Origin: Neobacillus sp. YX16
GTDB lineage: Bacteria > Bacillota > Bacilli > Bacillales > Cytobacillaceae
Direction: 5' to 3'
Length of the DNA: 64,000 nt
Assembly: GCF_030123505.1 (NCBI RefSeq)
Contig: NZ_CP126115.1
Coordinates: forward strand, 1,502,001 to 1,566,000
In this document: positions 1-64,000 of the stretch, piece after piece
Numbering within the stretch: position 1 is the stretch's first letter
Layout of the letters: each line of letters begins with the position of its first letter
The notes under the pieces: model-generated
Database searches by the model: none
Seen by the model: the letters and a program-made list of their open reading frames with translations, nothing else
Told to the model about the DNA's origin: nothing
Program-made: the position numbers and the translations under genes

Positions 1-1
1 G

Positions 2-520
2 ATTGGTTATGTACCTCAGGACCATGTCCTTTTTTCAAAAAGTGTAAAAGAAAATATTCTTTTTGGGAACAGTCAAGCAACCGAAGAAGAATTGGAGAAA
101 ACTATCGACTTATCTGCACTAAGAAAGGATTTAGAAATGCTCCCAGAAGGGTTAGAAACACTTGTTGGTGAAAAAGGAGTCGCACTTTCTGGCGGTCAAA
201 AGCAAAGAATTTCAATCGCACGTGCGCTAATAAGAAATCCTGAAATCCTTATTCTTGATGATTCTTTATCAGCAGTTGATGCAAAGACAGAAAAGAAAAT
301 CATTGGAAATATTCGTGAAATACGAAAAGACAAAACAACCATTATCACGACACACCGAATGTCCGCCGTTCAACATGCAGACCAAATCCTTGTTCTTGAT
401 GATGGTAAGATCATTGAAAAGGGAACTCATGAACAGCTGCTATCTACGGATGGCTGGTATAAAGAACAATATTTACGTCAACAAGTGGAAAATAACTTTG
501 AAGAGGAGGTGACGGCATGA
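2..520 (+). CDS. bmrC: ABC multidrug exporter subunit BmrC (YheI), C-terminal part only
   Basis: The gene begins before the window; what is left is the second half of the nucleotide-binding domain. Visible in order are the Q-loop (GYVPQD), the ABC signature LSGGQKQR, Walker B (ILILDD) with D-loop, and the switch histidine (TTHR). The residue after the Walker B aspartate is Asp instead of the catalytic Glu. That is typical of the degenerate site in heterodimeric exporters such as BmrCD. The stop codon overlaps the next start (ATGA), so the two half-transporters are translationally coupled. The assignment rests on this pairing and on the partner's unusual insert; the membrane domain is outside the window. 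Confidence 0.88.
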   Translation: MGYVPQDHVLFSKSVKENILFGNSQATEEELEKTIDLSALRKDLEMLPEGLETLVGEKGVALSGGQKQRISIARALIRNPEILILDDSLSAVDAKTEKKIIGNIREIRKDKTTIITTHRMSAVQHADQILVLDDGKIIEKGTHEQLLSTDGWYKEQYLRQQVENNFEEEVTA

Positions 521-2532
521 GTACAGGACGGCGATTAGCCCAGTATGCCTTAAACTACAAAAAAATCATTATTGCTGCATTATTCATGCTGAGCATTTCC
601 GTAGCGACTGATTTGGCAGGTCCATTCATTGCTAAAAATATTATTGATGAACACATTTTAGGCATCGAGTCCGTTTGGTATGAAAGCAATGAGGGGAAAA
701 ACACAGCAGAATATAACGAGCAATTTTATAAGAAAGAAAAGAACTTCTCCGATGGTGAAGAAAAGGGGAAAGAAATTAGAATTTTGCAGATTGGAGCAAA
801 GTTTGTCATTGTGGAAGAAAAGCTTGAATTCGATGGGAAAAGAACATTTGAAAATGGGATCGTAACACTTCAAAAAGGAACAAAGAAGGTTGAATATAAC
901 GCAAAGGAACTTACCAATAGGGAGTTAATGGCGTTCTATCAACTGGAGATTCCAGGGATTATTAAACTGCTGATTATCTATTTCTGTCTTTTAGTGATAT
1001 CTGCTATTTTCCAATATGGACAGCGGTTCCTGCTGCAGAAGTCAGCAAATCGGATCATTCAAAAAATGCGGGAGGATGTATACGGCCAAATCCAACGGCT
1101 TCCAATCCAATACTTTGACAATCTTCCGGCTGGAAAAGTGGTTGCTAGGATTACGAATGATACAGAAGCAATACGTGAATTATATGTGACTGTATTAGCC
1201 CAATTTTTCACCAGTGCTATTTATATCACAGGAATATATGCGGCCTTATTTATCTTAGATGTGAAGCTGGCTGCCATTTGTTTATTACTTTTGCCAATCC
1301 TTTATGGATGGATGTTATTATATCGAAAGTTTGCTTCAAAATACAATCACGTTATCCGCTCTCGAATATCTGATATCAATGCGACTATTAATGAATCAAT
1401 CGGCGGTATGAGTATTATTCAAGCCTTTCGAAGGGAAAAAGAGACTGTAAAGGAATTTGAAAAGCTTAATACAGAGCATTTTGCTTATCAAAATAAATTA
1501 TTAAGCTTAAATGCTTTAACTTCCCATAATTTAGTGGGGGTTCTTAGAAATCTCGTATTTGTAGCTTTCATTTGGTACTTTGGGGGTCAGTCGTTAAATC
1601 CCGCTTCTGTTATTTCTCTCGGTGTACTCTATGCTTTTGTTGATTACATTAATCGTCTTTTTCAGCCTGTACAGGGAATTGTCAATCAATTAGCCAATTT
1701 GGAAACGGCCCTCGTTGCAGGTGAAAGAGTGTTCAAGCTAATGGATGAACAAGGAGAGAATGTAAGTGCAGACCGAATCGAAAGATTTCAGGGCAATGTA
1801 CAATTTGATCATGTGTCGTTTGGATACAAAGAGGGTGAGTATGTGCTTAAAGATATTCACTTTGAAGCTAAGCAGGGACAGACGGTCGCACTTGTTGGAC
1901 ACACCGGATCTGGAAAGAGCTCGATTATGAATCTGCTCTTCCGTTTCTATGATAGTCAAAAGGGTAAAATCCTTATTGATGGCAAGGATATTGTCAGCAT
2001 TCCACGTCAGACGATTCGAAATCATATGGGAATTGTGTTACAGGATCCATACTTGTTTACTGGCACGATTGCCTCAAATGTCAGCCTTAACGAGCCATCC
2101 ATAACAAGGGAAATGGTGGAAATGGCTTTAAAGGATGTTGGGGCAGATAAAGTCTTTAAAAACTTGGAAAATGGATATGATGAACCTGTAATCGAAAAAG
2201 GAAGTACCCTATCTAGTGGGCAGCGCCAGTTAATTTCCTTTGCTAGAGCACTAGCATTTAATCCGGCAATCTTAATTCTAGATGAAGCCACATCGAGTAT
2301 TGATACAGAAACTGAAGCCATTATTCAAGAGGCTATGGACGTCTTGAAAAAAGGAAGAACCACTTTTATTATTGCGCACAGGTTATCCACTATTCGGAAC
2401 GCTGACCAAATTCTTGTTCTAGACCGCGGGAAGATTGTCGAGCGCGGCACACATGAAGAATTGATGGTAGTAAACGGAAAGTATTATCAATTGTATGAAC
2501 TTCAAAAAGGCAGTGCTGAGTTGGCTGGGTAA
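517..2532 (+). CDS. bmrD: ABC multidrug exporter subunit BmrD (YheH)
   Basis: 671-aa half-transporter with a membrane domain (about residues 15-330) and a C-terminal ATPase domain (about 425-660). Between the first two membrane helices is a charged insert of roughly 100 residues (about 48-145). This is the extracellular domain characteristic of BmrD/YheH, and the length matches the B. subtilis protein. The ATPase has Walker A GHTGSGKS and Walker B ILILDE with the catalytic Glu, but a weakened signature (LSSGQRQ). It therefore complements BmrC, which has a good signature but no catalytic Glu. Known BmrCD exports drugs and is antibiotic-induced; no leader peptide can be checked because the upstream region is missing. 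Confidence 0.9.
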   Translation: MSTGRRLAQYALNYKKIIIAALFMLSISVATDLAGPFIAKNIIDEHILGIESVWYESNEGKNTAEYNEQFYKKEKNFSDGEEKGKEIRILQIGAKFVIVEEKLEFDGKRTFENGIVTLQKGTKKVEYNAKELTNRELMAFYQLEIPGIIKLLIIYFCLLVISAIFQYGQRFLLQKSANRIIQKMREDVYGQIQRLPIQYFDNLPAGKVVARITNDTEAIRELYVTVLAQFFTSAIYITGIYAALFILDVKLAAICLLLLPILYGWMLLYRKFASKYNHVIRSRISDINATINESIGGMSIIQAFRREKETVKEFEKLNTEHFAYQNKLLSLNALTSHNLVGVLRNLVFVAFIWYFGGQSLNPASVISLGVLYAFVDYINRLFQPVQGIVNQLANLETALVAGERVFKLMDEQGENVSADRIERFQGNVQFDHVSFGYKEGEYVLKDIHFEAKQGQTVALVGHTGSGKSSIMNLLFRFYDSQKGKILIDGKDIVSIPRQTIRNHMGIVLQDPYLFTGTIASNVSLNEPSITREMVEMALKDVGADKVFKNLENGYDEPVIEKGSTLSSGQRQLISFARALAFNPAILILDEATSSIDTETEAIIQEAMDVLKKGRTTFIIAHRLSTIRNADQILVLDRGKIVERGTHEELMVVNGKYYQLYELQKGSAELAG

Positions 2533-2650
2533 ATGTTCACAGAAACTTCATAAATTTACTGATGACCTGTTATTTTTATCACATATAAAACTCCTTTATT
2601 ATGATATTTTAAATGTGTTTAAGCTTTTCCATAAAAAAGGGGTGGATTAG

Positions 2651-2734
2651 ATGGCAGATTATTCAATTGTTAATATTATTGGCAGTCTCTTAATTCTTTC
2701 GTACTATATAGGTTATATTGTTGTTAAACATTAA
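2651..2734 (+). CDS. 27-aa membrane peptide, unknown function
   Basis: Short ORF starting at ATG 2651 after a strong ribosome binding site (AAAGGGGTG) and ending directly at a terminator hairpin. The peptide has one hydrophobic helix (about residues 7-24: [20 protein letters not shown]) with a short polar start and a KH end, so it is probably a single-pass membrane peptide. It lies between bmrD and citG in the same orientation. I do not recognise a family. The good SD and immediate terminator are the arguments that it is translated. Confidence 0.55.
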
Positions 2735-2763
2735 ACTGCAGACAAATGTCTGTAGTTTTTTTC
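2735..2763 (+). terminator. Rho-independent terminator after the 27-aa ORF
   Basis: Ten-base-pair stem (ACTGCAGACA / TGTCTGTAGT, one G-T pair) followed by a run of seven or eight T. It separates the small ORF from citG, whose start is 42 bases further on. Confidence 0.8.
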
Positions 2764-2804
2764 TATTTATTGGGAATATATATGATAGTGAGGTGAGAGC
2801 ATTT

Positions 2805-4184
2805 ATGGAAAACGTTAGAATTGAAAGAGATACACTTGGTGAGGTTCAGGTTCCGGGTGATAAATTTTGGGGTGCACAAACACAGAGGAGCTTGAACAAC
2901 TTCAATATTGGCATCGAAAAAATGCCGATCGAAGTGGTATATGCGTTAACCTTAATTAAAAAAGCTGGTGCTATTGTCAATCATCAACTAGGAGAATTAG
3001 CTGAAAGTAAAATGAAGGCAATTGTTATGGTTTGCGACTCAATCCTTTCTGGAAAATATAACAGCCATTTTCCACTTGCAGTCTGGCAAACAGGAAGCGG
3101 CACTCAAACCAATATGAATGTGAATGAGGTCATTGCAAATCGGGCCAATGATTTATTAATGAGCAAAGGAAATAAAGAACGGATTCATCCAAATGATGAC
3201 GTCAATATGTCGCAGAGTTCAAATGATACATTTCCGACCGCTATGCATATCGCTGCGTACATAAAGTTAACGGAAAATTTACTTCCTGCTATGGATGAGC
3301 TAAAAGACACCTTTTTAGAAAAGGAAAAGGCATTTATGCATGTGGTGAAGATTGGCCGAACTCATTTGCAGGATGCTACTCCACTGACTTTTGGTCAAGA
3401 AATAAGCGGCTGGAGATTCATGCTCGAAAAGGCTGAAAAGATGGCTGCTGATTCAAGTCGTTATTTATTGAACCTTGCTATTGGCGGCACCGCAGTTGGT
3501 ACGGGCATAAACGCTCATCCTAAATTTGGGGATAAAATGGCCGAACAGCTTTCAACATTGACGGGTTACTCCTTTCAGGCTTCTCCGAATAAATTTCACG
3601 CGTTAACGAGTCATGATGAAATCGTCTATGTGCACGGTGCCCTAAAGGCACTGGCAGCAGATTTAATGAAAATTGCTAATGATGTCAGATGGCTGGCAAG
3701 CGGACCTCGGAGCGGGATTGGCGAGTTAACGATACCGGCTAATGAGCCGGGAAGTTCCATTATGCCTGGAAAGGTAAATCCTACGCAAAGTGAAGCGTTA
3801 AGTATGGTTGCCTGCCAGGTTTTCGGAAATGATGCGACCATTGGCTTTGCGGCAAGCCAGGGGAATTTCGAGTTAAATGTTTATAAGCCGGTCATTATTT
3901 ACAATCTCATTCAATCGATCTCTCTCTTAAGTGACAGCATTCGTTCCTTTAATGAAAAATGTGCGAGGGGTATTGAAGTAAATGAAGAGGTGGTTAAAAA
4001 ACATGTGGAGCGATCATTAATGCTAGTTACTGCGTTAAATCCTTATATTGGTTATGAAAAAGCCGCTGAGATTGCCAAGCTAGCTTATAAGGAAAATAGC
4101 ACGTTAAGGGATGCTGCTGTCAAAACAGGATATGTTACCTCGCAGCAATTCGATGAATGGGTTAAACCTGAGAAGATGATTTAG
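2805..4184 (+). CDS. citG: Class II fumarate hydratase
   Basis: 459-aa TCA-cycle enzyme converting fumarate to L-malate; iron-independent, homotetrameric, cytosolic. The fumarase/aspartase superfamily signature [11 protein letters not shown] is present near residue 315, and the substrate-site motif [10 protein letters not shown] lies just before it. Other family blocks are [21 protein letters not shown] and the catalytic-loop [12 protein letters not shown]. The start at ATG 2805 has an SD (GAGGTGAG) and gives the usual CitG/FumC N-terminus; a longer reading from 2718 would run back through the preceding terminator. The position next to bmrCD and a SASP gene matches B. subtilis citG. Confidence 0.96.
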
Positions 4185-4193
4185 ACCATTGAA

Positions 4194-4221
4194 AGCCCCC
4201 TCCGATGATGGAGGGGGCTTA
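4194..4221 (+). terminator. Terminator of citG
   Basis: Perfect ten-base GC-rich stem (AGCCCCCTCC / GGAGGGGGCT) with a six-base loop, ten bases after the citG stop. The T-run is short, so release may be only partly intrinsic. The hairpin also faces the end of the convergent SASP gene. Confidence 0.7.
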
Positions 4222-4259
4222 AGCCATAATATTTATTTATTACTGTGTTTACTTAAAGA

Positions 4260-4463
4260 TTAGCGTTGGAATCCGCCAAGTTGTTGCTCTGCCATTGCTA
4301 CAAGACGCTTAGTGATTTCTCCACCGACAGAACCGTTTGCACGAGAAGTAGTATCGGCACCAAGATTTACTCCAAATTCTGTTGCAATTTCATACTTCAT
4401 TTGTTGAAGTGCTTGCTCCACTCCAGGTACTAAAAGTTGATTAGAGTTGTTGTTACTAGCCAT
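4260..4463 (-). CDS. sspB: Alpha/beta-type small acid-soluble spore protein
   Basis: 67-aa DNA-binding protein that coats and protects the chromosome in the dormant spore and serves as an amino-acid store on germination. The sequence is a standard alpha/beta SASP: a Q/N-rich start, the GPR protease site (TEFGV), then the conserved block [22 protein letters not shown]. The SD (AAGAGGAG) sits 12 bases upstream of the ATG. The gene is monocistronic and convergent with citG. Transcription by sigma-G in the forespore is expected from family knowledge, but I could not identify a convincing promoter. Which of the several alpha/beta paralogues it is cannot be decided; the symbol is by position. Confidence 0.93.
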
Positions 4464-4749
4464 AGTTGAATAACACTCCTCTTAATAATTTTGGGGTCAG
4501 TATGGAATTGAACCATATGGTTAAAATAAACCATTGCCACCTTGGCCTAACCCATCTTAAAAGTTATTAGATGTTGGAGATGCTTCATACTTTCTTTTGT
4601 GTAGCTGGGTTGTTGCTTGCTTTGTAATATTATTATGATTAAAAATGGACAACTTATTCGATGAATTTTACTGGTAATTTATTCCGTTACATAGTGCCGT
4701 AATAGTAACGCAAACTAATCATATACAATAACTTAGAGGGTGAATGGGA

Positions 4750-4992
4750 ATGGCGATATGCCCAATATGCAACGGTTTACGTGAAGTAACGCTATTATGC
4801 ACACATTGCGGGGAACAAATGTTAGATAGCGGCAGGTTAATGGACTTCTATGATGATTACAGTCCATATATGGAAATTGATCTAATGAAGATGGAAGACG
4901 GTTATCCGGACACGAACTCAGGGGGAAAATGCCCGCACTTATATCAGTGTCTATCCTGTCAAAAGGATGAAGTAATTTTTATTAAAGAATAA
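4750..4992 (+). CDS. Small zinc-ribbon-like protein, unknown function
   Basis: 80-aa protein with CxxC pairs at the start (CPICNG, CTHCGE) and further cysteines near the end (CPHLYQCLSCQ), so it probably binds one or two structural metal ions. The middle is acidic and rich in Asp/Tyr (DFYDDYSPYMEIDLMKMED). ATG 4750 is preferred over ATG 4744 because it lies nine bases from the SD (AGAGGG), while 4744 is only three away. It is a single gene between the SASP gene and a bidirectional terminator. No function is recognised; the cysteine pattern fits a protein- or nucleic-acid-binding ribbon. Confidence 0.7.
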   Translation: MAICPICNGLREVTLLCTHCGEQMLDSGRLMDFYDDYSPYMEIDLMKMEDGYPDTNSGGKCPHLYQCLSCQKDEVIFIKE

Positions 4993-4995
4993 ATG

Positions 4996-5025
4996 AAAAA
5001 GGTCCCGCAATTACGGGACCTTTTT
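4996..5025. terminator. Bidirectional terminator between the zinc-ribbon gene and msmX
   Basis: Symmetrical hairpin AAAAAGGTCCCG / CGGGACCTTTTT with a six-base loop, having A-run and T-run on opposite sides. It ends both the plus-strand zinc-ribbon gene and the minus-strand msmX gene. Confidence 0.88.
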
Positions 5026-5033
5026 CATTTATT

Positions 5034-6143
5034 CTACTCGTTAGCCACGCGGATGCGGGACTCAGTTTCTACGTCAAAGAAATGACCCTTATTTAAATCA
5101 AATGCTAATTCTAATGAATCGCCTGGGTGAATGTCAGCTCTTGAATCAAGACGGGCAACGAAGTCCTGTCCATCAATACTAGAGTACACCATTAATTCCG
5201 CACCAGTTAACTCAGCAACATCCACAGTAGTAGTAACTTTTGTACCAGCAGATGCTTCGATAAATACTGGCTCATCATGGATATCTTCTGGACGAACACC
5301 AAGGATAATTTCTTTTCCTACATATCCTTGCTCACGAAGTACTTTCATTTTACCTTCAGGAACTGCGATAGAAGTTTTGCCAGCTACAAACTTGCCATCT
5401 TCAAGTTTACCATTGAAGAAGTTCATTGCAGGAGAACCGATAAAGCCGCCAACAAATACGTTTTCAGGCTTTTCATATACTTCTTTTGGTGTTCCCACTT
5501 GTTGAATAAGACCATCCTTCATAACTACAAGTCTTGAAGCCATTGTCATTGCTTCTGTTTGGTCATGTGTTACATAAATAGTAGTTGTGTTTAAACGACG
5601 GTGAAGCTTCGCGATTTCAGCACGCATGGCTACACGAAGTTTTGCATCAAGGTTTGAAAGAGGTTCGTCCATTAAGAATACCTTTGCATCACGGACAATC
5701 GCACGTCCTAATGCAACACGCTGACGTTGACCACCTGATAATGCTTTTGGCTTTCTCTTTAAGTAAGCTTCTAATCCTAGGATTTTTGCAGCTTCATTTA
5801 CACGACGATCAATTTCATCCTTCGGAAACTTACGAAGTTTTAAACCGAAAGCCATATTATCATAAACCGTCATATGCGGATATAGTGCATAGTTTTGGAA
5901 TACCATTGCGATATCACGATCTTTAGGAGCTACATCATTCACTCTTTTTCCGTCAATATAAAAGTCACCTTTTGAAATTTCTTCAAGACCAGCAACCATA
6001 CGTAACGTTGTTGATTTACCGCAGCCGGAAGGACCGACAAATACGATAAACTCCTTATCTTGAATATGTAGATTAAAGTCTGTAACCGCTGTAACTTTAT
6101 TATCGTAAATTTTATAAATATGATCTAATTTTAATTCAGCCAT
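5034..6143 (-). CDS. msmX: MsmX/UgpC-type ATPase for multiple sugar ABC importers
   Basis: 369-aa ATPase of the MalK/MsmX family, energising several carbohydrate ABC importers. The ABC domain has Walker [10 protein letters not shown] (about residue 36), the Q-loop, signature LSGGQRQR, Walker B VFLMDEP and H-loop THD. The C-terminal part carries the OB-fold regulatory domain (LGVRPEDI block, about residue 280 on). No permease or binding protein is encoded nearby, which fits a shared ATPase that serves transporters elsewhere. SD GGGAGGG is upstream. A 15-bp inverted repeat lies about 65-105 bases upstream of the start and could be regulatory. Confidence 0.93.
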
Positions 6144-6205
6144 TGTGTAAACCCTCCCTGTTTTGATTAATCTCAGTTTACATGAAAAGGTTTACAAACA
6201 ATATG

Positions 6206-6250
6206 GACACAATGCACAAAGTTCCTAAAATGAATTTTGTGCATTGTGTC
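6206..6250. promoter_or_regulatory. 15-bp perfect inverted repeat upstream of msmX
   Basis: Arms GACACAATGCACAAA (6206-6220) and TTTGTGCATTGTGTC (6236-6250) are perfect inverted copies separated by 15 bases. No T-run follows on either strand, so it does not look like a terminator. It sits in the msmX upstream region, between it and a PucR-type regulator gene, and its right arm touches the first bases of a dispersed repeat. It could be an operator or a leader hairpin; function is not known. Confidence 0.55.
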
Positions 6251-6396
6251 TAGCTGCAGCGCCTAGGTGCTCGTGGTCATAAGCCAATCCGTCAAGAAGG
6301 TTAAAGAACAACCTTCTCGACGGCTCGTCTTATGCCTGTCGCCCCGAGGAAAAAATGAACTTCTTTTTTCCCTGTTCAAGGCGCTTCCGCTTTTCT
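6248..6396. repeat. Dispersed hairpin repeat, family A, copy 1
   Basis: 149-bp copy of a repeat also found at 14451-14572 and 21348-21495. It begins GTCTAGCTGCAGCGCCTAG and ends GGCGCTTCCGCTTTTCT. The core folds into a long imperfect hairpin: CATAAG...CCGTC-AAGAAGGTT facing AACCTTCT-CGACGG...CTTATG. The last two bases overlap the stop codon of the PucR-type gene. No ORF or transposase is inside, so it is a non-autonomous or structural element. Confidence 0.85.
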
Positions 6397-7297
6397 ATTT
6401 GTTTTGTTCAAAAAGCAGACAGGCTAAAAAGACGGTAAAAGCTCCATAAAAGTCTTTTAATTGTACTCCGGTCTTATCTATAAATTTATCAATTCGGTAT
6501 TGAAGTGTATTGCGATGAATAAATAATTTTTTAGCTGTTAAGCTGGCATTTAAATTATTCTCTAAGAACACTTTTATGGTTGTATATAACTCAGGATCCT
6601 CTAAAAAAACCGAAGAAAGTTCCGAATTAACTTTATCTTTAATGTCATCAGGCAGATTAAATGCAACAAAAGCTGGAAATATCTTTTCAAAGGTAATAAT
6701 ATTTGTGCTTGTTAGATTTTTCTTAGCAAATTCAAAATACTCCTTTTCTTGATGAAAATGGTTTCGCAATTGACTTGAAGCAGAGTAGAGTTTGCCAATA
6801 TAAAAGGAAACTTTTACATAAAAGTCACTTTCTAATGTATCAGCTATGGAAGTTAACTCACTTTCGGTGAGGGAAAATTGTCTTCTTTCTTCAATAACTA
6901 TCCCATAATGGTCATCTTCCCAAATAATTTGTACTTCATCAGAAAAAAAACCTTTAATGGCGGACTCAATTTCTGTAGGGTCTACCCCATGACCTTTTAT
7001 TTGGAACTGGATGAAACGAAAATTACTTTCACTACTTAGAGCAGGAATTGATCCATTTAATAGCAAAAAATCATGCCATTTTCTAGAAAGTGAGCTCGGC
7101 GGCACGGAAAACATTTTCACTTGTTCATATAGAACTTTTAGAAGGTTTAGCTCATTTTCTGTTAAATTTGACTTCGGGATTGAAAGCCAGTTCTTTTCAG
7201 TTTTGTCATAAAATATGTAATATTGGTCAGATGTGTAGGTTGGCTGCACAGAAGACAGTATTGAATTTTCGTATAAGGACATGATTTTTTTTAACAA
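6395..7297 (-). CDS. PucR/CdaR-type transcriptional regulator
   Basis: About 300 aa. The C-terminal 60 residues are a PucR-family helix-turn-helix (FLENNLNASLTAKKLFIHRNTLQYRIDKF), a pattern found in purine-catabolism, sugar-diacid and related regulators. The rest is a poorly conserved sensor region in which I see no known ligand domain. The likely start is TTG 7297, nine bases after the SD GGAG; ATG 7282 is the alternative, and a start at 7312 would use the SD itself as codons. It lies upstream of msmX in the same orientation, separated by the family-A repeat. A role in sugar uptake is only a guess from position. The stop codon is formed partly by the repeat. Confidence 0.8.
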   Translation of the reverse strand: MLKKIMSLYENSILSSVQPTYTSDQYYIFYDKTEKNWLSIPKSNLTENELNLLKVLYEQVKMFSVPPSSLSRKWHDFLLLNGSIPALSSESNFRFIQFQIKGHGVDPTEIESAIKGFFSDEVQIIWEDDHYGIVIEERRQFSLTESELTSIADTLESDFYVKVSFYIGKLYSASSQLRNHFHQEKEYFEFAKKNLTSTNIITFEKIFPAFVAFNLPDDIKDKVNSELSSVFLEDPELYTTIKVFLENNLNASLTAKKLFIHRNTLQYRIDKFIDKTGVQLKDFYGAFTVFLACLLFEQNK

Positions 7298-7364
7298 GAT
7301 CAACTTCTCCAATATGATAATTTTAAGAATAATACACTAATTATAGCATTATTTTGGCAATCAT

Positions 7365-7408
7365 AAAAAAAGGCTAACTCGTGATCATTTCTACGAGCTA
7401 GCCTTTTT
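7365..7408. terminator. Bidirectional terminator between the regulator and the 78-aa gene
   Basis: Stem AAAAAAGGCTA-CTCG facing CGAG-CTAGCCTTTTT. A-run and T-run flank it, so it works on both strands. On the minus strand it ends the yheD/yheC/yheE-side genes. Confidence 0.82.
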
Positions 7409-7411
7409 AAA

Positions 7412-7648
7412 TTATTCGGTTGATTGTAAAGGCGGTTCTTCTTCGGTAAGATTACGGGCTTCTTCAATATTGGTAGTATCATGGCGAGAATGGACGGAAC
7501 CTCCCGACAATCCTTCGTTAATTATTCTGTCAATATCTAGGTAAGCTTTGTCTTTTCCTTCATACTGCAAGTCTTTTTTTCCTTCTTCCACAGCAATCAT
7601 TTCCTTTCCTAGTTTTTTCTTTAGTTTACGGAAAGGGTAGTATTTCAT
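7412..7648 (-). CDS. Hypothetical 78-aa hydrophilic protein
   Basis: Charged protein with a basic N-terminus (MKYYPFRKLKKKLGKE) and an acidic C-terminus (EEARNLTEEEPPLQSTE); no membrane segment or cysteine. It begins 11 bases after the yheE stop and ends at a strong terminator, so it is the last gene of the yheE unit. The SD is poor (only GAGTGA next to the start), suggesting translational coupling to yheE. I recognise no family. Confidence 0.6.
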   Translation of the reverse strand: MKYYPFRKLKKKLGKEMIAVEEGKKDLQYEGKDKAYLDIDRIINEGLSGGSVHSRHDTTNIEEARNLTEEEPPLQSTE

Positions 7649-7659
7649 TCACTCATTCA

Positions 7660-7869
7660 TTATTCATAAACATGGAAGAGCATTAACTCGTGGATTTGGC
7701 TGGTTAGTGCGTCAATGTCATCTCGTTCGGGAGTATTGGCTGTCCATTCAATTTTTCCCGTTTGATGATAAATACCTGAATATCTTTGTTTTTTATAGTA
7801 AAAGGAAAAATTCCATCCAGGAATATTCTTATTCTCAAATAAAGGCTTATATTGAAAATGTGTCAACAT
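7660..7869 (-). CDS. yheE: YheE family protein
   Basis: 69-aa protein starting MLTHFQYKPLFENK, close to B. subtilis YheE in length and sequence (FQ-KPLFE...PGW...FYYK--RY-G-YH--G-IEW, ending IHELMLFHVY). ATG 7869 is chosen over 7878 because the SD GGGAG touches 7878 but lies nine bases before 7869. It is downstream of the YheC/D array on the same strand, as in B. subtilis, where it belongs to the sporulation-associated yhe genes. Biochemical function is unknown. Confidence 0.85.
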   Translation of the reverse strand: MLTHFQYKPLFENKNIPGWNFSFYYKKQRYSGIYHQTGKIEWTANTPERDDIDALTSQIHELMLFHVYE

Positions 7870-7948
7870 TATTAACATCTCCCTCTAAATACTAGTAGTT
7901 ACCTCTAGCTTAAGGGAATTAATGAATACATTCCAGTAAATTTTTCAG

Positions 7949-9010
7949 TTAGTTGTTATGAACAGTAAGCTGCAGGAACAACTGACAGAGATATTCAATT
8001 TTCTTAACTTCTATTTCTTTCTCATCAAAACTCATTGGTTTTGAGTTGACTTCGTAAATATAATAGTGTCCAGTTTCACTAATGCCGACATCTATGGAAA
8101 ACTCCCCAAAAAAGCCAAACTTCTGTGAGAGTGCCATCCCGATTTGTTCAACAACATTTTCAATAAAAAAGTCTTGCTCCTTCGTTTGGAATAGATCATA
8201 GGGTAAAAGCTTTCCACCTGAAGGAATATGAGTGGTTATATCCTGCTTTTGGGATTGTCTTATTCCTACTCCTGTAACAATATAGTTGTCATTTACAGCA
8301 TGAGCGAGAATGCGTAAATCGAACCGTTTACCATCATACGTTTTAGTCTTTATTTCCTCTTGTGCCAAGTAGTTTTTTTCCCTAAGTATGTTTTCCCAAT
8401 CGCTCCAAAAATGATCAAAAGTAATGTATTCATTGCTCTTACTTATTCCATTTAAAATGAGCTTTTTCTCTGTATCTAGTTCTAATCTAAAAATCCCATT
8501 TCCCCTTGCAGATTGTGCAGGTTTTAAATAAATAGATTGAAATTGAGCTAGGAAGGACCTTAGTTTTTGTTTTTCAATGGCCGGGATGGTAGAAGGCAGA
8601 TAAGAATGAAGAATGGGGTGGTCATTAAAGAGCTGATATAGTTCATATTTATCAATAAAGCCTGGATTAAAAAAAGGTATTTTTTTATCCTTTAAGTCAG
8701 AAAAAAACGTACTATTTTTTATTTCTTCTTCTGACTTTCGAAAGGGTATGCGGTTATATACAAGGTCCGGGTAGGGGGAATTAATCTTTTCCCATTCATT
8801 CTTCTCTGGGATAAATGTGAACCCATCTATTGAATCATCATGAACCCCGTCAAGTGTAAAGATAAAGCTTATTCCATTAAGTGAAATAAGCTTCTTTTGC
8901 AGTTCAATAAATAGGGAGCCATTCCCACCAATTGTTCCATCCTTTTTCTTTGCAGTCAAAATTCCAATGACAGGCTTCAGTTTTTTACTCCATGGAATCA
9001 TTGCTACCAT
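7949..9010 (-). CDS. YheC/YheD-family ATP-grasp protein, spore-coat associated (array gene 4)
   Basis: 353-aa member of the YheC/YheD ATP-grasp family. It has a short N-terminal domain (PVIGILTAKK; then VYNRIPFRKSEEE) and an ATP-grasp module. The nucleotide-binding loop is LKPAQSARGNGIF (about residue 155) and the metal-binding end is FSIDVGISETG...YEVNSKP (about residue 300). Such enzymes form amide bonds through acyl phosphates, but no substrate is known for this family; B. subtilis YheC/YheD associate with the forming spore. The start overlaps the previous stop (ATGGTAG), so it is coupled to its neighbour. It is the last of four array genes and appears to be an extra copy relative to B. 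subtilis. Confidence 0.88.
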   Translation of the reverse strand: MVAMIPWSKKLKPVIGILTAKKKDGTIGGNGSLFIELQKKLISLNGISFIFTLDGVHDDSIDGFTFIPEKNEWEKINSPYPDLVYNRIPFRKSEEEIKNSTFFSDLKDKKIPFFNPGFIDKYELYQLFNDHPILHSYLPSTIPAIEKQKLRSFLAQFQSIYLKPAQSARGNGIFRLELDTEKKLILNGISKSNEYITFDHFWSDWENILREKNYLAQEEIKTKTYDGKRFDLRILAHAVNDNYIVTGVGIRQSQKQDITTHIPSGGKLLPYDLFQTKEQDFFIENVVEQIGMALSQKFGFFGEFSIDVGISETGHYYIYEVNSKPMSFDEKEIEVKKIEYLCQLFLQLTVHNN

Positions 9011-10371
9011 TTGATATCATCCTCAGGATGCAAAATGGTTTGTTCCGTTAAAAAAACTGCAAAAGCCAGTGATAGCTTGCACGTGAGTTTATCGAATTCC
9101 TTTAGTTCTGGGTGGCTGAAAATGGATCTGCCTGGTTTGGAATTTGCTTCAAATAACCAAACATCACCATGTTTATCAATACCTAAATCAAATCCAACTT
9201 CGCCAATAATGCCTTCCATGTTGTTAGAGAGGCTGTTACTTAACAAAAGGGCAGCATGAACAAGCTTTTCTGTATAAAGTTGACATTCTTCCTGTTTAAA
9301 AAGTTCTGACAGTGTTTTGATTTCTCCTCCGCTCCGGGCATGGGTAGTTACGCTGCCTAGGCCAGCTAATTTTGCAGCCAATGCTGTAACATGCCATACA
9401 CCAGCATCGTCTTTATTACTGTGTATGCGAAAATCAATGGGGCGCTGCTCTTGTCTGAGGAGGTGAATTCCTTGCTGAACAAGCATTTTATCTAAACTAC
9501 AATTCGTGAAAACAGTTTGAAACAAGCCTTCTAAGGAAGAAAACTTTCGCAGGCGGTTCGAACCTTCATGATCTTGATAGCGGCAATAATATTCATCCTG
9601 GATTTTATCATAGAGGATTTGATGGACACCTAAACCAAGACTTCCATTTATTGGTTTTAGATAGATATGACCATATTTAGAAAGCATGTCTTCAATCACT
9701 GAAAAGGAAGTAAATGGATGGGTTTCTGGAAGATAGGCAGCCACTGATTTGTCCTGCTGTAATCTTTCATATATATCTAACTTACTAAAAAAACCTGGGT
9801 TATACCAAGGAATCAGATAGTCCTTTTGCAAGGTTTCCTTTACCTTTACTAATTTGGGATTTCTTTCACTTTTCCGGTTTGGAATCCGATCATATATAAC
9901 ATGAGGAAAGGGCACCTCCATACTTTGCCAATCGTTTTCATGATAAAAATAACCACTAATTGTCCCCATTTCCCAGTTAATATGCCGTTCTCCAAAAACA
10001 AATGGTATCGCTCCAACATTGGCTTTCACCGATAACAGTTTGGAGAAAAAGTTAGTTCTATTTCCAATCGGCCGGTGAGGGAATGGGGTGAAGCCTGCTG
10101 TAAATATTCCAACGAGTGGTCCAATATTGAGAACTTGCTGTTCGATAAATACATGCAATTTTATTGCAAAATCAGGAAAAAGTAAGAGTTTTTGAATCTC
10201 TTTGCTTATCACAATTCCATTATTTTCTTTTGGGTGAGGTCTGAAGTCAGCATCAATTGCTTTACACCCAAAGGCAATTTTATTTATTACATTATCTTTT
10301 AAGAGCTCTTGAGGACAGTAAACAACTAAATGGCTGTTTTCAGCAATCTCAATGGTATAACGTTTTCTCAT
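9004..10371 (-). CDS. yheD: YheD-type ATP-grasp protein, spore-coat associated (array gene 3)
   Basis: 455 aa, matching the length of B. subtilis YheD (453). An N-terminal domain (about residues 1-90, ending LNIGPLVGIFTAGF) is followed by the linker block VIYDRIPNRKSE and the ATP-grasp module, with LKPINGSLGLGV (about 215) and GEVGFDLGIDKHG...FEANSKPGR (about 405). The motif THARSGGE is the family's glycine loop. Start ATG 10371 has SD AAGGAAG and overlaps the upstream gene by 23 bases; a longer reading to 10419 has no SD. Symbol is by size and order (short gene, then this one, as yheC-yheD); the neighbouring duplicates make this tentative. Confidence 0.88.
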   Translation of the reverse strand: MRKRYTIEIAENSHLVVYCPQELLKDNVINKIAFGCKAIDADFRPHPKENNGIVISKEIQKLLLFPDFAIKLHVFIEQQVLNIGPLVGIFTAGFTPFPHRPIGNRTNFFSKLLSVKANVGAIPFVFGERHINWEMGTISGYFYHENDWQSMEVPFPHVIYDRIPNRKSERNPKLVKVKETLQKDYLIPWYNPGFFSKLDIYERLQQDKSVAAYLPETHPFTSFSVIEDMLSKYGHIYLKPINGSLGLGVHQILYDKIQDEYYCRYQDHEGSNRLRKFSSLEGLFQTVFTNCSLDKMLVQQGIHLLRQEQRPIDFRIHSNKDDAGVWHVTALAAKLAGLGSVTTHARSGGEIKTLSELFKQEECQLYTEKLVHAALLLSNSLSNNMEGIIGEVGFDLGIDKHGDVWLFEANSKPGRSIFSHPELKEFDKLTCKLSLAFAVFLTEQTILHPEDDIKW

Positions 10372-11455
10372 AGTAGCTCTTCCTTTCTTTATGATCTGAC
10401 TGTGATAGGTGTTTCCCATAAAGAAGAGGGGATAGGAATAAGGTTTCTTTTAAATCTGGCTGTGTTTGTAAGACTACCTTTCTTCCAGGCTTTGAATTTA
10501 CATCGAGAATCCAAAGGGCGCCATCCTTTGCCATTCCAATATCAATACCAATTTCAAATAACGGAAGAATTTCACTTTCGAGTACATGTGGAAGGTTTTG
10601 AGTTATAAAATTTAATTCTGATAAAATATAATCTTTGCTGGCTAAAGGGAGGGTAGAAGACCAGTCACGAAAGTCAACAGCTGAGCCTCCAGCACTTAAA
10701 TTTGAAATAATCCCTCCAGTATTTCCTTGGCGAATAGCCTTTCCGCGTTCAACCCAGAACCCTTGTTCATCTTTTTGAAGTAAAATTCTAATATCAAATG
10801 GCTGTGAAGCAGCATTAGATAATTCAAGATAGGGCTGAAGAAGGTATGGCCGGAAGTTTATTAAGGGTTGGAGCCATTGAAATAACTTTTTCTCATTAGG
10901 AAAAATCCTCGAGATAATTTTCTTGTTTTTTTCGGTTTTGACATGGATGGTTTTATCGTTTTTCTTTAAATAATAGATACCATAACCTTGAGAACCATTT
11001 ATTGGTTTAATAATGATTTTTCTCTGTTTTTGTAAGGCGTTTCCTACTTGCGAGCAATCTTTAATAGGCTGTGAGTGAGGCAAATAAGGAAATAATCGAG
11101 AATTGCGTAAGGTATCATATAATTCTAATTTATTAGGAAGCCCAAATCCTAAAAAAGTAATATCCTCTTTGCTTTTTAACCAGGACACAATAGGGATACA
11201 TTGCTTTGAATGTTCGTCATCACCGTAAAAACAACGGTCATAGATGATAGAAGGGATGGGAAATTCATCTTCTACCCAACATTGTTTTACTGTATCAAAT
11301 CTTCTCCCTAAAACCAGTGTGGTACGAGGATTAATAGCAGAAGGAAGAAAATGGTAACATTCCATGCCGCAGGAATGACCGCGGGCAGCAATTTCGTTTA
11401 TATAGGCTGCTTCACTTTCTAAATTTAAGGTCATAATTCCAAAGGTAGTACTCAT
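10349..11455 (-). CDS. yheC: YheC-type ATP-grasp protein, spore-coat associated (array gene 2)
   Basis: 368 aa, close to B. subtilis YheC (363). Short N-terminal domain (FGIMTLNLESEAAYINE; SIIYDRCFYGDDE), then ATP-grasp with IKPINGSQGYGIYYL (about residue 150) and FEIGIDIGMAKDG...LDVNSKPGRK (about 320). The usual metal-binding Glu before VNSKP is Asp here. The glycine loop is SNLSAGG. The start ATG follows the upstream stop without a gap (TAGATG), with SD GGAGG inside the previous gene. The end overlaps array gene 3. The order short-then-long agrees with yheC-yheD. Confidence 0.88.
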   Translation of the reverse strand: MSTTFGIMTLNLESEAAYINEIAARGHSCGMECYHFLPSAINPRTTLVLGRRFDTVKQCWVEDEFPIPSIIYDRCFYGDDEHSKQCIPIVSWLKSKEDITFLGFGLPNKLELYDTLRNSRLFPYLPHSQPIKDCSQVGNALQKQRKIIIKPINGSQGYGIYYLKKNDKTIHVKTEKNKKIISRIFPNEKKLFQWLQPLINFRPYLLQPYLELSNAASQPFDIRILLQKDEQGFWVERGKAIRQGNTGGIISNLSAGGSAVDFRDWSSTLPLASKDYILSELNFITQNLPHVLESEILPLFEIGIDIGMAKDGALWILDVNSKPGRKVVLQTQPDLKETLFLSPLLYGKHLSQSDHKERKSYYEKTLYH

Positions 11456-12817
11456 CTATAAATCCTCCATTTCTGAGGTTGTATCCAAAGCTAGCATGGT
11501 GCAAAACTGAATAATTGCTTTGGCAGATGGTCTTATTTTCATTTGACCATCTTCAAAGTTTTTCGATGGCTTTGAATTGACTTCAATTAGCCAGGGGTTG
11601 CCTTCTTGGTCAATACCAATATCGATTCCAAGTTCTCCAGTAATTCCAGACGACTTCCTTTCAATAATTATTGCTGTTTCAATGGCTAATTCTTTCATTT
11701 CTGTGATTAACACCTTTGCATCATTTATACTCATGCTATCTTTTAATGCATTTATGGGAGTCAATATTTCTCCGCCTCTGGCAAGATTGGAAACAAACTC
11801 ATCCTCTGCTGATATTCGGGCAACCAGCGAGGTAGCCTTCCAGGTGTTTTGTTGATTCTTATGACACAATACTCTAAAGTCCATCCCTCTATTTTGATAG
11901 GTAAGAAGGGGGATTCCCTGCTGAATAATGTAGATTCTGTTGTTCAATAATGGTTTAATATGCTGATATATCTCTTCAAAGGATAATAGGATTTGCTTAT
12001 TTGCTGGGTGCAATTTAACTGAGGAGTCCAATATCAAATGGGTATTCTCTTTTTTTAGTTTGAATATGTTTCTCCCTTGACTTCCATGTACAGGTTTAAT
12101 AAAAACAGTCTCATACTTATTTGCAAATGCAGCTAAGTGTTCCTTAGTGAACAGATTAGTCTCAGGTATATAGGAATGAAGATGATTTTCATGGATTATG
12201 TGCTCATGAACCTCCCATTTTGAAAGAAAGCGATCATTAAAAATAGGAATGCTTAACTCCGTAAGCCTTTGACGAAATAAATGATATTCCTTTCCAAATT
12301 CAATTTTTCGAGAATGAATACGATTATAAATGACATCAGGAAGAGGGAGTACTGCAGACTTCCATTTCCCATCATCGAAATAATAACCCTGAACCGAAAA
12401 TTCTGGATATGAAAATACATATAAGAAACCGCCATTCTCCGTTAAACCATGATGAAGTTCTTCACAAAAGCTATGGATTGAACGGAAATAGGGTTCTTCA
12501 TTTCCATTATTCTTAAAGTCCGTTACCAGTCCAATGACTGGACCCAAATACAGTGAATGGATTTCTTCTTTATAAATGGATTGAAATTTGTAAAGTTGAA
12601 TCGGTAAACAAAAAAGTTGAAATAGATTTTCAGGGAAATGAATCTCGTTAGGAGACATCTCAACCGTTCTTATTTTTACTTTCACCATTTTCTTTCCTAT
12701 AGAAATCTTGATTTCATTTGTTTCAAGCTGTAACTGTATAAAAAGTTTTGAGGACATCTGAACAAAATGCTCTGTCCTGTTAACTGATTTCATAGGAACA
12801 ATTGTGATTAAGGGCAT
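11456..12817 (-). CDS. YheD-type ATP-grasp protein, spore-coat associated (array gene 1)
   Basis: 453 aa with the YheD architecture: an N-terminal domain of about 95 residues ending LYLGPVIGLVTDF, linker VIYNRIHSRKIE, then ATP-grasp with IKPVHGSQGRNIF (about 240) and GELGIDIGIDQEG...IEVNSKP (about 395). The glycine loop is SNLARGGE. ATG 12817 follows GAGGAG by five bases; GTG 12823 is an alternative. It is the first gene of a four-gene unit, and a sigma-K-like promoter lies about 55-85 bases upstream. This and array gene 4 look like the added copies when compared with the two-gene B. subtilis locus. Confidence 0.88.
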   Translation of the reverse strand: MPLITIVPMKSVNRTEHFVQMSSKLFIQLQLETNEIKISIGKKMVKVKIRTVEMSPNEIHFPENLFQLFCLPIQLYKFQSIYKEEIHSLYLGPVIGLVTDFKNNGNEEPYFRSIHSFCEELHHGLTENGGFLYVFSYPEFSVQGYYFDDGKWKSAVLPLPDVIYNRIHSRKIEFGKEYHLFRQRLTELSIPIFNDRFLSKWEVHEHIIHENHLHSYIPETNLFTKEHLAAFANKYETVFIKPVHGSQGRNIFKLKKENTHLILDSSVKLHPANKQILLSFEEIYQHIKPLLNNRIYIIQQGIPLLTYQNRGMDFRVLCHKNQQNTWKATSLVARISAEDEFVSNLARGGEILTPINALKDSMSINDAKVLITEMKELAIETAIIIERKSSGITGELGIDIGIDQEGNPWLIEVNSKPSKNFEDGQMKIRPSAKAIIQFCTMLALDTTSEMEDL

Positions 12818-12872
12818 AGTCACTCCTCATTTAACGGCGAATATGTTTTTAAATAGGCATTCTTTGATATAG

Positions 12873-12900
12873 TATCGTATGTTACCGCCCAATAGATGGT
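12873..12900 (-). promoter_or_regulatory. Candidate sigma-K (or sigma-E) promoter of the YheC/D array
   Basis: Read on the minus strand: AC, 17 bases, CATACGATA. This fits the sigma-K pattern AC-N16/17-CATANNNTA; CATACGAT also matches seven of eight bases of the sigma-E -10 box. It lies about 55 bases before the first array gene. The match is short, so it is suggestive, supported mainly by the known mother-cell expression of the family. Confidence 0.5.
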
Positions 12901-12993
12901 GATACATAATTGCAGCCTAGTTGAACATCCTCGCATTTACAAACATAGTTTGTTATAGTTATTAGGATTATTTTCTTAAGAGGAGTGGAATCA

Positions 12994-13341
12994 ATGTCCG
13001 TTAATTTATACGATGCAGCTTATGCTTTAGAAAAAGCGATTCGTCAAAGTGATGAATACAAACACTTACAGCAAATGTATAATGAAGTAAATGCTGATCC
13101 AACAGCAAAAAATATGTTTGATAACTTCCGCCAAATTCAAATGAATTTACAACAAAAACAAATGATGGGGCAGGAAATATCAGAACAAGAGGTCCAGCAC
13201 GCTCAATCAACGGTAGCTCTTGTCCAGCAAAATGAAAAAATATCTCGACTTATGCAGGCTGAACAGCGGATGAGCATGATTATTGGTGAGTTAAACCAAG
13301 TTATTATGAAGCCGCTTGAGGAACTTTACGGAAATTTATAA
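12994..13341 (+). CDS. yheA: YlbF/YmcA family protein YheA
   Basis: 115-aa, almost wholly helical protein of the YlbF/YmcA (DUF964) family. Features are an N-terminal helix (YDAAYALEKAIRQSDEYKHLQQMY), the block ADPTAKNMFDNFRQIQ, and Q-rich coiled-coil stretches. The relatives YlbF, YmcA and YaaT form a complex affecting RNase Y and development, but YheA itself has no firm role. ATG 12994 has SD AGGAG nine bases upstream. It is divergent from the YheC/D array and ends in its own terminator. Confidence 0.92.
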   Translation: MSVNLYDAAYALEKAIRQSDEYKHLQQMYNEVNADPTAKNMFDNFRQIQMNLQQKQMMGQEISEQEVQHAQSTVALVQQNEKISRLMQAEQRMSMIIGELNQVIMKPLEELYGNL

Positions 13342-13353
13342 TAGGGTGAAAAA

Positions 13354-13380
13354 GCTTCCGATTATTTCGGAAGTTTTTTC
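13354..13380 (+). terminator. Terminator of yheA
   Basis: Hairpin with stem CTTCCGA / TCGGAAG, a short loop and six T, starting 13 bases after the yheA stop. Confidence 0.85.
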
Positions 13381-13467
13381 TTTTCTAATCAGCCCTTGTT
13401 CTATCTTTGGGTGAAAAATCATAAAAGTGTTATAAGGGTAACTTCACCAAGAACAGGGGGCAGCATA

Positions 13468-14337
13468 ATGATTTATCGTTTGCTTGCATTAAATATTGAT
13501 GGAACTCTCTTACAGAGCAATGGAAAAATCCATAAGTCAACAAAGGAAGCCATTGAGTATGTTCAGCAAAAGGGAATTTATGTAACGCTAATGACATCTA
13601 GGAGTTTTCCCTCAGCCAAGAAGGTGGCAAGGGCATTAAAAATAAAGAACCCGCTAATCACTCATCAAGGTGCCTATATTGCAAACATTCAAGATAAACA
13701 AAATCTTGTCCAAAGAATACACGAAAATATCACCTATGATACAGTCCGTTTCCTAGAGGGGATGCCTTGTCAAATTAGGCTGGTACATGAACAATATTCG
13801 TTAGCAAATAGGTTGAAGTTAAACAATAATTTGTTAGCTAAAACTGTGTTTACATCAGGAGATCCAGTATTTTATTCACAGCAATTTGTTTCATCTCTTA
13901 GTGAATACTTACATGATCAACCGGTTACTCCACCGAAAATAGAGGTTTATTTTGAAGAGGAAAGTGATCTTCAGGATGCAAAAAAGGCAATCGAAAAGAT
14001 GTTTACAGAAATTGAGACGATACAACTTGACACCTTGCGATTAGATATTGTCCCTGCGGGTGTTTCAAAGTTAAGTGGTCTTGCCTTCCTTGGGAGTCAT
14101 CTTGGGATTCAGTTAAAAGAAATGGTTGTCATTGGAGAAGGATTAGATGATATTCCAGCCATTGAGGCTGCTGGATTAGGCGTGGCTATGTGGAACGCCG
14201 AATTTGAGGTGAAAAGAGCAGCTAACTGGGTAACCAGATCAAAAAATGAGCACGGAGTTGCATATATGGTTAAAGAACACTTTAGAAAGCAGCAGCCAAT
14301 TGAGTTTTTAAGGAAAATGAATATTATTAAAAATTAA
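13468..14337 (+). CDS. yhaX: HAD-superfamily (Cof-type) protein YhaX with altered catalytic motifs
   Basis: 289 aa, same length as B. subtilis YhaX (288) and in the same place. The fold is a Cof-type HAD phosphatase with a C2 cap, but motif I reads LNIDGTLL where active enzymes have DxDGT, so the nucleophilic Asp is Asn. Motif IV reads GEGLDDIPAI instead of GDxxND, so the first Asp is Glu. Motif II (TSRS) and a downstream Lys remain. It is therefore probably not an ordinary phosphatase. ATG 13468 follows AGGGGG by seven bases; the reading from 13396 lacks an SD. A single-gene unit with its own terminator. Confidence 0.9.
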   Translation: MIYRLLALNIDGTLLQSNGKIHKSTKEAIEYVQQKGIYVTLMTSRSFPSAKKVARALKIKNPLITHQGAYIANIQDKQNLVQRIHENITYDTVRFLEGMPCQIRLVHEQYSLANRLKLNNNLLAKTVFTSGDPVFYSQQFVSSLSEYLHDQPVTPPKIEVYFEEESDLQDAKKAIEKMFTEIETIQLDTLRLDIVPAGVSKLSGLAFLGSHLGIQLKEMVVIGEGLDDIPAIEAAGLGVAMWNAEFEVKRAANWVTRSKNEHGVAYMVKEHFRKQQPIEFLRKMNIIKN

Positions 14338-14343
14338 TTTAGC

Positions 14344-14376
14344 AGACATCATCGGAACGCACGGTGATGTCTTTTT
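14344..14376 (+). terminator. Terminator of yhaX
   Basis: Stem AGACATCA / TGATGTCT with extra pairing in the loop (CG/CG), followed by five T. Confidence 0.82.
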
Positions 14377-14450
14377 ACAGTTGTGAATGATTTCCATTAT
14401 ATTGACCTTATATTATTGATTATGTAAACTTAAAGGAGTTTTTCAATAAT

Positions 14451-14572
14451 GTCTAGCTGCAGCGCCTAGGGGCTCTGGGTCATAAGCCAATCCGTCAAGA
14501 AGGTTAAAGAACAACCTTCTCGCCGGCTCGTCTTATGCCTGTCGCCCCTGGACAAGGCGCTTCCGCTTTTCT
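14451..14572. repeat. Dispersed hairpin repeat, family A, copy 2
   Basis: 122-bp copy with the same ends and central hairpin as copies 1 and 3. It lacks about 26 bases (a segment containing TGAACT and a T-rich tract) present in the other two just before the right end. It ends 18 bases before the hemZ start, so it lies within the hemZ promoter or leader region. Confidence 0.88.
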
Positions 14573-14590
14573 ATAAAAAAGGTGATTTTT

Positions 14591-16102
14591 ATGCGAATTA
14601 GTATTATTGGTTTAGAAGATGAACGATTTAATCGGATGCTGCAGCTAATCGGAAATTTATTTTTTGAAGAAACAGAGATTTTGAAAGTTAAAGATGAAGC
14701 TGCTGATTTAATAATAATTTTTACTTTAGCTGAAAACGACTCTATTAAGGTATCTGCTGATATGATAGATCAAGCAGGAAATTCTATTACGGAAAGCTAC
14801 GAAAAAGAATTCCTTCAGTCACATTCAGAAAAGGAAAAATTTAAGCAGATAAAAAATGCAGTTGCTCATGTTTATTTAGTCCTTTTACAGAATTGGACAG
14901 GAATTACCCAAAAGTGGGGAATCTTAACCGGAATCAGACCCACAAAGCTATTACACCGTAAAGTTCAAGAGGGAATTCCTCTAGAAATTGCTCACCAGCA
15001 ATTAAAAGATGATTACCTTATTTCAGACGAAAAGATAAATCTCATGCAGCAAATCGTCGACAGACAACTAGCCATTGTTCCGGATCTCTATTCACTTCAA
15101 AAGGAAGTTAGCATTTATATTGGTATTCCTTTTTGTCCGACAAAATGTGCCTACTGCACATTCCCGGCATATGCAATAAATGGTCGACAAGGATCAGTTG
15201 ATTCGTTCTTAGGCGGGCTGCATTATGAAATAAAGAAAATTGGGGAATGGCTGAAGGAAAAGGGTGTAAGGATTACCACCGTTTACTATGGAGGTGGAAC
15301 CCCAACTAGTATTACAGCTGAAGAAATGGATATGCTTTACGAGGAAATGTATGATTCATTCCCAGAGGTTGAAAAGATACGTGAGATCACAGTCGAAGCC
15401 GGTCGTCCCGATACGATTACTCCTGAAAAGTTAGAGGTATTAAAGAAATGGAAAATCGACCGGATTAGTATTAATCCTCAATCCTATACACAGGAAACTT
15501 TAAAAGCAATTGGGCGCCATCACACGGTTACTGAAACAATCGATAAATATCATTTAGCAAGAGAAATGGGCATGAATAATATAAACATGGACCTCATTAT
15601 TGGTCTTCCAGGGGAAGGGATACCTGAATTTACACATTCCCTTGCTGAAACGGAAAAGTTAATGCCGGAATCCTTAACTGTTCATACATTATCCTTTAAG
15701 CGTGCCTCAGAAATGACGAAAAACAAGGATAAATACAAAGTGGCAGGTCGGGAAGAAGTAGAACAAATGATGAATCTAGCAACTGAGTGGACAGACAGTC
15801 ACGGCTATGTTCCCTATTATCTCTACCGTCAAAAAAACATTCTGGGTAATCTTGAAAATGTCGGTTATGCATTTCCAAATCAAGAAAGCATTTATAATAT
15901 CATGATTATGGAAGAGCAGCAGACCATAATTGGGCTTGGATGCGGAGCAGCGAGTAAATTTATTGACCTGCAGACAGGAAAGATCACCCAGTTCGCTAAT
16001 CCGAAGGATCCAAAAACATATAATGAAAGCTTTGAAGCTTACACAGAAGAAAAAATAAAAATATTAGATGAAATATTCTCTGAAAAAGGATCTCTTGCTT
16101 AA
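14591..16102 (+). CDS. hemZ: HemZ, coproporphyrinogen III oxidase-like radical SAM protein
   Basis: 503-aa radical SAM protein of the HemN/HemZ family, linked to oxygen-independent haem synthesis. The cluster-binding motif CPTKCAYC is at about residue 180, preceded by a long N-terminal region typical of HemZ (B. subtilis 501 aa). Other blocks are YYGGGTPTS and DLIIGLPGEG. The C-terminal HemN-type domain contains YYLYRQKN and NVGYA. ATG 14591 follows AAGGTGA; a GTG at 14582 is inside the SD. A family-A repeat lies directly upstream. Confidence 0.94.
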   Translation: MRISIIGLEDERFNRMLQLIGNLFFEETEILKVKDEAADLIIIFTLAENDSIKVSADMIDQAGNSITESYEKEFLQSHSEKEKFKQIKNAVAHVYLVLLQNWTGITQKWGILTGIRPTKLLHRKVQEGIPLEIAHQQLKDDYLISDEKINLMQQIVDRQLAIVPDLYSLQKEVSIYIGIPFCPTKCAYCTFPAYAINGRQGSVDSFLGGLHYEIKKIGEWLKEKGVRITTVYYGGGTPTSITAEEMDMLYEEMYDSFPEVEKIREITVEAGRPDTITPEKLEVLKKWKIDRISINPQSYTQETLKAIGRHHTVTETIDKYHLAREMGMNNINMDLIIGLPGEGIPEFTHSLAETEKLMPESLTVHTLSFKRASEMTKNKDKYKVAGREEVEQMMNLATEWTDSHGYVPYYLYRQKNILGNLENVGYAFPNQESIYNIMIMEEQQTIIGLGCGAASKFIDLQTGKITQFANPKDPKTYNESFEAYTEEKIKILDEIFSEKGSLA

Positions 16103-16201
16103 TAGGCAGGAGATTTTTTTATGGAAATCTTGTTCTTAATAGAGGAAAAGTCATAATTATGGAGAATATTTTATAGGAAAACAGTCATAGAATACTATGA
16201 A

Positions 16202-16216
16202 TTGAAAACGCTTTCG
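16202..16216 (+). promoter_or_regulatory. Catabolite-responsive element (CcpA site) before the acyl-CoA synthetase
   Basis: TTGAAAACGCTTTCG matches the cre consensus WTGNAANCGNWNNCW at 14 of 15 positions, the last base being the exception. It is centred about 28 bases before the ATG, a position where CcpA would block transcription when preferred sugars are present. Repression of fatty-acid activation by sugar fits. Confidence 0.7.
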
Positions 16217-16236
16217 GTTATGGAGGGGATTTAGTA

Positions 16237-17853
16237 ATGATGCAAACGCCATTAACAATGACACAGATGATTGAAAGAGCAGAAAAGTATTTTCCAAAGA
16301 AGCAGGTAGTTTCGAGAACAGCAAGTGGTATACATCGTTTTACGTACAAACAAATCGGTGAAAGAACTAGAAGACTAGGAGATAGTCTTAAAAAACTTGG
16401 AGTAGAAAAAGGCGATAGAGTAGGAACGCTTGCATGGAACCATCATCGCCATCTAGAGGCCTATTTTGCGATACCGTGTATCGGAGCCGTTCTTCATACG
16501 ATTAACATTCGTCTTTCTCCACATCATATTTCCTACATTATTAATCATGCAGAAGATAGTGTCCTCTTAGTAGACCCAGACATCATTCCATTACTTGAAA
16601 AATGTGCATCAGAGCTAAAAAGCGTGAAGGCTTATGTGATTATGACAGACGACAAGGAACTTCCTGAAACCACCCTTTCTCCAATTTACCATTATGAAGA
16701 TCTGTTAGCAGAAGCTAATCCCAATTTTAACTATCCTGAAGATATCGAAGAAAATGATCCAGCAGGTATGTGTTATACTTCTGCAACCACAGGAAATCCA
16801 AAAGGAGTCGTATACTCGCATAGAGGGATATTTCTTCATAGTATGGCATTAGGGCTTGCCGATAGTGCGGCTATCAGTGAAAAAGACATTGCATTGCCAG
16901 TAGTGCCAATGTTCCATGCCAATGCTTGGGGAATGCCATTTGCTGCTGTATGGTTTGGGACATCCTTAGTCCTGCCAGGACCATATTTTACTCCGAAACT
17001 ACTTGCAGAACTAATTGAAAGTGAAAAAGTTACCATCACGGCAGGTGTTCCAACCATTTGGCTAGGGTTGTTAAAAGAACTTGATGAGGGCTCTTACGAC
17101 CTTAGTAGTTTAAGAGGAGTACTTTGCGGCGGTTCAGCAGCTCCAAAAGGAATGATTAAGGCATTTGAACAACGCCACAAAGTGCCTTTCTTACATGCAT
17201 ATGGAATGACTGAAACAAGTCCGTTGGTGGTTATTTCCACCCTAAAAAGCTATCAAGAGAATTTAGATTATGAGGAAAGACTAGAAATAAGAGCGAAACA
17301 AGGAGTTCTTGTTCCGGGCTTAAGCATAAAAGTTGTTGGCAAGGATGGAGAAGTAGCTTGGGATGGTCAGGAAATGGGAGAATTATGCATCAAGGGGCCC
17401 TGGATTGCCTCTGAGTATTATAAGGATGAGAGAACACTAGATGCCTTCCGTGACGGCTGGCTGCACACTGGAGATGTGGTTACGATCGATGAGGAAGGGT
17501 TTGTGAAAATTGTCGATCGGACAAAGGATTTAATAAAGAGCGGCGGTGAATGGATTTCTTCCGTTGATTTGGAAAATGCTTTAATGGCCCATGAATCGGT
17601 GTTTGAAGCGGCAGTTGTTGCTGTCCCGCACGAACAATGGCAGGAAAGACCTGTTGCTTGTGTGGTTTTAAAAGATGCATTTAAAGATAAGGTGATGAAA
17701 GAAGAGTTAATTGAATTTTTAACACCACAGTTTGCTAAGTGGTGGTTACCGGATGAAATCTTGTTCTTAGAGGAAATTCCGAAGACCTCTGTAGGGAAGT
17801 TTCTAAAGATGACTCTAAGAGAGCAGGTACAAAAGGAAGTACTTAGGAAGTAA
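16237..17853 (+). CDS. AlkK-like medium/long-chain acyl-CoA synthetase
   Basis: 538-aa AMP-forming ligase that activates fatty acids as acyl-AMP and then acyl-CoA. The phosphate-binding loop reads YTSATTGNPKG (about residue 180), with Ala where most family members have Gly. Also visible are the A5 block YGMTETSP (about 325), the A7 block GWLHTGD (about 405) and A8/A10 Lys residues (DRTKDLIKSGGEWIS; PKTSVGKFLK). The sequence is closest in style to the AlkK/FadD3-like branch. SD GGAGGGG is clear. The gene stands alone between hemZ and yhaR, has a cre site upstream and a terminator downstream; chain-length preference cannot be read from sequence. Confidence 0.88.
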   Translation: MMQTPLTMTQMIERAEKYFPKKQVVSRTASGIHRFTYKQIGERTRRLGDSLKKLGVEKGDRVGTLAWNHHRHLEAYFAIPCIGAVLHTINIRLSPHHISYIINHAEDSVLLVDPDIIPLLEKCASELKSVKAYVIMTDDKELPETTLSPIYHYEDLLAEANPNFNYPEDIEENDPAGMCYTSATTGNPKGVVYSHRGIFLHSMALGLADSAAISEKDIALPVVPMFHANAWGMPFAAVWFGTSLVLPGPYFTPKLLAELIESEKVTITAGVPTIWLGLLKELDEGSYDLSSLRGVLCGGSAAPKGMIKAFEQRHKVPFLHAYGMTETSPLVVISTLKSYQENLDYEERLEIRAKQGVLVPGLSIKVVGKDGEVAWDGQEMGELCIKGPWIASEYYKDERTLDAFRDGWLHTGDVVTIDEEGFVKIVDRTKDLIKSGGEWISSVDLENALMAHESVFEAAVVAVPHEQWQERPVACVVLKDAFKDKVMKEELIEFLTPQFAKWWLPDEILFLEEIPKTSVGKFLKMTLREQVQKEVLRK

Positions 17854-17859
17854 GTTTGT

Positions 17860-17892
17860 AAAAGGACAAAGAGGCTGCTCTTTGCCCTTTTT
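17860..17892 (+). terminator. Terminator of the acyl-CoA synthetase gene
   Basis: Stem AAAGGaCAAAGAG / CTCTTTGcCCTTT with one mismatch, followed by T-rich sequence, a few bases after the stop. Confidence 0.75.
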
Positions 17893-18015
17893 GCCGTAAC
17901 AAATAGTTTTAGTAAATAGAGGTAGTGAAAATTCCATATATTATGAAAATTTATTTTTTATCGTACCAATTCAAGCTATAATAGAAATGAATAAAGTAAA
18001 TGGGAGGGGTTTGGG

Positions 18016-18807
18016 GTGAGTATTAATTTTGTAACAGATAAGGTAAAGGTGAGGGTTAACGGCCGGGTCGCAACGGTGGAAATGAATAGACCGGAGGCAT
18101 TAAATGCACTTGATGTGGAAATGATAAGGGGACTTGCGAGCAAACTTAAAGAAATCTCGGACTCAGATGATATTGATGTTGTCGTTTTGACAGGGAGTGG
18201 CAGAGCCTTCTCCGCAGGCGGAGATATTAAAACGATGCTGTCTGAATTGAACGAAAGCGAATTCTTTCCAGTGATGGACTGTATTAGCGAATTGATCATT
18301 ACTTTATACAGTATTCCTAAATTAACCATTAGCGCTGTAAATGGTGCTGCAGCAGGGCTTGGGTTCAGTCTAGCATTGGCTACTGACCATATCATAGCTG
18401 ACAATAGAAGCAAACTGGCAATGAATTTTATTGGAATCGGGTTAATACCAGATGGCGGTTCCCACTTCTTTTTAGAAAAGAGATTAGGCGAAATAAAAGC
18501 TAAGCAAGTTATCTGGGATGGAAAAATGATGAATGCACAGGAAGCCTTAGATTTAGGGCTGATCCAGGAAGTTGCCGAGGGAAATCTAGAAGAAACGTTA
18601 GAAGCAAGATTAACTGATTGGCTGAGTCGTCCAGTTCAGGCAATGATTAAAACGAAAAAAATATTAGCAGATAGTAACCGGCCGCAATTACTTAAGATAC
18701 TAGAACTAGAAAAACAAGGGCAATTAAATATGCGTAGAACTTTTGATCACCAAGAAGGAATTAGGGCGTTTATAGAAAAGAGAGCACCTAAGTTTATTGG
18801 AAAATAA
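18016..18807 (+). CDS. yhaR: Enoyl-CoA hydratase/isomerase family protein YhaR
   Basis: 263-aa crotonase-fold enzyme acting on acyl-CoA thioesters. The oxyanion-hole blocks are AFSAGGDIKTM (about residue 62) and NGAAAGLGFSLALATDH (about 110). The region IGLIPDGGSHFFLEKRLG follows, in which Asp occupies the position of one catalytic Glu, so whether it is a hydratase or isomerase is uncertain. Starts at GTG 18016 with a G-rich SD (GGGAGGGG). It lies next to the acyl-CoA synthetase but behind a terminator, so it is a separate unit; a role in fatty-acid breakdown is plausible. Confidence 0.88.
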   Translation: MSINFVTDKVKVRVNGRVATVEMNRPEALNALDVEMIRGLASKLKEISDSDDIDVVVLTGSGRAFSAGGDIKTMLSELNESEFFPVMDCISELIITLYSIPKLTISAVNGAAAGLGFSLALATDHIIADNRSKLAMNFIGIGLIPDGGSHFFLEKRLGEIKAKQVIWDGKMMNAQEALDLGLIQEVAEGNLEETLEARLTDWLSRPVQAMIKTKKILADSNRPQLLKILELEKQGQLNMRRTFDHQEGIRAFIEKRAPKFIGK

Positions 18808-18812
18808 CAAGA

Positions 18813-18841
18813 AAAAAAGAAGCATTCTTTGCTTCTTTTTT
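18813..18841. terminator. Terminator between yhaR and yhzD
   Basis: Stem AAAAAAGAAGCA / TGCTTCTTTTTT with a small loop. A-run and T-run flank it, so it serves both convergent genes. Confidence 0.85.
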
Positions 18842-18852
18842 CTGTCTATAAA

Positions 18853-19038
18853 CTACGAATGGAACAGCAAAAGCTTTCCACTTGGTGATGTGCAGCGATG
18901 TGTTTTATCTAGTAAATTCTTTTCTGCCAATAGTTTTTCAGCTAATTCTTTTGCCGCTTCATCATGATCAGCTTGAAACGCTTCATCTACTATTTTTTCC
19001 CCATTTGCTTCAAAGGCAGTTAACTTGTAAGTTTTCAT
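18853..19038 (-). CDS. yhzD: YhzD family protein
   Basis: 61-aa protein beginning MKTYKLTAFEANGEKIVDEAF and ending HRCTSPSGKLLLFHS, which I recognise as the YhzD-like family of Bacillus; position beside yhaR/yhaQ agrees. It has alternating hydrophobic strands, a Lys/Glu-rich helix (HDEAAKELAEKLLAEKN) and one Cys. SD GGAGGATG is just upstream. Function is unknown. Confidence 0.8.
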   Translation of the reverse strand: MKTYKLTAFEANGEKIVDEAFQADHDEAAKELAEKLLAEKNLLDKTHRCTSPSGKLLLFHS

Positions 19039-19149
19039 TTTACATCCTCCTAATTTTCAATAATATTATAATATTCGCATAATTATTGATATATTGTAAA
19101 GGTGAAACTTTTCATATGGAAATACGTAGTAATTCTGAGGGGGATTCGT

Positions 19150-20049
19150 ATGGTTTTAAAACTTGAACATGTCACAAAGCGATTTGGTGATTTTACCGCG
19201 GTGAAGGATTTATCCATTGTAATACCTGAAAAAGAAATGTTTGGCTTTTTAGGAGCAAATGGTGCAGGGAAGACGACAACATTTCGAATGATCTTAGGGC
19301 TGCTGGATTCTAGTGATGGCAGGATTACCTGGGACGGGCAGCCTATCAATTATTCAACCAGCCATTTAGTTGGCTATCTGCCTGAAGAAAGAGGTTTATA
19401 CCCTAAATTAAAGGTCAGCGAACAAATTGTCTACCTTGCGCGATTAAGAGGCATGGCTAAAAGTAAAGCACTTTCTGAATTGAAATATTGGCTGGAGAGA
19501 TTTAAAGTTCCAGAATATGAAAATAAGAAGGTAGAAGAACTTTCAAAAGGGAACCAACAGAAAATTCAATTCATTGCAGCGGTCATACATAAACCAAAAT
19601 TATTAATTCTCGACGAGCCATTCAGCGGTTTGGATCCTGTAAACGTTGAAATGCTAAAAGAGGCTGTCCTTTCTTTAAAGGAACAGGGAACGACCATTGT
19701 TTTTTCAAGCCACCAAATGCACCATGTAGAGGAGATGTGTGAGCATCTTTGTATTATGCATAAAGGAACTCAGGTTGTACATGGTTCTTTAAAAGAAATA
19801 AAACGAGCTTTTGGTAAAAAGAACCTTGTTATTCATGCTGATTTTCCTTTGGATTCTCTGAAGGATTATCCAGGAGTGTTTAAGACTAAATCGACAACAG
19901 AGGGAATCCATCTGCAAATCGAGGGAGAATACATTGCAGAAAAAATACTTAAAGATATCGTAAACAAAGGATTCATCAGAAAATTTGACCTTGAAGAGCC
20001 TTCTTTAAATGATATTTTTATCGAGAAAGTAGGTGATTCCTATGAATAA
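19150..20049 (+). CDS. yhaQ: ABC transporter ATPase YhaQ (NatA-like)
   Basis: 299-aa ATPase of the NatA/CcmA-type exporter family. Walker A GANGAGKTT (about residue 37), signature LSKGNQQK (Gly kept, weak match to LSGGQ), Walker B LLILDEP, H-loop SSHQ. A C-terminal extension of about 80 residues is typical for this branch. ATG 19150 follows GAGGGGG. Its end overlaps the permease gene by eight bases. In B. subtilis YhaQP is called a putative sodium efflux ABC transporter by similarity to NatAB; substrate is unproven. Confidence 0.9.
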   Translation: MVLKLEHVTKRFGDFTAVKDLSIVIPEKEMFGFLGANGAGKTTTFRMILGLLDSSDGRITWDGQPINYSTSHLVGYLPEERGLYPKLKVSEQIVYLARLRGMAKSKALSELKYWLERFKVPEYENKKVEELSKGNQQKIQFIAAVIHKPKLLILDEPFSGLDPVNVEMLKEAVLSLKEQGTTIVFSSHQMHHVEEMCEHLCIMHKGTQVVHGSLKEIKRAFGKKNLVIHADFPLDSLKDYPGVFKTKSTTEGIHLQIEGEYIAEKILKDIVNKGFIRKFDLEEPSLNDIFIEKVGDSYE

Positions 20050-21295
20050 ATTTTGGATTATTTTAATTCATACGTATGTAAATAAATTAAAAACAAAGTC
20101 ATTTTTAATTACAACATTGTTGACCGTAGTCATCACACTAGCATTAACCAACATGAATAGTATTATCAAGGTTTTTGATAAAGACGGAGGCAAAGAAAAG
20201 GTTGCTGTTTTAGATGAAACAGGTCAGCTATATGCACCGCTTAAAGAACAAATGCGTGCTTTAAATAAAAAACTTCAACTGACAGAGTTCGACGGCACAG
20301 AAAAAGAGGCTGAAAAGGCAGTGGAAGAAGGGGAATATGCAGGTTTTGTCCAGCTGCGTTATAATGCAGAGGAATTGCCTGAAGCTACATATAAAGCAAT
20401 GAGTGTAGCGGATTCATCATTATTTACTGATCTTCAGGCAGGACTTCAGCAAATGAAAACTATGTTTGCGGCTTCGAAAATTAATCTAACACCGGAGCAG
20501 CTCCAACAGCTTTATGAACCAGTTTCTTTTGAGAAAATTGCTCTTGAAGAAAATGCAAAAACGGAAGAGGAATTGAATCAAGCTAGGGGACTTGTTTATG
20601 TCCTGCTGTTTGTCATTTATTTTGCTGTTATCATGTATGCCAGTATGATTGCCATGGAAGTTGCCACAGAGAAGTCTTCAAGGGTGATGGAAATCTTGAT
20701 TTCCAGTGTATCACCAATCCAGCAGATGTTTGCAAAAATATTGGGTATTGGTCTGTTAAGCTTAACTCAGCTTGCAGTACTTTTATCAGTAGGTTATTTT
20801 TCGATTAAACGGAATATGTCTTCATTAGAAGGTGGTTTTTTTGACGAATTTGGATTTGGTAATATTTCGTTATCAACCATTGCGTATGCGGTAATCTTCT
20901 TTATACTAGGGTATTTCCTTTATGCAACCCTTGCCGCCTTTCTAGGATCATTGGTGAGCAGGATTGAAGATGTGCAGCAAATGATTACTCCAATGACATT
21001 ACTCGTTGTCGCAGGATTTATGATTGCGATGTTTGGTCTCGGTAAACCGGATTCGCCTTTTATTGTCATTACATCCTATATACCTTTCTTCACCCCAATG
21101 ATTATGTTCTTACGAGTAGGTATGCTGAATATTCCAGTTTGGGAAACAGCATTAGGGATTACGATCCTGCTTTCGACTATAATTTTCTTAGCCGTATTTG
21201 GTGCCCGTGTATACCGCGGTGGAGTATTAATGTACGGAAAGTCAAATTCATTCAAGGATATAAAAAAGGCTTTGCAATTAACAAAAAAAGAATAA
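20042..21295 (+). CDS. yhaP: ABC transporter permease YhaP (NatB-like)
   Basis: 417-aa ABC-2 type permease. One N-terminal helix (about residues 18-40) precedes an extracytoplasmic domain of about 130 residues (40-180). Then come five or six helices, including VYVLLFVIYFAVIMYASMIA, the conserved EKSSRVMEILISSVSP loop, and ending near residue 395. ATG 20042 is inside the end of yhaQ, so the pair is coupled. Length agrees with B. subtilis YhaP (419). Confidence 0.9.
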   Translation: MNKFWIILIHTYVNKLKTKSFLITTLLTVVITLALTNMNSIIKVFDKDGGKEKVAVLDETGQLYAPLKEQMRALNKKLQLTEFDGTEKEAEKAVEEGEYAGFVQLRYNAEELPEATYKAMSVADSSLFTDLQAGLQQMKTMFAASKINLTPEQLQQLYEPVSFEKIALEENAKTEEELNQARGLVYVLLFVIYFAVIMYASMIAMEVATEKSSRVMEILISSVSPIQQMFAKILGIGLLSLTQLAVLLSVGYFSIKRNMSSLEGGFFDEFGFGNISLSTIAYAVIFFILGYFLYATLAAFLGSLVSRIEDVQQMITPMTLLVVAGFMIAMFGLGKPDSPFIVITSYIPFFTPMIMFLRVGMLNIPVWETALGITILLSTIIFLAVFGARVYRGGVLMYGKSNSFKDIKKALQLTKKE

Positions 21296-21302
21296 AATGT
21301 GC

Positions 21303-21333
21303 GGGCTTTGTCAAGAAAAGGCAAAGCCCTTTT
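21303..21333 (+). terminator. Terminator of yhaQP
   Basis: Stem GGGCTTTG / CAAAGCCC with an eleven-base loop, followed by TTTT. Confidence 0.82.
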
Positions 21334-21347
21334 AATATTTGAGAATA

Positions 21348-21495
21348 GTCTAGCTACAGCGCCTAGGGGCTCGGGGTCATAAGCCAATCCGTCAAGAAGG
21401 TGAAAGAACAACCTTCTCGCCGGCTCGTCTTATGCCTGTCGCCCCTAGGAAAAATTGAACTGCATTTTTCCCTGGACAAGGCGCGTCCGCTTTTC
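21348..21495. repeat. Dispersed hairpin repeat, family A, copy 3
   Basis: 148-bp copy with the same ends and hairpin core. It retains the roughly 26-base segment that copy 2 lacks and has GCGCGTCC where copies 1 and 2 have GCGCTTCC. It lies between the yhaQP terminator and yhaO. Confidence 0.87.
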
Positions 21496-21563
21496 AGTTA
21501 GAACGTGCATTCGCATTTTCGAGATGTTACAATAAAGAAAAACTCACTGAAAGGAGCTTGATT

Positions 21564-22781
21564 ATGAAACAGATATCATTTATACACGCTGCTGACCTGC
21601 ATTTGGACAGCCCAATGGTTGGCTTAAAGCATTTACCTGCTAACATCCTTTCAAGAGTGAGAGAAAGTACCTTCACAGCTTTAGGGAAGCTCACAGCAGC
21701 AGCTATCGATAACAACGTCGATTTTGTTATTTTAGCAGGGGATTTATATGATGGTGAAGACAGAAGCTTACGTGCACAATCACGTTTCCGGAATGAAATG
21801 AAAAAGCTCTCACAAAAAGGTATTCCTGTTTATGTTATTCATGGAAACCATGATCATCTAAATGGCTCATGGGTACACCTAGATATGCCCTCGAACGTAC
21901 ATTTTTTTAGCAGTGATGTTGAAATGAAAATATTCCATACAAAACGTGGAGAAAAAGTCCATTTATACGGCTTTAGTTATTTACAGCGTCATATTCTTGA
22001 TAAAAGAATAGATGACTATCAAAAACAAGAGCATGCGGATTTTCATATCGGAATACTCCATGGAAATGAAGGCGGCGGTACTGACCACGATAATTACGCC
22101 CCATTTACTATCAAGGACCTTCATGAGAAAGAATTTGATTATTGGGCTTTAGGACATATCCATAAACGGACGATATTATCTGAAACCCCGCCAATCATTT
22201 ATCCAGGAAACCTCCAAGGACGTAATAAGAAGGAAGTCGGGGTAAAAGGATGTTATTGTATTACGTTGAATGAACTAGAGGCAAAAAAGGAATTTGTTGC
22301 AACTTCAGATGTGGTTTGGGAAGAAGTTACTGTCCATGCTGCTTCGGCACAAAGCTTTCAAGAAATCTTTCAATTATGTCAAATTACGATTGAACGTTAT
22401 CGTAAAGCCGGTATTGGAACTCTGCTTACCATGAACTTGAAAAATGTTCAATTGGATGATTTCCAAGAGAAAAGAGTTCTAGATACTGACCTTCTAGAAT
22501 TACTAGTAGATTATGAAAATGATGAAGAATCATTTGTTTGGATTGTTAATTTATCCCTTGAGGATAACCAGCAGCTAGATAGAAAAAATTTAATGAAAGA
22601 AGCAGATTTTTTTTCTGAGTTGTTTGCAACTATTGATGACTTTCAAAATCCTGAAGCTGCATTATCCCCATTATACGAACATCAAATGGGCAGAAAATAC
22701 TTAAAAAGTTTAACAGAAGGTGAACAGAAAGAATTATTAAAAAAAGCAGAGAAACTATTGATCGGATTATTGTATCAATAG
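21564..22781 (+). CDS. yhaO: YhaO, SbcD/Mre11-like metallophosphoesterase
   Basis: 405-aa nuclease-type metallophosphoesterase. The metal-binding motifs are in order: HAADLHLDSP (about residue 9), LAGDLYDGEDRS (about 58), GNHDH (about 95), HGN and GHIHK (about 200). Such proteins pair with an SbcC/Rad50-like ATPase, and the next gene (yhaN) is exactly that, nine bases downstream. ATG 21564 lies seven bases after AAAGGAGC. A role in DNA end processing or repair is inferred from the family; specific substrates are unknown. Confidence 0.9.
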   Translation: MKQISFIHAADLHLDSPMVGLKHLPANILSRVRESTFTALGKLTAAAIDNNVDFVILAGDLYDGEDRSLRAQSRFRNEMKKLSQKGIPVYVIHGNHDHLNGSWVHLDMPSNVHFFSSDVEMKIFHTKRGEKVHLYGFSYLQRHILDKRIDDYQKQEHADFHIGILHGNEGGGTDHDNYAPFTIKDLHEKEFDYWALGHIHKRTILSETPPIIYPGNLQGRNKKEVGVKGCYCITLNELEAKKEFVATSDVVWEEVTVHAASAQSFQEIFQLCQITIERYRKAGIGTLLTMNLKNVQLDDFQEKRVLDTDLLELLVDYENDEESFVWIVNLSLEDNQQLDRKNLMKEADFFSELFATIDDFQNPEAALSPLYEHQMGRKYLKSLTEGEQKELLKKAEKLLIGLLYQ

Positions 22782-22790
22782 AGAAGGGAG

Positions 22791-25700
22791 ATGATTAGCC
22801 TGAAAATCCAGGAGATACATATATACGGCTTTGGTCAATTAAATAATACGGTCATTAAAGACCTATCTGATTTTCAAGTGTTTTATGGTGAAAATGAAGC
22901 AGGAAAATCCACGATTATGGCATTTATTCATGGAATACTATTTGGGTTCCCAACGAAGCAATCTTCAGAACTTCGCTATGTGCCAAAAAACGGATCAAAT
23001 TATGGCGGGAAGCTAAGAATTTTATTTGATGAGCTTGGAATTGCCACGATTGAGAGGGTTAGAGGAAAAGCTTCTGGGGATGTTACGGTAACGCTTGCGG
23101 ACGGAACGACAGGCGATGAGACTCTTCTTAAGCAATTACTTGGAAATATGGATAAAGGGTTATTCCAGGCCATTTTTTCATTCAATATACATGGGCTGCA
23201 AAATATCCACCAAATGAAAGGGGAGGAATTAGGCAAGTTTCTATTTTCAACTGGTACCCTTGGAACAGAACGGCTGCAGAAGTCAGAGGCAGAACTCGAA
23301 AAGGAATTAGAAGCCCGATTTAAACCAAGTGGAAAAAAGCCTGTGGTTAATGAAAAACTAAAAGCCCTTCACGAACTTAGTGGCGAACTAAAAAAGGCCG
23401 CAGCTAAAAATCAAGAATACGAAGCTCTAGTTTCAGATAAAGAAAGTATACAAAAGGAAGTAGAGAGGATAAATAATTCTCTGCAGGAAGTAAAAGGCGA
23501 GGTTGAAAAATTAAATGAGTGGCAGAGGATCCATTCACTTGTCAAAGAGGAAAGATGGATCACCTCTGAAATCAAGTTATTAGGGGAAAGTTCATTCCCT
23601 GTTAGAGGTGTTGAACGGCTAGAAAAAGTAAATCAGCTAATCTACCCTTATAATGCTCAGATTTCAAGTTTAATGGAAAGAATCACGCAATTAAAAAAAG
23701 AAGTTGCCTCTATACAACCAGAAAAGCAATTGCTTGCTGATGAGTCTCAGCTTCTTGCTTCGCTAGACCAAATTCCCATCTATGAGCAGTTGACGCTAGA
23801 AAAACAACAGTGCGAATTGAAAGTAGCAGATTTAGAAGAGAAAATCTCCAACATAAATGAAAAACTACACTTACCTCTAAGGGAAGAAGATGTCCTAACG
23901 ATAAACACCAATATTTATATAAAAAATCAGGTGGAGCAGACAGCAGGTAAGAAGCAAAAGCTTTTAGAAATAAAGCAGGACCTTGAAGAGAAATTTCGTG
24001 AAGAAAAAAGTGCTCTTGAGGAGCTGGAAGGAAAAGTTCACATTGCCAAAACACAAATGATTCCAGCTTATGAAAGAGCAAAGCTTGAAAAGGTAGTACA
24101 TGTGGAAGGTGAAAAAAGCAAATTAGAATACGAACTAAAGGCAGTCCAAGATAAAATAGAGTATTATCAACATACTCATGAGCAGGACAAAAAAACATTT
24201 GCAAAGATAAACAAGCAAAAACAAATTCAATTTCTAACAATTGGTGCGATACTACTAGTTCTATCACTTTATGGTTTGTTTACAAAGCAATGGACACTGT
24301 TAGTTGGTGGTGTATTAGGAAGCTTACTAATTGGTGTTTTTCTTAGTAAAAACCTTGCCCATAAAAATGAATCAAAGATCCATCAGGCTCTAAGTCAGTT
24401 GTTAGAAAATGAAAAAAAGTTAATACAAAAATTAGAGGAATATAAAAATAGTAATATCTCAGCCATTCAAGAAAAATTGGATCAAGATAATCTTCGGAAA
24501 GAGCAGTATCAGCTGTTAAAAATAAAGCTTGAACAGCAGCAAACACAGTATGAGAAAGTAATTAGGAAATTTGAGGAATGGGAAACCGAAGCAGCAGAAA
24601 ATAAGGAAATAATAATGAAATTGAGTAGTGAACTTCATATACCTGAATATATTGCCCAAACATTTTTCCTAGAAGCATTTCAGCTAATTGAACAATATAA
24701 ACAAGTAGGAAGAGAAAAGAAGCATTTGCTTGCAAGATTGGAAAATATTAATCAGGAACAGGCAAACATTACGAAAAGACTCACATTTTACTCAAGACAA
24801 TATCTAGCAGAGGAAGGTAGTGATTTTTCCAAAATTGCCTTTTTATTGCGGAATAAATTAAAGGAGGAGCATGGAAAATTAATAAAAATTCAAGAAAAGC
24901 AAGGAAAGCTTGATGACCTTGAGGCAGACCTTAATCAGATGAAGCAGGAGCAGAACCATCTAATTTCGGAAAAGAAAAAGCTCCTTGACGAAGCCGATGT
25001 AGAGGAAGAAGAGGCATACTATGAGATGGGTAAAAAAGTAGAAAAAAAGAGTAAGCTGATCGATAGGCTTGCAGATATAGGTAAACAGGTCCAATATTCC
25101 TTTCTAAAGGAAGAAGAGATAGAAAGACTCTTACAAATTCATAATGTAGAAGGACTATTAATCGATTATCATGAGGAGAAAGAAACGTTATCCACTAGAT
25201 TGATTGAACTGCAAGAAAAGCAAGCAGCTGTTAACTACCAGATTCAACTTCTTGAAGAAGGCGGGTCCTACTCTGAAATCCTTCATCATTATAAACAGCA
25301 AAAGTTTGAGTTAGAAGAAGCAGCAAAGGAATGGTCAGTTTTTTCTTTAGCTCAAAACATCCTATCAAAAACGGTTGAAAAGTATAAAACCGTCCATTTG
25401 CCTAGAATGCTGGCTAAAGCAGAGGAGTACTTATTTTTTCTTACTGAGGAACAATATGAGCGTATCCACCTGCAGCAGTCCGGATCTGGCTTTCTGATTG
25501 AAAGAAGTGATCATACCTTATTTGAGGCAAATGAGTTAAGTCAAGCTACTGCAGAGCAGGTATATGTTTCTATTAGACTTGCGCTCGCCACTACACTATA
25601 TGAAAAGTATCACTTTCCAATCATCATCGATGATAGCTTTGTGAATTTTGACTCAAGCCGTACAAAAAAGGTGATGGAGCTATTAACAAAATTTGAACAT

Positions 25701-25799
25701 AATCAAATACTATTCTTTACTTGTCATACACATTTACTTCAATACTTTCAACCTGAAAAAGTTCTGTATCTTCATAAGGGAGCAGTCGAAGTAATTTAA
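22791..25799 (+). CDS. yhaN: YhaN, membrane-anchored SbcC/Rad50-like ATPase
   Basis: About 1000-aa SMC-like ATPase. An N-terminal Walker A GENEAGKST (about residue 37) and a C-terminal Walker B IIIDDSFVNFD with upstream signature-like ELSQATAEQ lie at opposite ends. Between them are long coiled coils (about 190-460 and 530-880), rich in E/K/L/Q. Unlike ordinary SbcC, two hydrophobic segments sit in the middle of the coil (about 480-520), so the hinge end is probably in the membrane. The start is uncertain: ATG 22791 directly abuts the SD (GAAGGGAG), whereas CTG 22800 is nine bases away and would give LKIQEIHIYGFG. Confidence 0.9.
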   Translation: MISLKIQEIHIYGFGQLNNTVIKDLSDFQVFYGENEAGKSTIMAFIHGILFGFPTKQSSELRYVPKNGSNYGGKLRILFDELGIATIERVRGKASGDVTVTLADGTTGDETLLKQLLGNMDKGLFQAIFSFNIHGLQNIHQMKGEELGKFLFSTGTLGTERLQKSEAELEKELEARFKPSGKKPVVNEKLKALHELSGELKKAAAKNQEYEALVSDKESIQKEVERINNSLQEVKGEVEKLNEWQRIHSLVKEERWITSEIKLLGESSFPVRGVERLEKVNQLIYPYNAQISSLMERITQLKKEVASIQPEKQLLADESQLLASLDQIPIYEQLTLEKQQCELKVADLEEKISNINEKLHLPLREEDVLTINTNIYIKNQVEQTAGKKQKLLEIKQDLEEKFREEKSALEELEGKVHIAKTQMIPAYERAKLEKVVHVEGEKSKLEYELKAVQDKIEYYQHTHEQDKKTFAKINKQKQIQFLTIGAILLVLSLYGLFTKQWTLLVGGVLGSLLIGVFLSKNLAHKNESKIHQALSQLLENEKKLIQKLEEYKNSNISAIQEKLDQDNLRKEQYQLLKIKLEQQQTQYEKVIRKFEEWETEAAENKEIIMKLSSELHIPEYIAQTFFLEAFQLIEQYKQVGREKKHLLARLENINQEQANITKRLTFYSRQYLAEEGSDFSKIAFLLRNKLKEEHGKLIKIQEKQGKLDDLEADLNQMKQEQNHLISEKKKLLDEADVEEEEAYYEMGKKVEKKSKLIDRLADIGKQVQYSFLKEEEIERLLQIHNVEGLLIDYHEEKETLSTRLIELQEKQAAVNYQIQLLEEGGSYSEILHHYKQQKFELEEAAKEWSVFSLAQNILSKTVEKYKTVHLPRMLAKAEEYLFFLTEEQYERIHLQQSGSGFLIERSDHTLFEANELSQATAEQVYVSIRLALATTLYEKYHFPIIIDDSFVNFDSSRTKKVMELLTKFEHNQILFFTCHTHLLQYFQPEKVLYLHKGAVEVI

Positions 25800-25841
25800 T
25801 GGAGAATGTTATACTTGTACTAATGGGAAGGAGTGAGCAAG

Positions 25842-26786
25842 ATGAATAAAGGAATTTTAAATTATGATTTTGGCGTACAGGTTGATCTGTATTTACTTAT
25901 CAAAAGCGCCACAAAAGGGATAGCGAGTAATGGAAAGCCATTCTTAACCCTTATTCTTCAAGATCAAAGCGGTGAGATAGAAGCAAAACTTTGGGACGCT
26001 AATGAAGAGGATGAAAAGAATTTCATTGCACAAAAAATTGTTAAAATTATCGGGGATACTCATAACTATCGCGGTAAAAGCCAGCTGAAAATTCGCCAGA
26101 TTCGAAGAACAGGACCTAGTGATTCAGTTAAGTTGGAAGATTTTTTAGCTACGGCTCCATTAAGCCAAGAGGAAATGACAAGTAAACTGACACAATATAT
26201 TTTTGACATGAAAAACCCAAACATCCAAAGAATTACCCGTCATTTATTGAAAAAGCACCAGCAGGCTTTTCTAGAATATCCAGCAGCTACGAAGAATCAT
26301 CACGAGTTTGTATCAGGACTAGTCTATCATGTTGTAAGTATGCTTGATTTGGCCAAATCCATTGCAACACTATATCCTAGTCTCGATAAGGATTTACTTT
26401 ATGCAGGCGTGATTTTGCATGATATGGGAAAGGTCGTGGAGTTATCGGGTCCCATTTCTACTGTTTATACAGTCGAAGGAAATTTACTTGGTCACATTAC
26501 GATAATGGTAAATGAAATCGGCAAAGCCGCTGAGGAGCTAGGAATAGTTGGTGAGGAAGTTTTAATTCTTCAGCACCTTGTTTTAAGCCACCATGGAAAA
26601 GCGGAGTGGGGAAGTCCGAAGCCGCCGTTAATTAAAGAAGCTGAAATTCTTCACTATATCGATAATCTTGACGCAAAAATGAACATGCTCGATCGTGCTT
26701 TAGAAAGAGTGAAACCTGGAGAATTTACTGAAAGAGTATATGCCTTAGAAAACCGCTCATTTTATAAGCCAATCTTTCATAAATAA
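25842..26786 (+). CDS. yhaM: 3'-5' exoribonuclease YhaM
   Basis: 314 aa, identical in length to B. subtilis YhaM. An N-terminal OB-fold nucleic-acid-binding domain (about residues 10-90) is followed by an HD domain (about 160-280): H in VYHVV, HDMGK near 195, and HHGK near 245. YhaM degrades RNA (and DNA) from the 3' end using divalent metal. ATG 25842 has SD GGAAGGAG. It lies 42 bases after yhaN and probably belongs to the yhaONM operon, ending in a terminator. Confidence 0.94.
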
Positions 26787-26812
26787 AATAACCCAATTGG
26801 GTTATTTTTTTT
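26786..26812 (+). terminator. Terminator of the yhaONM operon
   Basis: Stem AATAACCCA / TGGGTTATT with a minimal loop and eight T, starting at the yhaM stop. Confidence 0.85.
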
Positions 26813-26891
26813 AAGCTCATAGAATATTTATCTATTACTCGAATATGTTGTATAAAAAGTGGACAACCACTAACGAAGGGAGCAATAATAA

Positions 26892-27080
26892 ATGACTATT
26901 CCTATTTGGGTATATGCAGTCGTGGTTGGAATTGTAATTAGTGCGTTGATGGCAATCAAAACAGGCAGAGAAGAACGTTTGTTAGAAATGGAAAATATTG
27001 AAAAAGAGGGAGAGATATATTTAACCCGTCTAGAAGAAGAAAAAGAAAGACGTGAAGGAGAAAAAGTCACTGCGGAATAA
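26892..27080 (+). CDS. yhaL: Sporulation protein YhaL
   Basis: 62-aa protein with one N-terminal membrane helix (about residues 4-22: PIWVYAVVVGIVISALMAI) and a charged, coiled-coil-like tail rich in Glu/Lys/Arg. Size, topology and the place beside prsA match YhaL of B. subtilis, reported as sporulation-related. SD GAAGGGAG lies eight bases upstream. Confidence 0.85.
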   Translation: MTIPIWVYAVVVGIVISALMAIKTGREERLLEMENIEKEGEIYLTRLEEEKERREGEKVTAE

Positions 27081-27119
27081 AAAAAGAAGGGACTCGATTA
27101 TTCAGAGTTCCTTCTTTTT
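27081..27119. terminator. Bidirectional terminator between yhaL and prsA
   Basis: Stem AAAAAGAAGGGA-CTC facing GAG-TTCCTTCTTTTT. Serves both convergent genes. Confidence 0.85.
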
Positions 27120-27122
27120 GCT

Positions 27123-27986
27123 TTATTGTTGTGCTGGTGCAGTTTGTGGGTCAAGAGCGTTTTCTAAATCTTTATCGCTGATTTTCACTTTTGCATCCTT
27201 AATTTCTTTTTGCATGATTTCATTAATCTTTTCAGTGGTTAATTTTGAAGACTTTAATTCTTTTTCCATTTGGTCTTTCATTTCTTCAAAGGATTTCTTC
27301 TCTTTTTTGTCCGTTAATTGAATAACATGATAACCAAATGATGTTTTAACAGGTGCACTGATTTCATCCTTTTTAAGTGCATATGCTGCCTCTTCAAAAG
27401 TAGGATCCATCGCTCCCGGACCAAACCATCCTAAGTCTCCACCAGCTGCTTTAGCCGCTTCATCCGTAGAATAAGTATTGCTTACATCTTCAAATTTCTC
27501 TCCAGCATCAAGTTTTGATTTCACTTCTAATGCTGTCTTTTCATCCGCAACAAGAATATGACGAGCCTTAATTTCAGGCTTATAGTTGTCGTAGTATTCC
27601 TTTACTTCTTTATCTGTTACTTTAATGGACTTCATAGCAGCTTTTTCTTGCATCATGCCGAGTTTCATTGTTTCTTTAAAGGCATCTTCATCCGCATAGC
27701 CGTATTGTGCTAATGCAGCTTCAAAGTTTTCTCCAAGCTGTTCTTTTAATTCAGCAACCTTGGCATCTAATTCTTTCTCCGTTACTTCGTATTTCTCGGA
27801 AAGGACTTTTTCATAGACAAGCTGTTGTAATGCTTGTGCCCCCACCTTTTCCTTCATTGCTTCATAAAGTTCATCCTGTGTAACATCTCCAGCACTGCTT
27901 TCTGCCACAGTAGAACCGCTTTGATTACATGCGCTTAAGGCAATAACCCCGCCAGCTAATGTAAGGGCTAACATCCATTTTTTCAT
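27123..27986 (-). CDS. prsA: PrsA foldase lipoprotein (peptidyl-prolyl isomerase)
   Basis: 287-aa extracytoplasmic folding factor needed for secreted proteins. A lipoprotein signal peptide ends in the lipobox LSAC, so Cys20 should be lipidated and anchor the protein to the outer face of the membrane. The parvulin domain spans about residues 134-225 (IKARHILVAD ... GGDLGWFGPGAM ... FGYHVIQL) and is flanked by N- and C-terminal chaperone segments. The C-terminus is charged and ends DPQTAPAQQ. Monocistronic, convergent with yhaL. Confidence 0.96.
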   Translation of the reverse strand: MKKWMLALTLAGGVIALSACNQSGSTVAESSAGDVTQDELYEAMKEKVGAQALQQLVYEKVLSEKYEVTEKELDAKVAELKEQLGENFEAALAQYGYADEDAFKETMKLGMMQEKAAMKSIKVTDKEVKEYYDNYKPEIKARHILVADEKTALEVKSKLDAGEKFEDVSNTYSTDEAAKAAGGDLGWFGPGAMDPTFEEAAYALKKDEISAPVKTSFGYHVIQLTDKKEKKSFEEMKDQMEKELKSSKLTTEKINEIMQKEIKDAKVKISDKDLENALDPQTAPAQQ

Positions 27987-28316
27987 GAGGAACCTCTCCT
28001 AAACAGTAAATTCTTGTGGGTTTTTGTCCACAAACTATACTATAACATAAATGGTAACCACTGCAAAAATATTTCCTGTCTTGTTTACAGAATTTTGGGC
28101 ATATACCTATCGCGATTTCGGAATTTGTACATACGATACAATGTAAGAAAAAATGAATACTGTTCAACTGCCTAGAGACTAAGCAGGAGATTCTCAATGG
28201 ATCATTACCCATTATGAAAAAGGTGGACTTTTTCATAAGAAAATAAGGTAAGAGCCTAGTCGAAATGAATACAGCTTGAATAGTATATCGTAGAAAATCA
28301 TAAAGGAGGTATTACG
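27987..28316. other. Intergenic region, prsA upstream and first YjcZ gene upstream
   Basis: About 330 bases between the divergent prsA and small spore peptide gene. A minus-strand open frame overlaps it but lacks an SD and protein-like composition. I see no clear hairpin or repeat; it presumably carries the promoters of both flanking units, none of which I can place with confidence. Confidence 0.4.
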
Positions 28317-28406
28317 ATGAGTGGTGGACACGGAGCAGGATTTGCATTGATTGTAGTCCTATTCATTCTATTGATTATTGTTGGAGCATCTTGGATTTGC
28401 TGCTAA
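28317..28406 (+). CDS. 29-aa YjcZ/SscA-type sporulation peptide, first copy
   Basis: Tiny hydrophobic protein MSGGHGAGFALIVVLF... ending GASWICC. The pattern (Gly-rich polar start, FALIVVLFILLIIVGAS core) is the YjcZ family, which includes the small spore coat assembly protein SscA. SD AAAGGAGGT lies five bases upstream. It is followed within 60 bases by a second, near-identical gene. Unlike the second copy it ends in two cysteines. Spore-coat association is from the family, not visible here. Confidence 0.88.
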   Translation: MSGGHGAGFALIVVLFILLIIVGASWICC

Positions 28407-28463
28407 TGGAAAATAATAAATGATGCAGACAACAACTTACCACTTAAGAAAGGGGAGAATTGT

Positions 28464-28553
28464 GTGTCTGGTACTGGATTCCACGGTGGAGGATTTGCGT
28501 TAATCGTAGTTCTTTTCATCCTGTTAATAATTATTGGGGCTTCTTGGCTATAA
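28464..28553 (+). CDS. 29-aa YjcZ/SscA-type sporulation peptide, second copy
   Basis: Starts at GTG 28464 (SD AAAGGGGAG) and reads VSGTGFHGGGFALIVVLF... ending GASWL. It shares the core FALIVVLFILLII-GASW with the first copy, so the pair is a tandem duplication. It lacks the terminal cysteines. A terminator follows directly, so both genes probably form one short unit. Confidence 0.86.
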   Translation: MSGTGFHGGGFALIVVLFILLIIIGASWL

Positions 28554-28570
28554 CCTGAAGACAAAATTAA

Positions 28571-28606
28571 AAGCGATGAGAAAATTCTCATCGCTTCTAT
28601 TTTTTG
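28571..28606 (+). terminator. Terminator of the YjcZ peptide pair
   Basis: Stem AGCGATGAGA / TCTCATCGCT with an AAAT loop followed by a T-rich tract. Confidence 0.85.
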
Positions 28607-28635
28607 GTTACAATATTAAGCTACATGAATTAAGC

Positions 28636-28815
28636 CTATGTATACAGTATTTCTACATAGGATGAAATCAGTAATATCGTGACAAGTACATTTATTGTGC
28701 GAAATACTTTGTGCTGACGTTCCTCTGGGATATCCTTTTGAATACAAAGGGAATTGGTCATTTTGTTAACATAATATAAAATAAAAATGGCCAAGACAAT
28801 AAAAACGGAGATCAT
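28636..28815 (-). CDS. 59-aa two-helix membrane protein, unknown function
   Basis: Begins MISVFIVLAIFILYYVNKM and has a second hydrophobic stretch near the end (TINVLVTILLISSYVEIL), with a charged loop between (QKDIPEERQHKVFR). ATG 28815 has a strong SD (GGAGGG, eight bases upstream), better than TTG 28818. A single gene convergent with the YjcZ peptides. No family recognised. Confidence 0.65.
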   Translation of the reverse strand: MISVFIVLAIFILYYVNKMTNSLCIQKDIPEERQHKVFRTINVLVTILLISSYVEILYT

Positions 28816-29050
28816 CAACGATTCCCTCCCTGATGTTCATTTATGTTAATACATTATCAAAAATTTACAAAAAAAGATAGTTAAAAGGATTGGTAGAAAA
28901 GTAGGAAATAAATTGAAATTGCTGCCAATAAAGTTTTCTAGGTGGTGTTTACCAAGGAACAAAACCATTAAAGAAAAAGGTTTACCTCTGACTTAATAAG
29001 GTAAATAATGAATATAAGAAATGTATAAGAATGTTCGGAGGTCGAAGTGT

Positions 29051-29389
29051 ATGGATAAATATGCTGAATTACAAGCTAGAGTGAATCTTCTTGAATACCA
29101 TCAAAGGCTGCTATTAAAAATGTTATCTGCCCCCAATCTCGAATTCTATAGATTGGTCATTGAAAATGGGATATCAGAACAGGAAGTACAAGCCTTCAAC
29201 AAACTTTGTGAGGAAATGAACAAAAAAATGGAAGAACAAAAAGCGGAAGGGTTTATTAATTTTCATCCGCTTTTCAATGAGTTTTTATATTCGTTGCCAG
29301 CAAAATTTGACGTGAAGGAAGTAATTCAAACTTGTTTAAATCAACGACTATACGAACCTCTTTTTAGAGAGTTCCATAAATGCCTTTAA
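29051..29389 (+). CDS. yhaI: YhaI family (DUF1878) protein
   Basis: 112-aa, mostly helical, charged protein (MDKYAELQARVNLLEYHQRLLLKML ...). Position before hpr and the overall sequence match B. subtilis YhaI. ATG 29051 follows CGGAGGTCG; the reading from 29021 includes codons before the SD. It ends two bases before the convergent hpr gene, with no terminator in between. Function unknown. Confidence 0.85.
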   Translation: MDKYAELQARVNLLEYHQRLLLKMLSAPNLEFYRLVIENGISEQEVQAFNKLCEEMNKKMEEQKAEGFINFHPLFNEFLYSLPAKFDVKEVIQTCLNQRLYEPLFREFHKCL

Positions 29390-29391
29390 TA

Positions 29392-29968
29392 TTAAAGTAG
29401 TTCTTTTTCAGTTTTCTCGGACTTCCTAAGCTTACCAGCATCTTCGTTAAATTCTGTTTCGATGTTATGGAAGGAACGCTCAAAGATCTCCATAAAATCA
29501 TCTCCATAGATATTGCGAACAATTGCCATCATTTCAATAATATCGGGAAACTTTCCGTATAGGTCTCTTAACGGTAAAGCTCCAGTGAATGCAGCATTGC
29601 CGTTTGGCTGATAGGATTCCATTATACGAAGAAAAATCTCTTCACCTTCAGGGGTGAGTTGAATATAAGTATTCCTTTTATCATTCTCTTTCTTTGAAAA
29701 TTGGAGCAATCCTCTTTCTTCTAACTTTTTTTGAAAAATTAAACGCTGTTGAGACATGCATGACCCCAAACTTTGCCACATCGGAAATGGAAGCCCCATT
29801 TAAATGGTATGCGATCCAAAGGATATGATGTTCATTAATATTTAAATCAAAAGGCTTTATCCATTGCTGCCAATCTTTCTCAATTGATTTCCACAAGGCT
29901 TTACTTAACTGTGCAATACGCTGGCTAAATAGCATCGCTTCTTTCATTGAATACTGTTTCTCCGACAT
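29392..29968 (-). pseudogene. hpr: hpr/scoC (MarR-family transition-state regulator) split by a +1 frameshift
   Basis: Hpr/ScoC is a MarR-type repressor of proteases and sporulation genes. The first part (ATG 29968, SD AGGTGA) reads [19 protein letters not shown] and ends [15 protein letters not shown], almost the same as B. subtilis Hpr. It then runs out of frame to a stop at 29681. The continuation [20 protein letters not shown] ... [11 protein letters not shown] is intact in another frame. The switch falls in a run of seven A (minus strand; T-run 29726-29732) where six would keep the frame. The break cuts the winged-helix DNA-binding domain, so the product as read would be inactive. A real mutation, slippage site or sequencing error are all possible. 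Confidence 0.9.
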
Positions 29969-30232
29969 CCCCAATTTCACCTACTTTTTTATTTCTCTAT
30001 TAACATTATGCCAATAAAGTAAAAATTAATAAAGTGTAAATTCACAAAATTTTTAGAAATTACGTATTTTTCTACTTGAAATTTTTTTTTATTAAAATCT
30101 ATAACAATATTTCTGTTTTTTTTTCGTTTTTCTTCCTAATAATTTCAACCTTTTGAATATTCTACATAGAGAAGGACACTAAAACATATGAATGAAAGTA
30201 TCAACTCTTGGGTCTTCAATAGGGGGTAGGAT

Positions 30233-30421
30233 ATGAAAAGCGTAAGTACGATTCTTTTTTTACTTAGTGTATTGCTCTTTGTCGGTGCTATTTGGAATAC
30301 GTTAGCTTTAAAAAGACCAGGATTTTATCCACCTAAGCAAGTCTTGAAGAAAAGATCTTCAGCATTAGCAGGAGGTGGAGGGATTCTTTTGATAGTGGCT
30401 ATTATACTATCAAGTTTTTAA
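30233..30421 (+). CDS. 62-aa two-helix membrane protein, unknown function
   Basis: MKSVSTILFLLSVLLFVGAIWNT forms the first helix and a glycine-rich second helix is near the end (ALAGGGGILLIVAIILS), with a short basic loop KRPGFYPPKQVLKKR. SD AGGGGGTAGG is seven bases upstream. It occupies the place of yhaH in B. subtilis but does not resemble it. A bidirectional terminator follows. No family recognised. Confidence 0.7.
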   Translation: MKSVSTILFLLSVLLFVGAIWNTLALKRPGFYPPKQVLKKRSSALAGGGGILLIVAIILSSF

Positions 30422-30445
30422 TCAACTATTGTCAGGAATTATAGA

Positions 30446-30476
30446 AAGAAAAGAACCTTTCGTAGGTTCTTTTCTC
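30446..30476. terminator. Bidirectional terminator between the 62-aa gene and trpP
   Basis: Stem AAAAGAACCT / AGGTTCTTTT with a five-base loop and T-rich or A-rich flanks on either side. Confidence 0.82.
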
Positions 30477-30482
30477 TCTGTA

Positions 30483-31010
30483 TTATTTGGAAATGCTAAT
30501 AGATGATGACGACTTCGTTCTTTTGGCAACTGAAAGTGCAACTGGATACAAAATAACCATAATAATTGTATTCAGGGCAATTGCAGGTAAGACACCTGCA
30601 GCAAAAAGTGCAGCGAAAGAACTTGGCAGGCCAACAATGAAATGGGCTGCTCCTAAAAAGACTGTCCCTGAAACCAATGTCCCAATTGCAGTTAAGGCGG
30701 CAACACTTATGATAGAATTACGGTATTGCTTTAAAGCCAAAAATAAACCAAAAAAGACCAAAGCAGTAATGGGCTTATCAATGATATTTGGAATCTGGCC
30801 GCCAGGAAAACCAGTGGTGAGTGCAGATAATGCTCCGGTCACAATGGACAACAGCATAACACTCTTAATATCTGGAATCAGAATAATTCCTAAAAACATC
30901 ATTGCAAGCATCATATCTGGTTTAATGGTAAGAAAGGCTGGCATCACCGTGTGTAAGACTACCCCAATTCCCGCCAAAAGTGATAGGACTACTAGATTCT
31001 TTGTATTCAT
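30483..31010 (-). CDS. trpP: Probable tryptophan transporter TrpP (YhaG)
   Basis: 175-aa integral membrane protein with five or six helices, similar in size to B. subtilis TrpP (172) and beginning MNTKNLVVLSLLAGIGVVLHTVMPAF. It is the family's S-component-like small membrane protein. The sequence ends in a Ser/Lys-rich tail. The leader contains many NAG triplets overlapping the SD, which would fit translational control by TRAP as known for trpP. Neighbours hit and the 62-aa gene are separate units. Confidence 0.86.
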   Translation of the reverse strand: MNTKNLVVLSLLAGIGVVLHTVMPAFLTIKPDMMLAMMFLGIILIPDIKSVMLLSIVTGALSALTTGFPGGQIPNIIDKPITALVFFGLFLALKQYRNSIISVAALTAIGTLVSGTVFLGAAHFIVGLPSSFAALFAAGVLPAIALNTIIMVILYPVALSVAKRTKSSSSISISK

Positions 31011-31076
31011 TTCTCATCTCTCCTCAGCTGACTAAGCTATTTGTTTCTCCTGTAGTACGCTAAATGTCTACAGCGA
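31009..31076 (-). promoter_or_regulatory. Candidate TRAP-binding leader of trpP
   Basis: On the minus strand, the 65 bases before the ATG contain about eight UAG/GAG triplets (TAG, TAG, GAG, TAG, TAG, GAG, GAG, GAG), the last ones covering the SD GAGGAG. TRAP binds series of (G/U)AG repeats and blocks trpP translation in B. subtilis. The spacing here is irregular (some gaps 2-6, others 7-10 bases), so the case is only moderate. Confidence 0.35.
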
Positions 31077-31150
31077 AAAACTTGTTATCATTATAGCACA
31101 GGTATATAAAAATAATAAAGATATAATTTTCAGATAATTTAATCTTTCTT

Positions 31151-31570
31151 TTAAAAATGCTTGCTGATATTTGCTGCCATCTCTTTTAGCGTTTGTGGAG
31201 TGTAGTCGCTTGTATTTGATTTCCAAACCGCACCAAATCCATCTCCTTGACCATAGCGTGGAATTAAATGCATATGGAAGTGATAGACCGTTTGCCCAGC
31301 TTGTTCACCGTTATTATTAACTAAGTTTAGTCCGAGTGGCTTATATTCTTCTTTAAGTGCATTTGCAATCGCTGGGACAGATTCGAAAAGGTTTTTAGCG
31401 ATGTCAGGAGTGAGTTCAAACAAATTTTCTTTATGTACTTTAGGAATAACAAGTGTATGCCCTTTTGTTACCTGACTGATATCTAGAAAGGCCATAACAT
31501 GTTCATTTTCAAATACTTTTGCTGCTGGAATTTCACCATTAACTATTTTACAAAAAATACAATCGCTCAT
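31151..31570 (-). CDS. hit: HIT-family nucleotide-binding protein Hit
   Basis: 139-aa histidine-triad hydrolase/transferase acting on purine nucleotide conjugates. The catalytic triad motif is HFHMHLIPR near residue 103; the N-terminus has the zinc-type CIFCKI and the conserved GHTLVIPKVHKENLFEL. Adjacent to ecsA on the opposite strand, as in B. subtilis. SD AAAGGGG is upstream. Confidence 0.94.
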   Translation of the reverse strand: MSDCIFCKIVNGEIPAAKVFENEHVMAFLDISQVTKGHTLVIPKVHKENLFELTPDIAKNLFESVPAIANALKEEYKPLGLNLVNNNGEQAGQTVYHFHMHLIPRYGQGDGFGAVWKSNTSDYTPQTLKEMAANISKHF

Positions 31571-31670
31571 TGAATTGACAACCCCTTTATTAACTTTGAT
31601 ATCCGTATTTTACCATATGTACCAGCAATAAAAAAAGAAAGAGACAGGATCCGCATGGAATCCTGTCCTC

Positions 31671-32040
31671 TCGAAGGGGATTGCTTCATTTTATACGTTC
31701 ATTCAGGAATTACGTTTGATAAACACCTCATTTGACAATTTAGTGTTTTTTTATAAACAGTAATCTTTGTTCAAGCTGACCATCCCCTATGTGTTTTTAT
31801 AGTTTTCTCAACTTATAAAAACGGATGATAATCTGCGGTAAACACCTCATTTATTTTTTTGATAAATAGCTGGTGTTATTTGAACTCTAAATGGTTACCA
31901 GGCAACTTGTGCAAAACAACCATCCCCTTATTTGAAACGTTTAGAAGCTACTTGTTTGAAAAGTTAAATGTCTTTGACAGACACCTCATTTCAAATTTTG
32001 ATGAATCACTTCATCGAGTAGTAGGTGTTTCCCCTTCGAA
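31671..32040. repeat. Repeat-rich non-coding element between hit and ecsA
   Basis: The 592-base gap between hit and ecsA has no credible gene. It carries a 10-base inverted repeat at its edges (TCGAAGGGGA near 31673 and TCCCCTTCGA near 32030). Inside are three copies of (A)ACACCTCATTT (about 31721, 31840, 31981) alternating with two copies of CCATCCCCT (about 31780, 31920). An inverted AGGTGTTT is near the right end. Read on the minus strand the units are AAATGAGGTGT and AGGGGATGG. A hairpin GACAGGAT/ATCCTGTC lies just outside (31642-31665). It may be a small mobile element or a structured RNA; no known family is recognised. Confidence 0.6.
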
Positions 32041-32162
32041 TATTATGATGTCCGTTTTGATTTTAAATATACAAAAAAAGTATCAAAAATTTGAATTCCT
32101 ATTTTTATCAACTGCGATTTGGTAAAATGTAAGGAAATCATGATATAGAAAGGACGGAAATC

Positions 32163-32903
32163 ATGTCTTTATTATCAATTGAAGGTCTTACTGGCGGATA
32201 TACAAGGAATCCTGTTTTAAAAGATGTATCCTTCGAAGTAAACGAAAAAGAATTAGTTGGATTAATTGGACTGAATGGTGCTGGGAAAAGTACAACGATT
32301 AAACATATTATTGGTTTAATGGAACCGCATCGCGGAGAAGTGAAAATAAATGGACGTACGATAACAGAGGATAAAGAGGCTTACCGAAAAATGTTTACTT
32401 TTGTGCCAGAAACACCTGTTTTATACGAAGAACTCACCCTCGAAGAACATTTGAGATTAACGGCAATGGCATATGGTTTAGATGAGACTACATATAAAGC
32501 ACGAATTGAGAAATTATTAGCTGAATTTCGGATGGAAAAAAGACTGAAATGGTTTCCAGCTCATTTTTCCAAGGGGATGAAACAAAAAGTAATGATTATG
32601 TGCGCCTTTTTGGTCCAGCCATCTCTGTATATTGTGGATGAACCATTTGTTGGTCTTGACCCACTTGGGATTCAATCATTGCTTGATTTAATGAAAAAAA
32701 TGAAAGAAAACGGTGCAGGTATACTAATGTCAACCCATATTCTTACCACTGCGGAAAAATACTGTGACTCATTTATCATTCTGCATGAAGGAAAGGTTCG
32801 TGCCAAAGGGACACTTGATGAACTCAGAAAGCAATTTTCAATGCCGACAGCTTCATTAGATGATTTATATATCCAATTAACGAAGGAAGAAAAATATGTT
32901 TGA
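32163..32903 (+). CDS. ecsA: ABC transporter ATPase EcsA
   Basis: 246-aa ATPase with Walker A GLNGAGKST (about residue 36), a weak signature (FSKGMKQK), Walker B LYIVDEP and H-loop STH. EcsA with EcsB affects secretion, intramembrane proteolysis by RasP, competence and sporulation in B. subtilis. SD GAAAGGACGG precedes ATG. It overlaps ecsB by eight bases. The unexplained repeat region lies directly upstream and could influence its expression. Confidence 0.94.
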   Translation: MSLLSIEGLTGGYTRNPVLKDVSFEVNEKELVGLIGLNGAGKSTTIKHIIGLMEPHRGEVKINGRTITEDKEAYRKMFTFVPETPVLYEELTLEEHLRLTAMAYGLDETTYKARIEKLLAEFRMEKRLKWFPAHFSKGMKQKVMIMCAFLVQPSLYIVDEPFVGLDPLGIQSLLDLMKKMKENGAGILMSTHILTTAEKYCDSFIILHEGKVRAKGTLDELRKQFSMPTASLDDLYIQLTKEEKYV

Positions 32904-34107
32904 TGAAAAAAAGCTATGGAAGGACAGATCTATTCATCGTCTAAAAGAATTTGGCACTTATCTTCGTTATATATTAAATGGTCATCTGGTTGTTGTCCTG
33001 TTATTTCTAATTGGTACGGCTGCCTTTTATTATCAAGAATGGATAAGTTCATTATCACAAGAATTTCCTGTAGAAATTATTATTGCGTTAATACTAGGGA
33101 TGTTATTAACACACAGTCCTGTGTATACTTTTTTGCTTGAGGCAGATCAGGTATTTTTAATACCACTTGAAACAAGGTTAAAGAGATATTTCTTGCAATC
33201 TGGGTTAATAAGTCTAATCTTTCAAGGATATATCTTATTAATGGTGTTAGCCATTTTGATGCCGATGTATGCGCACGTTAGTGCAAATGGTTTTCAATCG
33301 TTTTTTATTTTTTTACTGGTGTTATTGATCATAAAAGCATGGAATCTTGCACTTAACTGGAGAATTCACTATTATGTTCAGCCATCCGTTTATATTTGGG
33401 ACATGTTCGTCCGTTATTTCATAAATGTAATCTTTACTTTTTTATTATTTAGCAACGCCAATATACTTTTCTTACTAATATTTGCCTTCATTTTGGCATT
33501 TTACTATCAATCCTTTTATGTTAGAACGAAAAAAATGGGTTTGAAGTGGGATTTACTTATTACTCAAGAAGAGAAGCGTATGGCTTCCTTTTATCGATTA
33601 GCTAATTTATTCACAGATGTACCGAAATTAAAGGATACGGTTAAGAGAAGAAAATGGTTAGACATATTTATTCAATCCATTTCTTTTTCACAGAATAAAA
33701 CCTACCATTACTTATTTGCACGAACATTCCTGAGAGCATCTGATTATTTAGGTCTTTTTATTCGTCTAACTGTAATCGGAGCTTTAGCACTGTACTTTAT
33801 TTCCTTTGGGTGGGGGCAAATCGTTCTGTCACTGTTGTTTATTTATCTAACTGGATTTCAACTGCTGCCCTTATGGAATCATCACCAAAACAAGCTTTGG
33901 ATTGACTTATATCCAGTATCTCAAAACCATAAAACAGCTGCATTCTATTCTATTCTAAGAACGATTCTCTATATTCAATCCACCGTTTTTTTCATGATTG
34001 TTTTGATAAAAGGGGAATGGCTCTTTTCGTTAGCAGTCCTGCTCTCAGGATTATTATTTAGCATTTTATTTGTAAATGTTTATAGTAAGAAAAGGCTAAA
34101 AGCATGA
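32896..34107 (+). CDS. ecsB: ABC transporter membrane protein EcsB
   Basis: 403-aa integral membrane protein with about ten hydrophobic segments arranged in two groups (about residues 35-190 and 285-395), separated by a hydrophilic cytoplasmic part. Length and sequence style (FDEKKLWKDRSIHRLKEFGTYLRYILNGHL) match EcsB (408 in B. subtilis). Start lies within the end of ecsA. Confidence 0.93.
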   Translation: MFDEKKLWKDRSIHRLKEFGTYLRYILNGHLVVVLLFLIGTAAFYYQEWISSLSQEFPVEIIIALILGMLLTHSPVYTFLLEADQVFLIPLETRLKRYFLQSGLISLIFQGYILLMVLAILMPMYAHVSANGFQSFFIFLLVLLIIKAWNLALNWRIHYYVQPSVYIWDMFVRYFINVIFTFLLFSNANILFLLIFAFILAFYYQSFYVRTKKMGLKWDLLITQEEKRMASFYRLANLFTDVPKLKDTVKRRKWLDIFIQSISFSQNKTYHYLFARTFLRASDYLGLFIRLTVIGALALYFISFGWGQIVLSLLFIYLTGFQLLPLWNHHQNKLWIDLYPVSQNHKTAAFYSILRTILYIQSTVFFMIVLIKGEWLFSLAVLLSGLLFSILFVNVYSKKRLKA

Positions 34108-34155
34108 ATGGATTCGGAAAATATCTAATATTCTTTTGCTGAGGGGAGTGGGAGC

Positions 34156-34878
34156 ATGAACGAATATGAGTTAAAGGTATACGGTGAAGTGGTTGAATGG
34201 AAAAGGAAATTAACAAGACGGTCAGGGATGATGAATCGAATATCCAAAAAGGCTCAAGGGAAAATAAATGAAATGATCCCGGAAAAGGTCCACGAGGTCA
34301 TGACAGAAAGTATAAAGGGAATGGTCAAAACGACCTTATTTGGATCCCAACTCACAACGAACAAAAATCAAGCTGCAGGTCTGAGCCTAGAAGAGCGTGA
34401 TGAATTAATGAGAAAAAAGACGGCTGTATTTCAAAAGACTGCCCTAGTGGAGGGGGCAGGGACTGGCGCTGGAGGAATCCTGCTGGGTCTTGCCGATTTT
34501 CCATTACTGCTTTCAATAAAAATGAAATTTCTTTTTGAAGCGGCGTCTATTTATGGATTTAACACAAAAGAATTTGAAGAACGGCTATTTTTACTGCATA
34601 TCTTCCAGCTTGCTTTCTCAAGTGATGAAATTCGCAGAGAAACCTTATCCGACATTGAAAACTGGGAAGAGAGAAAGCAGACGCTCGTGGAAATGGATTG
34701 GCGCAAATTTCAACAGGAATATAGAGATTATATTGACCTAGTAAAGATGTTCCAGTTAGTGCCGGGAATCGGTGCATTTGTGGGTGCATATGCCAATAAC
34801 AATTTATTAAAACAATTGGGTGAGACGGCCATGAATGCATACAGATTAAGAATCCTAGAAAAAGCCCCTGAACTTTAG
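34156..34878 (+). CDS. ecsC: EcsC family protein
   Basis: 240-aa protein of the EcsC family, unknown biochemical role. It has a basic amphipathic N-terminal half, then a glycine-rich hydrophobic segment (EGAGTGAGGILLGLADFPLLLSIKMKFLFE, about residues 100-130) and another near the C-terminus (PGIGAFVGAYANN). SD GAGGGGAGTGGGAG is strong. Third gene of the ecs operon, 48 bases after ecsB; a terminator follows. Confidence 0.9.
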   Translation: MNEYELKVYGEVVEWKRKLTRRSGMMNRISKKAQGKINEMIPEKVHEVMTESIKGMVKTTLFGSQLTTNKNQAAGLSLEERDELMRKKTAVFQKTALVEGAGTGAGGILLGLADFPLLLSIKMKFLFEAASIYGFNTKEFEERLFLLHIFQLAFSSDEIRRETLSDIENWEERKQTLVEMDWRKFQQEYRDYIDLVKMFQLVPGIGAFVGAYANNNLLKQLGETAMNAYRLRILEKAPEL

Positions 34879-34894
34879 TGATGTTCAGGGGTTT
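34863..34894. terminator. Bidirectional terminator between ecsC and the M20 amidohydrolase
   Basis: Stem CCCCTGAAC / GTTCAGGGG with a nine-base loop overlapping the ecsC 3' end. The T-run is clearest on the minus strand (end of the amidohydrolase gene). Confidence 0.78.
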
Positions 34895-34897
34895 CAT

Positions 34898-36076
34898 TTA
34901 ATCTGCTTGGTGTATCCTAATTGCTGCGGTACCTAGAGTTTTTGCAGCTATTAACATTGCATTCTCATCGATGTCAAATTTCGGATGGTGATGTGGGTAG
35001 CCTGGATCAGCACCAGGAGGTTTTGCGCCTGTGAAAAAGAAGGTGCCGGGTATTTTCTTTAAGTAATAAGCGAAATCCTCTCCACCCATTTGCGGCTCAG
35101 ATTCTTCGATGGTAAGAACTTCAGGAACTTCCTTAGCAAGAGAGACAAGAAATTCTGTTTCTTTTGCATGGTTGACTACTGCTGGATAACCTCTCTCATA
35201 CAAAAAGGTATAGGTGCTGTCAGACAAGTAGCAGGTTCCTTTAATAATTCTTTCCATTTCTTCTTCAATGTATTGACGAACATCATCATTAAAGGTTCGG
35301 ACGGTCCCAACAAGCTTTGCTTTATCTGCTATTACGTTAAACGCATTTTCAGACATAAATGTGCCTACTGTAACAACCGCTGATTCAACTGGATTCACCT
35401 TGCGGCTGACAATTTGTTGTAAATTTAAAACCAGCTGTGAAGCAGTGACAATAGCATCCTTTGTTTTATGGGGCTGTGCACCATGTCCGCCTTTTCCCTG
35501 AATATCAATTTCAAAACGATCAGCTGCTGCCATAATCGGTCCTGTTCGATATTGGATGGTGCCGGTTGCCTCACTTGCCCATAAATGAGTTCCAAATATA
35601 ACATCAACACCATCTAAGCAGCCATCCTCAATCATGGTGATGGCTCCGCCTGGTGCAAATTCCTCGGCATGCTGATGAATAAAGACATAATTTCCTTCCA
35701 GCTCATCTTTCAATTCATCTAGCACCTTTGCAAGTACAAGGAGAGTGGCAGTATGTCCATCATGGCCGCAGGCATGCATGACCCCAGGAACTAATGATTT
35801 ATAAGGTACATCCTTTTCATCATGGATAGGGAGTGCATCAAAATCCGCTCTTAGTGCCACGGTTTTTCCAGGTTTCTTGCCGTATACTTTCGCGACAACT
35901 CCGTTACCACCAACATTTCCTTTTACCTCTATTCCAAGGTTTTCATAATATGCCTTTATATACTGTGCCGTATTATATTCTTGAAAGGACAATTCAGGAT
36001 GCTGGTGCATAAACCTGCGAAGGGATACCATTTCATCATAGTAACCTTCTAATTTCAAAAACAATTGATTGATCAT
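34898..36076 (-). CDS. yhaA: M20-family amidohydrolase YhaA
   Basis: 392-aa metallo-amidohydrolase of the aminoacylase/hippurate hydrolase type. Metal ligands are visible in HACGHDGHTA (about residue 98), HQHAEE (about 135) and MGGEDFAYY (about 350); RADFDALP is also typical. ATG 36076 follows the SD GGGGGG by eight bases; the longer reading to 36097 precedes the SD. Substrate cannot be predicted; relatives release amino acids from N-acyl forms. Confidence 0.9.
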   Translation of the reverse strand: MINQLFLKLEGYYDEMVSLRRFMHQHPELSFQEYNTAQYIKAYYENLGIEVKGNVGGNGVVAKVYGKKPGKTVALRADFDALPIHDEKDVPYKSLVPGVMHACGHDGHTATLLVLAKVLDELKDELEGNYVFIHQHAEEFAPGGAITMIEDGCLDGVDVIFGTHLWASEATGTIQYRTGPIMAAADRFEIDIQGKGGHGAQPHKTKDAIVTASQLVLNLQQIVSRKVNPVESAVVTVGTFMSENAFNVIADKAKLVGTVRTFNDDVRQYIEEEMERIIKGTCYLSDSTYTFLYERGYPAVVNHAKETEFLVSLAKEVPEVLTIEESEPQMGGEDFAYYLKKIPGTFFFTGAKPPGADPGYPHHHPKFDIDENAMLIAAKTLGTAAIRIHQAD

Positions 36077-36108
36077 TAAAATTCCCCCCAACACCAAAAT
36101 TTATGGGA

Positions 36109-36333
36109 TGTGTTAAAGCTAAATATTGATTCTAGCACTCTGTTGATTTGCGCGGAAGGCACGAGACTCCTGCGGGAGACCCCGCAGGCGCTCAAGCGCC
36201 GAGGAGGCTCCCCGTACCGCCCGCGGAAAGCGAAGTGCCTCGTGTTCAGGCAGAGACCGCCTGTCACTGCGGTGATTATTCAAAGAAGCTTTCCTTAGTG
36301 GAGCGCAAATCAACAGACTAATTTAACACAGCC
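36109..36333. repeat. Palindromic element, family B, copy 1
   Basis: 225-bp element with near-perfect terminal inverted repeats (TGTGTTAAA... / ...TTTAACACA) and an inner pair CTGTTGATTTGCGC / GCGCAAATCAACAG. The GC-rich middle (CCTGCGGGAGACCCCGCAGG, AAGCGCCGAGGAGGCTCCCC) also folds back on itself. It is repeated at 41985-42235. No coding capacity beyond chance open frames. MITE-like or another structural chromosomal repeat. Confidence 0.85.
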
Positions 36334-36447
36334 ACTTTATAAAGTATTTTCAAACTATTTTAACACTTTTACACTATTATGTAGATTTTTATGTTTGTTT
36401 TCTTTATAATTTTATAGAGTTTTGACAGAGAAAGGATAATGTAATCG

Positions 36448-37095
36448 ATGAAAAAAGGAAATCGTAGTACATACTTAATTTTAGGTTTTGCAATTCTTAT
36501 AGCAATCTATATTTCTATCAAAATAGCTGCTAAACAAACCTTTTGGCTGGATGATAAACTAGCGGATTTATTTACATATGTACCTGACACCTTTAATCCA
36601 TTCTTTATTCTCCTTACTGAATTAGGAGACAAAAAGGGGATAGGTATTGTTGCGTTGATTGTGTTGGGATGGCTATTGCTGCTAAAGAGAAATTTCTTAG
36701 GAGCTGCTGCCATTACTCTATCTGTCGCTCTAGGAAATGAAGTAAATAAACTTCTAAAGGACCTAATTTCACGCCAAAGACCTGACCTTGATCATCTGGC
36801 ACATGTGGATAGCTTAAGTTTTCCAAGTGGACACGCAATGGTTGGATTAATTTGTTATTTTTTTATTGCTTACCTTGTTATAGAAGAGCTGAAGTCAGCC
36901 ACAGCCAAAAAACTTGTTATCCTATTTACAGCGCTTTTATTGCTGTTAATTGGTGCAAGTCGCATCATTCTTCAAGTCCATTACCCAACGGATGTCATTG
37001 GTGGCTACGCATTTGGCTATATTTGGGTGATGCTATCTATATTTATTTACCATTTCTTCAAAAAGAAATTAAAAAATAACAAAAAAAGAGGCTGA
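36448..37095 (+). CDS. PAP2-family membrane phosphatase
   Basis: 215-aa integral membrane phosphatase with about six helices. The three PAP2 motifs are present: KDLISRQRP (about residue 105), PSGH (about 126) and SRIILQVHYPTDVIGG (about 172), giving the catalytic His and Arg residues. Relatives dephosphorylate lipid phosphates such as phosphatidylglycerol phosphate or undecaprenyl pyrophosphate; the substrate is unknown. SD AGAAAGGATAA is present. The gene is not part of the B. subtilis order here, and a group II intron sits just after its terminator. Confidence 0.88.
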   Translation: MKKGNRSTYLILGFAILIAIYISIKIAAKQTFWLDDKLADLFTYVPDTFNPFFILLTELGDKKGIGIVALIVLGWLLLLKRNFLGAAAITLSVALGNEVNKLLKDLISRQRPDLDHLAHVDSLSFPSGHAMVGLICYFFIAYLVIEELKSATAKKLVILFTALLLLLIGASRIILQVHYPTDVIGGYAFGYIWVMLSIFIYHFFKKKLKNNKKRG

Positions 37096-37109
37096 GGCCT
37101 CTTTTTTCT
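37082..37109 (+). terminator. Terminator of the PAP2 gene (likely intron target)
   Basis: Stem AAAAAGAGGC / GCCTCTTTTT with a TGAG loop and a T-run. The group II intron begins seven bases after it, as expected for class C introns, which insert downstream of terminators. Confidence 0.85.
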
Positions 37110-37116
37110 TTCTGTT

Positions 37117-39002
37117 GTGCGCCCGGCATGGGTGCAGTCTCTAGGGTGAAAGTCCCGAACCATGAAGGCAGTAGTAATGGTTAGCCTAACGCAAGGGTGT
37201 CCGCGGTGACGCGGAATCTGAAGGAAGCGAGCGGCAAACCTCCGGTCTGAGGAACACGAACTTCATATAAGGCTAGGTATCATTGGATGAGTTTGCAACA
37301 CAAAACAAAGTCCTTACTGCCGAAGGTGGTACAGAGTAAATGAAGCAGATAGATGGAGGGAAAGACTGTACTCTTACCCGGGGAGATCTGATTGATAAGC
37401 CAAGTACACTTGGTAAACTATCTAGCAATGGATAGCTGAACAATCAGAAGTCAGCAGAAGTCATAGTACCATTCTTACTCGAGAAAGAATGGGAAGGACT
37501 GAACTATTAAGAAAGAATGAAGTCTGCACATTCGGTGATTGCATTGAACACAGACAATCCGAAAGGACCTACCTAAAGGAGGAAGCGGTGAATCCGTTGG
37601 GGACTCTAGGAGGGTGGAGCAAAAGTCGGCATAAACAGAACCTTCATTCACGTAGAAAGGATAACATCATGTTAATGGAACTAATTCTATCACGGGAAAA
37701 TCTCTTAACTGCCCTAAAAAGGGTAGAGCAGAACAAAGGAAGTCACGGCATAGATGGAATGTCCGTAAAATTCCTACGACGACATCTCTATGAAAACTGG
37801 GATTCCCTTCGGGAAACTTTGAGAACAGGTAACTATCAACCTTCTCCTGTTCGCCGTGTCGGAATCCCGAAACCAGGCGGAGGGATAAGGCTTTTAGGCA
37901 TACCGACTGTGACAGACCGTTTCATCCAACAGGCAATCGCCCAAGTATTAACCTCAATCTTTGATCCAACATTTTCTGAAAACAGCTATGGTTTCCGACC
38001 TAACAGGAGCGCCCATAATGCGGTAAGAAAGGCAAAGGGTTATATCAAAGAAGGTTACCGCTGGGTAATTGATATGGACTTAGAGAAATTCTTTGATAAG
38101 GTTAATCATGACATACTGATGGGAATACTCGCTAAGAGAATTGAAGACCGCATTCTTCTCAAACTAATCAGGAAATACCTTCAATCAGGTGTAATGCTTA
38201 ATGGGGTCGTACAATCAACGGAGGAAGGTACTCCGCAAGGGGGACCTCTCAGTCCACTACTTTCAAACATAATTCTTGATAAATTAGATAAAGAATTGGA
38301 AGCCAGAGGGCATAAGTTTGTCCGTTATGCGGATGACTGCAACATTTATGTTAAGTCATTAAAAGCAGGGGAACGTGTGATGGAATCCATTACGACGATT
38401 ATTGAGCAGAAACTAAAATTGAAGGTAAACAGGGATAAGTCGGCAATCGACCGTCCGTGGAAACGGAAATTTCTTGGTTTCAGTTTCACATTTAATAAAG
38501 AACCGAAGGTGCGAATAGCGAAACAAAGCATTAAACGCTTTAAGACGAAGATTCGAGAAATTACCTCTCGGTCAAAACCTATCCCACTTGAGGTAAGAAT
38601 TGAAATGTTAAACCGCTATCTTACAGGATGGTGCGGGTACTTCGCTTTAGCGGACACTCCAAGCAAATTCAAAGAATTTGATGAATGGATAAGAAGAAGG
38701 CTAAGAATGTGCGAATGGAAACAGTGGAAGAAATCTAAAACTAGAGTTAGAAAACTGATTGGTTTAGGCGTCCCTGGTTACAAGGCGCACGAATGGGGCA
38801 ACTCCAGAAAGAAATACTGGAGAATCGCCTGTAGCCCAATATTACACAAAACCCTCGATAACTCATATTGGAGTCAACGAGGGTTGAAAAGTCTATATAA
38901 CCGTTATGAAACTTTACGTCAATCTTAATAGAACCGCCGTATACCGAACGGTACGTACGGTGGTGTGAGAGGTCGGGGGTTAGTCACCCCCTCCTACTCG
39001 AT
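37117..39002 (+). mobile_element. Group II intron, class C type
   Basis: About 1886-bp intron. The 5' end GTGCGCCCGG is the group II start consensus, and the ribozyme domains I-III are in the roughly 550 bases before the maturase start. At the 3' end, a domain V hairpin (CCGCCGTA...ACCGAACGGT...TACGGTGG, about 38931-38973) is followed by a domain VI hairpin (GGGGGTTAGTCACCCCC) and the end CTACTCGAT. The boundaries are inferred from these motifs. The maturase lacks an HNH endonuclease, and the insertion is directly downstream of a terminator; both are class C traits. The intron interrupts no gene. Confidence 0.88.
37669..38928 (+). CDS. ltrA: Group II intron reverse transcriptase/maturase
   Basis: 419-aa intron-encoded protein. 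Reverse-transcriptase domains span about residues 10-290: GIDGMSVKFLR, RLLGIPTVTDRFIQQAI, SYGFRPNRSAH, DMDLEKFFD, GTPQGGPLSPLLSNI, and the catalytic YADD (about 224). The maturase domain follows (RYLTGWCGYFALADT...). It ends without an HNH endonuclease region. ATG 37669 follows AGAAAGGAT. The 60 codons that stay open upstream to 37489 lie in ribozyme sequence and are probably not translated. Confidence 0.93.
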   Translation: MLMELILSRENLLTALKRVEQNKGSHGIDGMSVKFLRRHLYENWDSLRETLRTGNYQPSPVRRVGIPKPGGGIRLLGIPTVTDRFIQQAIAQVLTSIFDPTFSENSYGFRPNRSAHNAVRKAKGYIKEGYRWVIDMDLEKFFDKVNHDILMGILAKRIEDRILLKLIRKYLQSGVMLNGVVQSTEEGTPQGGPLSPLLSNIILDKLDKELEARGHKFVRYADDCNIYVKSLKAGERVMESITTIIEQKLKLKVNRDKSAIDRPWKRKFLGFSFTFNKEPKVRIAKQSIKRFKTKIREITSRSKPIPLEVRIEMLNRYLTGWCGYFALADTPSKFKEFDEWIRRRLRMCEWKQWKKSKTRVRKLIGLGVPGYKAHEWGNSRKKYWRIACSPILHKTLDNSYWSQRGLKSLYNRYETLRQS

Positions 39003-39116
39003 TAAAAACGAAATAGTCACCGGACCCAAAAATAGTATGAGTCAGAGTTACTTTAACCCTTATGAGTGACGGCTTCATCATTTTTTATAAGGATAGGGGC
39101 TGTCATCGCTCAATTA

Positions 39117-40514
39117 TTATATGAGGAACATCGCTACTATCGTAGTGACTACAAGACCAATTACGACTGGAAGCAGATTTCTCCTTGCTAATTCAAATGG
39201 GTCAACGTTACAAATAGCGGCAGCAGGGATTAATGCCCAAGGTACTAAGGTTCCGCCCCCCACCCAAATGGCAGCTATTTGGCCAAGTGCAGTTAGAGTG
39301 GCGACACCTTTACCGATTGCAACCGCAAACAAGCCTGCGACTGACCCAGCGAGTGAAATCCCCGAAAATCCTGATCCATCTAAGCCTGTAATCGCTCCTA
39401 CCGTAGTTAGCGTCACTGCCCCGACCACTTTACTTAATGGAACTATATTTGCTAACGCAATACCCAGGTCATTCACAATACCTTGAGATCCATCTGGTAA
39501 AAAGTCACCGATAATCTTTCCAAAACCTGCATCACCTAAATAGAAGAAGGCAGCGATTGGGATTACTGGGCCAAAGACCTTAAAACCAAAGGTAAATCCT
39601 TCAATCATATAGGAAGTTGTTTTTTCAAGTCCCTTATTTTTATGGCTGACCATGGTGATAATGAGCAGGATGAAAATCGATGTTCCACCAATTAATGCAG
39701 TTGCGTCACCCCCAGTCAGGTCAAGGAATAACATAGCTGCAACGTCAATGGCAAATAATATCGGAACAAGAATGGCAAAGAATTGCTTTTGGCCAATTGT
39801 AAGGAGATTTTTCTCGGATGTGGTTTCATCATTTGTTTCCAAAGGTACATATGGAGTTGGCTTTAATACACCATTTTTCATATCTCTCTTTAGAAAATAG
39901 AAGGCAGCTATCGTGGTGACAATCCCCATTACAAATACTAAGGGTATACTAGCACTGATGACATCACCGATTGGAATTCCAGCAGCATCTGAAGTTAGTT
40001 TTGGGGCAGCCTGTATGACAAAGTCACCTGATAAGGCTATACCGTGTCCGAACAAGTTCATTGCCATCGCAACACCCAAGGCCGGAAGTCCCGCCCGTAA
40101 GGCAACTGGAAGCAATACTGCACCAAGCAGGGCAACAGCAGGAGACGGCCAGAAGAACCAGGAGATTACCATCATTAGTATACCAATGGTCCAATACGCG
40201 AGAGCAGGGTTACGGATTAATTTTGTAAAAGGTGAAATCATGACATCGTTTATCCCGGTTGAAGTTAAGGTTTTGCTCATAGCCACAATAATGGAGATGA
40301 CTAATATGGTTGATAACAGTTCTGTAATCGCATAAATAAAACTGTTGAAAATACTACTGACTGAACTGCTTAATGATCCTGTTGCCGTAATCCCAATCAG
40401 GAATATCCCGACGATGCAGATAAGTGTGGTATCTCTTCGTTTGACCATAAATCCGATAATAAGAGCTATAAAGACAACATATATCCAATGGAGAGCTGAA
40501 AGCTCAATAAGCAT
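39117..40514 (-). CDS. yhfA: Membrane transporter-like protein YhfA
   Basis: 465-aa protein with about 11-12 membrane helices, in the place of B. subtilis yhfA (463 aa), and looking like a GntP/CitM-type secondary transporter (WPSPAVALLGAVLLPVALRAGLP, GHGIALSGDFVIQAAPK). ATG 40514 follows AAAGGGGGT by eight bases, which discards about 47 codons of a longer open frame. Substrate unknown. Monocistronic and divergent from hemE. Confidence 0.87.
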   Translation of the reverse strand: MLIELSALHWIYVVFIALIIGFMVKRRDTTLICIVGIFLIGITATGSLSSSVSSIFNSFIYAITELLSTILVISIIVAMSKTLTSTGINDVMISPFTKLIRNPALAYWTIGILMMVISWFFWPSPAVALLGAVLLPVALRAGLPALGVAMAMNLFGHGIALSGDFVIQAAPKLTSDAAGIPIGDVISASIPLVFVMGIVTTIAAFYFLKRDMKNGVLKPTPYVPLETNDETTSEKNLLTIGQKQFFAILVPILFAIDVAAMLFLDLTGGDATALIGGTSIFILLIITMVSHKNKGLEKTTSYMIEGFTFGFKVFGPVIPIAAFFYLGDAGFGKIIGDFLPDGSQGIVNDLGIALANIVPLSKVVGAVTLTTVGAITGLDGSGFSGISLAGSVAGLFAVAIGKGVATLTALGQIAAIWVGGGTLVPWALIPAAAICNVDPFELARRNLLPVVIGLVVTTIVAMFLI

Positions 40515-40793
40515 AAAATGACCCCCTTTCATCTTCATCAAAAGGACGAATATAGTTATTCGCCCACATGATGTAATACAGAATATGAATCTATATGAAA
40601 GTGGTGAAAGGGTTTTGAAGAAATAGTAAACGTAAAAACGACTTTTTTTTGACACTTGTCATCGTTACCTATACACAAATAGGAATAACCGATATAGTGA
40701 AAAGAGTGCGTTGTACTCTATGAAGTTTTTAATTTTTTGCTACATATATTAGAATATAATCAGACATGTCTTTCGAAAGGTGGATTTATTTAG

Positions 40794-41840
40794 ATGACCA
40801 AGCAAATCAACGAAACATTTTTAAAAGCAGCAAGAGGGGAACAGACAGACCACGTACCCGTTTGGTTTATGCGTCAAGCAGGACGCTCGCAGCCAGAATA
40901 TAGAGAGATTAAAGAAAAATACTCTTTGTTTGAAATTACTCACCAGCCTGAACTATGTGCATACGTAACCCGCCTTCCAGTTGAGCAGTACAATGTTGAT
41001 GCGGCAATTCTATATAAGGATATCATGACTCCGCTACCAGCGATTGGAATGCAGGTTGAAATAAAATCAGGGATTGGTCCTGTTATTGATAACCCAATCA
41101 CTTCATTAGCAGATGTTGAAAAACTGGGTGAAATTAATCCTGAACAGGATGTACCCTATGTTTTAGATACGATTAAATTATTAACTCAAGAACAATTGTC
41201 TGTTCCGTTAATTGGATTTTCTGGGGCCCCTTTTACACTTGCAAGTTACATGATTGAAGGCGGACCTTCTAAAAACTATAATAAGACAAAGGCTTTTATG
41301 TACTCTGAACCGAAAGCATGGTCCGCTTTAATGGAAAAGCTTGCTGATATGATTATTACATATGTGAAATCACAAATTAAGGCTGGAGCGAAAGCGATTC
41401 AAATCTTTGATTCTTGGGTTGGGGCTTTGAATGTTGAAGACTACCGCTACTTTATTAAGCCGGTCATGAATAGAATTTTCACAGAACTGAAAGAAGAGAA
41501 TGTTCCACTCATTATGTTTGGAGTAGGAGCGAGTCATCTTGCTTTAGAGTGGAATGACCTGCCACTTGATGTCGTTGGATTGGATTGGCGTTTACCGATT
41601 CAACAAGCTAGAGAGTTAGGAATTCAAAAAACGGTTCAAGGTAATCTTGACCCAGCAATCCTGTTAGCACCATGGGAAGTGATTGAAGAAAGAGCTAAAG
41701 CCATCCTAGATCAAGGCATGGCGCAGGGAGGTTATATCTTTAACCTTGGCCATGGGGTATTCCCGTCTGTTAAACCTGAAACATTAAAAAGATTAACCTC
41801 ATTTGTTCATGAGTATTCCGCAACAAAACACAGCAGATAA
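40794..41840 (+). CDS. hemE: Uroporphyrinogen decarboxylase
   Basis: 348-aa enzyme that converts uroporphyrinogen III to coproporphyrinogen III. The signatures [17 protein letters not shown] (about residue 21, substrate-binding Arg) and [16 protein letters not shown] (about 142) are intact, as is the C-terminal [20 protein letters not shown] is ten bases upstream. First of the haem genes hemE-hemH-hemY, but separated from hemH here by a 440-base gap with a palindromic element. Confidence 0.96.
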
Positions 41841-41883
41841 AAACGCTATTCGAGTGTTAATATTGGTAAGATAGCTGTTTTTT
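41840..41883 (+). terminator. Possible terminator of hemE
   Basis: Imperfect hairpin (AACGCTAT facing ATAGCTGTT, with a bulge) followed by seven T. If functional, hemE would be at least partly uncoupled from hemHY. Confidence 0.45.
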
Positions 41884-41902
41884 TGGCACAATATAATATG
41901 CA

Positions 41903-41939
41903 TGAAAAAAAGAGGGCCCTAAATCATTAGAGGCCCTCT
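41903..41939. other. GC-rich hairpin in the hemE-hemH gap
   Basis: AGAGGGCC / GGCCCTCT stem with a 13-base loop and a long A-run on the left. On the minus strand it would look like a terminator (T-run follows), but no minus-strand gene lies to its right. It precedes the family-B element in a gap of about 440 bases without genes. Confidence 0.5.
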
Positions 41940-41984
41940 CAATCGGTGAATTGAAGCTAATATTGGACAAGGTACTATATTTTA

Positions 41985-42235
41985 GGCTGTGTTAAAGCTT
42001 AATTTTGATTTTGGCACTCTGTTGATTTTCGTTCCAGACACGAAGACTCCTCGAAAATGCTATCGCATTATCTTCGTGCTTGGGCGGATTCGTGGATGTA
42101 AAAAAATTCAATGTCCTGCGGGAGGACGGGGCAGGGGAGACCCCGCAGGCGCTTAAGCGCCGAGGAGGCTCCCCGTACCGCCCGCGGAAAGCGAAGTGAC
42201 TGGAGCGGAAATCAACAGACTAATTTAACACAGCC
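41985..42235. repeat. Palindromic element, family B, copy 2
   Basis: 251-bp element with perfect 12-base terminal inverted repeats (GGCTGTGTTAAA / TTTAACACAGCC). It shares with copy 1 the ends and the block GGGGAGACCCCGCAGGCGC-AAGCGCCGAGGAGGCTCCCCGTACCGCCCGCGG (spread over 42131-42186). It has an extra segment (about 42050-42115) not in copy 1. It separates hemE from hemH. Confidence 0.88.
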
Positions 42236-42278
42236 ATATTTTAAATGAGCAACAAGACTTAAAAACGAGGTGCGGAAG

Positions 42279-43211
42279 ATGACTATAAAGAAAATGGGAT
42301 TACTCGTAATGGCTTACGGAACCCCATATCATTTAGATGATTTAGAACGTTATTATACACATATTCGGCATGGAAGAAAGCCTAGTCCAGAAATGATAGA
42401 AGAATTACGTGGCCGCTATGAAGCAATCGGTGGAATATCACCACTAGCAAAAATTACAATTGAGCAGGCTAAAAAACTAGAAGAACATTTAAATCGGGTC
42501 CAGGATGAAATAGAGTTTAAAATGTATCTTGGCTTAAAGCATATCGAACCATTTATCGAAGATGCTGTTAAGGACATGCAAGCAGATGGGATTAAAGAAG
42601 CTGTTAGTATAGTCTTGGCGCCGCATTTTTCAACATTTAGTATTAAATCCTATAATACCAGGGCAAAGGAAGAAGCGGACAAACTCGGTGGTATTACTAT
42701 CACATCCATTGACAGCTGGTATGATGAACCAAAATTTATTACCTACTGGGTAGAAAAAATAAAAGAAATTTATGAGCAAATGCCTCAAGAAGAAAAAGAT
42801 AACGCTATGATGATTGTCTCAGCACATAGTCTTCCTGAGAAGATTTTGCAATTTGGAGACCCTTACCCAAGTCAGCTTCAAGAAACAGCTGATTTAATTG
42901 CAAAGCAAGCTGGAATAAGTAATTATGCGATTGGCTGGCAAAGCGCAGGGAATACACCAGATCCCTGGTTAGGACCCGATGTACAGGATTTAACTCGAGA
43001 CTTGGCGAAAGAACACCCATACAAAGCATTTGTTTATGCACCTGTTGGTTTTGTTTGTGAACATTTAGAAGTCCTCTATGACAACGATTACGAATGTAGA
43101 ATTGTTGCCGAAGAAGTTGGAGCGAGTTATTATCGTCCTGCAATGCCAAACGCACATGATGATTTAATTGATGCAATGTCTACTGTTATCTTAAAAAGAT
43201 TAGCTAACTAA
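42279..43211 (+). CDS. hemH: Ferrochelatase (coproporphyrin ferrochelatase)
   Basis: 310 aa, same length as B. subtilis HemH. Inserts ferrous iron into the porphyrin; in Firmicutes the substrate is coproporphyrin III. Conserved blocks: [22 protein letters not shown], the active-site His in LAPHFSTFS (about residue 120), SAHSLPEKI (about 183), and [11 protein letters not shown] with Glu (about 265). ATG 42279 has SD GAGGTG. Followed 31 bases later by hemY. Confidence 0.95.
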
Positions 43212-43242
43212 TCAGAATCGAAAAGAAAGAAGGGTGACATCC

Positions 43243-44664
43243 GTGGCGGAAGAAAAACAGAAGGTAGCCATCATTGGGGGAGGAATTGCAGGGCTTACTG
43301 CAGCGTATTACCTTCAAAAAGTCATCAATGAAAAAAAGCTGCCTTTCGAAATCAAACTTATTGAAGCATCTCACCGTCTCGGAGGTAAAATGCAAACCGT
43401 AATAAGGGACGGTTTTACCATTGAAAAAGGTCCTGATTCCTTCCTTGCTAGAAAAGTGAGCATGATCAGACTAGCAAAGGAAGTAGGAATGGAGGAGCAA
43501 TTAGTTTCTAATTCAACAGGGAAATCCTATGTTCTTGTCGATGACAAGCTTCATTCAATGCCTGGGGGTTCGATCATGGGAATCCCAACTGAAATAGGCC
43601 CATTTATTACAACAGGGTTATTCTCCATTCCGGGGAAGGTCAGAGCAGCTGCAGATTTTATTTTACCGAGATCACCAGGTAATATTGACCAGTCTTTAGG
43701 AATATTTTTTCGAAGAAGGTTAGGCGACGAGGTGGTAGAGAATCTAATTGAACCGTTATTATCGGGAATTTACGCCGGTGATATCGATCAAATGAGCTTA
43801 ATGTCTACTTTCCCGCAATTCTATGAGGTGGAACAAAAACACCGGAGCCTCATTTTAGGGATGAAAAAGACTACGCCTTCAAAACCGAAAACACAAGAAC
43901 CAGCCGAGAAGAAAAAGGGTGCTTTTTTAACCTTTAAGTCTGGTTTGCAGTCCTTCGCTGAAGGGATTGAAGCGAAGATAGACCCCAATTCTATCCTAAA
44001 AGGGCATCGGGTTGATAAAATAACAAAGAAAAATAAGCAGTATGAGCTTTATCTAAATAACGGTGAGACAATGGCTGCTGACTGTATTATTGCGGCAACA
44101 CCGCATAAGATTACGCAATCAATGTTCTCAGACTATCATTTTTTTGATCCATTTAAGTCAGTCCCCTCTACATCTGTTGCCACCGTGGCCCTTGCCTTTC
44201 CTGAAGAAGCCATTAAAAAGGATTTAGATGGAACAGGATTTGTTGTTTCTAGGAATGGTGATTATTCTATTACTGCCTGTACTTGGACACATAAAAAGTG
44301 GGAACACTCTACTCCGGAGGGTAAAGTGCTGCTGCGCTGTTATGTAGGAAGAGCCGGGGACGAAACAATTGTAGAACTTTCTGATGATAGGATTATTAAG
44401 ATTGTAATGGATGATTTAAGCAGGACAATGGATATTGGAATGCAGCCTGATTTTGCCATCGTTTCTCGCTGGAAAGATTCAATGCCGCAATACACCGTGG
44501 GTCATAAACAACGCCTTGAGACCATTAGAAAGCATATTAAATCTGAATTGCCTGGAGTCTTTTTAGCCAGCGCATCCTTTGGTGGAGTAGGACTTCCTGA
44601 TTGTATAGACCAAGGTGAAGCCGCAGTAAAAGGTGTATTAGAGTATTTAAATGTCAAAGCATAA
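43243..44664 (+). CDS. hemY: Coproporphyrinogen/protoporphyrinogen oxidase (CgoX/HemY)
   Basis: 473-aa FAD-dependent oxidase making coproporphyrin III in the Firmicutes haem pathway. The FAD-binding motif GGGIAGLTAAYYL is at residues about 11-23, GGKMQTV and KGPDSFLA follow, and the C-terminal FAD block is FGGVGLPDCIDQGE. GTG 43243 is preferred because GAAGGGTG lies about eight bases before it. Second gene of the hemHY pair; a terminator follows. Confidence 0.94.
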   Translation: MAEEKQKVAIIGGGIAGLTAAYYLQKVINEKKLPFEIKLIEASHRLGGKMQTVIRDGFTIEKGPDSFLARKVSMIRLAKEVGMEEQLVSNSTGKSYVLVDDKLHSMPGGSIMGIPTEIGPFITTGLFSIPGKVRAAADFILPRSPGNIDQSLGIFFRRRLGDEVVENLIEPLLSGIYAGDIDQMSLMSTFPQFYEVEQKHRSLILGMKKTTPSKPKTQEPAEKKKGAFLTFKSGLQSFAEGIEAKIDPNSILKGHRVDKITKKNKQYELYLNNGETMAADCIIAATPHKITQSMFSDYHFFDPFKSVPSTSVATVALAFPEEAIKKDLDGTGFVVSRNGDYSITACTWTHKKWEHSTPEGKVLLRCYVGRAGDETIVELSDDRIIKIVMDDLSRTMDIGMQPDFAIVSRWKDSMPQYTVGHKQRLETIRKHIKSELPGVFLASASFGGVGLPDCIDQGEAAVKGVLEYLNVKA

Positions 44665-44667
44665 ACT

Positions 44668-44699
44668 AAGAAGCTGTTTTATTAATAGCTTCTTTTTTT
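44668..44699 (+). terminator. Terminator of hemHY
   Basis: Stem AGAAGCT / AGCTTCT with an eleven-base loop, followed by seven T. Confidence 0.8.
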
Positions 44700-44719
44700 A
44701 TAAATGAGGGGGTACAAAG

Positions 44720-45454
44720 TTGAAGTTAACAATTATTGGTCTTTGGGGTGGATACCCTCCAAAAAATGGGGCGAGTTCAGGATATTTACTTGAACATGAA
44801 GGGTTTAATTTGTTGATAGATTGTGGCAGTGGTGTTCTTGCGAAAATGCAAAATATTATTGAGCCGGAAATGCTTGATGCTGTGTTAATCTCTCATTATC
44901 ATCCAGACCATATTGCAGATATAGGTGTATTACAGCATGCCCGCTTAATTCAGGGTTTTTTAGGGAAGAGTTTTCCGACCCTGCCTATCTATGGACACTC
45001 CTATGACCAATCAGAATTTGCAAAATTAACCTATAAAGAAATCACGAAGGGAATTGCCTACTCGCCTAATGAGATTCTTACTGTCGGACCATTCCAGGTT
45101 TCCTTCTTAAAAACAGACCATCCCGTACCCTGCTATGCAATGAGAATAGAAGGAAATGGGAAATCACTCGTGTATACAGGTGACAGCTCCTTTAAAGAAG
45201 AATTTATTGAGTTTGGCAAAGATGCGGATCTATTATTATGTGAATGTAATTTCTATCAGCATCAAAATGGAAAGTCTGCAGGTCATATGAATAGCATTGA
45301 TGCAGGGGGATTTGCAGGAAGAGCAGGTGTTAAACAATTAATCTTAACCCATCTTCCCCATTACGGAGATATATCTAAGCTTATCGATGAGGCAAGTACT
45401 GAATATACTGGTATAATAAAGCTTGCAGATGAATTTCAAACCATTTCACTATAG
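44720..45454 (+). CDS. yhfI: Metallo-beta-lactamase fold hydrolase YhfI
   Basis: 244 aa, matching YhfI. RNase Z-like metal-binding motif SHYHPDHIAD (about residue 57), then DHPVPCYAMRI (about 133), YTGDSS (about 152) and a late His (LTHLPHYGD). Starts at TTG 44720 after SD GAGGGGG. Sixteen bases before lplJ, so probably co-transcribed. Substrate not known. Confidence 0.9.
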   Translation: MKLTIIGLWGGYPPKNGASSGYLLEHEGFNLLIDCGSGVLAKMQNIIEPEMLDAVLISHYHPDHIADIGVLQHARLIQGFLGKSFPTLPIYGHSYDQSEFAKLTYKEITKGIAYSPNEILTVGPFQVSFLKTDHPVPCYAMRIEGNGKSLVYTGDSSFKEEFIEFGKDADLLLCECNFYQHQNGKSAGHMNSIDAGGFAGRAGVKQLILTHLPHYGDISKLIDEASTEYTGIIKLADEFQTISL

Positions 45455-45470
45455 GAAAGGGAAGGATAGT

Positions 45471-46457
45471 ATGTTATTTATCGATAATAAAGGCATCACC
45501 GATCCACGTATAAATCTCGCCATTGAAGAGTATGCTTTGAAAAATCTTGATATCAATGAAACATATTTATTATTTTACATAAATGAGCCATCCATTATCA
45601 TTGGAAAAAACCAAAATTCAATAGAAGAAATAAATACAGAGTATGTTGAGAGCAATGGTATACATGTGGTACGAAGATTGTCTGGCGGCGGAGCCGTATA
45701 TCATGACCTTGGCAACTTAAATTATAGCTTTATTACAAAAGATGATGGGGACAGCTTTCATAATTTTCGCAAATTTACAGAGCCGGTTATTGCAGCGCTT
45801 AAACAAATGGGGATAAATGCAGAATTAAGTGGCAGAAATGATATTTTAGCTGAAGGAAGGAAGATATCTGGGAATGCCCAATTCTCAACAAAAGGCCGTA
45901 TGTTCACCCATGGAACACTTCTGTTTAATTCTGAAATGGATCACATTGTCTCCGCTTTAAGGGTGAAAAAGGATAAAATTGAATCCAAGGGAATCAAGTC
46001 AGTCCGCAGCAGAGTGGCTAATATTTCAGAATTTCTGACAGAGAAATTATCTGTTGAAGAATTTCGTTCTTCCTTACTGAAATTTATTTTTCAAGGGGAA
46101 GAAGTAACGGAGTATGTGCTTACAGAAGAGGATTGGGAGAAAATTCACCAGCTTTCTAAAGAACGCTATCAAAATTGGGACTGGAACTACGGGAAATCGC
46201 CAAAGTTTAACCTCCAGCATTCGCATCGTTTCCCTGTGGGGCAAATTGATGTTCGATTAGATGTGGATAAAGGTGTTATTGAAAACTGTAAAATTTATGG
46301 TGACTTTTTTGGTGTTGGTGATGTAAGTGAGATCGAGAATAAACTGAAGCATGTTCGCTACGAAAAGAACGAGTTAGAAGCAGCGCTTAAAGATGTCGAC
46401 ACAACCTTTTATTTTGGAAATGTAACAAAAGAAGAATTTATCAACCTCATTTATTAG
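45471..46457 (+). CDS. lplJ: Lipoate-protein ligase LplJ
   Basis: 328-aa ligase that activates free lipoate with ATP and attaches it to lipoyl domains (2-oxoacid dehydrogenases, GcvH). The catalytic region RRLSGGGAVYHDLGNLNYSF (about residue 65), the lysine in GRKISGNAQF (about 130) and the C-terminal accessory domain are present. ATG 45471 follows GGGAAGGA. Last conserved gene before the accessory cluster. Confidence 0.94.
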   Translation: MLFIDNKGITDPRINLAIEEYALKNLDINETYLLFYINEPSIIIGKNQNSIEEINTEYVESNGIHVVRRLSGGGAVYHDLGNLNYSFITKDDGDSFHNFRKFTEPVIAALKQMGINAELSGRNDILAEGRKISGNAQFSTKGRMFTHGTLLFNSEMDHIVSALRVKKDKIESKGIKSVRSRVANISEFLTEKLSVEEFRSSLLKFIFQGEEVTEYVLTEEDWEKIHQLSKERYQNWDWNYGKSPKFNLQHSHRFPVGQIDVRLDVDKGVIENCKIYGDFFGVGDVSEIENKLKHVRYEKNELEAALKDVDTTFYFGNVTKEEFINLIY

Positions 46458-46464
46458 AGTTTAG

Positions 46465-46494
46465 CACGGTGAAATATTCACCGTGTGTTTTTTT
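46465..46494 (+). terminator. Terminator of lplJ
   Basis: Stem CACGGTGA / TCACCGTG with a five-base loop and a run of seven T. Isolates the accessory cluster from upstream transcription. Confidence 0.87.
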
Positions 46495-46551
46495 GCTTTC
46501 TATCCGGTATGTTGACACATACAAGGTATAAAACCCTTTGTAAAATTCAAT

Positions 46552-46578
46552 ACAAAACTCAAATTCCTTCATAATATA
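46552..46578 (+). promoter_or_regulatory. Candidate sigma-K promoter at the head of the accessory cluster
   Basis: AC, 16 bases, CATAATATA: full match to AC-N16/17-CATANNNTA. It ends about 40 bases before the start of the first ATP-grasp gene. The pattern is short and could occur by chance in AT-rich DNA, so the weight comes from its position and recurrence. Confidence 0.5.
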
Positions 46579-46619
46579 TAGGGCGTTCATCTTTGCCATG
46601 GGAAATAGGAGTGAGGATA

Positions 46620-47834
46620 ATGGGGACGATTATATTTATCGGTTTAAATAAATCCGGGTCAAGCAGAGAGGCAGTGAAAGCTGCAAATGAATTAGGTTAT
46701 TATACAGTTGTTTTTACCAATCAGGAAAAGCAAATCCAGCAAAGAAGTGAATATAAAGATGTTCATCAACTGATTTTTGTGGACCTTAGCAATATCGAAG
46801 AGATAAAAAAACAAATTAATATATTGATGGATCGTGGAAATGAAATAATAATTATTACCAGTTTTGTCGCAAAATACGTTCAGACTGCCTCGATGTTGGC
46901 TGACGAATACTGCGAAAACTATTTATCAACGGAAGCTCTTGCTATTATGGAAAATAAAGAAAAAACTAGAACTTTTTTTACTAACCAATCATTCACTCCA
47001 AGATTTAAGTTAATAACAAAAGACATGCCTTTTGTTATAACTAACCAGATATTAATGTTCCCGGTGGTAGTGAAGTGTGCTTCTTCAACTGGCTCAAGGG
47101 ACGTCATCTTTGCAGAAAATATGATGAAACTAGAAAAAAACGTAAATATGCTGCGCTCCAAAGATTCAAGTGAAACCATCATCATTGAAGAATATGTGAA
47201 TGGAGACCAATATTTAGTGGAGGTTCTGGTCAGCAACTGGAGGGTTCTAATTGGTGCCGTAATTAAGCAAGAAATTACAATGGGGAAACGATTTATTGTA
47301 ACGGGATACGGGGTGTTAGCAGAAGTACCGCGACATCTAGAAGAAAGCTTACTTGAATTAATTGGAACAATCGTGACCTCTTTAGAATTTCAAAATGGTG
47401 CCTTTCATTTGGAACTAAGATTGACGGAGGATGGCTGGAGACTAATTGAAATAAATCCTAGAATTTCCGGCGGGGCAATGAACAAGATGATTCAAGCAGC
47501 TTTTGGTTATAGCTTAGTGGAAGAAACACTAAAGTTGTTAATAGGAGAGACTCCTTCATTAGTAAAGTTCACAAATCATTATGTTTTTACACAGTATGTC
47601 ATCCTTGATAATAAAGGCATTTTAGAAAAGGTAACAGGCAAGGGAAGGGCAGCGGCTACACCTGGTGTGGTAGAAGTATACGTCAAGCCGAAGAGTGGAA
47701 CTTATGTAATACCTCCCTTATCAATGGGACACCGCTATGCGTATGTAATTGCCAGAGGAGATACGCTCGAAGAAGCAGAAAATATTGCAAAGCAGGCAGC
47801 GAATGAGATTACCTTTCACCTAAGAAGAGAGTAA
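46620..47834 (+). CDS. ATP-grasp carboxylate-amine ligase-like protein
   Basis: 404-aa ATP-grasp enzyme of the BacD/carbamoyl-phosphate-synthase-like type, distinct from YheC/D. N-terminal Rossmann-like domain (TIIFIGLNKSGSSREAVKAANELGY), nucleotide loop VVVKCASSTGSRDV (about residue 145), adenine strand IIIEEYVNGDQYLVEV (about 195) and metal-binding EINPRISGG (about 277). A C-terminal domain (about 320-404) resembles that of amino-acid ligases. ATG 46620 has SD AGGAG; the open frame upstream to 46593 precedes it. First gene of the cluster; could provide an amino-acid or dipeptide conjugate. Substrate unknown. Confidence 0.82.
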   Translation: MGTIIFIGLNKSGSSREAVKAANELGYYTVVFTNQEKQIQQRSEYKDVHQLIFVDLSNIEEIKKQINILMDRGNEIIIITSFVAKYVQTASMLADEYCENYLSTEALAIMENKEKTRTFFTNQSFTPRFKLITKDMPFVITNQILMFPVVVKCASSTGSRDVIFAENMMKLEKNVNMLRSKDSSETIIIEEYVNGDQYLVEVLVSNWRVLIGAVIKQEITMGKRFIVTGYGVLAEVPRHLEESLLELIGTIVTSLEFQNGAFHLELRLTEDGWRLIEINPRISGGAMNKMIQAAFGYSLVEETLKLLIGETPSLVKFTNHYVFTQYVILDNKGILEKVTGKGRAAATPGVVEVYVKPKSGTYVIPPLSMGHRYAYVIARGDTLEEAENIAKQAANEITFHLRRE

Positions 47835-47867
47835 AGGATCCCCACACTGGTTTATGGGGGTCTTTTT
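47835..47867 (+). terminator. Terminator after the first ATP-grasp gene
   Basis: GATCCCC / GGGGGTC stem with a T-run. The gene upstream is therefore its own unit. Confidence 0.75.
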
Positions 47868-48113
47868 AACGTTATTTTTTTACTGAAACCGTGGTTTACT
47901 TGTATTTTGGTTAATTTATTATTTGTATGCTTGTTGCTTAAAAGTCCAAGCTTTCTCAATTTTTCAGAATAAATTATGAGTGAATAATAAACTGAAAGTG
48001 GAAATGACATATGGGAATTCGTCCGATCCTACAATGTTGTCCAGATTTCCGAAACAACCTTATTGGTTTGTTCCGAGAAATTTGGCTATTTTTAATTAGG
48101 AAGGGGAAATAAA

Positions 48114-48851
48114 ATGCGTGTTTCTGTTGGGAAATGGACAAAACATAAATTGATGCTTGAGGATGAAAGACTTGCTTCCTTTTTGCCTGATACACAATAT
48201 TTGGATAAAACTTCCTTGAATATAATGTTAGACAAATATAATCAAATAATGGTAAAGCCATGCTTTGGTTATCAGGGGAGAGGAATTATCCAAATCTCTT
48301 CATTATTAGATGAAGAATTCGAACTTCATATTGAACGCAGGAAATCATTTGTAAAAGGAAAGGAGAACATCTACGATTACTTAAAAGAGAATCACTTTCC
48401 AAGAAAAAGACAACGGTATATCGTCCAGCAAAGAATTCCACTTGCAACGATAAATAATAATCCATTTGATGTTCGGGTAATGGTACAAAAGAAAAAGGAT
48501 TCTTTGGAATGGGTAGTAACTGGTAAACTTGCAAAAGTGGCAGCAAATAATTTTGTTGTTACTAACGTAGCAAAAGCTGTTTTATCAGTGGAAGATGCTA
48601 TTGAAAAATCACTGATAAACAATGAAAAAAAAATTAAAGATATTGTCGCGGATTTAGAGGAAGTTTCCGTGTTGATTGCGGGGCAATTAGCAAATTCCTA
48701 TCCCAAAAAACGTGTATATGGAATCGATCTTGGTATTGATTTAGAAGGGAAGGTCTGGATTATAGAAGCAAACCTAAGACCTGCTTTATCCATGTTTAAA
48801 TTATTAAATGATGGCTCATATGAAACCATTAAATCTTATAAAAGAGGATGA
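48114..48851 (+). CDS. Short YheC/D-type ATP-grasp protein lacking the N-terminal domain
   Basis: 245 aa. It begins almost at the ATP-grasp module: LPDTQYL (about residue 25), nucleotide loop VKPCFGYQGRGII (about 47) and metal end YGIDLGIDLEG...IEANLRP (about 205). The N-terminal domain of YheC/YheD is absent. The glycine loop of relatives (N-x-x-R/K-GG) reads TNVAKAVLS, so both glycines are lost. SD AGGAAGGGG is strong and the start fits it. It may work with a partner protein or have altered activity. Confidence 0.85.
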   Translation: MRVSVGKWTKHKLMLEDERLASFLPDTQYLDKTSLNIMLDKYNQIMVKPCFGYQGRGIIQISSLLDEEFELHIERRKSFVKGKENIYDYLKENHFPRKRQRYIVQQRIPLATINNNPFDVRVMVQKKKDSLEWVVTGKLAKVAANNFVVTNVAKAVLSVEDAIEKSLINNEKKIKDIVADLEEVSVLIAGQLANSYPKKRVYGIDLGIDLEGKVWIIEANLRPALSMFKLLNDGSYETIKSYKRG

Positions 48852-48957
48852 AAAATGGATAGGCATAACATCTGCCTATACCTTTTAATGTGAATTGAAT
48901 ATAAATTATGGTAAAGGTCCTAATTGCCTATTTATATTAGGAGGCGGAGGAAAGAGG

Positions 48958-51255
48958 ATGAATACGGTTGGTGTACTGCTTTCTAAAAGGGAATGGAGTA
49001 AGTTATTTAGCCAAAAAAACAAAAAGGACGAAATTTGGCATATTTATGCGAAGAAGGGTCGAGAGTTAGACCTTAAAATTCAATTCTTTACACTTACTGA
49101 TATTTCCCTCGAGAGTTTAAAAACGCAAGCAATTGAAATTCAGAATAATTCTATGATAAAAAAGGATACAGTTGACATCCCATCAATTATTTATAACCCA
49201 ACAATATTTTATAAAAAAAAGTATAACAAAAAGTTAAGGGAACTTTCTAACCACCCCAAATTTCAAGTCCTTAATGAACACCATATAATAAAGAAAAAAG
49301 AATTATGTGCATTACTAGATTCATATTCTGATTTAAAAATAGATTTTGAGGAAGAAAACGACGCTAACAATACTTTATTTACTTTATATGTATTAGGTCA
49401 AAAAAAGTTAAATAATAAATGGAAATCCCCGATTATGTACGCAAAAGATTCCAACCAAAAATTATACTATCTCGAAGATGCCTCATTGGATGTATTATGG
49501 GAGTGCAGCCAAAGGGTTTTAGATATCATTCACTTATATTACCCTGGAATTTTCGAGATTGGCATTGTATTTTCATTAAATAAAAATGGTAGCTATTCTT
49601 TAAGTTCAACCTGTTCGATTAATACCATTGTTAAAGATATTTTTGAATATAACATTAAGATGTGTGAAAAAATATGTAAATTCCCATTCAAGGTTGCCAA
49701 GGAACTACTACAACAAAAGAATGCTCACGATGAAATCAGTAATGAATATAGCCTTGCTTATCCATCACAATCAACCGAACTTTTATCAATTCCAGAATCT
49801 GAAGATAATCAGATAATGCTTTCAAATGAGGAAAGTATTAATCTCTGGATCAAATTTAAGGAGTTTCAGGACAAGGAAATGTGCCTGAAATTACCAATGC
49901 CTCAGTCAAAATTAATCACCAGTGGCCAAATCTCCATCCAGTTTGGAATTAATGAACAAACATGTAAAATTGACATCATTGAAAGGGATTTTCCTGTAAA
50001 ACAAAATTCATATACCAATCCTGCAGAAGTAATGATCTCTAGTTCTCTTTTAAGGAAGCTGCATATCCCTATGGACTTGATATATCAGTTAAAGATATCA
50101 AACGATAAAGTAATAATTGGTCCATCCATTGGGCTGTTACTAGGGGAAAACAATCAACTGTACAATCCAACTTATATGGAAAAATACTCTGACCGTCTCA
50201 TGGAATATGAGAAATTTGGCGGCTTAGTTATTGCCTTTTCCACGCGTTCCATCGATTGGGAGGAAAAGATAGCCTATGGGATGATGTATGATCCTACTGA
50301 AAAAAAGTGGAGATATGATTCTGCTCCGATTCCAGCTGCCTTGTACCGTAGAAATTTCCATCAAAATCTTGATAGAATTAATCAGCTAATTGAAATGACA
50401 AATAAGAATTTATTCAATTCCCATTACTTTAAGAAATCTGATCTAATTTTATTAAAAGATGAAAAGGAAATTCGTAACCATGTCCCGGCCACATATCTGT
50501 TGAAAAAAATCGACGATTTAATTGAATTTGTTCAGGATAGGGAAAAGGTTATATTGAAGCCCGTTAGCCTTTCACGAGGGCGAGGCATCTTTATTTTGGA
50601 AAAAAATCAAAAACAAGATGATGGGTATATCCTATACGACCATCAAAATGAGTTTCTACGCCGGTATCTGATTCCTGATACCAAGGGATTAGGGGAAATG
50701 TTAAAGAAGTTGAACATATTTAATAAGCAATATTTGTATCAAACCTACATTCCGCTTCTGAAAATAAACAACCGCCCCTTGGATGTGAGAGTAGTTATGC
50801 AAAAATATGATATAAAAAGCTGGAAGTGCTCTGGTATCGAATGCAGGGTTGCCGGTGAAAATGAGGTGTTAACCAATATTGCAAGAGGCGGAGAAGCAAT
50901 GACCTTGGAGGAAGTAGTAATTGGAACAGGAATTAATCAATCATACGATGAGATTAATGAAAGTATTATAAATCTGTGTCAGAAGTTCTGTAATTTAATA
51001 GATAAAAAAGACGAACATTATGCAGAATTTGGTTTAGATATCGGTCTTGATCAAGAGGGGTTTCCATGGATTATTGAGGCAAATATTTTTCCGAGTTTTA
51101 AAGGCTTTAAAGAAATGGACTATGAAATGTACTTGAAAATACGCTCTCAGCCCATCTTTTATGCTGTTCATTTACAAGGATTTAGCGTAAGTGAAAGTGA
51201 GGTGTGGAGCTCCTGCGAAACATATAATAATAAAAATTCCCACTTCAAATCATAA
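48958..51255 (+). CDS. Two-module YheC/D-type ATP-grasp fusion protein
   Basis: 765 aa. Residues about 1-225 look like a YheC/D unit (NTVGVLLSK; IIYNPTIFYKKKYN; FEIGIVFSLNKNGSYS at about 198) but lack the KPxxGSxG loop and the metal-binding E-x-N, so this module should be inactive. Residues about 300-765 are a full YheD-type enzyme: LITSGQISIQFG, GPSIGLLLGE (about 386), ALYRRNFHQN, LKPVSLSRGRGIF (about 533), TNIARGGEA, and EFGLDIGLDQEG...IEANIFP (about 688). ATG 48958 follows AGGAGGCGGAGGAAAGAGG. Ends in a terminator. The layout suggests a scaffold or binding half fused to an active half. Confidence 0.85.
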   Translation: MNTVGVLLSKREWSKLFSQKNKKDEIWHIYAKKGRELDLKIQFFTLTDISLESLKTQAIEIQNNSMIKKDTVDIPSIIYNPTIFYKKKYNKKLRELSNHPKFQVLNEHHIIKKKELCALLDSYSDLKIDFEEENDANNTLFTLYVLGQKKLNNKWKSPIMYAKDSNQKLYYLEDASLDVLWECSQRVLDIIHLYYPGIFEIGIVFSLNKNGSYSLSSTCSINTIVKDIFEYNIKMCEKICKFPFKVAKELLQQKNAHDEISNEYSLAYPSQSTELLSIPESEDNQIMLSNEESINLWIKFKEFQDKEMCLKLPMPQSKLITSGQISIQFGINEQTCKIDIIERDFPVKQNSYTNPAEVMISSSLLRKLHIPMDLIYQLKISNDKVIIGPSIGLLLGENNQLYNPTYMEKYSDRLMEYEKFGGLVIAFSTRSIDWEEKIAYGMMYDPTEKKWRYDSAPIPAALYRRNFHQNLDRINQLIEMTNKNLFNSHYFKKSDLILLKDEKEIRNHVPATYLLKKIDDLIEFVQDREKVILKPVSLSRGRGIFILEKNQKQDDGYILYDHQNEFLRRYLIPDTKGLGEMLKKLNIFNKQYLYQTYIPLLKINNRPLDVRVVMQKYDIKSWKCSGIECRVAGENEVLTNIARGGEAMTLEEVVIGTGINQSYDEINESIINLCQKFCNLIDKKDEHYAEFGLDIGLDQEGFPWIIEANIFPSFKGFKEMDYEMYLKIRSQPIFYAVHLQGFSVSESEVWSSCETYNNKNSHFKS

Positions 51256-51270
51256 TATATAAATGTGTAA

Positions 51271-51307
51271 AAAACAGGCTATCTGGTATAAGGCCTGTTT
51301 TATTTTT
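51271..51307 (+). terminator. Terminator after the ATP-grasp fusion gene
   Basis: Stem AAAACAGGC / GCCTGTTTT with a 13-base loop and a T-rich tail. Confidence 0.82.
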
Positions 51308-51339
51308 ACTTACCAATTTTTTAATGAAGAGTTGTCCAC

Positions 51340-51367
51340 ACCAATTTAACACTATGTACATAGATTG
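51340..51367 (+). promoter_or_regulatory. Weak candidate sigma-K promoter before the GT4 gene
   Basis: AC, 17 bases, CATAGATTG, which matches AC-N17-CATANNNTA except for the last base. About 90 bases upstream of the GTG start. Listed because the same pattern precedes other cluster genes. Confidence 0.3.
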
Positions 51368-51459
51368 TTGAAGGGGTATAAAATGCTAGAAAGAGCAGTA
51401 TTTTTACCTGTAAGGATGTGTTTTTTAGAGTCTTTTAAAAAGAGTGGTGGGATTATTCT

Positions 51460-52413
51460 GTGAAAATAGTACAAATAGCTAAAAATATTATTCCAGTGCC
51501 GCCAATTGGTTACGGTGGTACGGAGCGTGATATACATTATTTAACGAATTGTTTGATTGATCGTGGTCATGAAGTCATTGTTTTTGCTAAACAGGGATCA
51601 AAATGTAAAGGTAAATTGATTCCTTATCCAAAGAATAGTTCAAAGAATCTATTACCTTTTGTTAAAAAAAATCTTCCTGATGGTGTGGATGTAATTATTG
51701 ACCATGCAGGGTTTGTTGCCACGGCCAAACTCCCAATTCCGACCTTATGTTCAATTCATTCTGCCATTAAGTTTAATGTGCAATTTCCTATATATGTTAG
51801 TAAATATTTATTGGAACATAAGGGAAATGGGAAAGGCTACTTTGTTCATAATGGAATCGGTGTCGATGATTATCCATATCTGGAGCAGAAAGAGAATTTC
51901 TTACTATCACTTGGAAGAATAATTCAATCAAAAGGGACACATTTGGCAATTAAGGCAGCAAAAGCTACAGGGGATTCATTAATTATTGCAGGTAATGTAC
52001 CCAAAAAAGGTATTGCATATTTTAATAAGGAGGTTAAGCCACACATTGATGGAGAGCAAATAAAATATATAGGGGAGGTGGGTGGTGAAGAAAAAATGGA
52101 ACTACTTTCTAAAGCAAAATGTGTCCTTTTTCCAATTACTTGGGGTGAACCATTTGGATTGGTACCAATTGAAGCAATGGCCTGTGGTACCCCTGTTATT
52201 GCTTTTAGAAAAGGGGGAGTACTGGAGACAATGAATGGTTTCCCAGAGCTAACTTGTAATAATTTAAATGAAATGGTTACGATCCTTCAACGTAGTCATT
52301 TTCCGCCTCCCAAAAAATTAAGGGAGTATGTCATTCAATATTTCTCAGCTGAGGTTATGACAGATAATTTTGAGAAGCTTATCCATAAGGCAATTAAGGA
52401 ATATAAAAAATAA
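51460..52413 (+). CDS. GT4-type glycosyltransferase
   Basis: 317-aa retaining GT-B glycosyltransferase. N-terminal acceptor domain (VQIAKNIIPVPPIGYGGTERDIHYL), then donor-nucleotide domain with LSLGRIIQSKGTHLAIKAA (about residue 148) and the E-x7-E motif EPFGLVPIEAMACGTPV (about 228). It is shorter than most GT4 enzymes (about 360-400). Starts at GTG 51460. Sugar and acceptor unknown. First gene of the glycan-assembly half; about 43 bases before the pyruvyl transferase. Confidence 0.88.
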   Translation: MKIVQIAKNIIPVPPIGYGGTERDIHYLTNCLIDRGHEVIVFAKQGSKCKGKLIPYPKNSSKNLLPFVKKNLPDGVDVIIDHAGFVATAKLPIPTLCSIHSAIKFNVQFPIYVSKYLLEHKGNGKGYFVHNGIGVDDYPYLEQKENFLLSLGRIIQSKGTHLAIKAAKATGDSLIIAGNVPKKGIAYFNKEVKPHIDGEQIKYIGEVGGEEKMELLSKAKCVLFPITWGEPFGLVPIEAMACGTPVIAFRKGGVLETMNGFPELTCNNLNEMVTILQRSHFPPPKKLREYVIQYFSAEVMTDNFEKLIHKAIKEYKK

Positions 52414-52456
52414 TTAGGGAATTTGTAGATATCATTGCTTTTGAAGGGGTGGGTAC

Positions 52457-53542
52457 ATGAAAAAAATTTTGTATGTAGGTTTTCTTGGTCATAATAACCT
52501 AGGAGATGAATTATTGTTTGACCTATTCGAAGAAATGAGTGGGAAGTACCTTGATACGAACAAATATCAAATTTCAGCTACTTCTCCATATTCTTTCTCA
52601 GCCTTAAAAAGGTTTGATAACAAGTATGATATATATATACTAGGTGGAGGCTCTCTGTTAACACCGTCCTTCTCCTATATCAATTATATTTATAAAGCCG
52701 TTAAACAAAATAAAAAAGTGATAATATGGGGGAGTGGAATCGATCGGATTCCCAAAAAATATATTGATAACCTTCATATTCAAGAAGATTTTGATGTTCG
52801 TAATATAATTGACAAGAATAATAGAAAAATGTTAATTGAAATTATTGAACATTCAGTTTGGTGTGGGGTTAGAGGTCCACTTACCTACAAGTTTCTAAAG
52901 GCAATTGGAGCAAATATGGACAAAGTAGAAATTAGTGGAGATCCTGGCTTACTTTTAGGTGTAGATAATGGCACATCTAGTTTTTTATGGGGAAATAATG
53001 AAAAAATAATAGGTGTTAATTGGGCCATTCACAAAGATAAGTTAAGAAATATGCATGAAATAGAGGTTGAAAACCAATTAGCAGTCACACTTAAAGATTA
53101 TATTCTGCAGGGCTATAAAATATATATGTATAGTTTATGGAAAAAAGATATTGAAGTAAGCAATCGGCTTTACAGGAAAATAAATGATAATGTAAACGTT
53201 ATTCATGATACCAGGTTGTATAATCAAAATGAGTTAATGGGTTTAATGCAATATTTTCATTTCACTATTAATTACAGATTGCATGCTAGTGTAATATCTT
53301 GTGCTTCTGGTGTTCCTTATATTTCTCTTGGAAATAGGTTTAAAGATTTAGATTTTGCCCATTCTATTGACCTTAAAGAGTTAGTGATTTCCACAGAATC
53401 GCTAAACATTAAACAAAAAATTAATGGAGTAAGTCTGTATATTAATGCCAATCGTGAAGAAATAATAAATAAATTTAATAAACATAAACAAAAATATAGT
53501 CAAAAGTTAATAACTCCATTTAATCAAAATTTATTTTATTAA
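52457..53542 (+). CDS. Polysaccharide pyruvyl transferase (CsaB-like)
   Basis: 361-aa enzyme of the CsaB/WcaK family that adds a pyruvyl ketal from phosphoenolpyruvate to a sugar, giving a negative charge. Visible blocks: N-terminal GFLGHNNLGDELLFDL, GGGSLLTP (about residue 63), the RGPLTYKFLKA...ISGDPGLLLG region (about 140-170), INYRLHASVISCASGVPYISLG (about 273-295). SD GAAGGGGTGGG. Likely co-transcribed with the GT4 gene. In B. anthracis and relatives CsaB modifies cell-wall polysaccharide; here the setting suggests a spore glycan. Confidence 0.88.
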   Translation: MKKILYVGFLGHNNLGDELLFDLFEEMSGKYLDTNKYQISATSPYSFSALKRFDNKYDIYILGGGSLLTPSFSYINYIYKAVKQNKKVIIWGSGIDRIPKKYIDNLHIQEDFDVRNIIDKNNRKMLIEIIEHSVWCGVRGPLTYKFLKAIGANMDKVEISGDPGLLLGVDNGTSSFLWGNNEKIIGVNWAIHKDKLRNMHEIEVENQLAVTLKDYILQGYKIYMYSLWKKDIEVSNRLYRKINDNVNVIHDTRLYNQNELMGLMQYFHFTINYRLHASVISCASGVPYISLGNRFKDLDFAHSIDLKELVISTESLNIKQKINGVSLYINANREEIINKFNKHKQKYSQKLITPFNQNLFY

Positions 53543-53555
53543 AAAATATCAAATA

Positions 53556-53588
53556 AAAAACATGCCCTTAAGTGGGCTTGTTTTTTTA
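53556..53588. terminator. Terminator between the pyruvyl transferase and the convergent GT2 gene
   Basis: Stem around CATGCCC / GGGCTTG (one mismatch) flanked by an A-run and a seven-T run; likely works in both directions. Confidence 0.75.
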
Positions 53589-53615
53589 TTTTCTAAAATT
53601 TGCAGTATCAAGCTC

Positions 53616-54320
53616 CTAGTCATTTCCAAATGCTTTTGTTGTATATTGGACAAAGTTTTCTACTCTTCCGATGATATAACTTCTTCGCCTTAATCGTGCA
53701 TTTGATTGCTTAAAGGTGTGAAAATTCCGATTGCTTCTTCGAATGTAAACATAGTTATACCTGCTTGTTGTATAAATTTTCACATTCCTGCGCTTGCAAA
53801 TACGTACAAACCCACTGTCTTCCCCTGAGCCTTTTATAGAAGGGAACTTAATCCTTGGGTAGATTTCTTTCTTGAAAATTAAAGTCCCGCCTTTCAAAGA
53901 GCTTTTCCCCGCTTTATTCTCAGTACCAAGTTTTCGAATGGTTAATAGTTTTTCTTTTTCAAAATACATAAATGATTTTCCCTTGCCCACCAGCTGTGCA
54001 TTTGTATTATTAAAAACTTCCATAGCCTCTGTTAAATAGTAAGGAGAATAGTAATCATCGTCATCAAACTTGGCTACAATATCAAATTTTGCTTTCTCAA
54101 TACCGAAATTTAAGCAATCTCCTAGTGTTTTCTCTTGCGGAAGTTGATAGATTGTCACATTTGCATAACTTGAAGCTTTTTCCCGCCATTTTGAAATTTT
54201 CATTTTGTCATTATTTAGAATAATAATTAATTCTTTTTCCTTCCACCTTTGTCTAGAAAAGTTTTCAAATATATTATTCATCATGTTATCACGAATTGTA
54301 CATGCGATTAATGTCACCAT
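53616..54320 (-). CDS. GT2-type glycosyltransferase
   Basis: 234-aa inverting GT-A glycosyltransferase, the only minus-strand gene in the cluster. The N-terminal strand MVTLIACTIRDN, a nucleotide-binding region and the acidic metal motif KFDDDDYYSPYYL (about residue 80-92) are clear; GSGEDSGFVRICKRRN (about 180) is the catalytic-base region. The C-terminus is basic. ATG 54320 follows AAGGAGGG by eight bases; the frame extends further but before the SD. A sigma-K-like promoter lies just upstream. Confidence 0.86.
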   Translation of the reverse strand: MVTLIACTIRDNMMNNIFENFSRQRWKEKELIIILNNDKMKISKWREKASSYANVTIYQLPQEKTLGDCLNFGIEKAKFDIVAKFDDDDYYSPYYLTEAMEVFNNTNAQLVGKGKSFMYFEKEKLLTIRKLGTENKAGKSSLKGGTLIFKKEIYPRIKFPSIKGSGEDSGFVRICKRRNVKIYTTSRYNYVYIRRSNRNFHTFKQSNARLRRRSYIIGRVENFVQYTTKAFGND

Positions 54321-54347
54321 AATAAACCCTCCTTCCACATTTCTTTT

Positions 54348-54375
54348 TAGTATATGAGTCAAGCAGTGAAAGTGT
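54348..54375 (-). promoter_or_regulatory. Candidate sigma-K promoter of the GT2 gene
   Basis: On the minus strand: AC, 17 bases, CATATACTA, a complete match to AC-N16/17-CATANNNTA. It ends about 28 bases before the ATG with the SD in between, a plausible promoter position. Confidence 0.5.
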
Positions 54376-54580
54376 TATGCAAAGACCAATAATTCTGAAA
54401 AATGGTTAGAAATCTAGAGGAAATATGAGAATATACCCTGCCAATTCCTTTTCTTATGAATAGTATATAAAGAAATTCCCTGATTTTTGTGCCGCCAAAA
54501 TTTTGTTACCATTCAAATTTGAGGATTTTTTTATTCGAGAAAATAAACGTTCTAAAATGGGATTTAAAGGAGTGAAAAAA

Positions 54581-55309
54581 ATGATTCCCTCTTATGATTT
54601 TTCACTAACACCAAACAGCAATATGGTAATATGCTGTCTGGCTACCGGTAAGAATCATGTGGCTGCATTAGAAATAATGAAACCTACGGTGGAGTATTAC
54701 GGAAGACTCCATGGTATTGATACTTTGTTTTATAATAAAAAACTTCTCCCAAATGAAATGGCTAAAAAGCATAAAGTTTTTTTGCTTTATAACCTATTAA
54801 AATATTACGAAATTGTCATGTGGATGGATTCAGATACCATTATTGTTGATCCACGAGTTGATATCCGAAGTGAATTAACTACTGACCATGTTGTTTATAT
54901 GACAAGTTATTTTAGAAGAAAACCGCTTTTCCCAAATTCAGGGGTAATTGTGGTGAAACGTAATCCAAAAGCGATTGAAATATTAGAGGCTGTTTGGAGA
55001 CACAAAAAGAAGCAAAGTGATGAGTGGTGGGATCAACAAGCCTTCTTAAAGCTTCTTGGTTTTAGGAATAGAAATATTAGAATTTTATCTTATAATGGTC
55101 CAACTAAATATACGCCCCTAATTGGAAGTTTACATGTCAAATGGAACAGTAGACCTAATCGGTTCGATGTCGCTAAAAAACCAATTATTGTACATCACTG
55201 TGGATTAAAGTGGTGGAAACGACTAAAAAGAATGAGGAAAAGCTATAATTTATTTTTGAGAAATATCGAAAAATATAAAACTCTTCCTAGTAAGGCGGAT
55301 AGTCCATAA
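54581..55309 (+). CDS. GT-A glycosyltransferase, GT34/GT8-like
   Basis: 242-aa protein with GT-A features. After a short N-terminus comes VICCLATGKNHVAALEIMKPTVEYY, then the metal motif MWMDSDTIIVD (about residue 83) and FPNSGVIVVKRN (about 125). WWDQQAFLKLL (about 152) and IVHHCGLKWWKR near the end (about 206) follow; this layout is typical of galactosyl/xylosyl transferases of the GT34/GT8 type. ATG 54581 follows AAAGGAG by eight bases, discarding 26 codons of a longer frame. The C-terminus is very basic. Confidence 0.8.
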   Translation: MIPSYDFSLTPNSNMVICCLATGKNHVAALEIMKPTVEYYGRLHGIDTLFYNKKLLPNEMAKKHKVFLLYNLLKYYEIVMWMDSDTIIVDPRVDIRSELTTDHVVYMTSYFRRKPLFPNSGVIVVKRNPKAIEILEAVWRHKKKQSDEWWDQQAFLKLLGFRNRNIRILSYNGPTKYTPLIGSLHVKWNSRPNRFDVAKKPIIVHHCGLKWWKRLKRMRKSYNLFLRNIEKYKTLPSKADSP

Positions 55310-55439
55310 ATCTCTTGATGGGTCGTGGTGAAATAATAAATGAAAAGAGGGACAACGATTAATAAGAAAACTAAGAAAGATGATATGAACCCTCAGCTCG
55401 AAATAACAATGTGAAACAAACCCTTTTGAGAAGATAAAA

Positions 55440-56216
55440 ATGGCTGGATATAACAAATCAAATGAAGTCGAAGTTGCCTTTGCTATTTCGCTAAAAAGTA
55501 AAAGTTCATCCCGAAATTGGACAAGGGTTCAAAACAATTTAGCTAGAACACTAAGGTCAATCATAAACAATACGGACCAAAATTTTAGGATAGTCATCGC
55601 TGGTCATGAAAAACCAACTATTATAGAAATGAACCATGAGCTTGTTACATGGCTGCCTGTTCGTTTCTCTCCCCCAACCTCCATTAGTAAATATAGCAGT
55701 GACAAATTTCGTAAACGTAGAGTGATTGGAGCTTTCTTAAGGAAAAGCGGTTTCTCAGGATACTTTATGCCTCTAGATGCAGATGATTGGGTTCACTATC
55801 GATTTGTAGAATATATTAGGTCCCATTCGATTACAGATGCATTTGTTATGAACTCAGGTTGCATGGCCAATATGAAAAGTAAACAGATATGGGTAAGGGA
55901 ACGTTTTTATAAAGCATGTGGAAGCAGTGCAATATTTTATTTTCGTAATAATGATTTCCCTCGCACCTCTATGAAGAGAGACGTGATGAAGTCTAAATTT
56001 AAATGGGTAATTTTTGCACATGCGAAAGTTACAAATTATCTTAATAATAAAAACTACAAAATGGTGAATTACCCACTTGTTACCTGGGTTGTTGTTCATG
56101 GAGACAACAATACTACTATGAAAAGAAAAATAAGAAGTTCCATTTCTGCAAAAAGGTATCAGGCCATTTCTGAAAATCTCCAGGATTGGTTTTATGAATA
56201 TTATAAAATAAAGTAG
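55440..56216 (+). CDS. Putative GT-A glycosyltransferase
   Basis: 258-aa protein with a GT-A-like acidic motif FMPLDADDWVHYRFVEYI (about residue 103) and an N-terminal FAISLKSKSSSRNWTRVQNNLARTLRSI block seen in GT2-like enzymes. The second half is basic and aromatic. The family is less certain than for its neighbours. Start ATG 55440 has only a weak SD (GAGAAG). About 130 bases after the previous glycosyltransferase and same strand. Confidence 0.68.
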   Translation: MAGYNKSNEVEVAFAISLKSKSSSRNWTRVQNNLARTLRSIINNTDQNFRIVIAGHEKPTIIEMNHELVTWLPVRFSPPTSISKYSSDKFRKRRVIGAFLRKSGFSGYFMPLDADDWVHYRFVEYIRSHSITDAFVMNSGCMANMKSKQIWVRERFYKACGSSAIFYFRNNDFPRTSMKRDVMKSKFKWVIFAHAKVTNYLNNKNYKMVNYPLVTWVVVHGDNNTTMKRKIRSSISAKRYQAISENLQDWFYEYYKIK

Positions 56217-56501
56217 AATGAGTTATTCAATAATAGATTAAGATTAAGTATTCAAGAGGGACTTGCTATTTGTAGGTGCTTCTTTGCTGTTTTTTTTATT
56301 ATAGGGAAACTGCCGTGGCAAAGGATATATATTTGCATGTAATAATAAGTAAACTTTTTATGTTTTATTAGCTGAGGTAAATCCAATGGTTTTTATAAGT
56401 CATTATCAGAATCATGACACATTATTGAGACTGTTATTTGTTACACCTTTTCGTTATTCGAAAGCTGTAGACGGATTATAGAAAAAAAGGAGATTAGGAA
56501 T

Positions 56502-57572
56502 ATGAATACTCCAACAGTTGGAATATTAGTAGGTGGGTTGATATATAGTGGAATTAAGACTAACAGGTCTAATTTAGAGCAAATCAGTTTTTATGAAGAG
56601 GCCTGTATACAATATGGGCTGTGTCCTTGCTTTTTTCGATTAAAAGATATAAAGCTTGAGACAGATCAAATTAATGCGTTAGTAAAAGGTGATAAGGGAA
56701 AATATGAATTGAAAGTTATCACCATACCCAAAATTATTCATAATCGAGGACTTTTTTTTAGGAATGAATCAAAGATAAAGATAAAGAATCTTCAAAAGAC
56801 GGGGGTTATTATTTTTAATGATAGGAATCGTTATGGAAAATGGGGTGTTCATGAGATTTTAATGAAAAATGAAGAATTGCAGCCCCATTTGCCTGAAACG
56901 AAACGTGCAAGTTCGTTGAATTTCATAGAAATGCTGGAGAAGCATAAACAGCTAATCATTAAGCCGAGTGGCGGAAGTCTAGGCGGCGGGGTCGTTATGG
57001 TTGAAAAAAAGGATAGTGAATTTTGGGAAGTTTGTTATAACCAGAAAAGAGAGTCATTTGCTAACGATTGGCCAGACATCATTCGTAAAAAGGTCTTAAA
57101 TAAAAATTACATCATTCAGGAACGAATTCAGCTTGCACAGTATCAAGGAAGCCCTTTTGATTTACGTGTCTCCGTCCAAAAAAATGGATTAGGAGAATGG
57201 CAGGTAACAGGTGTGGTTGGTAAGGTTGCTAAAATAGGAAATTATGTAACCAATGTTGCAAAAGGTGGTACCTGTAAAACGCTTACTGAACTATTATCCG
57301 ATTATTCTGACCTGGATTTCAACGAAGTCTATCAATCTATTGAAGACTTTTCAATTAAAGCAGTAACTGAATTAAATAAGTATTTCCCTAACCTAGCAGA
57401 TGTAGGGCTGGATATTGGTTTAACTACTGAAGGTTTTCCCATGTTTATTGAATGTAATTGCCGCGATCTTAGAATAACATTTAAAAAAGCTCAAATGCAT
57501 GAAGTATGGAAAGCAACATATACAACACCAATCAGTTATGCGAGGTATCTTTTTGATTCCAAGATAATTTAG
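56502..57572 (+). CDS. YheC/D-type ATP-grasp protein (cluster)
   Basis: 356 aa, YheC size class. N-terminal domain starts TVGILVGGLIYSG; linker IIHNRGLFFRNESK; nucleotide loop IKPSGGSLGGGVVMVE (about residue 150); glycine loop TNVAKGGT; metal end DVGLDIGLTTEGFPMFIECNCRD (about 305). The usual E-x-N-S-K-P has become ECNCRD, so one of the conserved basic/Pro positions is changed. SD AAAAAAGGAGA. About 285 bases after the glycosyltransferase and 25 bases before the next ATP-grasp gene. Confidence 0.86.
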   Translation: MNTPTVGILVGGLIYSGIKTNRSNLEQISFYEEACIQYGLCPCFFRLKDIKLETDQINALVKGDKGKYELKVITIPKIIHNRGLFFRNESKIKIKNLQKTGVIIFNDRNRYGKWGVHEILMKNEELQPHLPETKRASSLNFIEMLEKHKQLIIKPSGGSLGGGVVMVEKKDSEFWEVCYNQKRESFANDWPDIIRKKVLNKNYIIQERIQLAQYQGSPFDLRVSVQKNGLGEWQVTGVVGKVAKIGNYVTNVAKGGTCKTLTELLSDYSDLDFNEVYQSIEDFSIKAVTELNKYFPNLADVGLDIGLTTEGFPMFIECNCRDLRITFKKAQMHEVWKATYTTPISYARYLFDSKII

Positions 57573-57597
57573 ACACTTGTCAAGGGATGTGATTTAT

Positions 57598-58617
57598 TTG
57601 CAAGGTATCGGTATGCTCCACTTCCGGAAAAATCCTGTGGATGTAAAAAAGGCGTATCCCTTTGCAGCCGTTGCGAAAATGGAAGGGGTTCACTTTTTTT
57701 ACTTTTCATTTAATAATGTGGACTTTGACAACATGAAGATTAAGGGTTGGATGTATGAGGAAGGGAAGTGGATTCAAAAACAAGTAGATTTTCCTTCTGT
57801 TGTGATAAACAGCTGCAACCCAAAAACGGAGAACCAGAAAATCATACTAAAGAAGATAAAAAAATATGCGATTTTAACAAGCTTTCCAGTAGGGAACAAA
57901 ATGAAAGTATATAAAAAAGTGAAAAAAGCAAAAGTGTTCGCCTCCTATCTAATCCCTTCCACTACGCTACTCCAGGCAGAAGAACTTATTTCATTTTTAA
58001 AAGATCAACCGAGAGCCGTAATAAAACCTTTATCTGGAAATCATGGGAAAAAGGTGTTTTTTATCGAAAAAACGGAGGAACAGTTTAGAGTAACAGAAGG
58101 ATTCAACATCATGTATATGAATGAAAAGGAACTTAACAGTTACTTTTGTCCAATTATTGCAGCACAAAAGTTTCTGATGCAACCTTTCATTGAATGTAAA
58201 ACAAAAAGTGGTCTTACTTATGATTTTAGATTACATGTTCAAAAAAATGGTGAAGGGAAATGGGAAATCACCTTAATTTATCCTCGTATAAGTGGAAATG
58301 CAAAAATGATTAGTAATATAAGCAGTGGTGGCTACCGGGGAGAATTAGCCTCCTTTTTAGAAGATGAATTTGATGAAGATTCGAAAAAAGTTAAGGAAAA
58401 CCTTGAGGTCTTTGCTTTAACCTTTTCTACTCATTTAGATACTTTATATGAACATTCGTTTGATGAGCTTGGTATAGATGTTGGTATTGATACAAACCAA
58501 AGACTATGGTTATTTGAAGTGAATTGGAGACCAGGTTCAAAAAACAGGGAATTTGACGTTGCCAAACGCCTTATTCCTTATTGTAAATATCTTTTAAATA
58601 AAAATAGTATCCCGTAA
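57598..58617 (+). CDS. YheC/D-type ATP-grasp protein, last cluster gene
   Basis: About 339 aa. N-terminal GIGMLHFRKNPVDV, nucleotide loop IKPLSGNHGKKVFFIE (about residue 142; the glycine pattern is reduced compared with GSxGxG), SNISSGGYRGE, and metal end DELGIDVGIDTNQRLWLFEVNWRPG (about 295). The start is uncertain: TTG 57598 lies ten bases after AAGGGA and gives a family-like N-terminus; the frame is open to TTG 57577, and ATG 57613 is a further choice. It is coupled to the previous gene by closeness. A likely terminator follows. Confidence 0.83.
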   Translation: MQGIGMLHFRKNPVDVKKAYPFAAVAKMEGVHFFYFSFNNVDFDNMKIKGWMYEEGKWIQKQVDFPSVVINSCNPKTENQKIILKKIKKYAILTSFPVGNKMKVYKKVKKAKVFASYLIPSTTLLQAEELISFLKDQPRAVIKPLSGNHGKKVFFIEKTEEQFRVTEGFNIMYMNEKELNSYFCPIIAAQKFLMQPFIECKTKSGLTYDFRLHVQKNGEGKWEITLIYPRISGNAKMISNISSGGYRGELASFLEDEFDEDSKKVKENLEVFALTFSTHLDTLYEHSFDELGIDVGIDTNQRLWLFEVNWRPGSKNREFDVAKRLIPYCKYLLNKNSIP

Positions 58618-58654
58618 AAAGAAGCGCAAGAACTTAAATGCGGATATTTTCGAA

Positions 58655-58701
58655 TGCCCTCACCGTTACAATTTCGTTATTATCGGTATTAGGGCTCTTT
58701 T
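58655..58701 (+). terminator. Likely terminator at the end of the accessory cluster
   Basis: GCCCT-CACCG facing CGGT-ATTAGGGC around a long loop, ending in CTCTTTT. It is imperfect but in the expected position, about 40 bases after the last ATP-grasp stop. Confidence 0.5.
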
Positions 58702-58834
58702 CGATGATGAAGCATGCCTAGTAACGTCCAAAATCCCCTTTCTATATTACAAACTGTTAAAGTGTGGTAAAACAGCGATATTTGTTATGGGTAGGGTGCG
58801 AAGTAGAAATTTGTATCCTTTTGGAACTTTAGGC

Positions 58835-58863
58835 TTGTATACTTAAATTTCTTTAAATATAAT
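58835..58863 (+). promoter_or_regulatory. Sigma-A promoter of lcfB
   Basis: TTGTAT (-35), 17 bases, TATAAT (-10), a good housekeeping promoter. The FadR operator lies about 26 bases downstream of the -10, between promoter and SD. Confidence 0.75.
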
Positions 58864-58888
58864 ATATTTAGAAAATTGTTATTATTAA

Positions 58889-58908
58889 GTGAATGAACAT
58901 TCATTCAC
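58889..58908. promoter_or_regulatory. FadR operator upstream of lcfB
   Basis: GTGAATGAACATTCATTCAC has nine-base inverted arms and matches the Bacillus FadR box TGAATGANTANTCATTCA except at one central base. It directly precedes the SD AAAGGAGG of lcfB. FadR releases DNA when long-chain acyl-CoA is present, so lcfB should be induced by fatty acids. Confidence 0.88.
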
Positions 58909-58922
58909 AAAGGAGGTAAATT

Positions 58923-60479
58923 ATGAATTTATCATCAAAACTTCAGGAAACTGCCAAGGAGTCAGCGGGCAAAACTGCTTACTATTTTATGGGACAAGGA
59001 ACTACATATGCTGAATTGGATGGAGCGATTACAAAGTTCGCTTCTGGCTTAGAAAAATTAGGAGTAAAGCAAGGGGATCATATTGCTTTATTACTTGGAA
59101 ACTCACCGCATTTTGTCATTGGATTATACGGGGCATTACGGTTAGGGGCTACAGTGATTCCAGTTAATCCTATATACACAGCAGATGAGATTGGATATAT
59201 ATTAAATAACGGTGATGTAAAGCTTGCAGTTGCTCTGGATATGGCCATCCCTTTAGCCGAAAAGGTTCATGCTTTCTTGCCTAAGGTTGAGAATTTTATA
59301 TTCTGTGAAACAAGTGAAAATGGAATTGCTAAGCATAATATTGAATCACTTACCCTTTACCCTAAAATGAAATCGTTTACAGAAGTGGTTGGGTCAGGTG
59401 ATCTCTCCTTTAAAGGACCTGAGCTGCAGGATGATGACACCGCGATCATTCTTTATACCTCTGGGACCACAGGGAAACCAAAAGGCGCAATGCTGACACA
59501 CAAAAATTTATACAGCAATGCAAGTGATGTCGGCGATTATTTAAAGATGAATAATCAAGACCGCGTCATTACAACCCTTCCTATGTTCCATGTATTCTGC
59601 TTAACTGTAGCTTTAAATGCACCATTGCTAAGTGGAGCAACCATCTTGATCGCGCCAAGATTTAGTCCTAAGGAAATATTCGATTTGGCAAGAGAGTATG
59701 AAGCAACTGTTTTTGCTGGAGTACCAACCATGTATAATTTCCTTTATCAATATCCAGATGCTAATCCTGTTGATTTCAAAACATTAAGGTTATGTATTTC
59801 TGGCGGTGCCTCCTTACCTGTTGCGCTGCTTAATAATTTTGAAAAGAAATTTAATGTCACTGTTTCAGAGGGTTATGGTTTGTCGGAGGCTTCACCGGTT
59901 ACCTGTTTCAATCCGCTAGATCGACCGCGTAAGGCTGGTTCTATTGGAACGTCTATTCTTCATGTTGAAAACAAAATAGTTAATGAACTAGGAGAGGAAC
60001 TTCCTATTGGAGAAGTTGGTGAATTAATTGTTTCTGGTCCGAATGTCATGAAGGGCTATTATAAAATGCCGGAAGAAACAGCTGCAGCCATCCGTGAAGG
60101 CTGGCTATATACAGGGGACTTGGCAAGAATGGATGAAGAGGGCTATTTCTATATCGTTGATAGAAAGAAAGATTTGATAATAGTTGGCGGGTATAATGTC
60201 TATCCTCGTGAGGTTGAAGAAGTCCTTTATAACCATCCTGATGTAGTAGAAGCGGCCGTTCTTGGCGTGCCAGATTCAGAATTTGGAGAATCAGTAAAAT
60301 GCTTTGTTGTGAGGAAAAATTCAAATACGACCGAAGAGTATTTACTCGAGTATTGTAGAGAACACTTAGCGAAGTATAAAGTTCCTTCTTCGATTGAGTT
60401 CCTAGAAGAACTTCCAAAAAACACAACTGGAAAAATTTTGCGAAGAGCTTTAAAAACTCAGATTAATCAGACCGTATAA
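58923..60479 (+). CDS. lcfB: Long-chain fatty acid-CoA ligase LcfB (YhfL)
   Basis: 518-aa AMP-forming acyl-CoA synthetase. P-loop [16 protein letters not shown] (about residue 177), A5 block [10 protein letters not shown] (about 318), [10 protein letters not shown] (about 395), [16 protein letters not shown], and the catalytic Lys in NTTGKILRR near the end. Position after lplJ/before yhfN and length (513 in B. subtilis) match YhfL. Transcription is set by a sigma-A promoter and FadR operator. Unlike the enzyme at 16.2 kb, its P-loop is fully canonical. Confidence 0.94.
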
Positions 60480-60502
60480 AGACATGATAGATATAAGGAA
60501 AA

Positions 60503-60536
60503 TAACATGGCTGAATCCTCGCCATGTTTTTTTATT
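60503..60536 (+). terminator. Terminator of lcfB
   Basis: Stem AACATGGC / GCCATGTT with a nine-base loop and seven T. Confidence 0.85.
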
Positions 60537-60599
60537 TCATTTTTTCTGAAAATTTGATAAAATTTATTTTTAAACTATGCAGAGAGAAGGGATAATAAA

Positions 60600-61331
60600 G
60601 TGTCTGAGATTGCTATCGGAAAGGAATCATCTGAATTTAAAAAGGGTCTGCAGGCAGGGATAAGCATTGCGATTGGATATTTTCCAATCGCATTGACCTT
60701 TGGTCTCCTTGCTAAAACAACTGGACTATCTATATATGAATCTGTGTTAATGAGTATGATTGTATTTGCTGGTGCTTCACAGTATATTTCATTAAGCTTG
60801 ATTGTCTATGGGACTGGGATACTTGAAATTGTTTTAACAACCTTTATCGTAAACATTCGCCATTTTCTAATGTCGACAACTTTAAATGAAAAATGTGAAG
60901 ATGACCATCTTGGGAATAAAATGGTTTATTCATTTGGAATTACCGATGAGACATTTTCAGTCGTGGCGACCAAGGAAGGAACAGCTTCGACTGGATTCAT
61001 GTTTGGGGTAAATTTATTGGCGTATTCAAGCTGGGTTATATTTACTGGGGTTGGTCATTTGATAGGGGCAAGTCTTCCTCAAACATTACAAGAAAGTATG
61101 GGAATTGCCCTCTATGCGATGTTTGTCGGTCTCTTAGTACCATCTTTGAAAAAAAGTGGTAAAGTGTTATTTCTAGCTGCACTTGCCGCAATCTTTAATT
61201 CGATTTTTACACTAGGCGGTATGATGGCACAAGGATGGTCCATTGTGACCTCAACGATTCTGTCTGCTGTTCTAATGGAACTGATTGAAATGGTGAAGGC
61301 AAAGCATTGGGGTGTTAACGATGAAAAGTGA
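60600..61331 (+). CDS. azlC: AzlC-family branched-chain amino acid exporter subunit
   Basis: 243-aa membrane protein with about five to seven helices and the AzlC block (ISIAIGYFPIALTFGLLAKTTGLS ... MSMIVFAGASQYI ... NIRHFLMSTTL). Works with a small AzlD partner to export branched-chain amino acids. Starts at GTG 60600 after GAGAAGGG. It overlaps azlD by 11 bases. Not part of the B. subtilis order at this place. Confidence 0.88.
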   Translation: MSEIAIGKESSEFKKGLQAGISIAIGYFPIALTFGLLAKTTGLSIYESVLMSMIVFAGASQYISLSLIVYGTGILEIVLTTFIVNIRHFLMSTTLNEKCEDDHLGNKMVYSFGITDETFSVVATKEGTASTGFMFGVNLLAYSSWVIFTGVGHLIGASLPQTLQESMGIALYAMFVGLLVPSLKKSGKVLFLAALAAIFNSIFTLGGMMAQGWSIVTSTILSAVLMELIEMVKAKHWGVNDEK

Positions 61332-61629
61332 AATTGTGTGGATGATAATTGGGATGGGTTTAGTTACGTATATACCAAGGATGCTTCCGTTTGTATTGTT
61401 TAAAGGTAGGGAGCTTCCCCCCTTTATCCAAGGCGTGCTAAAAAACGTCCCATATGCAACATTGGGAGCATTAATTTTCCCAGCAATCCTTTTACTGCAA
61501 AAGGATGATATTTGGTATGGAATAGCAGGGGCTGCCGCCGCATTTGCTGCAGCTTTCTTAGGGGCAAATGTCATTATTGTGGTTTTAGGGTCGATCACAG
61601 TCCTTGCCCTATATTCTTATTTTCTTTGA
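61321..61629 (+). CDS. azlD: AzlD-family branched-chain amino acid exporter subunit
   Basis: 102-aa protein with three or four helices (IVWMIIGMGLVTYIPRMLPFVLF ... PYATLGALIFPAIL ... VIIVVLGSITVLALYSYFL), the small partner of AzlC. ATG 61321 sits inside the azlC 3' end, so the pair is translationally coupled. A short terminator follows directly. Confidence 0.87.
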   Translation: MKSEIVWMIIGMGLVTYIPRMLPFVLFKGRELPPFIQGVLKNVPYATLGALIFPAILLLQKDDIWYGIAGAAAAFAAAFLGANVIIVVLGSITVLALYSYFL

Positions 61630-61651
61630 GTCGGTAAATCCGGCTTTTTTT
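61628..61651 (+). terminator. Terminator of azlCD
   Basis: Short stem AGTCGG / CCGGCT (one G-T pair) at the stop codon, with seven T. Confidence 0.7.
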
Positions 61652-61722
61652 GTTCTAAATATTATCTTTTTAACTAAACTATGTATAGAGAGGTTGTACA
61701 AAAAGGAGGGACAACATATTAC

Positions 61723-62994
61723 ATGGTTAGGAAAATGGGATTCTATGCAGTTTTGGCCTATGCATTATATGGGTTATTTTTCTACTGGTATTTATTTCAC
61801 TTCGCAGACATTAGCCTGCCTTTTGAATATCAAGGAACAAAAGCAGACCCGGCAACTTTTTTAAATGGCAGAGAGTTAATGTTGAGTGAAGAGTATTCGA
61901 AAATAAGGAATTTGTTATTCTTTCTTTCAACACCATTTGAATGGCTTTTCTATTTTTTTATTTTATTATTTGGATTTTCGAAGGCGTTTAAAAAATGGGC
62001 AGAGAGTTCTTCTAAGTACAAGTTTCTTCAAACTGCTATTTACCTTATATGGCTTTCATTTTTTGCTTTTGTGGCGACATTCCCTTTAAGCTATATTAGT
62101 TTTTCCTTATCAAAAACGTATAACATCTCCACACAAAGCTTTGCGTTATGGATGAAGGAAGAACTAATTGATTTTTGGATCAATTATGGAACGTTACTGG
62201 TCATTGTTCCCGTATTATATTGGCTGATGAAAAAAAGTGTTAAACGCTGGTGGCTCTATGCTTGGGCTTTATCGATACCTTTTACACTGTTCATGATGTT
62301 TTTACAGCCGGTAGTTATCGATCCGTTATATAATGATTTTTATCCTTTGAAAAATAAAGAATTAGAAACAAAGATATTGGATTTAGCAGACAAGGCTCAA
62401 ATTCCAGCAGAACATGTCTTTGAAGTAAATATGTCTGCCGAGACAAATTCATTAAATGCCTATGTAACCGGTATTGGCGCAAATGCAAGAATTGTACTAT
62501 GGGATACAACCTTAAATAAATTATCAGATGACCAAATTTTATTTATCATGGCACATGAAATCTGTCACTATGTCGAAAATCATATATATATTGGAATAGC
62601 CTTGTATTTACTGCTATCACTGTTAGGTTTATATCTGACCTATCGAATTATGAATTGGGTGATTGCACGTTTTGGGAAAGAACTAAAAATCCCAGATGCA
62701 AGAGATATTCGATCCCTGCCACTTTTTTTCATGATTCTTTCGATGTTACTGTTCACTGCCAGTCCTCTTTCAAATTTAATTTCTCGGTATGAAGAAACAC
62801 GGGCTGATAGATATGCAATAAATATGACCCAAAACCCTGACGCTGCCATTACTTCTTTCCAAGAATTAACCCGCTCAGGCTTAAGTCAGGTCAATCCGCC
62901 ATTATTAGTGAAGATTTTCCGTTACAGTCATCCTACTATGCTTGAACGAATTTCTATGCTGGAAGAATATGAAGTAAAAATGAAGAATAAATAG
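61723..62994 (+). CDS. yhfN: M48-family membrane metalloprotease YhfN (Ste24-like)
   Basis: 423-aa membrane zinc protease, near the length of B. subtilis YhfN (426). Five or six helices surround the zinc site MAHEICHYVENH (HExxH, about residue 280) and the third ligand region YEETRADRYAIN (about 357). Another conserved block is SAETNSLNAYVTGIGANARIVLWDT. ATG 61723 is chosen by homology although its SD GGAGGG is 12 bases away; the frame is open to ATG 61681, which lacks an SD. Relatives are CaaX-type proteases; the bacterial substrate is unknown. Confidence 0.9.
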   Translation: MVRKMGFYAVLAYALYGLFFYWYLFHFADISLPFEYQGTKADPATFLNGRELMLSEEYSKIRNLLFFLSTPFEWLFYFFILLFGFSKAFKKWAESSSKYKFLQTAIYLIWLSFFAFVATFPLSYISFSLSKTYNISTQSFALWMKEELIDFWINYGTLLVIVPVLYWLMKKSVKRWWLYAWALSIPFTLFMMFLQPVVIDPLYNDFYPLKNKELETKILDLADKAQIPAEHVFEVNMSAETNSLNAYVTGIGANARIVLWDTTLNKLSDDQILFIMAHEICHYVENHIYIGIALYLLLSLLGLYLTYRIMNWVIARFGKELKIPDARDIRSLPLFFMILSMLLFTASPLSNLISRYEETRADRYAINMTQNPDAAITSFQELTRSGLSQVNPPLLVKIFRYSHPTMLERISMLEEYEVKMKNK

Positions 62995-62996
62995 CC

Positions 62997-63042
62997 AAAA
63001 AGGAATGGGAAAGGAGAATTATCTCCTTTCCCATTCCTTTTT
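62997..63042. terminator. Strong bidirectional terminator between yhfN and the IDEAL-domain gene
   Basis: Very long stem AAAAAGGAATGGGAAAGGAG / CTCCTTTCCCATTCCTTTTT with a small loop, flanked by A- and T-runs. Confidence 0.92.
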
Positions 63043-63052
63043 TAATGTGTCT

Positions 63053-63286
63053 TTACGTCCCAAATCGTTTATTTATCTCTATAAGCTGTTTGGATAAAAG
63101 GTAAAAGTCTTTTTTATCCCGATGGTCAATTGCACAATCAATTTTTTTCAGCAGTTTTTCTTTTTCAACCGTCAATTGAATTTCTGATAAGAGCATATCA
63201 ATATACAGATCCTGGACAAAGTTCTCTTTTCGTTGACGTTTCATGGCACCAAGTTTCATTAATTCCGTGTATGATTTCTCATTCAT
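63053..63286 (-). CDS. IDEAL-domain protein
   Basis: 77-aa protein with an IDEAL-type domain over its second half (DLYIDMLLSEIQL ... LLKKIDCAIDHRDKKDFYLLSKQLIEI). ATG 63286 follows AGAGGTGA. Small IDEAL-domain proteins are common in Bacillus next to comK-type genes; function unknown. Divergent from comK with a 188-base gap. Confidence 0.82.
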   Translation of the reverse strand: MNEKSYTELMKLGAMKRQRKENFVQDLYIDMLLSEIQLTVEKEKLLKKIDCAIDHRDKKDFYLLSKQLIEINKRFGT

Positions 63287-63474
63287 CAAAATCACCTCTG
63301 ATGCTTTTTAATATTATATGGAATTTTTTTGATAATATCAATAAAGATTTATAATCTTCTGATAAATATTTTTGTAATAACTTTGTGAATAAATTCGCAA
63401 CAATTCAGAAAAATAAATAAACCATAAATTAATCGTGGTATGATGGGTAAAATTGCTAAATGGAGTTGAAAATA

Positions 63475-64000
63475 TTGAAGCTGAAGCAAATTGAAGAATA
63501 TGAGGTAAACCCGTTTACGATGTTCATAAAGCCCATCGTGTATGGCAGTAAAATTTATTCAGAGATTATTGAAGTAGAAGATGAATTTTTATCCCCTTTT
63601 AAACCGCTCGATATTATCAGAAATAGTTGTGAGTATTATGGATGTGATTATGAAGGCCGCCGGAATGGTACAAAACAGTTAGTCGGTTATGCACATAAAA
63701 TTCCGATTGCGATCGATCCCACCAACCGCATTTTTTTCTTCCCTACCACATCACCAAACCGTCAAGAGTGTATTTGGATTTCTCATGAACATGTAAAAAA
63801 GCCGGTCCGAATTAATCCTCAAGAAACTTTAATCCTTTTTAATAATAATCAATCTTTTGAATTACCTGTTTCATGCAGTTCGATTACTTCTCAACTGGAG
63901 AGGACATCGTATTTAAGGACAAAGTTAATGCAAAGAATTGAACATAATGAAAGAAAGTCATTTTATTTAATGCAGCGTCCAAAGTCCCTGGAAGCATCAG
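63475..64000 (+). CDS. comK: Competence transcription factor ComK, 3' end beyond window
   Basis: 175 codons are visible and the frame stays open to the window edge; B. subtilis ComK has 192. The sequence aligns throughout with ComK: EIIEV...FKPLDIIRNSCEYYGCDYEGRRNGTKQLVGYAHKIPIAIDPTNRIFFFPTTSPNR, then CIWISHEHVK, FELPVSCSSITSQLERTSYLRTKLMQRIEH. Starts at TTG 63475 with SD GGAG nine bases upstream. The -10 TATGAT (63439-63444) has no good -35, as expected for a gene that depends on its own activator. ComK turns on DNA-uptake genes. Confidence 0.92.
   Translation, partial: MKLKQIEEYEVNPFTMFIKPIVYGSKIYSEIIEVEDEFLSPFKPLDIIRNSCEYYGCDYEGRRNGTKQLVGYAHKIPIAIDPTNRIFFFPTTSPNRQECIWISHEHVKKPVRINPQETLILFNNNQSFELPVSCSSITSQLERTSYLRTKLMQRIEHNERKSFYLMQRPKSLEAS

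Follow-up and report, generated by a model that had tools for sequence, protein, structure and literature searches.

In cyanophycin synthetase, an ATP-grasp ligase is followed by a Mur ligase in one chain. Pyruvyltransferases act in cell wall polymers, and CsaB carries out SCWP pyruvylation. The RimK, LysX-ArgX, and TTLL glutamate ligases add amino acids to protein carboxylates. An ATP-grasp ligase likewise acts in a Bacillus polymer of the acidic glycan-peptide type: the available part of PMC8153356 ties TupA to teichuronopeptide, a polyglutamate/polyglucuronate polymer, and this known case belongs to the vegetative wall. For spores, the Bacillus subtilis sps operon (SpsA) is associated with a spore coat polysaccharide, and peptide ligases are unmentioned alongside sps in the available part of PMC517825. 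YheC and YheD are coat-associated ATP-grasp proteins (PF14398); mother-cell control of yheC/yheD has been published, YheD encases the spore, and a 2021 paper, in its available part, still calls YheD function undetermined. Compared with YheC/YheD, the cluster described here adds a dipeptide ligase-like gene and glycosyltransferases (GTs), and in relatives one YheC/D protein is fused to a MurF-like ligase. The literature searched contained no description of YheC/D together with GTs, such dipeptide ligases, or Mur ligases; Iyer et al. 2009 (ATP-grasp amidoligases) lay outside it, and an earlier mention is possible.

Gene content of the lplJ-lcfB cluster

The window, i.e., the whole stretch analyzed (64,000 nucleotides of Neobacillus sp. 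YX16), has ten open frames, P1 to P10, between lplJ and lcfB, nine of them with Pfam matches (the exception being P8). A separately assembled relative, Bacillus sp. 7884-1 (L030), has the same arrangement, which makes an assembly error unlikely. The ten-gene content listed in the initial annotation is confirmed by the frames, the Pfam scores, the P8 model, and this relative; within that list, the “CsaB-like” label of P5 has to be dropped and P6 moved to the minus strand. The start given there, 46552, coincides with where a sigma-K-like promoter match begins. The likely starts of P1, P6, and P7, as judged by aligned relatives, lie downstream of the longest-ORF starts.

By its domains, P1 (46593..47834, plus strand; likely start, ~46620) is an L-amino acid ligase of the BacD/LAL type, with predicted dipeptide formation, in agreement with its earlier naming as a BacD-like ATP-grasp gene. 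It combines an ATP-grasp domain (PF13535, 64.2 bits) with the LAL C-terminal domain (PF18603 LAL_C2, 78.2 bits; cutoff, 29.4) and matches the solved L-amino acid ligase BL00235 (3vot) with an E value of 5e-9.

Four plus-strand genes belong to the YheC/D family by PF14398 score (curated cutoff, 26.8 bits), namely, P2 (48114..48851; 165.7 bits), P3 (48895..51255; 197.3 bits), P9 (56502..57572; 218.8 bits), and P10 (57577..58617; 195.3 bits). P2 is a short form without the N-terminal domain that keeps the catalytic residues, and its relatives in L037, L039, and L051 have 244 to 249 aa. The long P3 consists of a degenerate copy 1 (PF14398, 50.7 bits), in which catalytic residues, the ATP lysine among them, are missing, and a complete, intact copy 2 (residues 505 to 760). 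For P9, the solved folds nearest to the prediction are RimK, ArgX, GshB, and TTLL6, with 15 to 20% of the aligned residues identical in the best rows; the predicted fold matches RimK/LysX-type ligases over the whole chain and has the Mg/ATP residues. Such an amino acid ligase-like fold favors the earlier proposal that these ATP-grasp enzymes form amide or peptide bonds. Within the window, P10 is closest to the YheC/D portion of the YheCD-Mur fusions and is their best match (40 to 43%). Besides these four genes, the window has the YheC/D cluster of four genes that is typical of the family (7949..12823, minus strand), with a sigma-K-like site at 12900.

P4 (51460..52413, plus strand) is a GT4 glycosyltransferase (PF00534, 79.9 bits), P6 (53616..54362, minus strand; likely start, ~54320) is a GT2 glycosyltransferase (PF00535, 41.6 bits), and P7 (54503..55309, plus strand; likely start, ~54581) is a nucleotide-sugar transferase-like GT (PF03407 Nucleotid_trans, 27.2 bits; cutoff, 22). 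P8 (55440..56216, plus strand), with an N terminus shorter than those of many relatives, lacks a Pfam match and is modeled with a GT-A fold and a DXD-like acidic motif. P5 (52457..53542, plus strand) is a member of the polysaccharide pyruvyltransferase superfamily (PF04230 PS_pyruv_trans, 93.8 bits; cutoff, 25.3), as is CsaB, but we rejected it as CsaB proper since its TIGR03609 score is 68.1 bits against a cutoff of 213.1.

A ligase set in relatives

The lplJ-lcfB interval is a hotspot with differing gene sets across relatives. Two related species (L114 and L115) have the same four YheC/D genes at this site and no GT, and three other species keep P1 there with a MurF-like ligase and a YheC/D-MurF-like fusion protein. 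The set of P1, MurF-like ligase, and YheCD-Mur fusion recurs in other Bacilli families, often with a CotZ-type coat gene, and CotZ-family genes adjoin ligase loci in relatives. No GT of our reference set was found in the seven ligase-set loci fetched from other families. Given these loci and the GT-free L114 and L115, what appears to be conserved as a unit is a peptide-ligase system, and gene comparison makes the GTs and the pyruvyltransferase look like an optional addition to it. The earlier view of the unit as a glycan pathway gets no support, in its original form, from the same loci. Its pyruvyltransferase is no steady YheC/D partner either: among 18 stretches retrieved around relatives of P5, 3 have YheC/D genes (L035, L037, and L039), the weakest of the 18 relatives having E values of ~1e-4 to 1e-3.

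Against the MurF model TIGR01143 (cutoff, 288.6 bits), the separate ligases of four relatives score 244 to 262 bits and two fusions score 247 and 243 bits. The fusions have the two enzyme classes of cyanophycin synthetase in the same order, but their Mur portion resembles MurF, and the pair of fusions scored with TIGR02068 gives 64.0 and 63.6 bits against a cutoff of 850, which no cluster protein approaches either (P1, 21.4 bits). The window is free of such a fusion, and a Pfam search gave no Mur ligase match among P1 to P10. As the window has neither a MurF-like gene nor a CotZ neighbor, its parallel to the relatives rests on P1 and P10. Elsewhere in the YX16 genome, candidates for a MurF-like partner are weaker Mur matches (the best with 32% identity, at 231473); the best match in that genome to the MurF-like ligase of L055, located outside the cluster, has 153 bits.

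Putative sporulation signals and a proposed pathway

We scanned for sigma-K and sigma-E promoter patterns. The sigma-E pattern gave no sites upstream of P1 to P10. A sigma-K-like match (AC-N16-CATAATATA) lies upstream of P1 (46552..46578, plus strand) and is kept in all five aligned species (the window, L115, L117, L134, and L135), with the sequence farther upstream diverging among the five rows. A second precedes P6 (54348..54375, minus strand; CATATACTA −10) and is fully matched in four of seven aligned relatives (L039, L051, L052, and L053); L050 keeps only the −10, and L054 and L055 lack the site. The pattern also occurs inside P4 (51999) and P5 (53157), so single matches mean little.

The counts, from which L030 and L031 were excluded, vary by gene class. 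P1-type genes have seven sites, four of them in orthologues at one locus; if these four are taken as one, the most favorable control gives a P of 0.002. YheC/D genes show no clear excess (6/133; P = 0.07 to 0.81, depending on the control) and none at all in loci selected through P5 or P6 (0/55). The “other” genes of those selected loci have 22 sites in 524 (5.5 expected in shuffles), or 5 in 154 when beside YheC/D (1.35 expected), and the other genes of L110 to L141 have 4 in 320. Within YX16 itself, 2 of 10 cluster genes have a site, compared with 6 of 281 in 20 background stretches (P = 0.03), one of the six being a ninth YheC/D gene. SpoIVA is present in all four family genomes without YheC/D, so these do not serve as a nonsporulating control. 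A sporulation link of the cluster is supported by the CotZ neighbors, the P1 site in five of five species, and the YheC/YheD publications; the earlier suggestion of a spore-surface role stands, on the CotZ-family neighbors in relatives and the conserved sigma-K-like sites.

We see close to an even chance that the cluster is a peptide-ligase system of the spore envelope, expressed in the mother cell and present here in a derived form decorated with GTs. This reading builds on the gene content, the intact catalytic residues, the predicted fold, the recurrence of MurF-like and CotZ-type partners, the sigma-K-like sites, and the modularity at one site. P1 would join two amino acids, and P2, P3, P9, and P10, each making one bond type, would spend ATP on attaching amino acids or the P1 dipeptide to an acceptor carboxylate, which might belong to a coat protein, a glycan, or a free polymer. 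Among relatives, one ligation step would fall to a MurF-like ligase that is either a protein of its own or part of a fusion with a P10-type enzyme. The product would be placed in the outermost layer of the spore, for which CotZ-type proteins form the base. In the YX16 lineage, P4 to P8 would supply a sugar part, and an active P5 a pyruvyl group, so that a peptide-bearing glycan or a glycopeptide would result. Substrates, step order, acceptor, product, and location are what we infer here. Against this reading stand the missing MurF-like gene and CotZ neighbor in the window, the YheC/D site counts, the SpoIVA of the four genomes without YheC/D, and the loci described below where ligases do accompany GTs; the CotZ linkage could also reflect a shared spore island and nothing more.

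More tentatively, the cluster may represent an undescribed, widespread Bacilli pathway in which dipeptide ligases, YheC/D, and MurF-like ligases (often as a YheCD-MurF fusion) build a nonribosomal peptide on a CotZ-type scaffold, as a counterpart of cyanophycin or stem-peptide synthesis, made into a glycopeptide in the window's lineage by the GT block. Such a pathway would give a biochemical role to YheC/YheD, a family of coat proteins that lacks a defined substrate. The recurring dipeptide ligase, MurF-like ligase, YheCD-MurF fusion, and CotZ-type neighbors yield the testable claim that YheC/D are spore-surface amino acid ligases; if true, coats would contain a nonribosomal peptide or glycopeptide absent from the literature searched, and spore adhesion, charge, and resistance would likely be affected.

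Glycosyltransferase co-occurrence and alternative readings

The initial annotation proposed a single pathway, with a spore-surface glycan backbone made by P4, P6, P7, and P8 and decorated by YheC/D and P5, which we consider unlikely. Its co-occurrence prediction gave a mixed result. In 48 annotated YheC/D loci, 18 of which were retrieved by homology to P5, P6, or P7, a recognized GT is present in 23, a P1-type ligase in 24, and a MurF-like ligase in 14; the 25 loci without a recognized GT, the GT-free L114 and L115, and the seven loci from other families speak against the single pathway. GTs were counted with our own reference set (BLAST E values of 1e-8 for the 48 loci and 1e-6 for the seven), which misses other GT families. 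Likewise, a 20-kb stretch of genome G006 (L110) has a P7 homologue (48%) and no YheC/D. In favor of the single pathway, all 10 family genomes with a P7 homologue have more than four YheC/D copies, compared with 43 of the 141 without one, a grouping beyond chance; GTs and YheC/D are interleaved in L039, L050, L051, L055, and L067; and TupA-like ATP-grasp genes occur there in L050 (PF14305, 205 bits) and L055 (same sequence cluster).

Among 28 loci with extra YheC/D copies (L114 to L141), 4 have a GT, an underestimate because GT clusters had already turned up in the nine genomes left out of this sample (those of the window, L039, L050, L051, L053, L055, L066, L067, and L074/L075). In the eight of these other than the window's, ligases lie beside GTs at 9 of 9 loci. 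Position was the criterion for choosing the 28 loci, which come from 17 of the 26 genomes that have at least eight YheC/D copies; they cover part of the extra copies, include short contigs (L128, L133, and L140), and are in some cases orthologous. The undercount led us to weigh the GT-decorated peptide-ligase system slightly down and the single glycan pathway slightly up. P8 is too rare and patchy for a co-occurrence test outside the family: a class-wide alignment search, with few candidates scored per genome, found it only in YX16 among 398 genomes, and the protein database has 81 relatives in several genera.

It is quite improbable that two unrelated spore islands, a ligase set and a GT set with different targets, share one hotspot. 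The GT block does come and go independently, and most P6-family genes lie away from YheC/D (present in 14 of 40 loci, nearly all fetched by P6 homology). However, all eight genomes with P6 at at least 58% have expanded YheC/D sets, and more than one genus has the genes interleaved. A teichuronopeptide-like polymer of the vegetative wall would fit the TupA-like genes of two relatives and the role of pyruvyltransferases, but it is very improbable given the CotZ neighbors, the sigma-K-like sites, the published mother-cell control, and the lack of any PF14305 match among P1 to P10. A bacilysin-type peptide antibiotic made by P1, in the ligase family of BacD-type dipeptide makers, and tailored by the other genes is scarcely credible, since the nine Pfam-matched genes include no transporter or resistance gene, relatives show CotZ linkage, and there are many paralogous ligases instead of one.

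A YheC/D gene relic lies at 56386..56481 (plus strand), where approximately the first 13 and last 19 codons form one 31-codon frame. We rejected a ribosomal precursor peptide (the graspetide idea): among the small frames, checked in part, the one with a traceable origin is this relic. In tblastn comparisons with a 436-aa protein of L039, it matches at 54% over 13 aa (E value of 4, alone not significant) and at 79% over 19 aa (E value of 1e-4).

The ligase genes with and without glycosyltransferases

The site of the cluster, between lplJ and lcfB, is occupied in some relatives by YheC/D genes with no glycosyltransferase (GT). The gene order is lplJ-P2-P3-P9-P10-lcfB in one such stretch (L114) and lplJ-P1-P2-P3-P9-P10-lcfB in another (L115), where P1 is the L-amino-acid-ligase-like ATP-grasp gene and P2, P3, P9, and P10 are YheC/D genes; these five are 84 to 89% identical to those of the window. 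Three further stretches at this site (L117, L134, and L135) carry P1 at 76 to 81% identity and a separate MurF-like ligase, as well as a protein of 724 to 735 aa with YheC/D and Mur ligase parts (by Pfam in L117 and L134).

We searched 17 genomes with at least 8 YheC/D copies and fetched 28 loci, picked for noncanonical copies, which include the five stretches above. P1-type genes were found at 13 loci, MurF-like genes at 8 (7 with the fusion), CotZ-type genes at 7, and a recognized GT at 4, a count that is biased low, as 9 of the 26 genomes with at least 8 copies were omitted, a GT-bearing cluster from each being part of the data set before this sample was drawn. Nine loci from eight of the omitted genomes (the window's own aside) all have GTs, with P1-type genes at 7 and MurF-like genes at 6. 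Over all 48 YheC/D-bearing loci, GTs are present at 23, P1-type genes at 24, MurF-like genes at 14, and CotZ-type genes at 10. Each of the 10 CotZ-type loci also has a P1-type gene (P = 0.0006; n = 48, the loci being partly nonindependent). Among nine CotZ calls checked against Pfam, one (L128; 21.6 bits) lies just below the cutoff of 24. The same stretch encodes a BclA C-terminal-domain protein of the exosporium type (8512-8964) within its cluster of YheC/D, P1-type, and Mur genes. The GT block is found in some lineages and missing in others, even at one site.

GT-containing close relatives of the cluster occur in L039, L050, L051, L055, and L067, and partial ones occur in L052, L053, L069, L066, and L074/L075. 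The YheC/D genes of L054 start in the adjoining stretch, L111, and L110 has a P7 (GT) homologue at 48% with no YheC/D gene within its 20 kb. Around these and other loci of P6 (the GT2 gene) lie genes for a MurF-like ligase, TupA-like ATP-grasp, GT8, PIG-L deacetylase, hexapeptide acyltransferase, and alginate-lyase-domain protein, as well as epimerase, nucleotidyltransferase, GT-D-like, GT61, and ATP-sulfurylase proteins. TupA-like genes, one in L050 (8203-9060) and three clustered copies in L055 (6692-9317), separate the GTs from the YheC/D genes there. In L067 (2559-8866), where P8 (GT) is split into two frames, the cluster adjoins ATP-sulfurylase and, by eye, sulfotransferase-looking genes, a hint that the surface polymer of this species may be sulfated.

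YheC/D genes are present in 147 of the 151 Cytobacillaceae genomes, usually in four copies (81 genomes). Nine are present in the window's genome, of which four form the usual cluster (7949-12823), four belong to the P1-P10 cluster, and one lies apart from the others at 2.7 Mb (L098, 7230-8564). This last gene has a sigma-K-like site of its own, which begins 46 bases upstream of the point where its longest frame starts. More than four copies were found in 10/10 genomes with a P7 homologue versus 43/141 without, in 8/8 carrying P6 at an identity of at least 58% versus 45/143 others, and in 30/49 in which some P6 relative scored over 130 bits versus 23/102 others.

A YheCD-MurF fusion and the ligase set

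The fusion, of ~720 aa (e.g., L118, 4063-6228, and L134, 9305-11512), extends to other families of the Bacilli. Full-length relatives were found in at least 9 of 151 family genomes and, at 60 to 76% identity over ~720 residues, in at least 8 of 299 genomes across the class, both counts being lower bounds because few candidates were scored per genome. One more class genome has the two halves as adjoining genes (L146). In the two fusions scanned, none of the NCBIfam models listed reached its cutoff. Of the eight class loci, six (L142, L143, L144, L145, L147, and L148) were fetched, as was the split pair. Every one of these seven stretches includes a P1-type gene and one or more separate MurF-like ligases; a CotZ-type match is present in five and an NlpC/P60-type gene in four, and none contains a GT of our reference set. 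Seven stretches with weaker half-matches (L149 to L155) lacked the P1-type/MurF-like set, except that in L153 a P10-type gene adjoins a P1-type gene.

NlpC/P60 enzymes typically cleave gamma-glutamyl-diamino-acid bonds, a hint at the type of bond that the ligase set may make. Beside MurF-like genes, L117 (14486-15898) and L119 (12887-14242) each encode a protein with three NlpC/P60 stretches and, by eye, a signal-peptide-like start.

The regular partners are the P1-type, YheC/D, and MurF-like ligases, in many cases with CotZ, and the three ligases are a toolkit for nonribosomal peptide-bond formation. Their enzyme classes are comparable to those of cyanophycin synthetase and of peptidoglycan stem-peptide synthesis, but by score the set falls outside the former family and is not a member of the latter families. 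We tentatively favor a ligase core acting at the spore surface, with the GT block as an extension. The peptide may be attached to a CotZ-type protein or to a glycan, or it may be free-standing. The initial annotation had placed a spore-surface glycan at the center, with YheC/D proteins linking amino acids or peptides to it; we consider this less likely, and other explanations take the remaining share of our confidence. Linked ATP-grasp ligases performing successive ligations, as for peptide metabolites, teichuronopeptides, and like polymers, are an established idea (PMC4431377). In the literature searched, which did not extend to the 2009 amidoligase survey, YheC/D genes with P1-type, MurF-like, or CotZ genes were undescribed.

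Sigma-K-like sites

As a sigma-K-like pattern, we used the sigma-K consensus AC-N15-17-CATANNNTA. The Figure 4 legend of PMC517825 has a two-block motif with ~15-bp spacing. Matches to the consensus precede P1, P6, and the usual YheC/D cluster, and two more lie inside P4 and P5. The P1 site is kept in 5/5 species, while the DNA farther upstream has diverged. The P6 site has the full pattern in 4/7 aligned relatives, only the −10 part in L050, and no match in L054 and L055.

Counted over L032 to L141 minus L090 to L109, sites precede 7/32 P1-type, 3/11 CotZ-type, 6/133 YheC/D, 14/183 GT, and 5/25 Mur-type genes (two of the last being fusions also counted under YheC/D). The controls were 27/678 other genes in L032 to L089, 6/281 genes across 400 kb of the window's genome, and 4/320 other genes in L110 to L141. 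Against the least favorable control, P was 0.0004 for P1-type, 0.004 for Mur, 0.01 for CotZ, 0.05 for GT, and 0.81 for YheC/D genes. According to PMC7911427, YheD forms a shell around the spore, its deposition requires SpoIVA, and no function had been established for it as of 2021.

A relic and a possible second one in the window's cluster

A 31-codon frame at 56386-56481 keeps the start and end of a YheC/D gene, with the middle gone. A 436-aa YheC/D protein, whose gene lies before P9 in L039 and L050, matches this frame with its first 13 residues at 54% (E = 4) and with its last 19 at 79% (E = 1e-4). The simplest reading is that the middle of such a gene was lost in the window's lineage. Both relatives also have a MurF-like gene between P9 and P10; the window has none there, the two genes being spaced 4 bp apart. 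Positions 55340-55378 show a short, weak resemblance (77% over 13 aa; E = 0.12) to the N terminus of a 388-aa gene preceding P8 in L050, perhaps a second relic. The cluster in the window seems to have been reduced from a larger one. The N terminus of P8 in the window is shorter than in many relatives.
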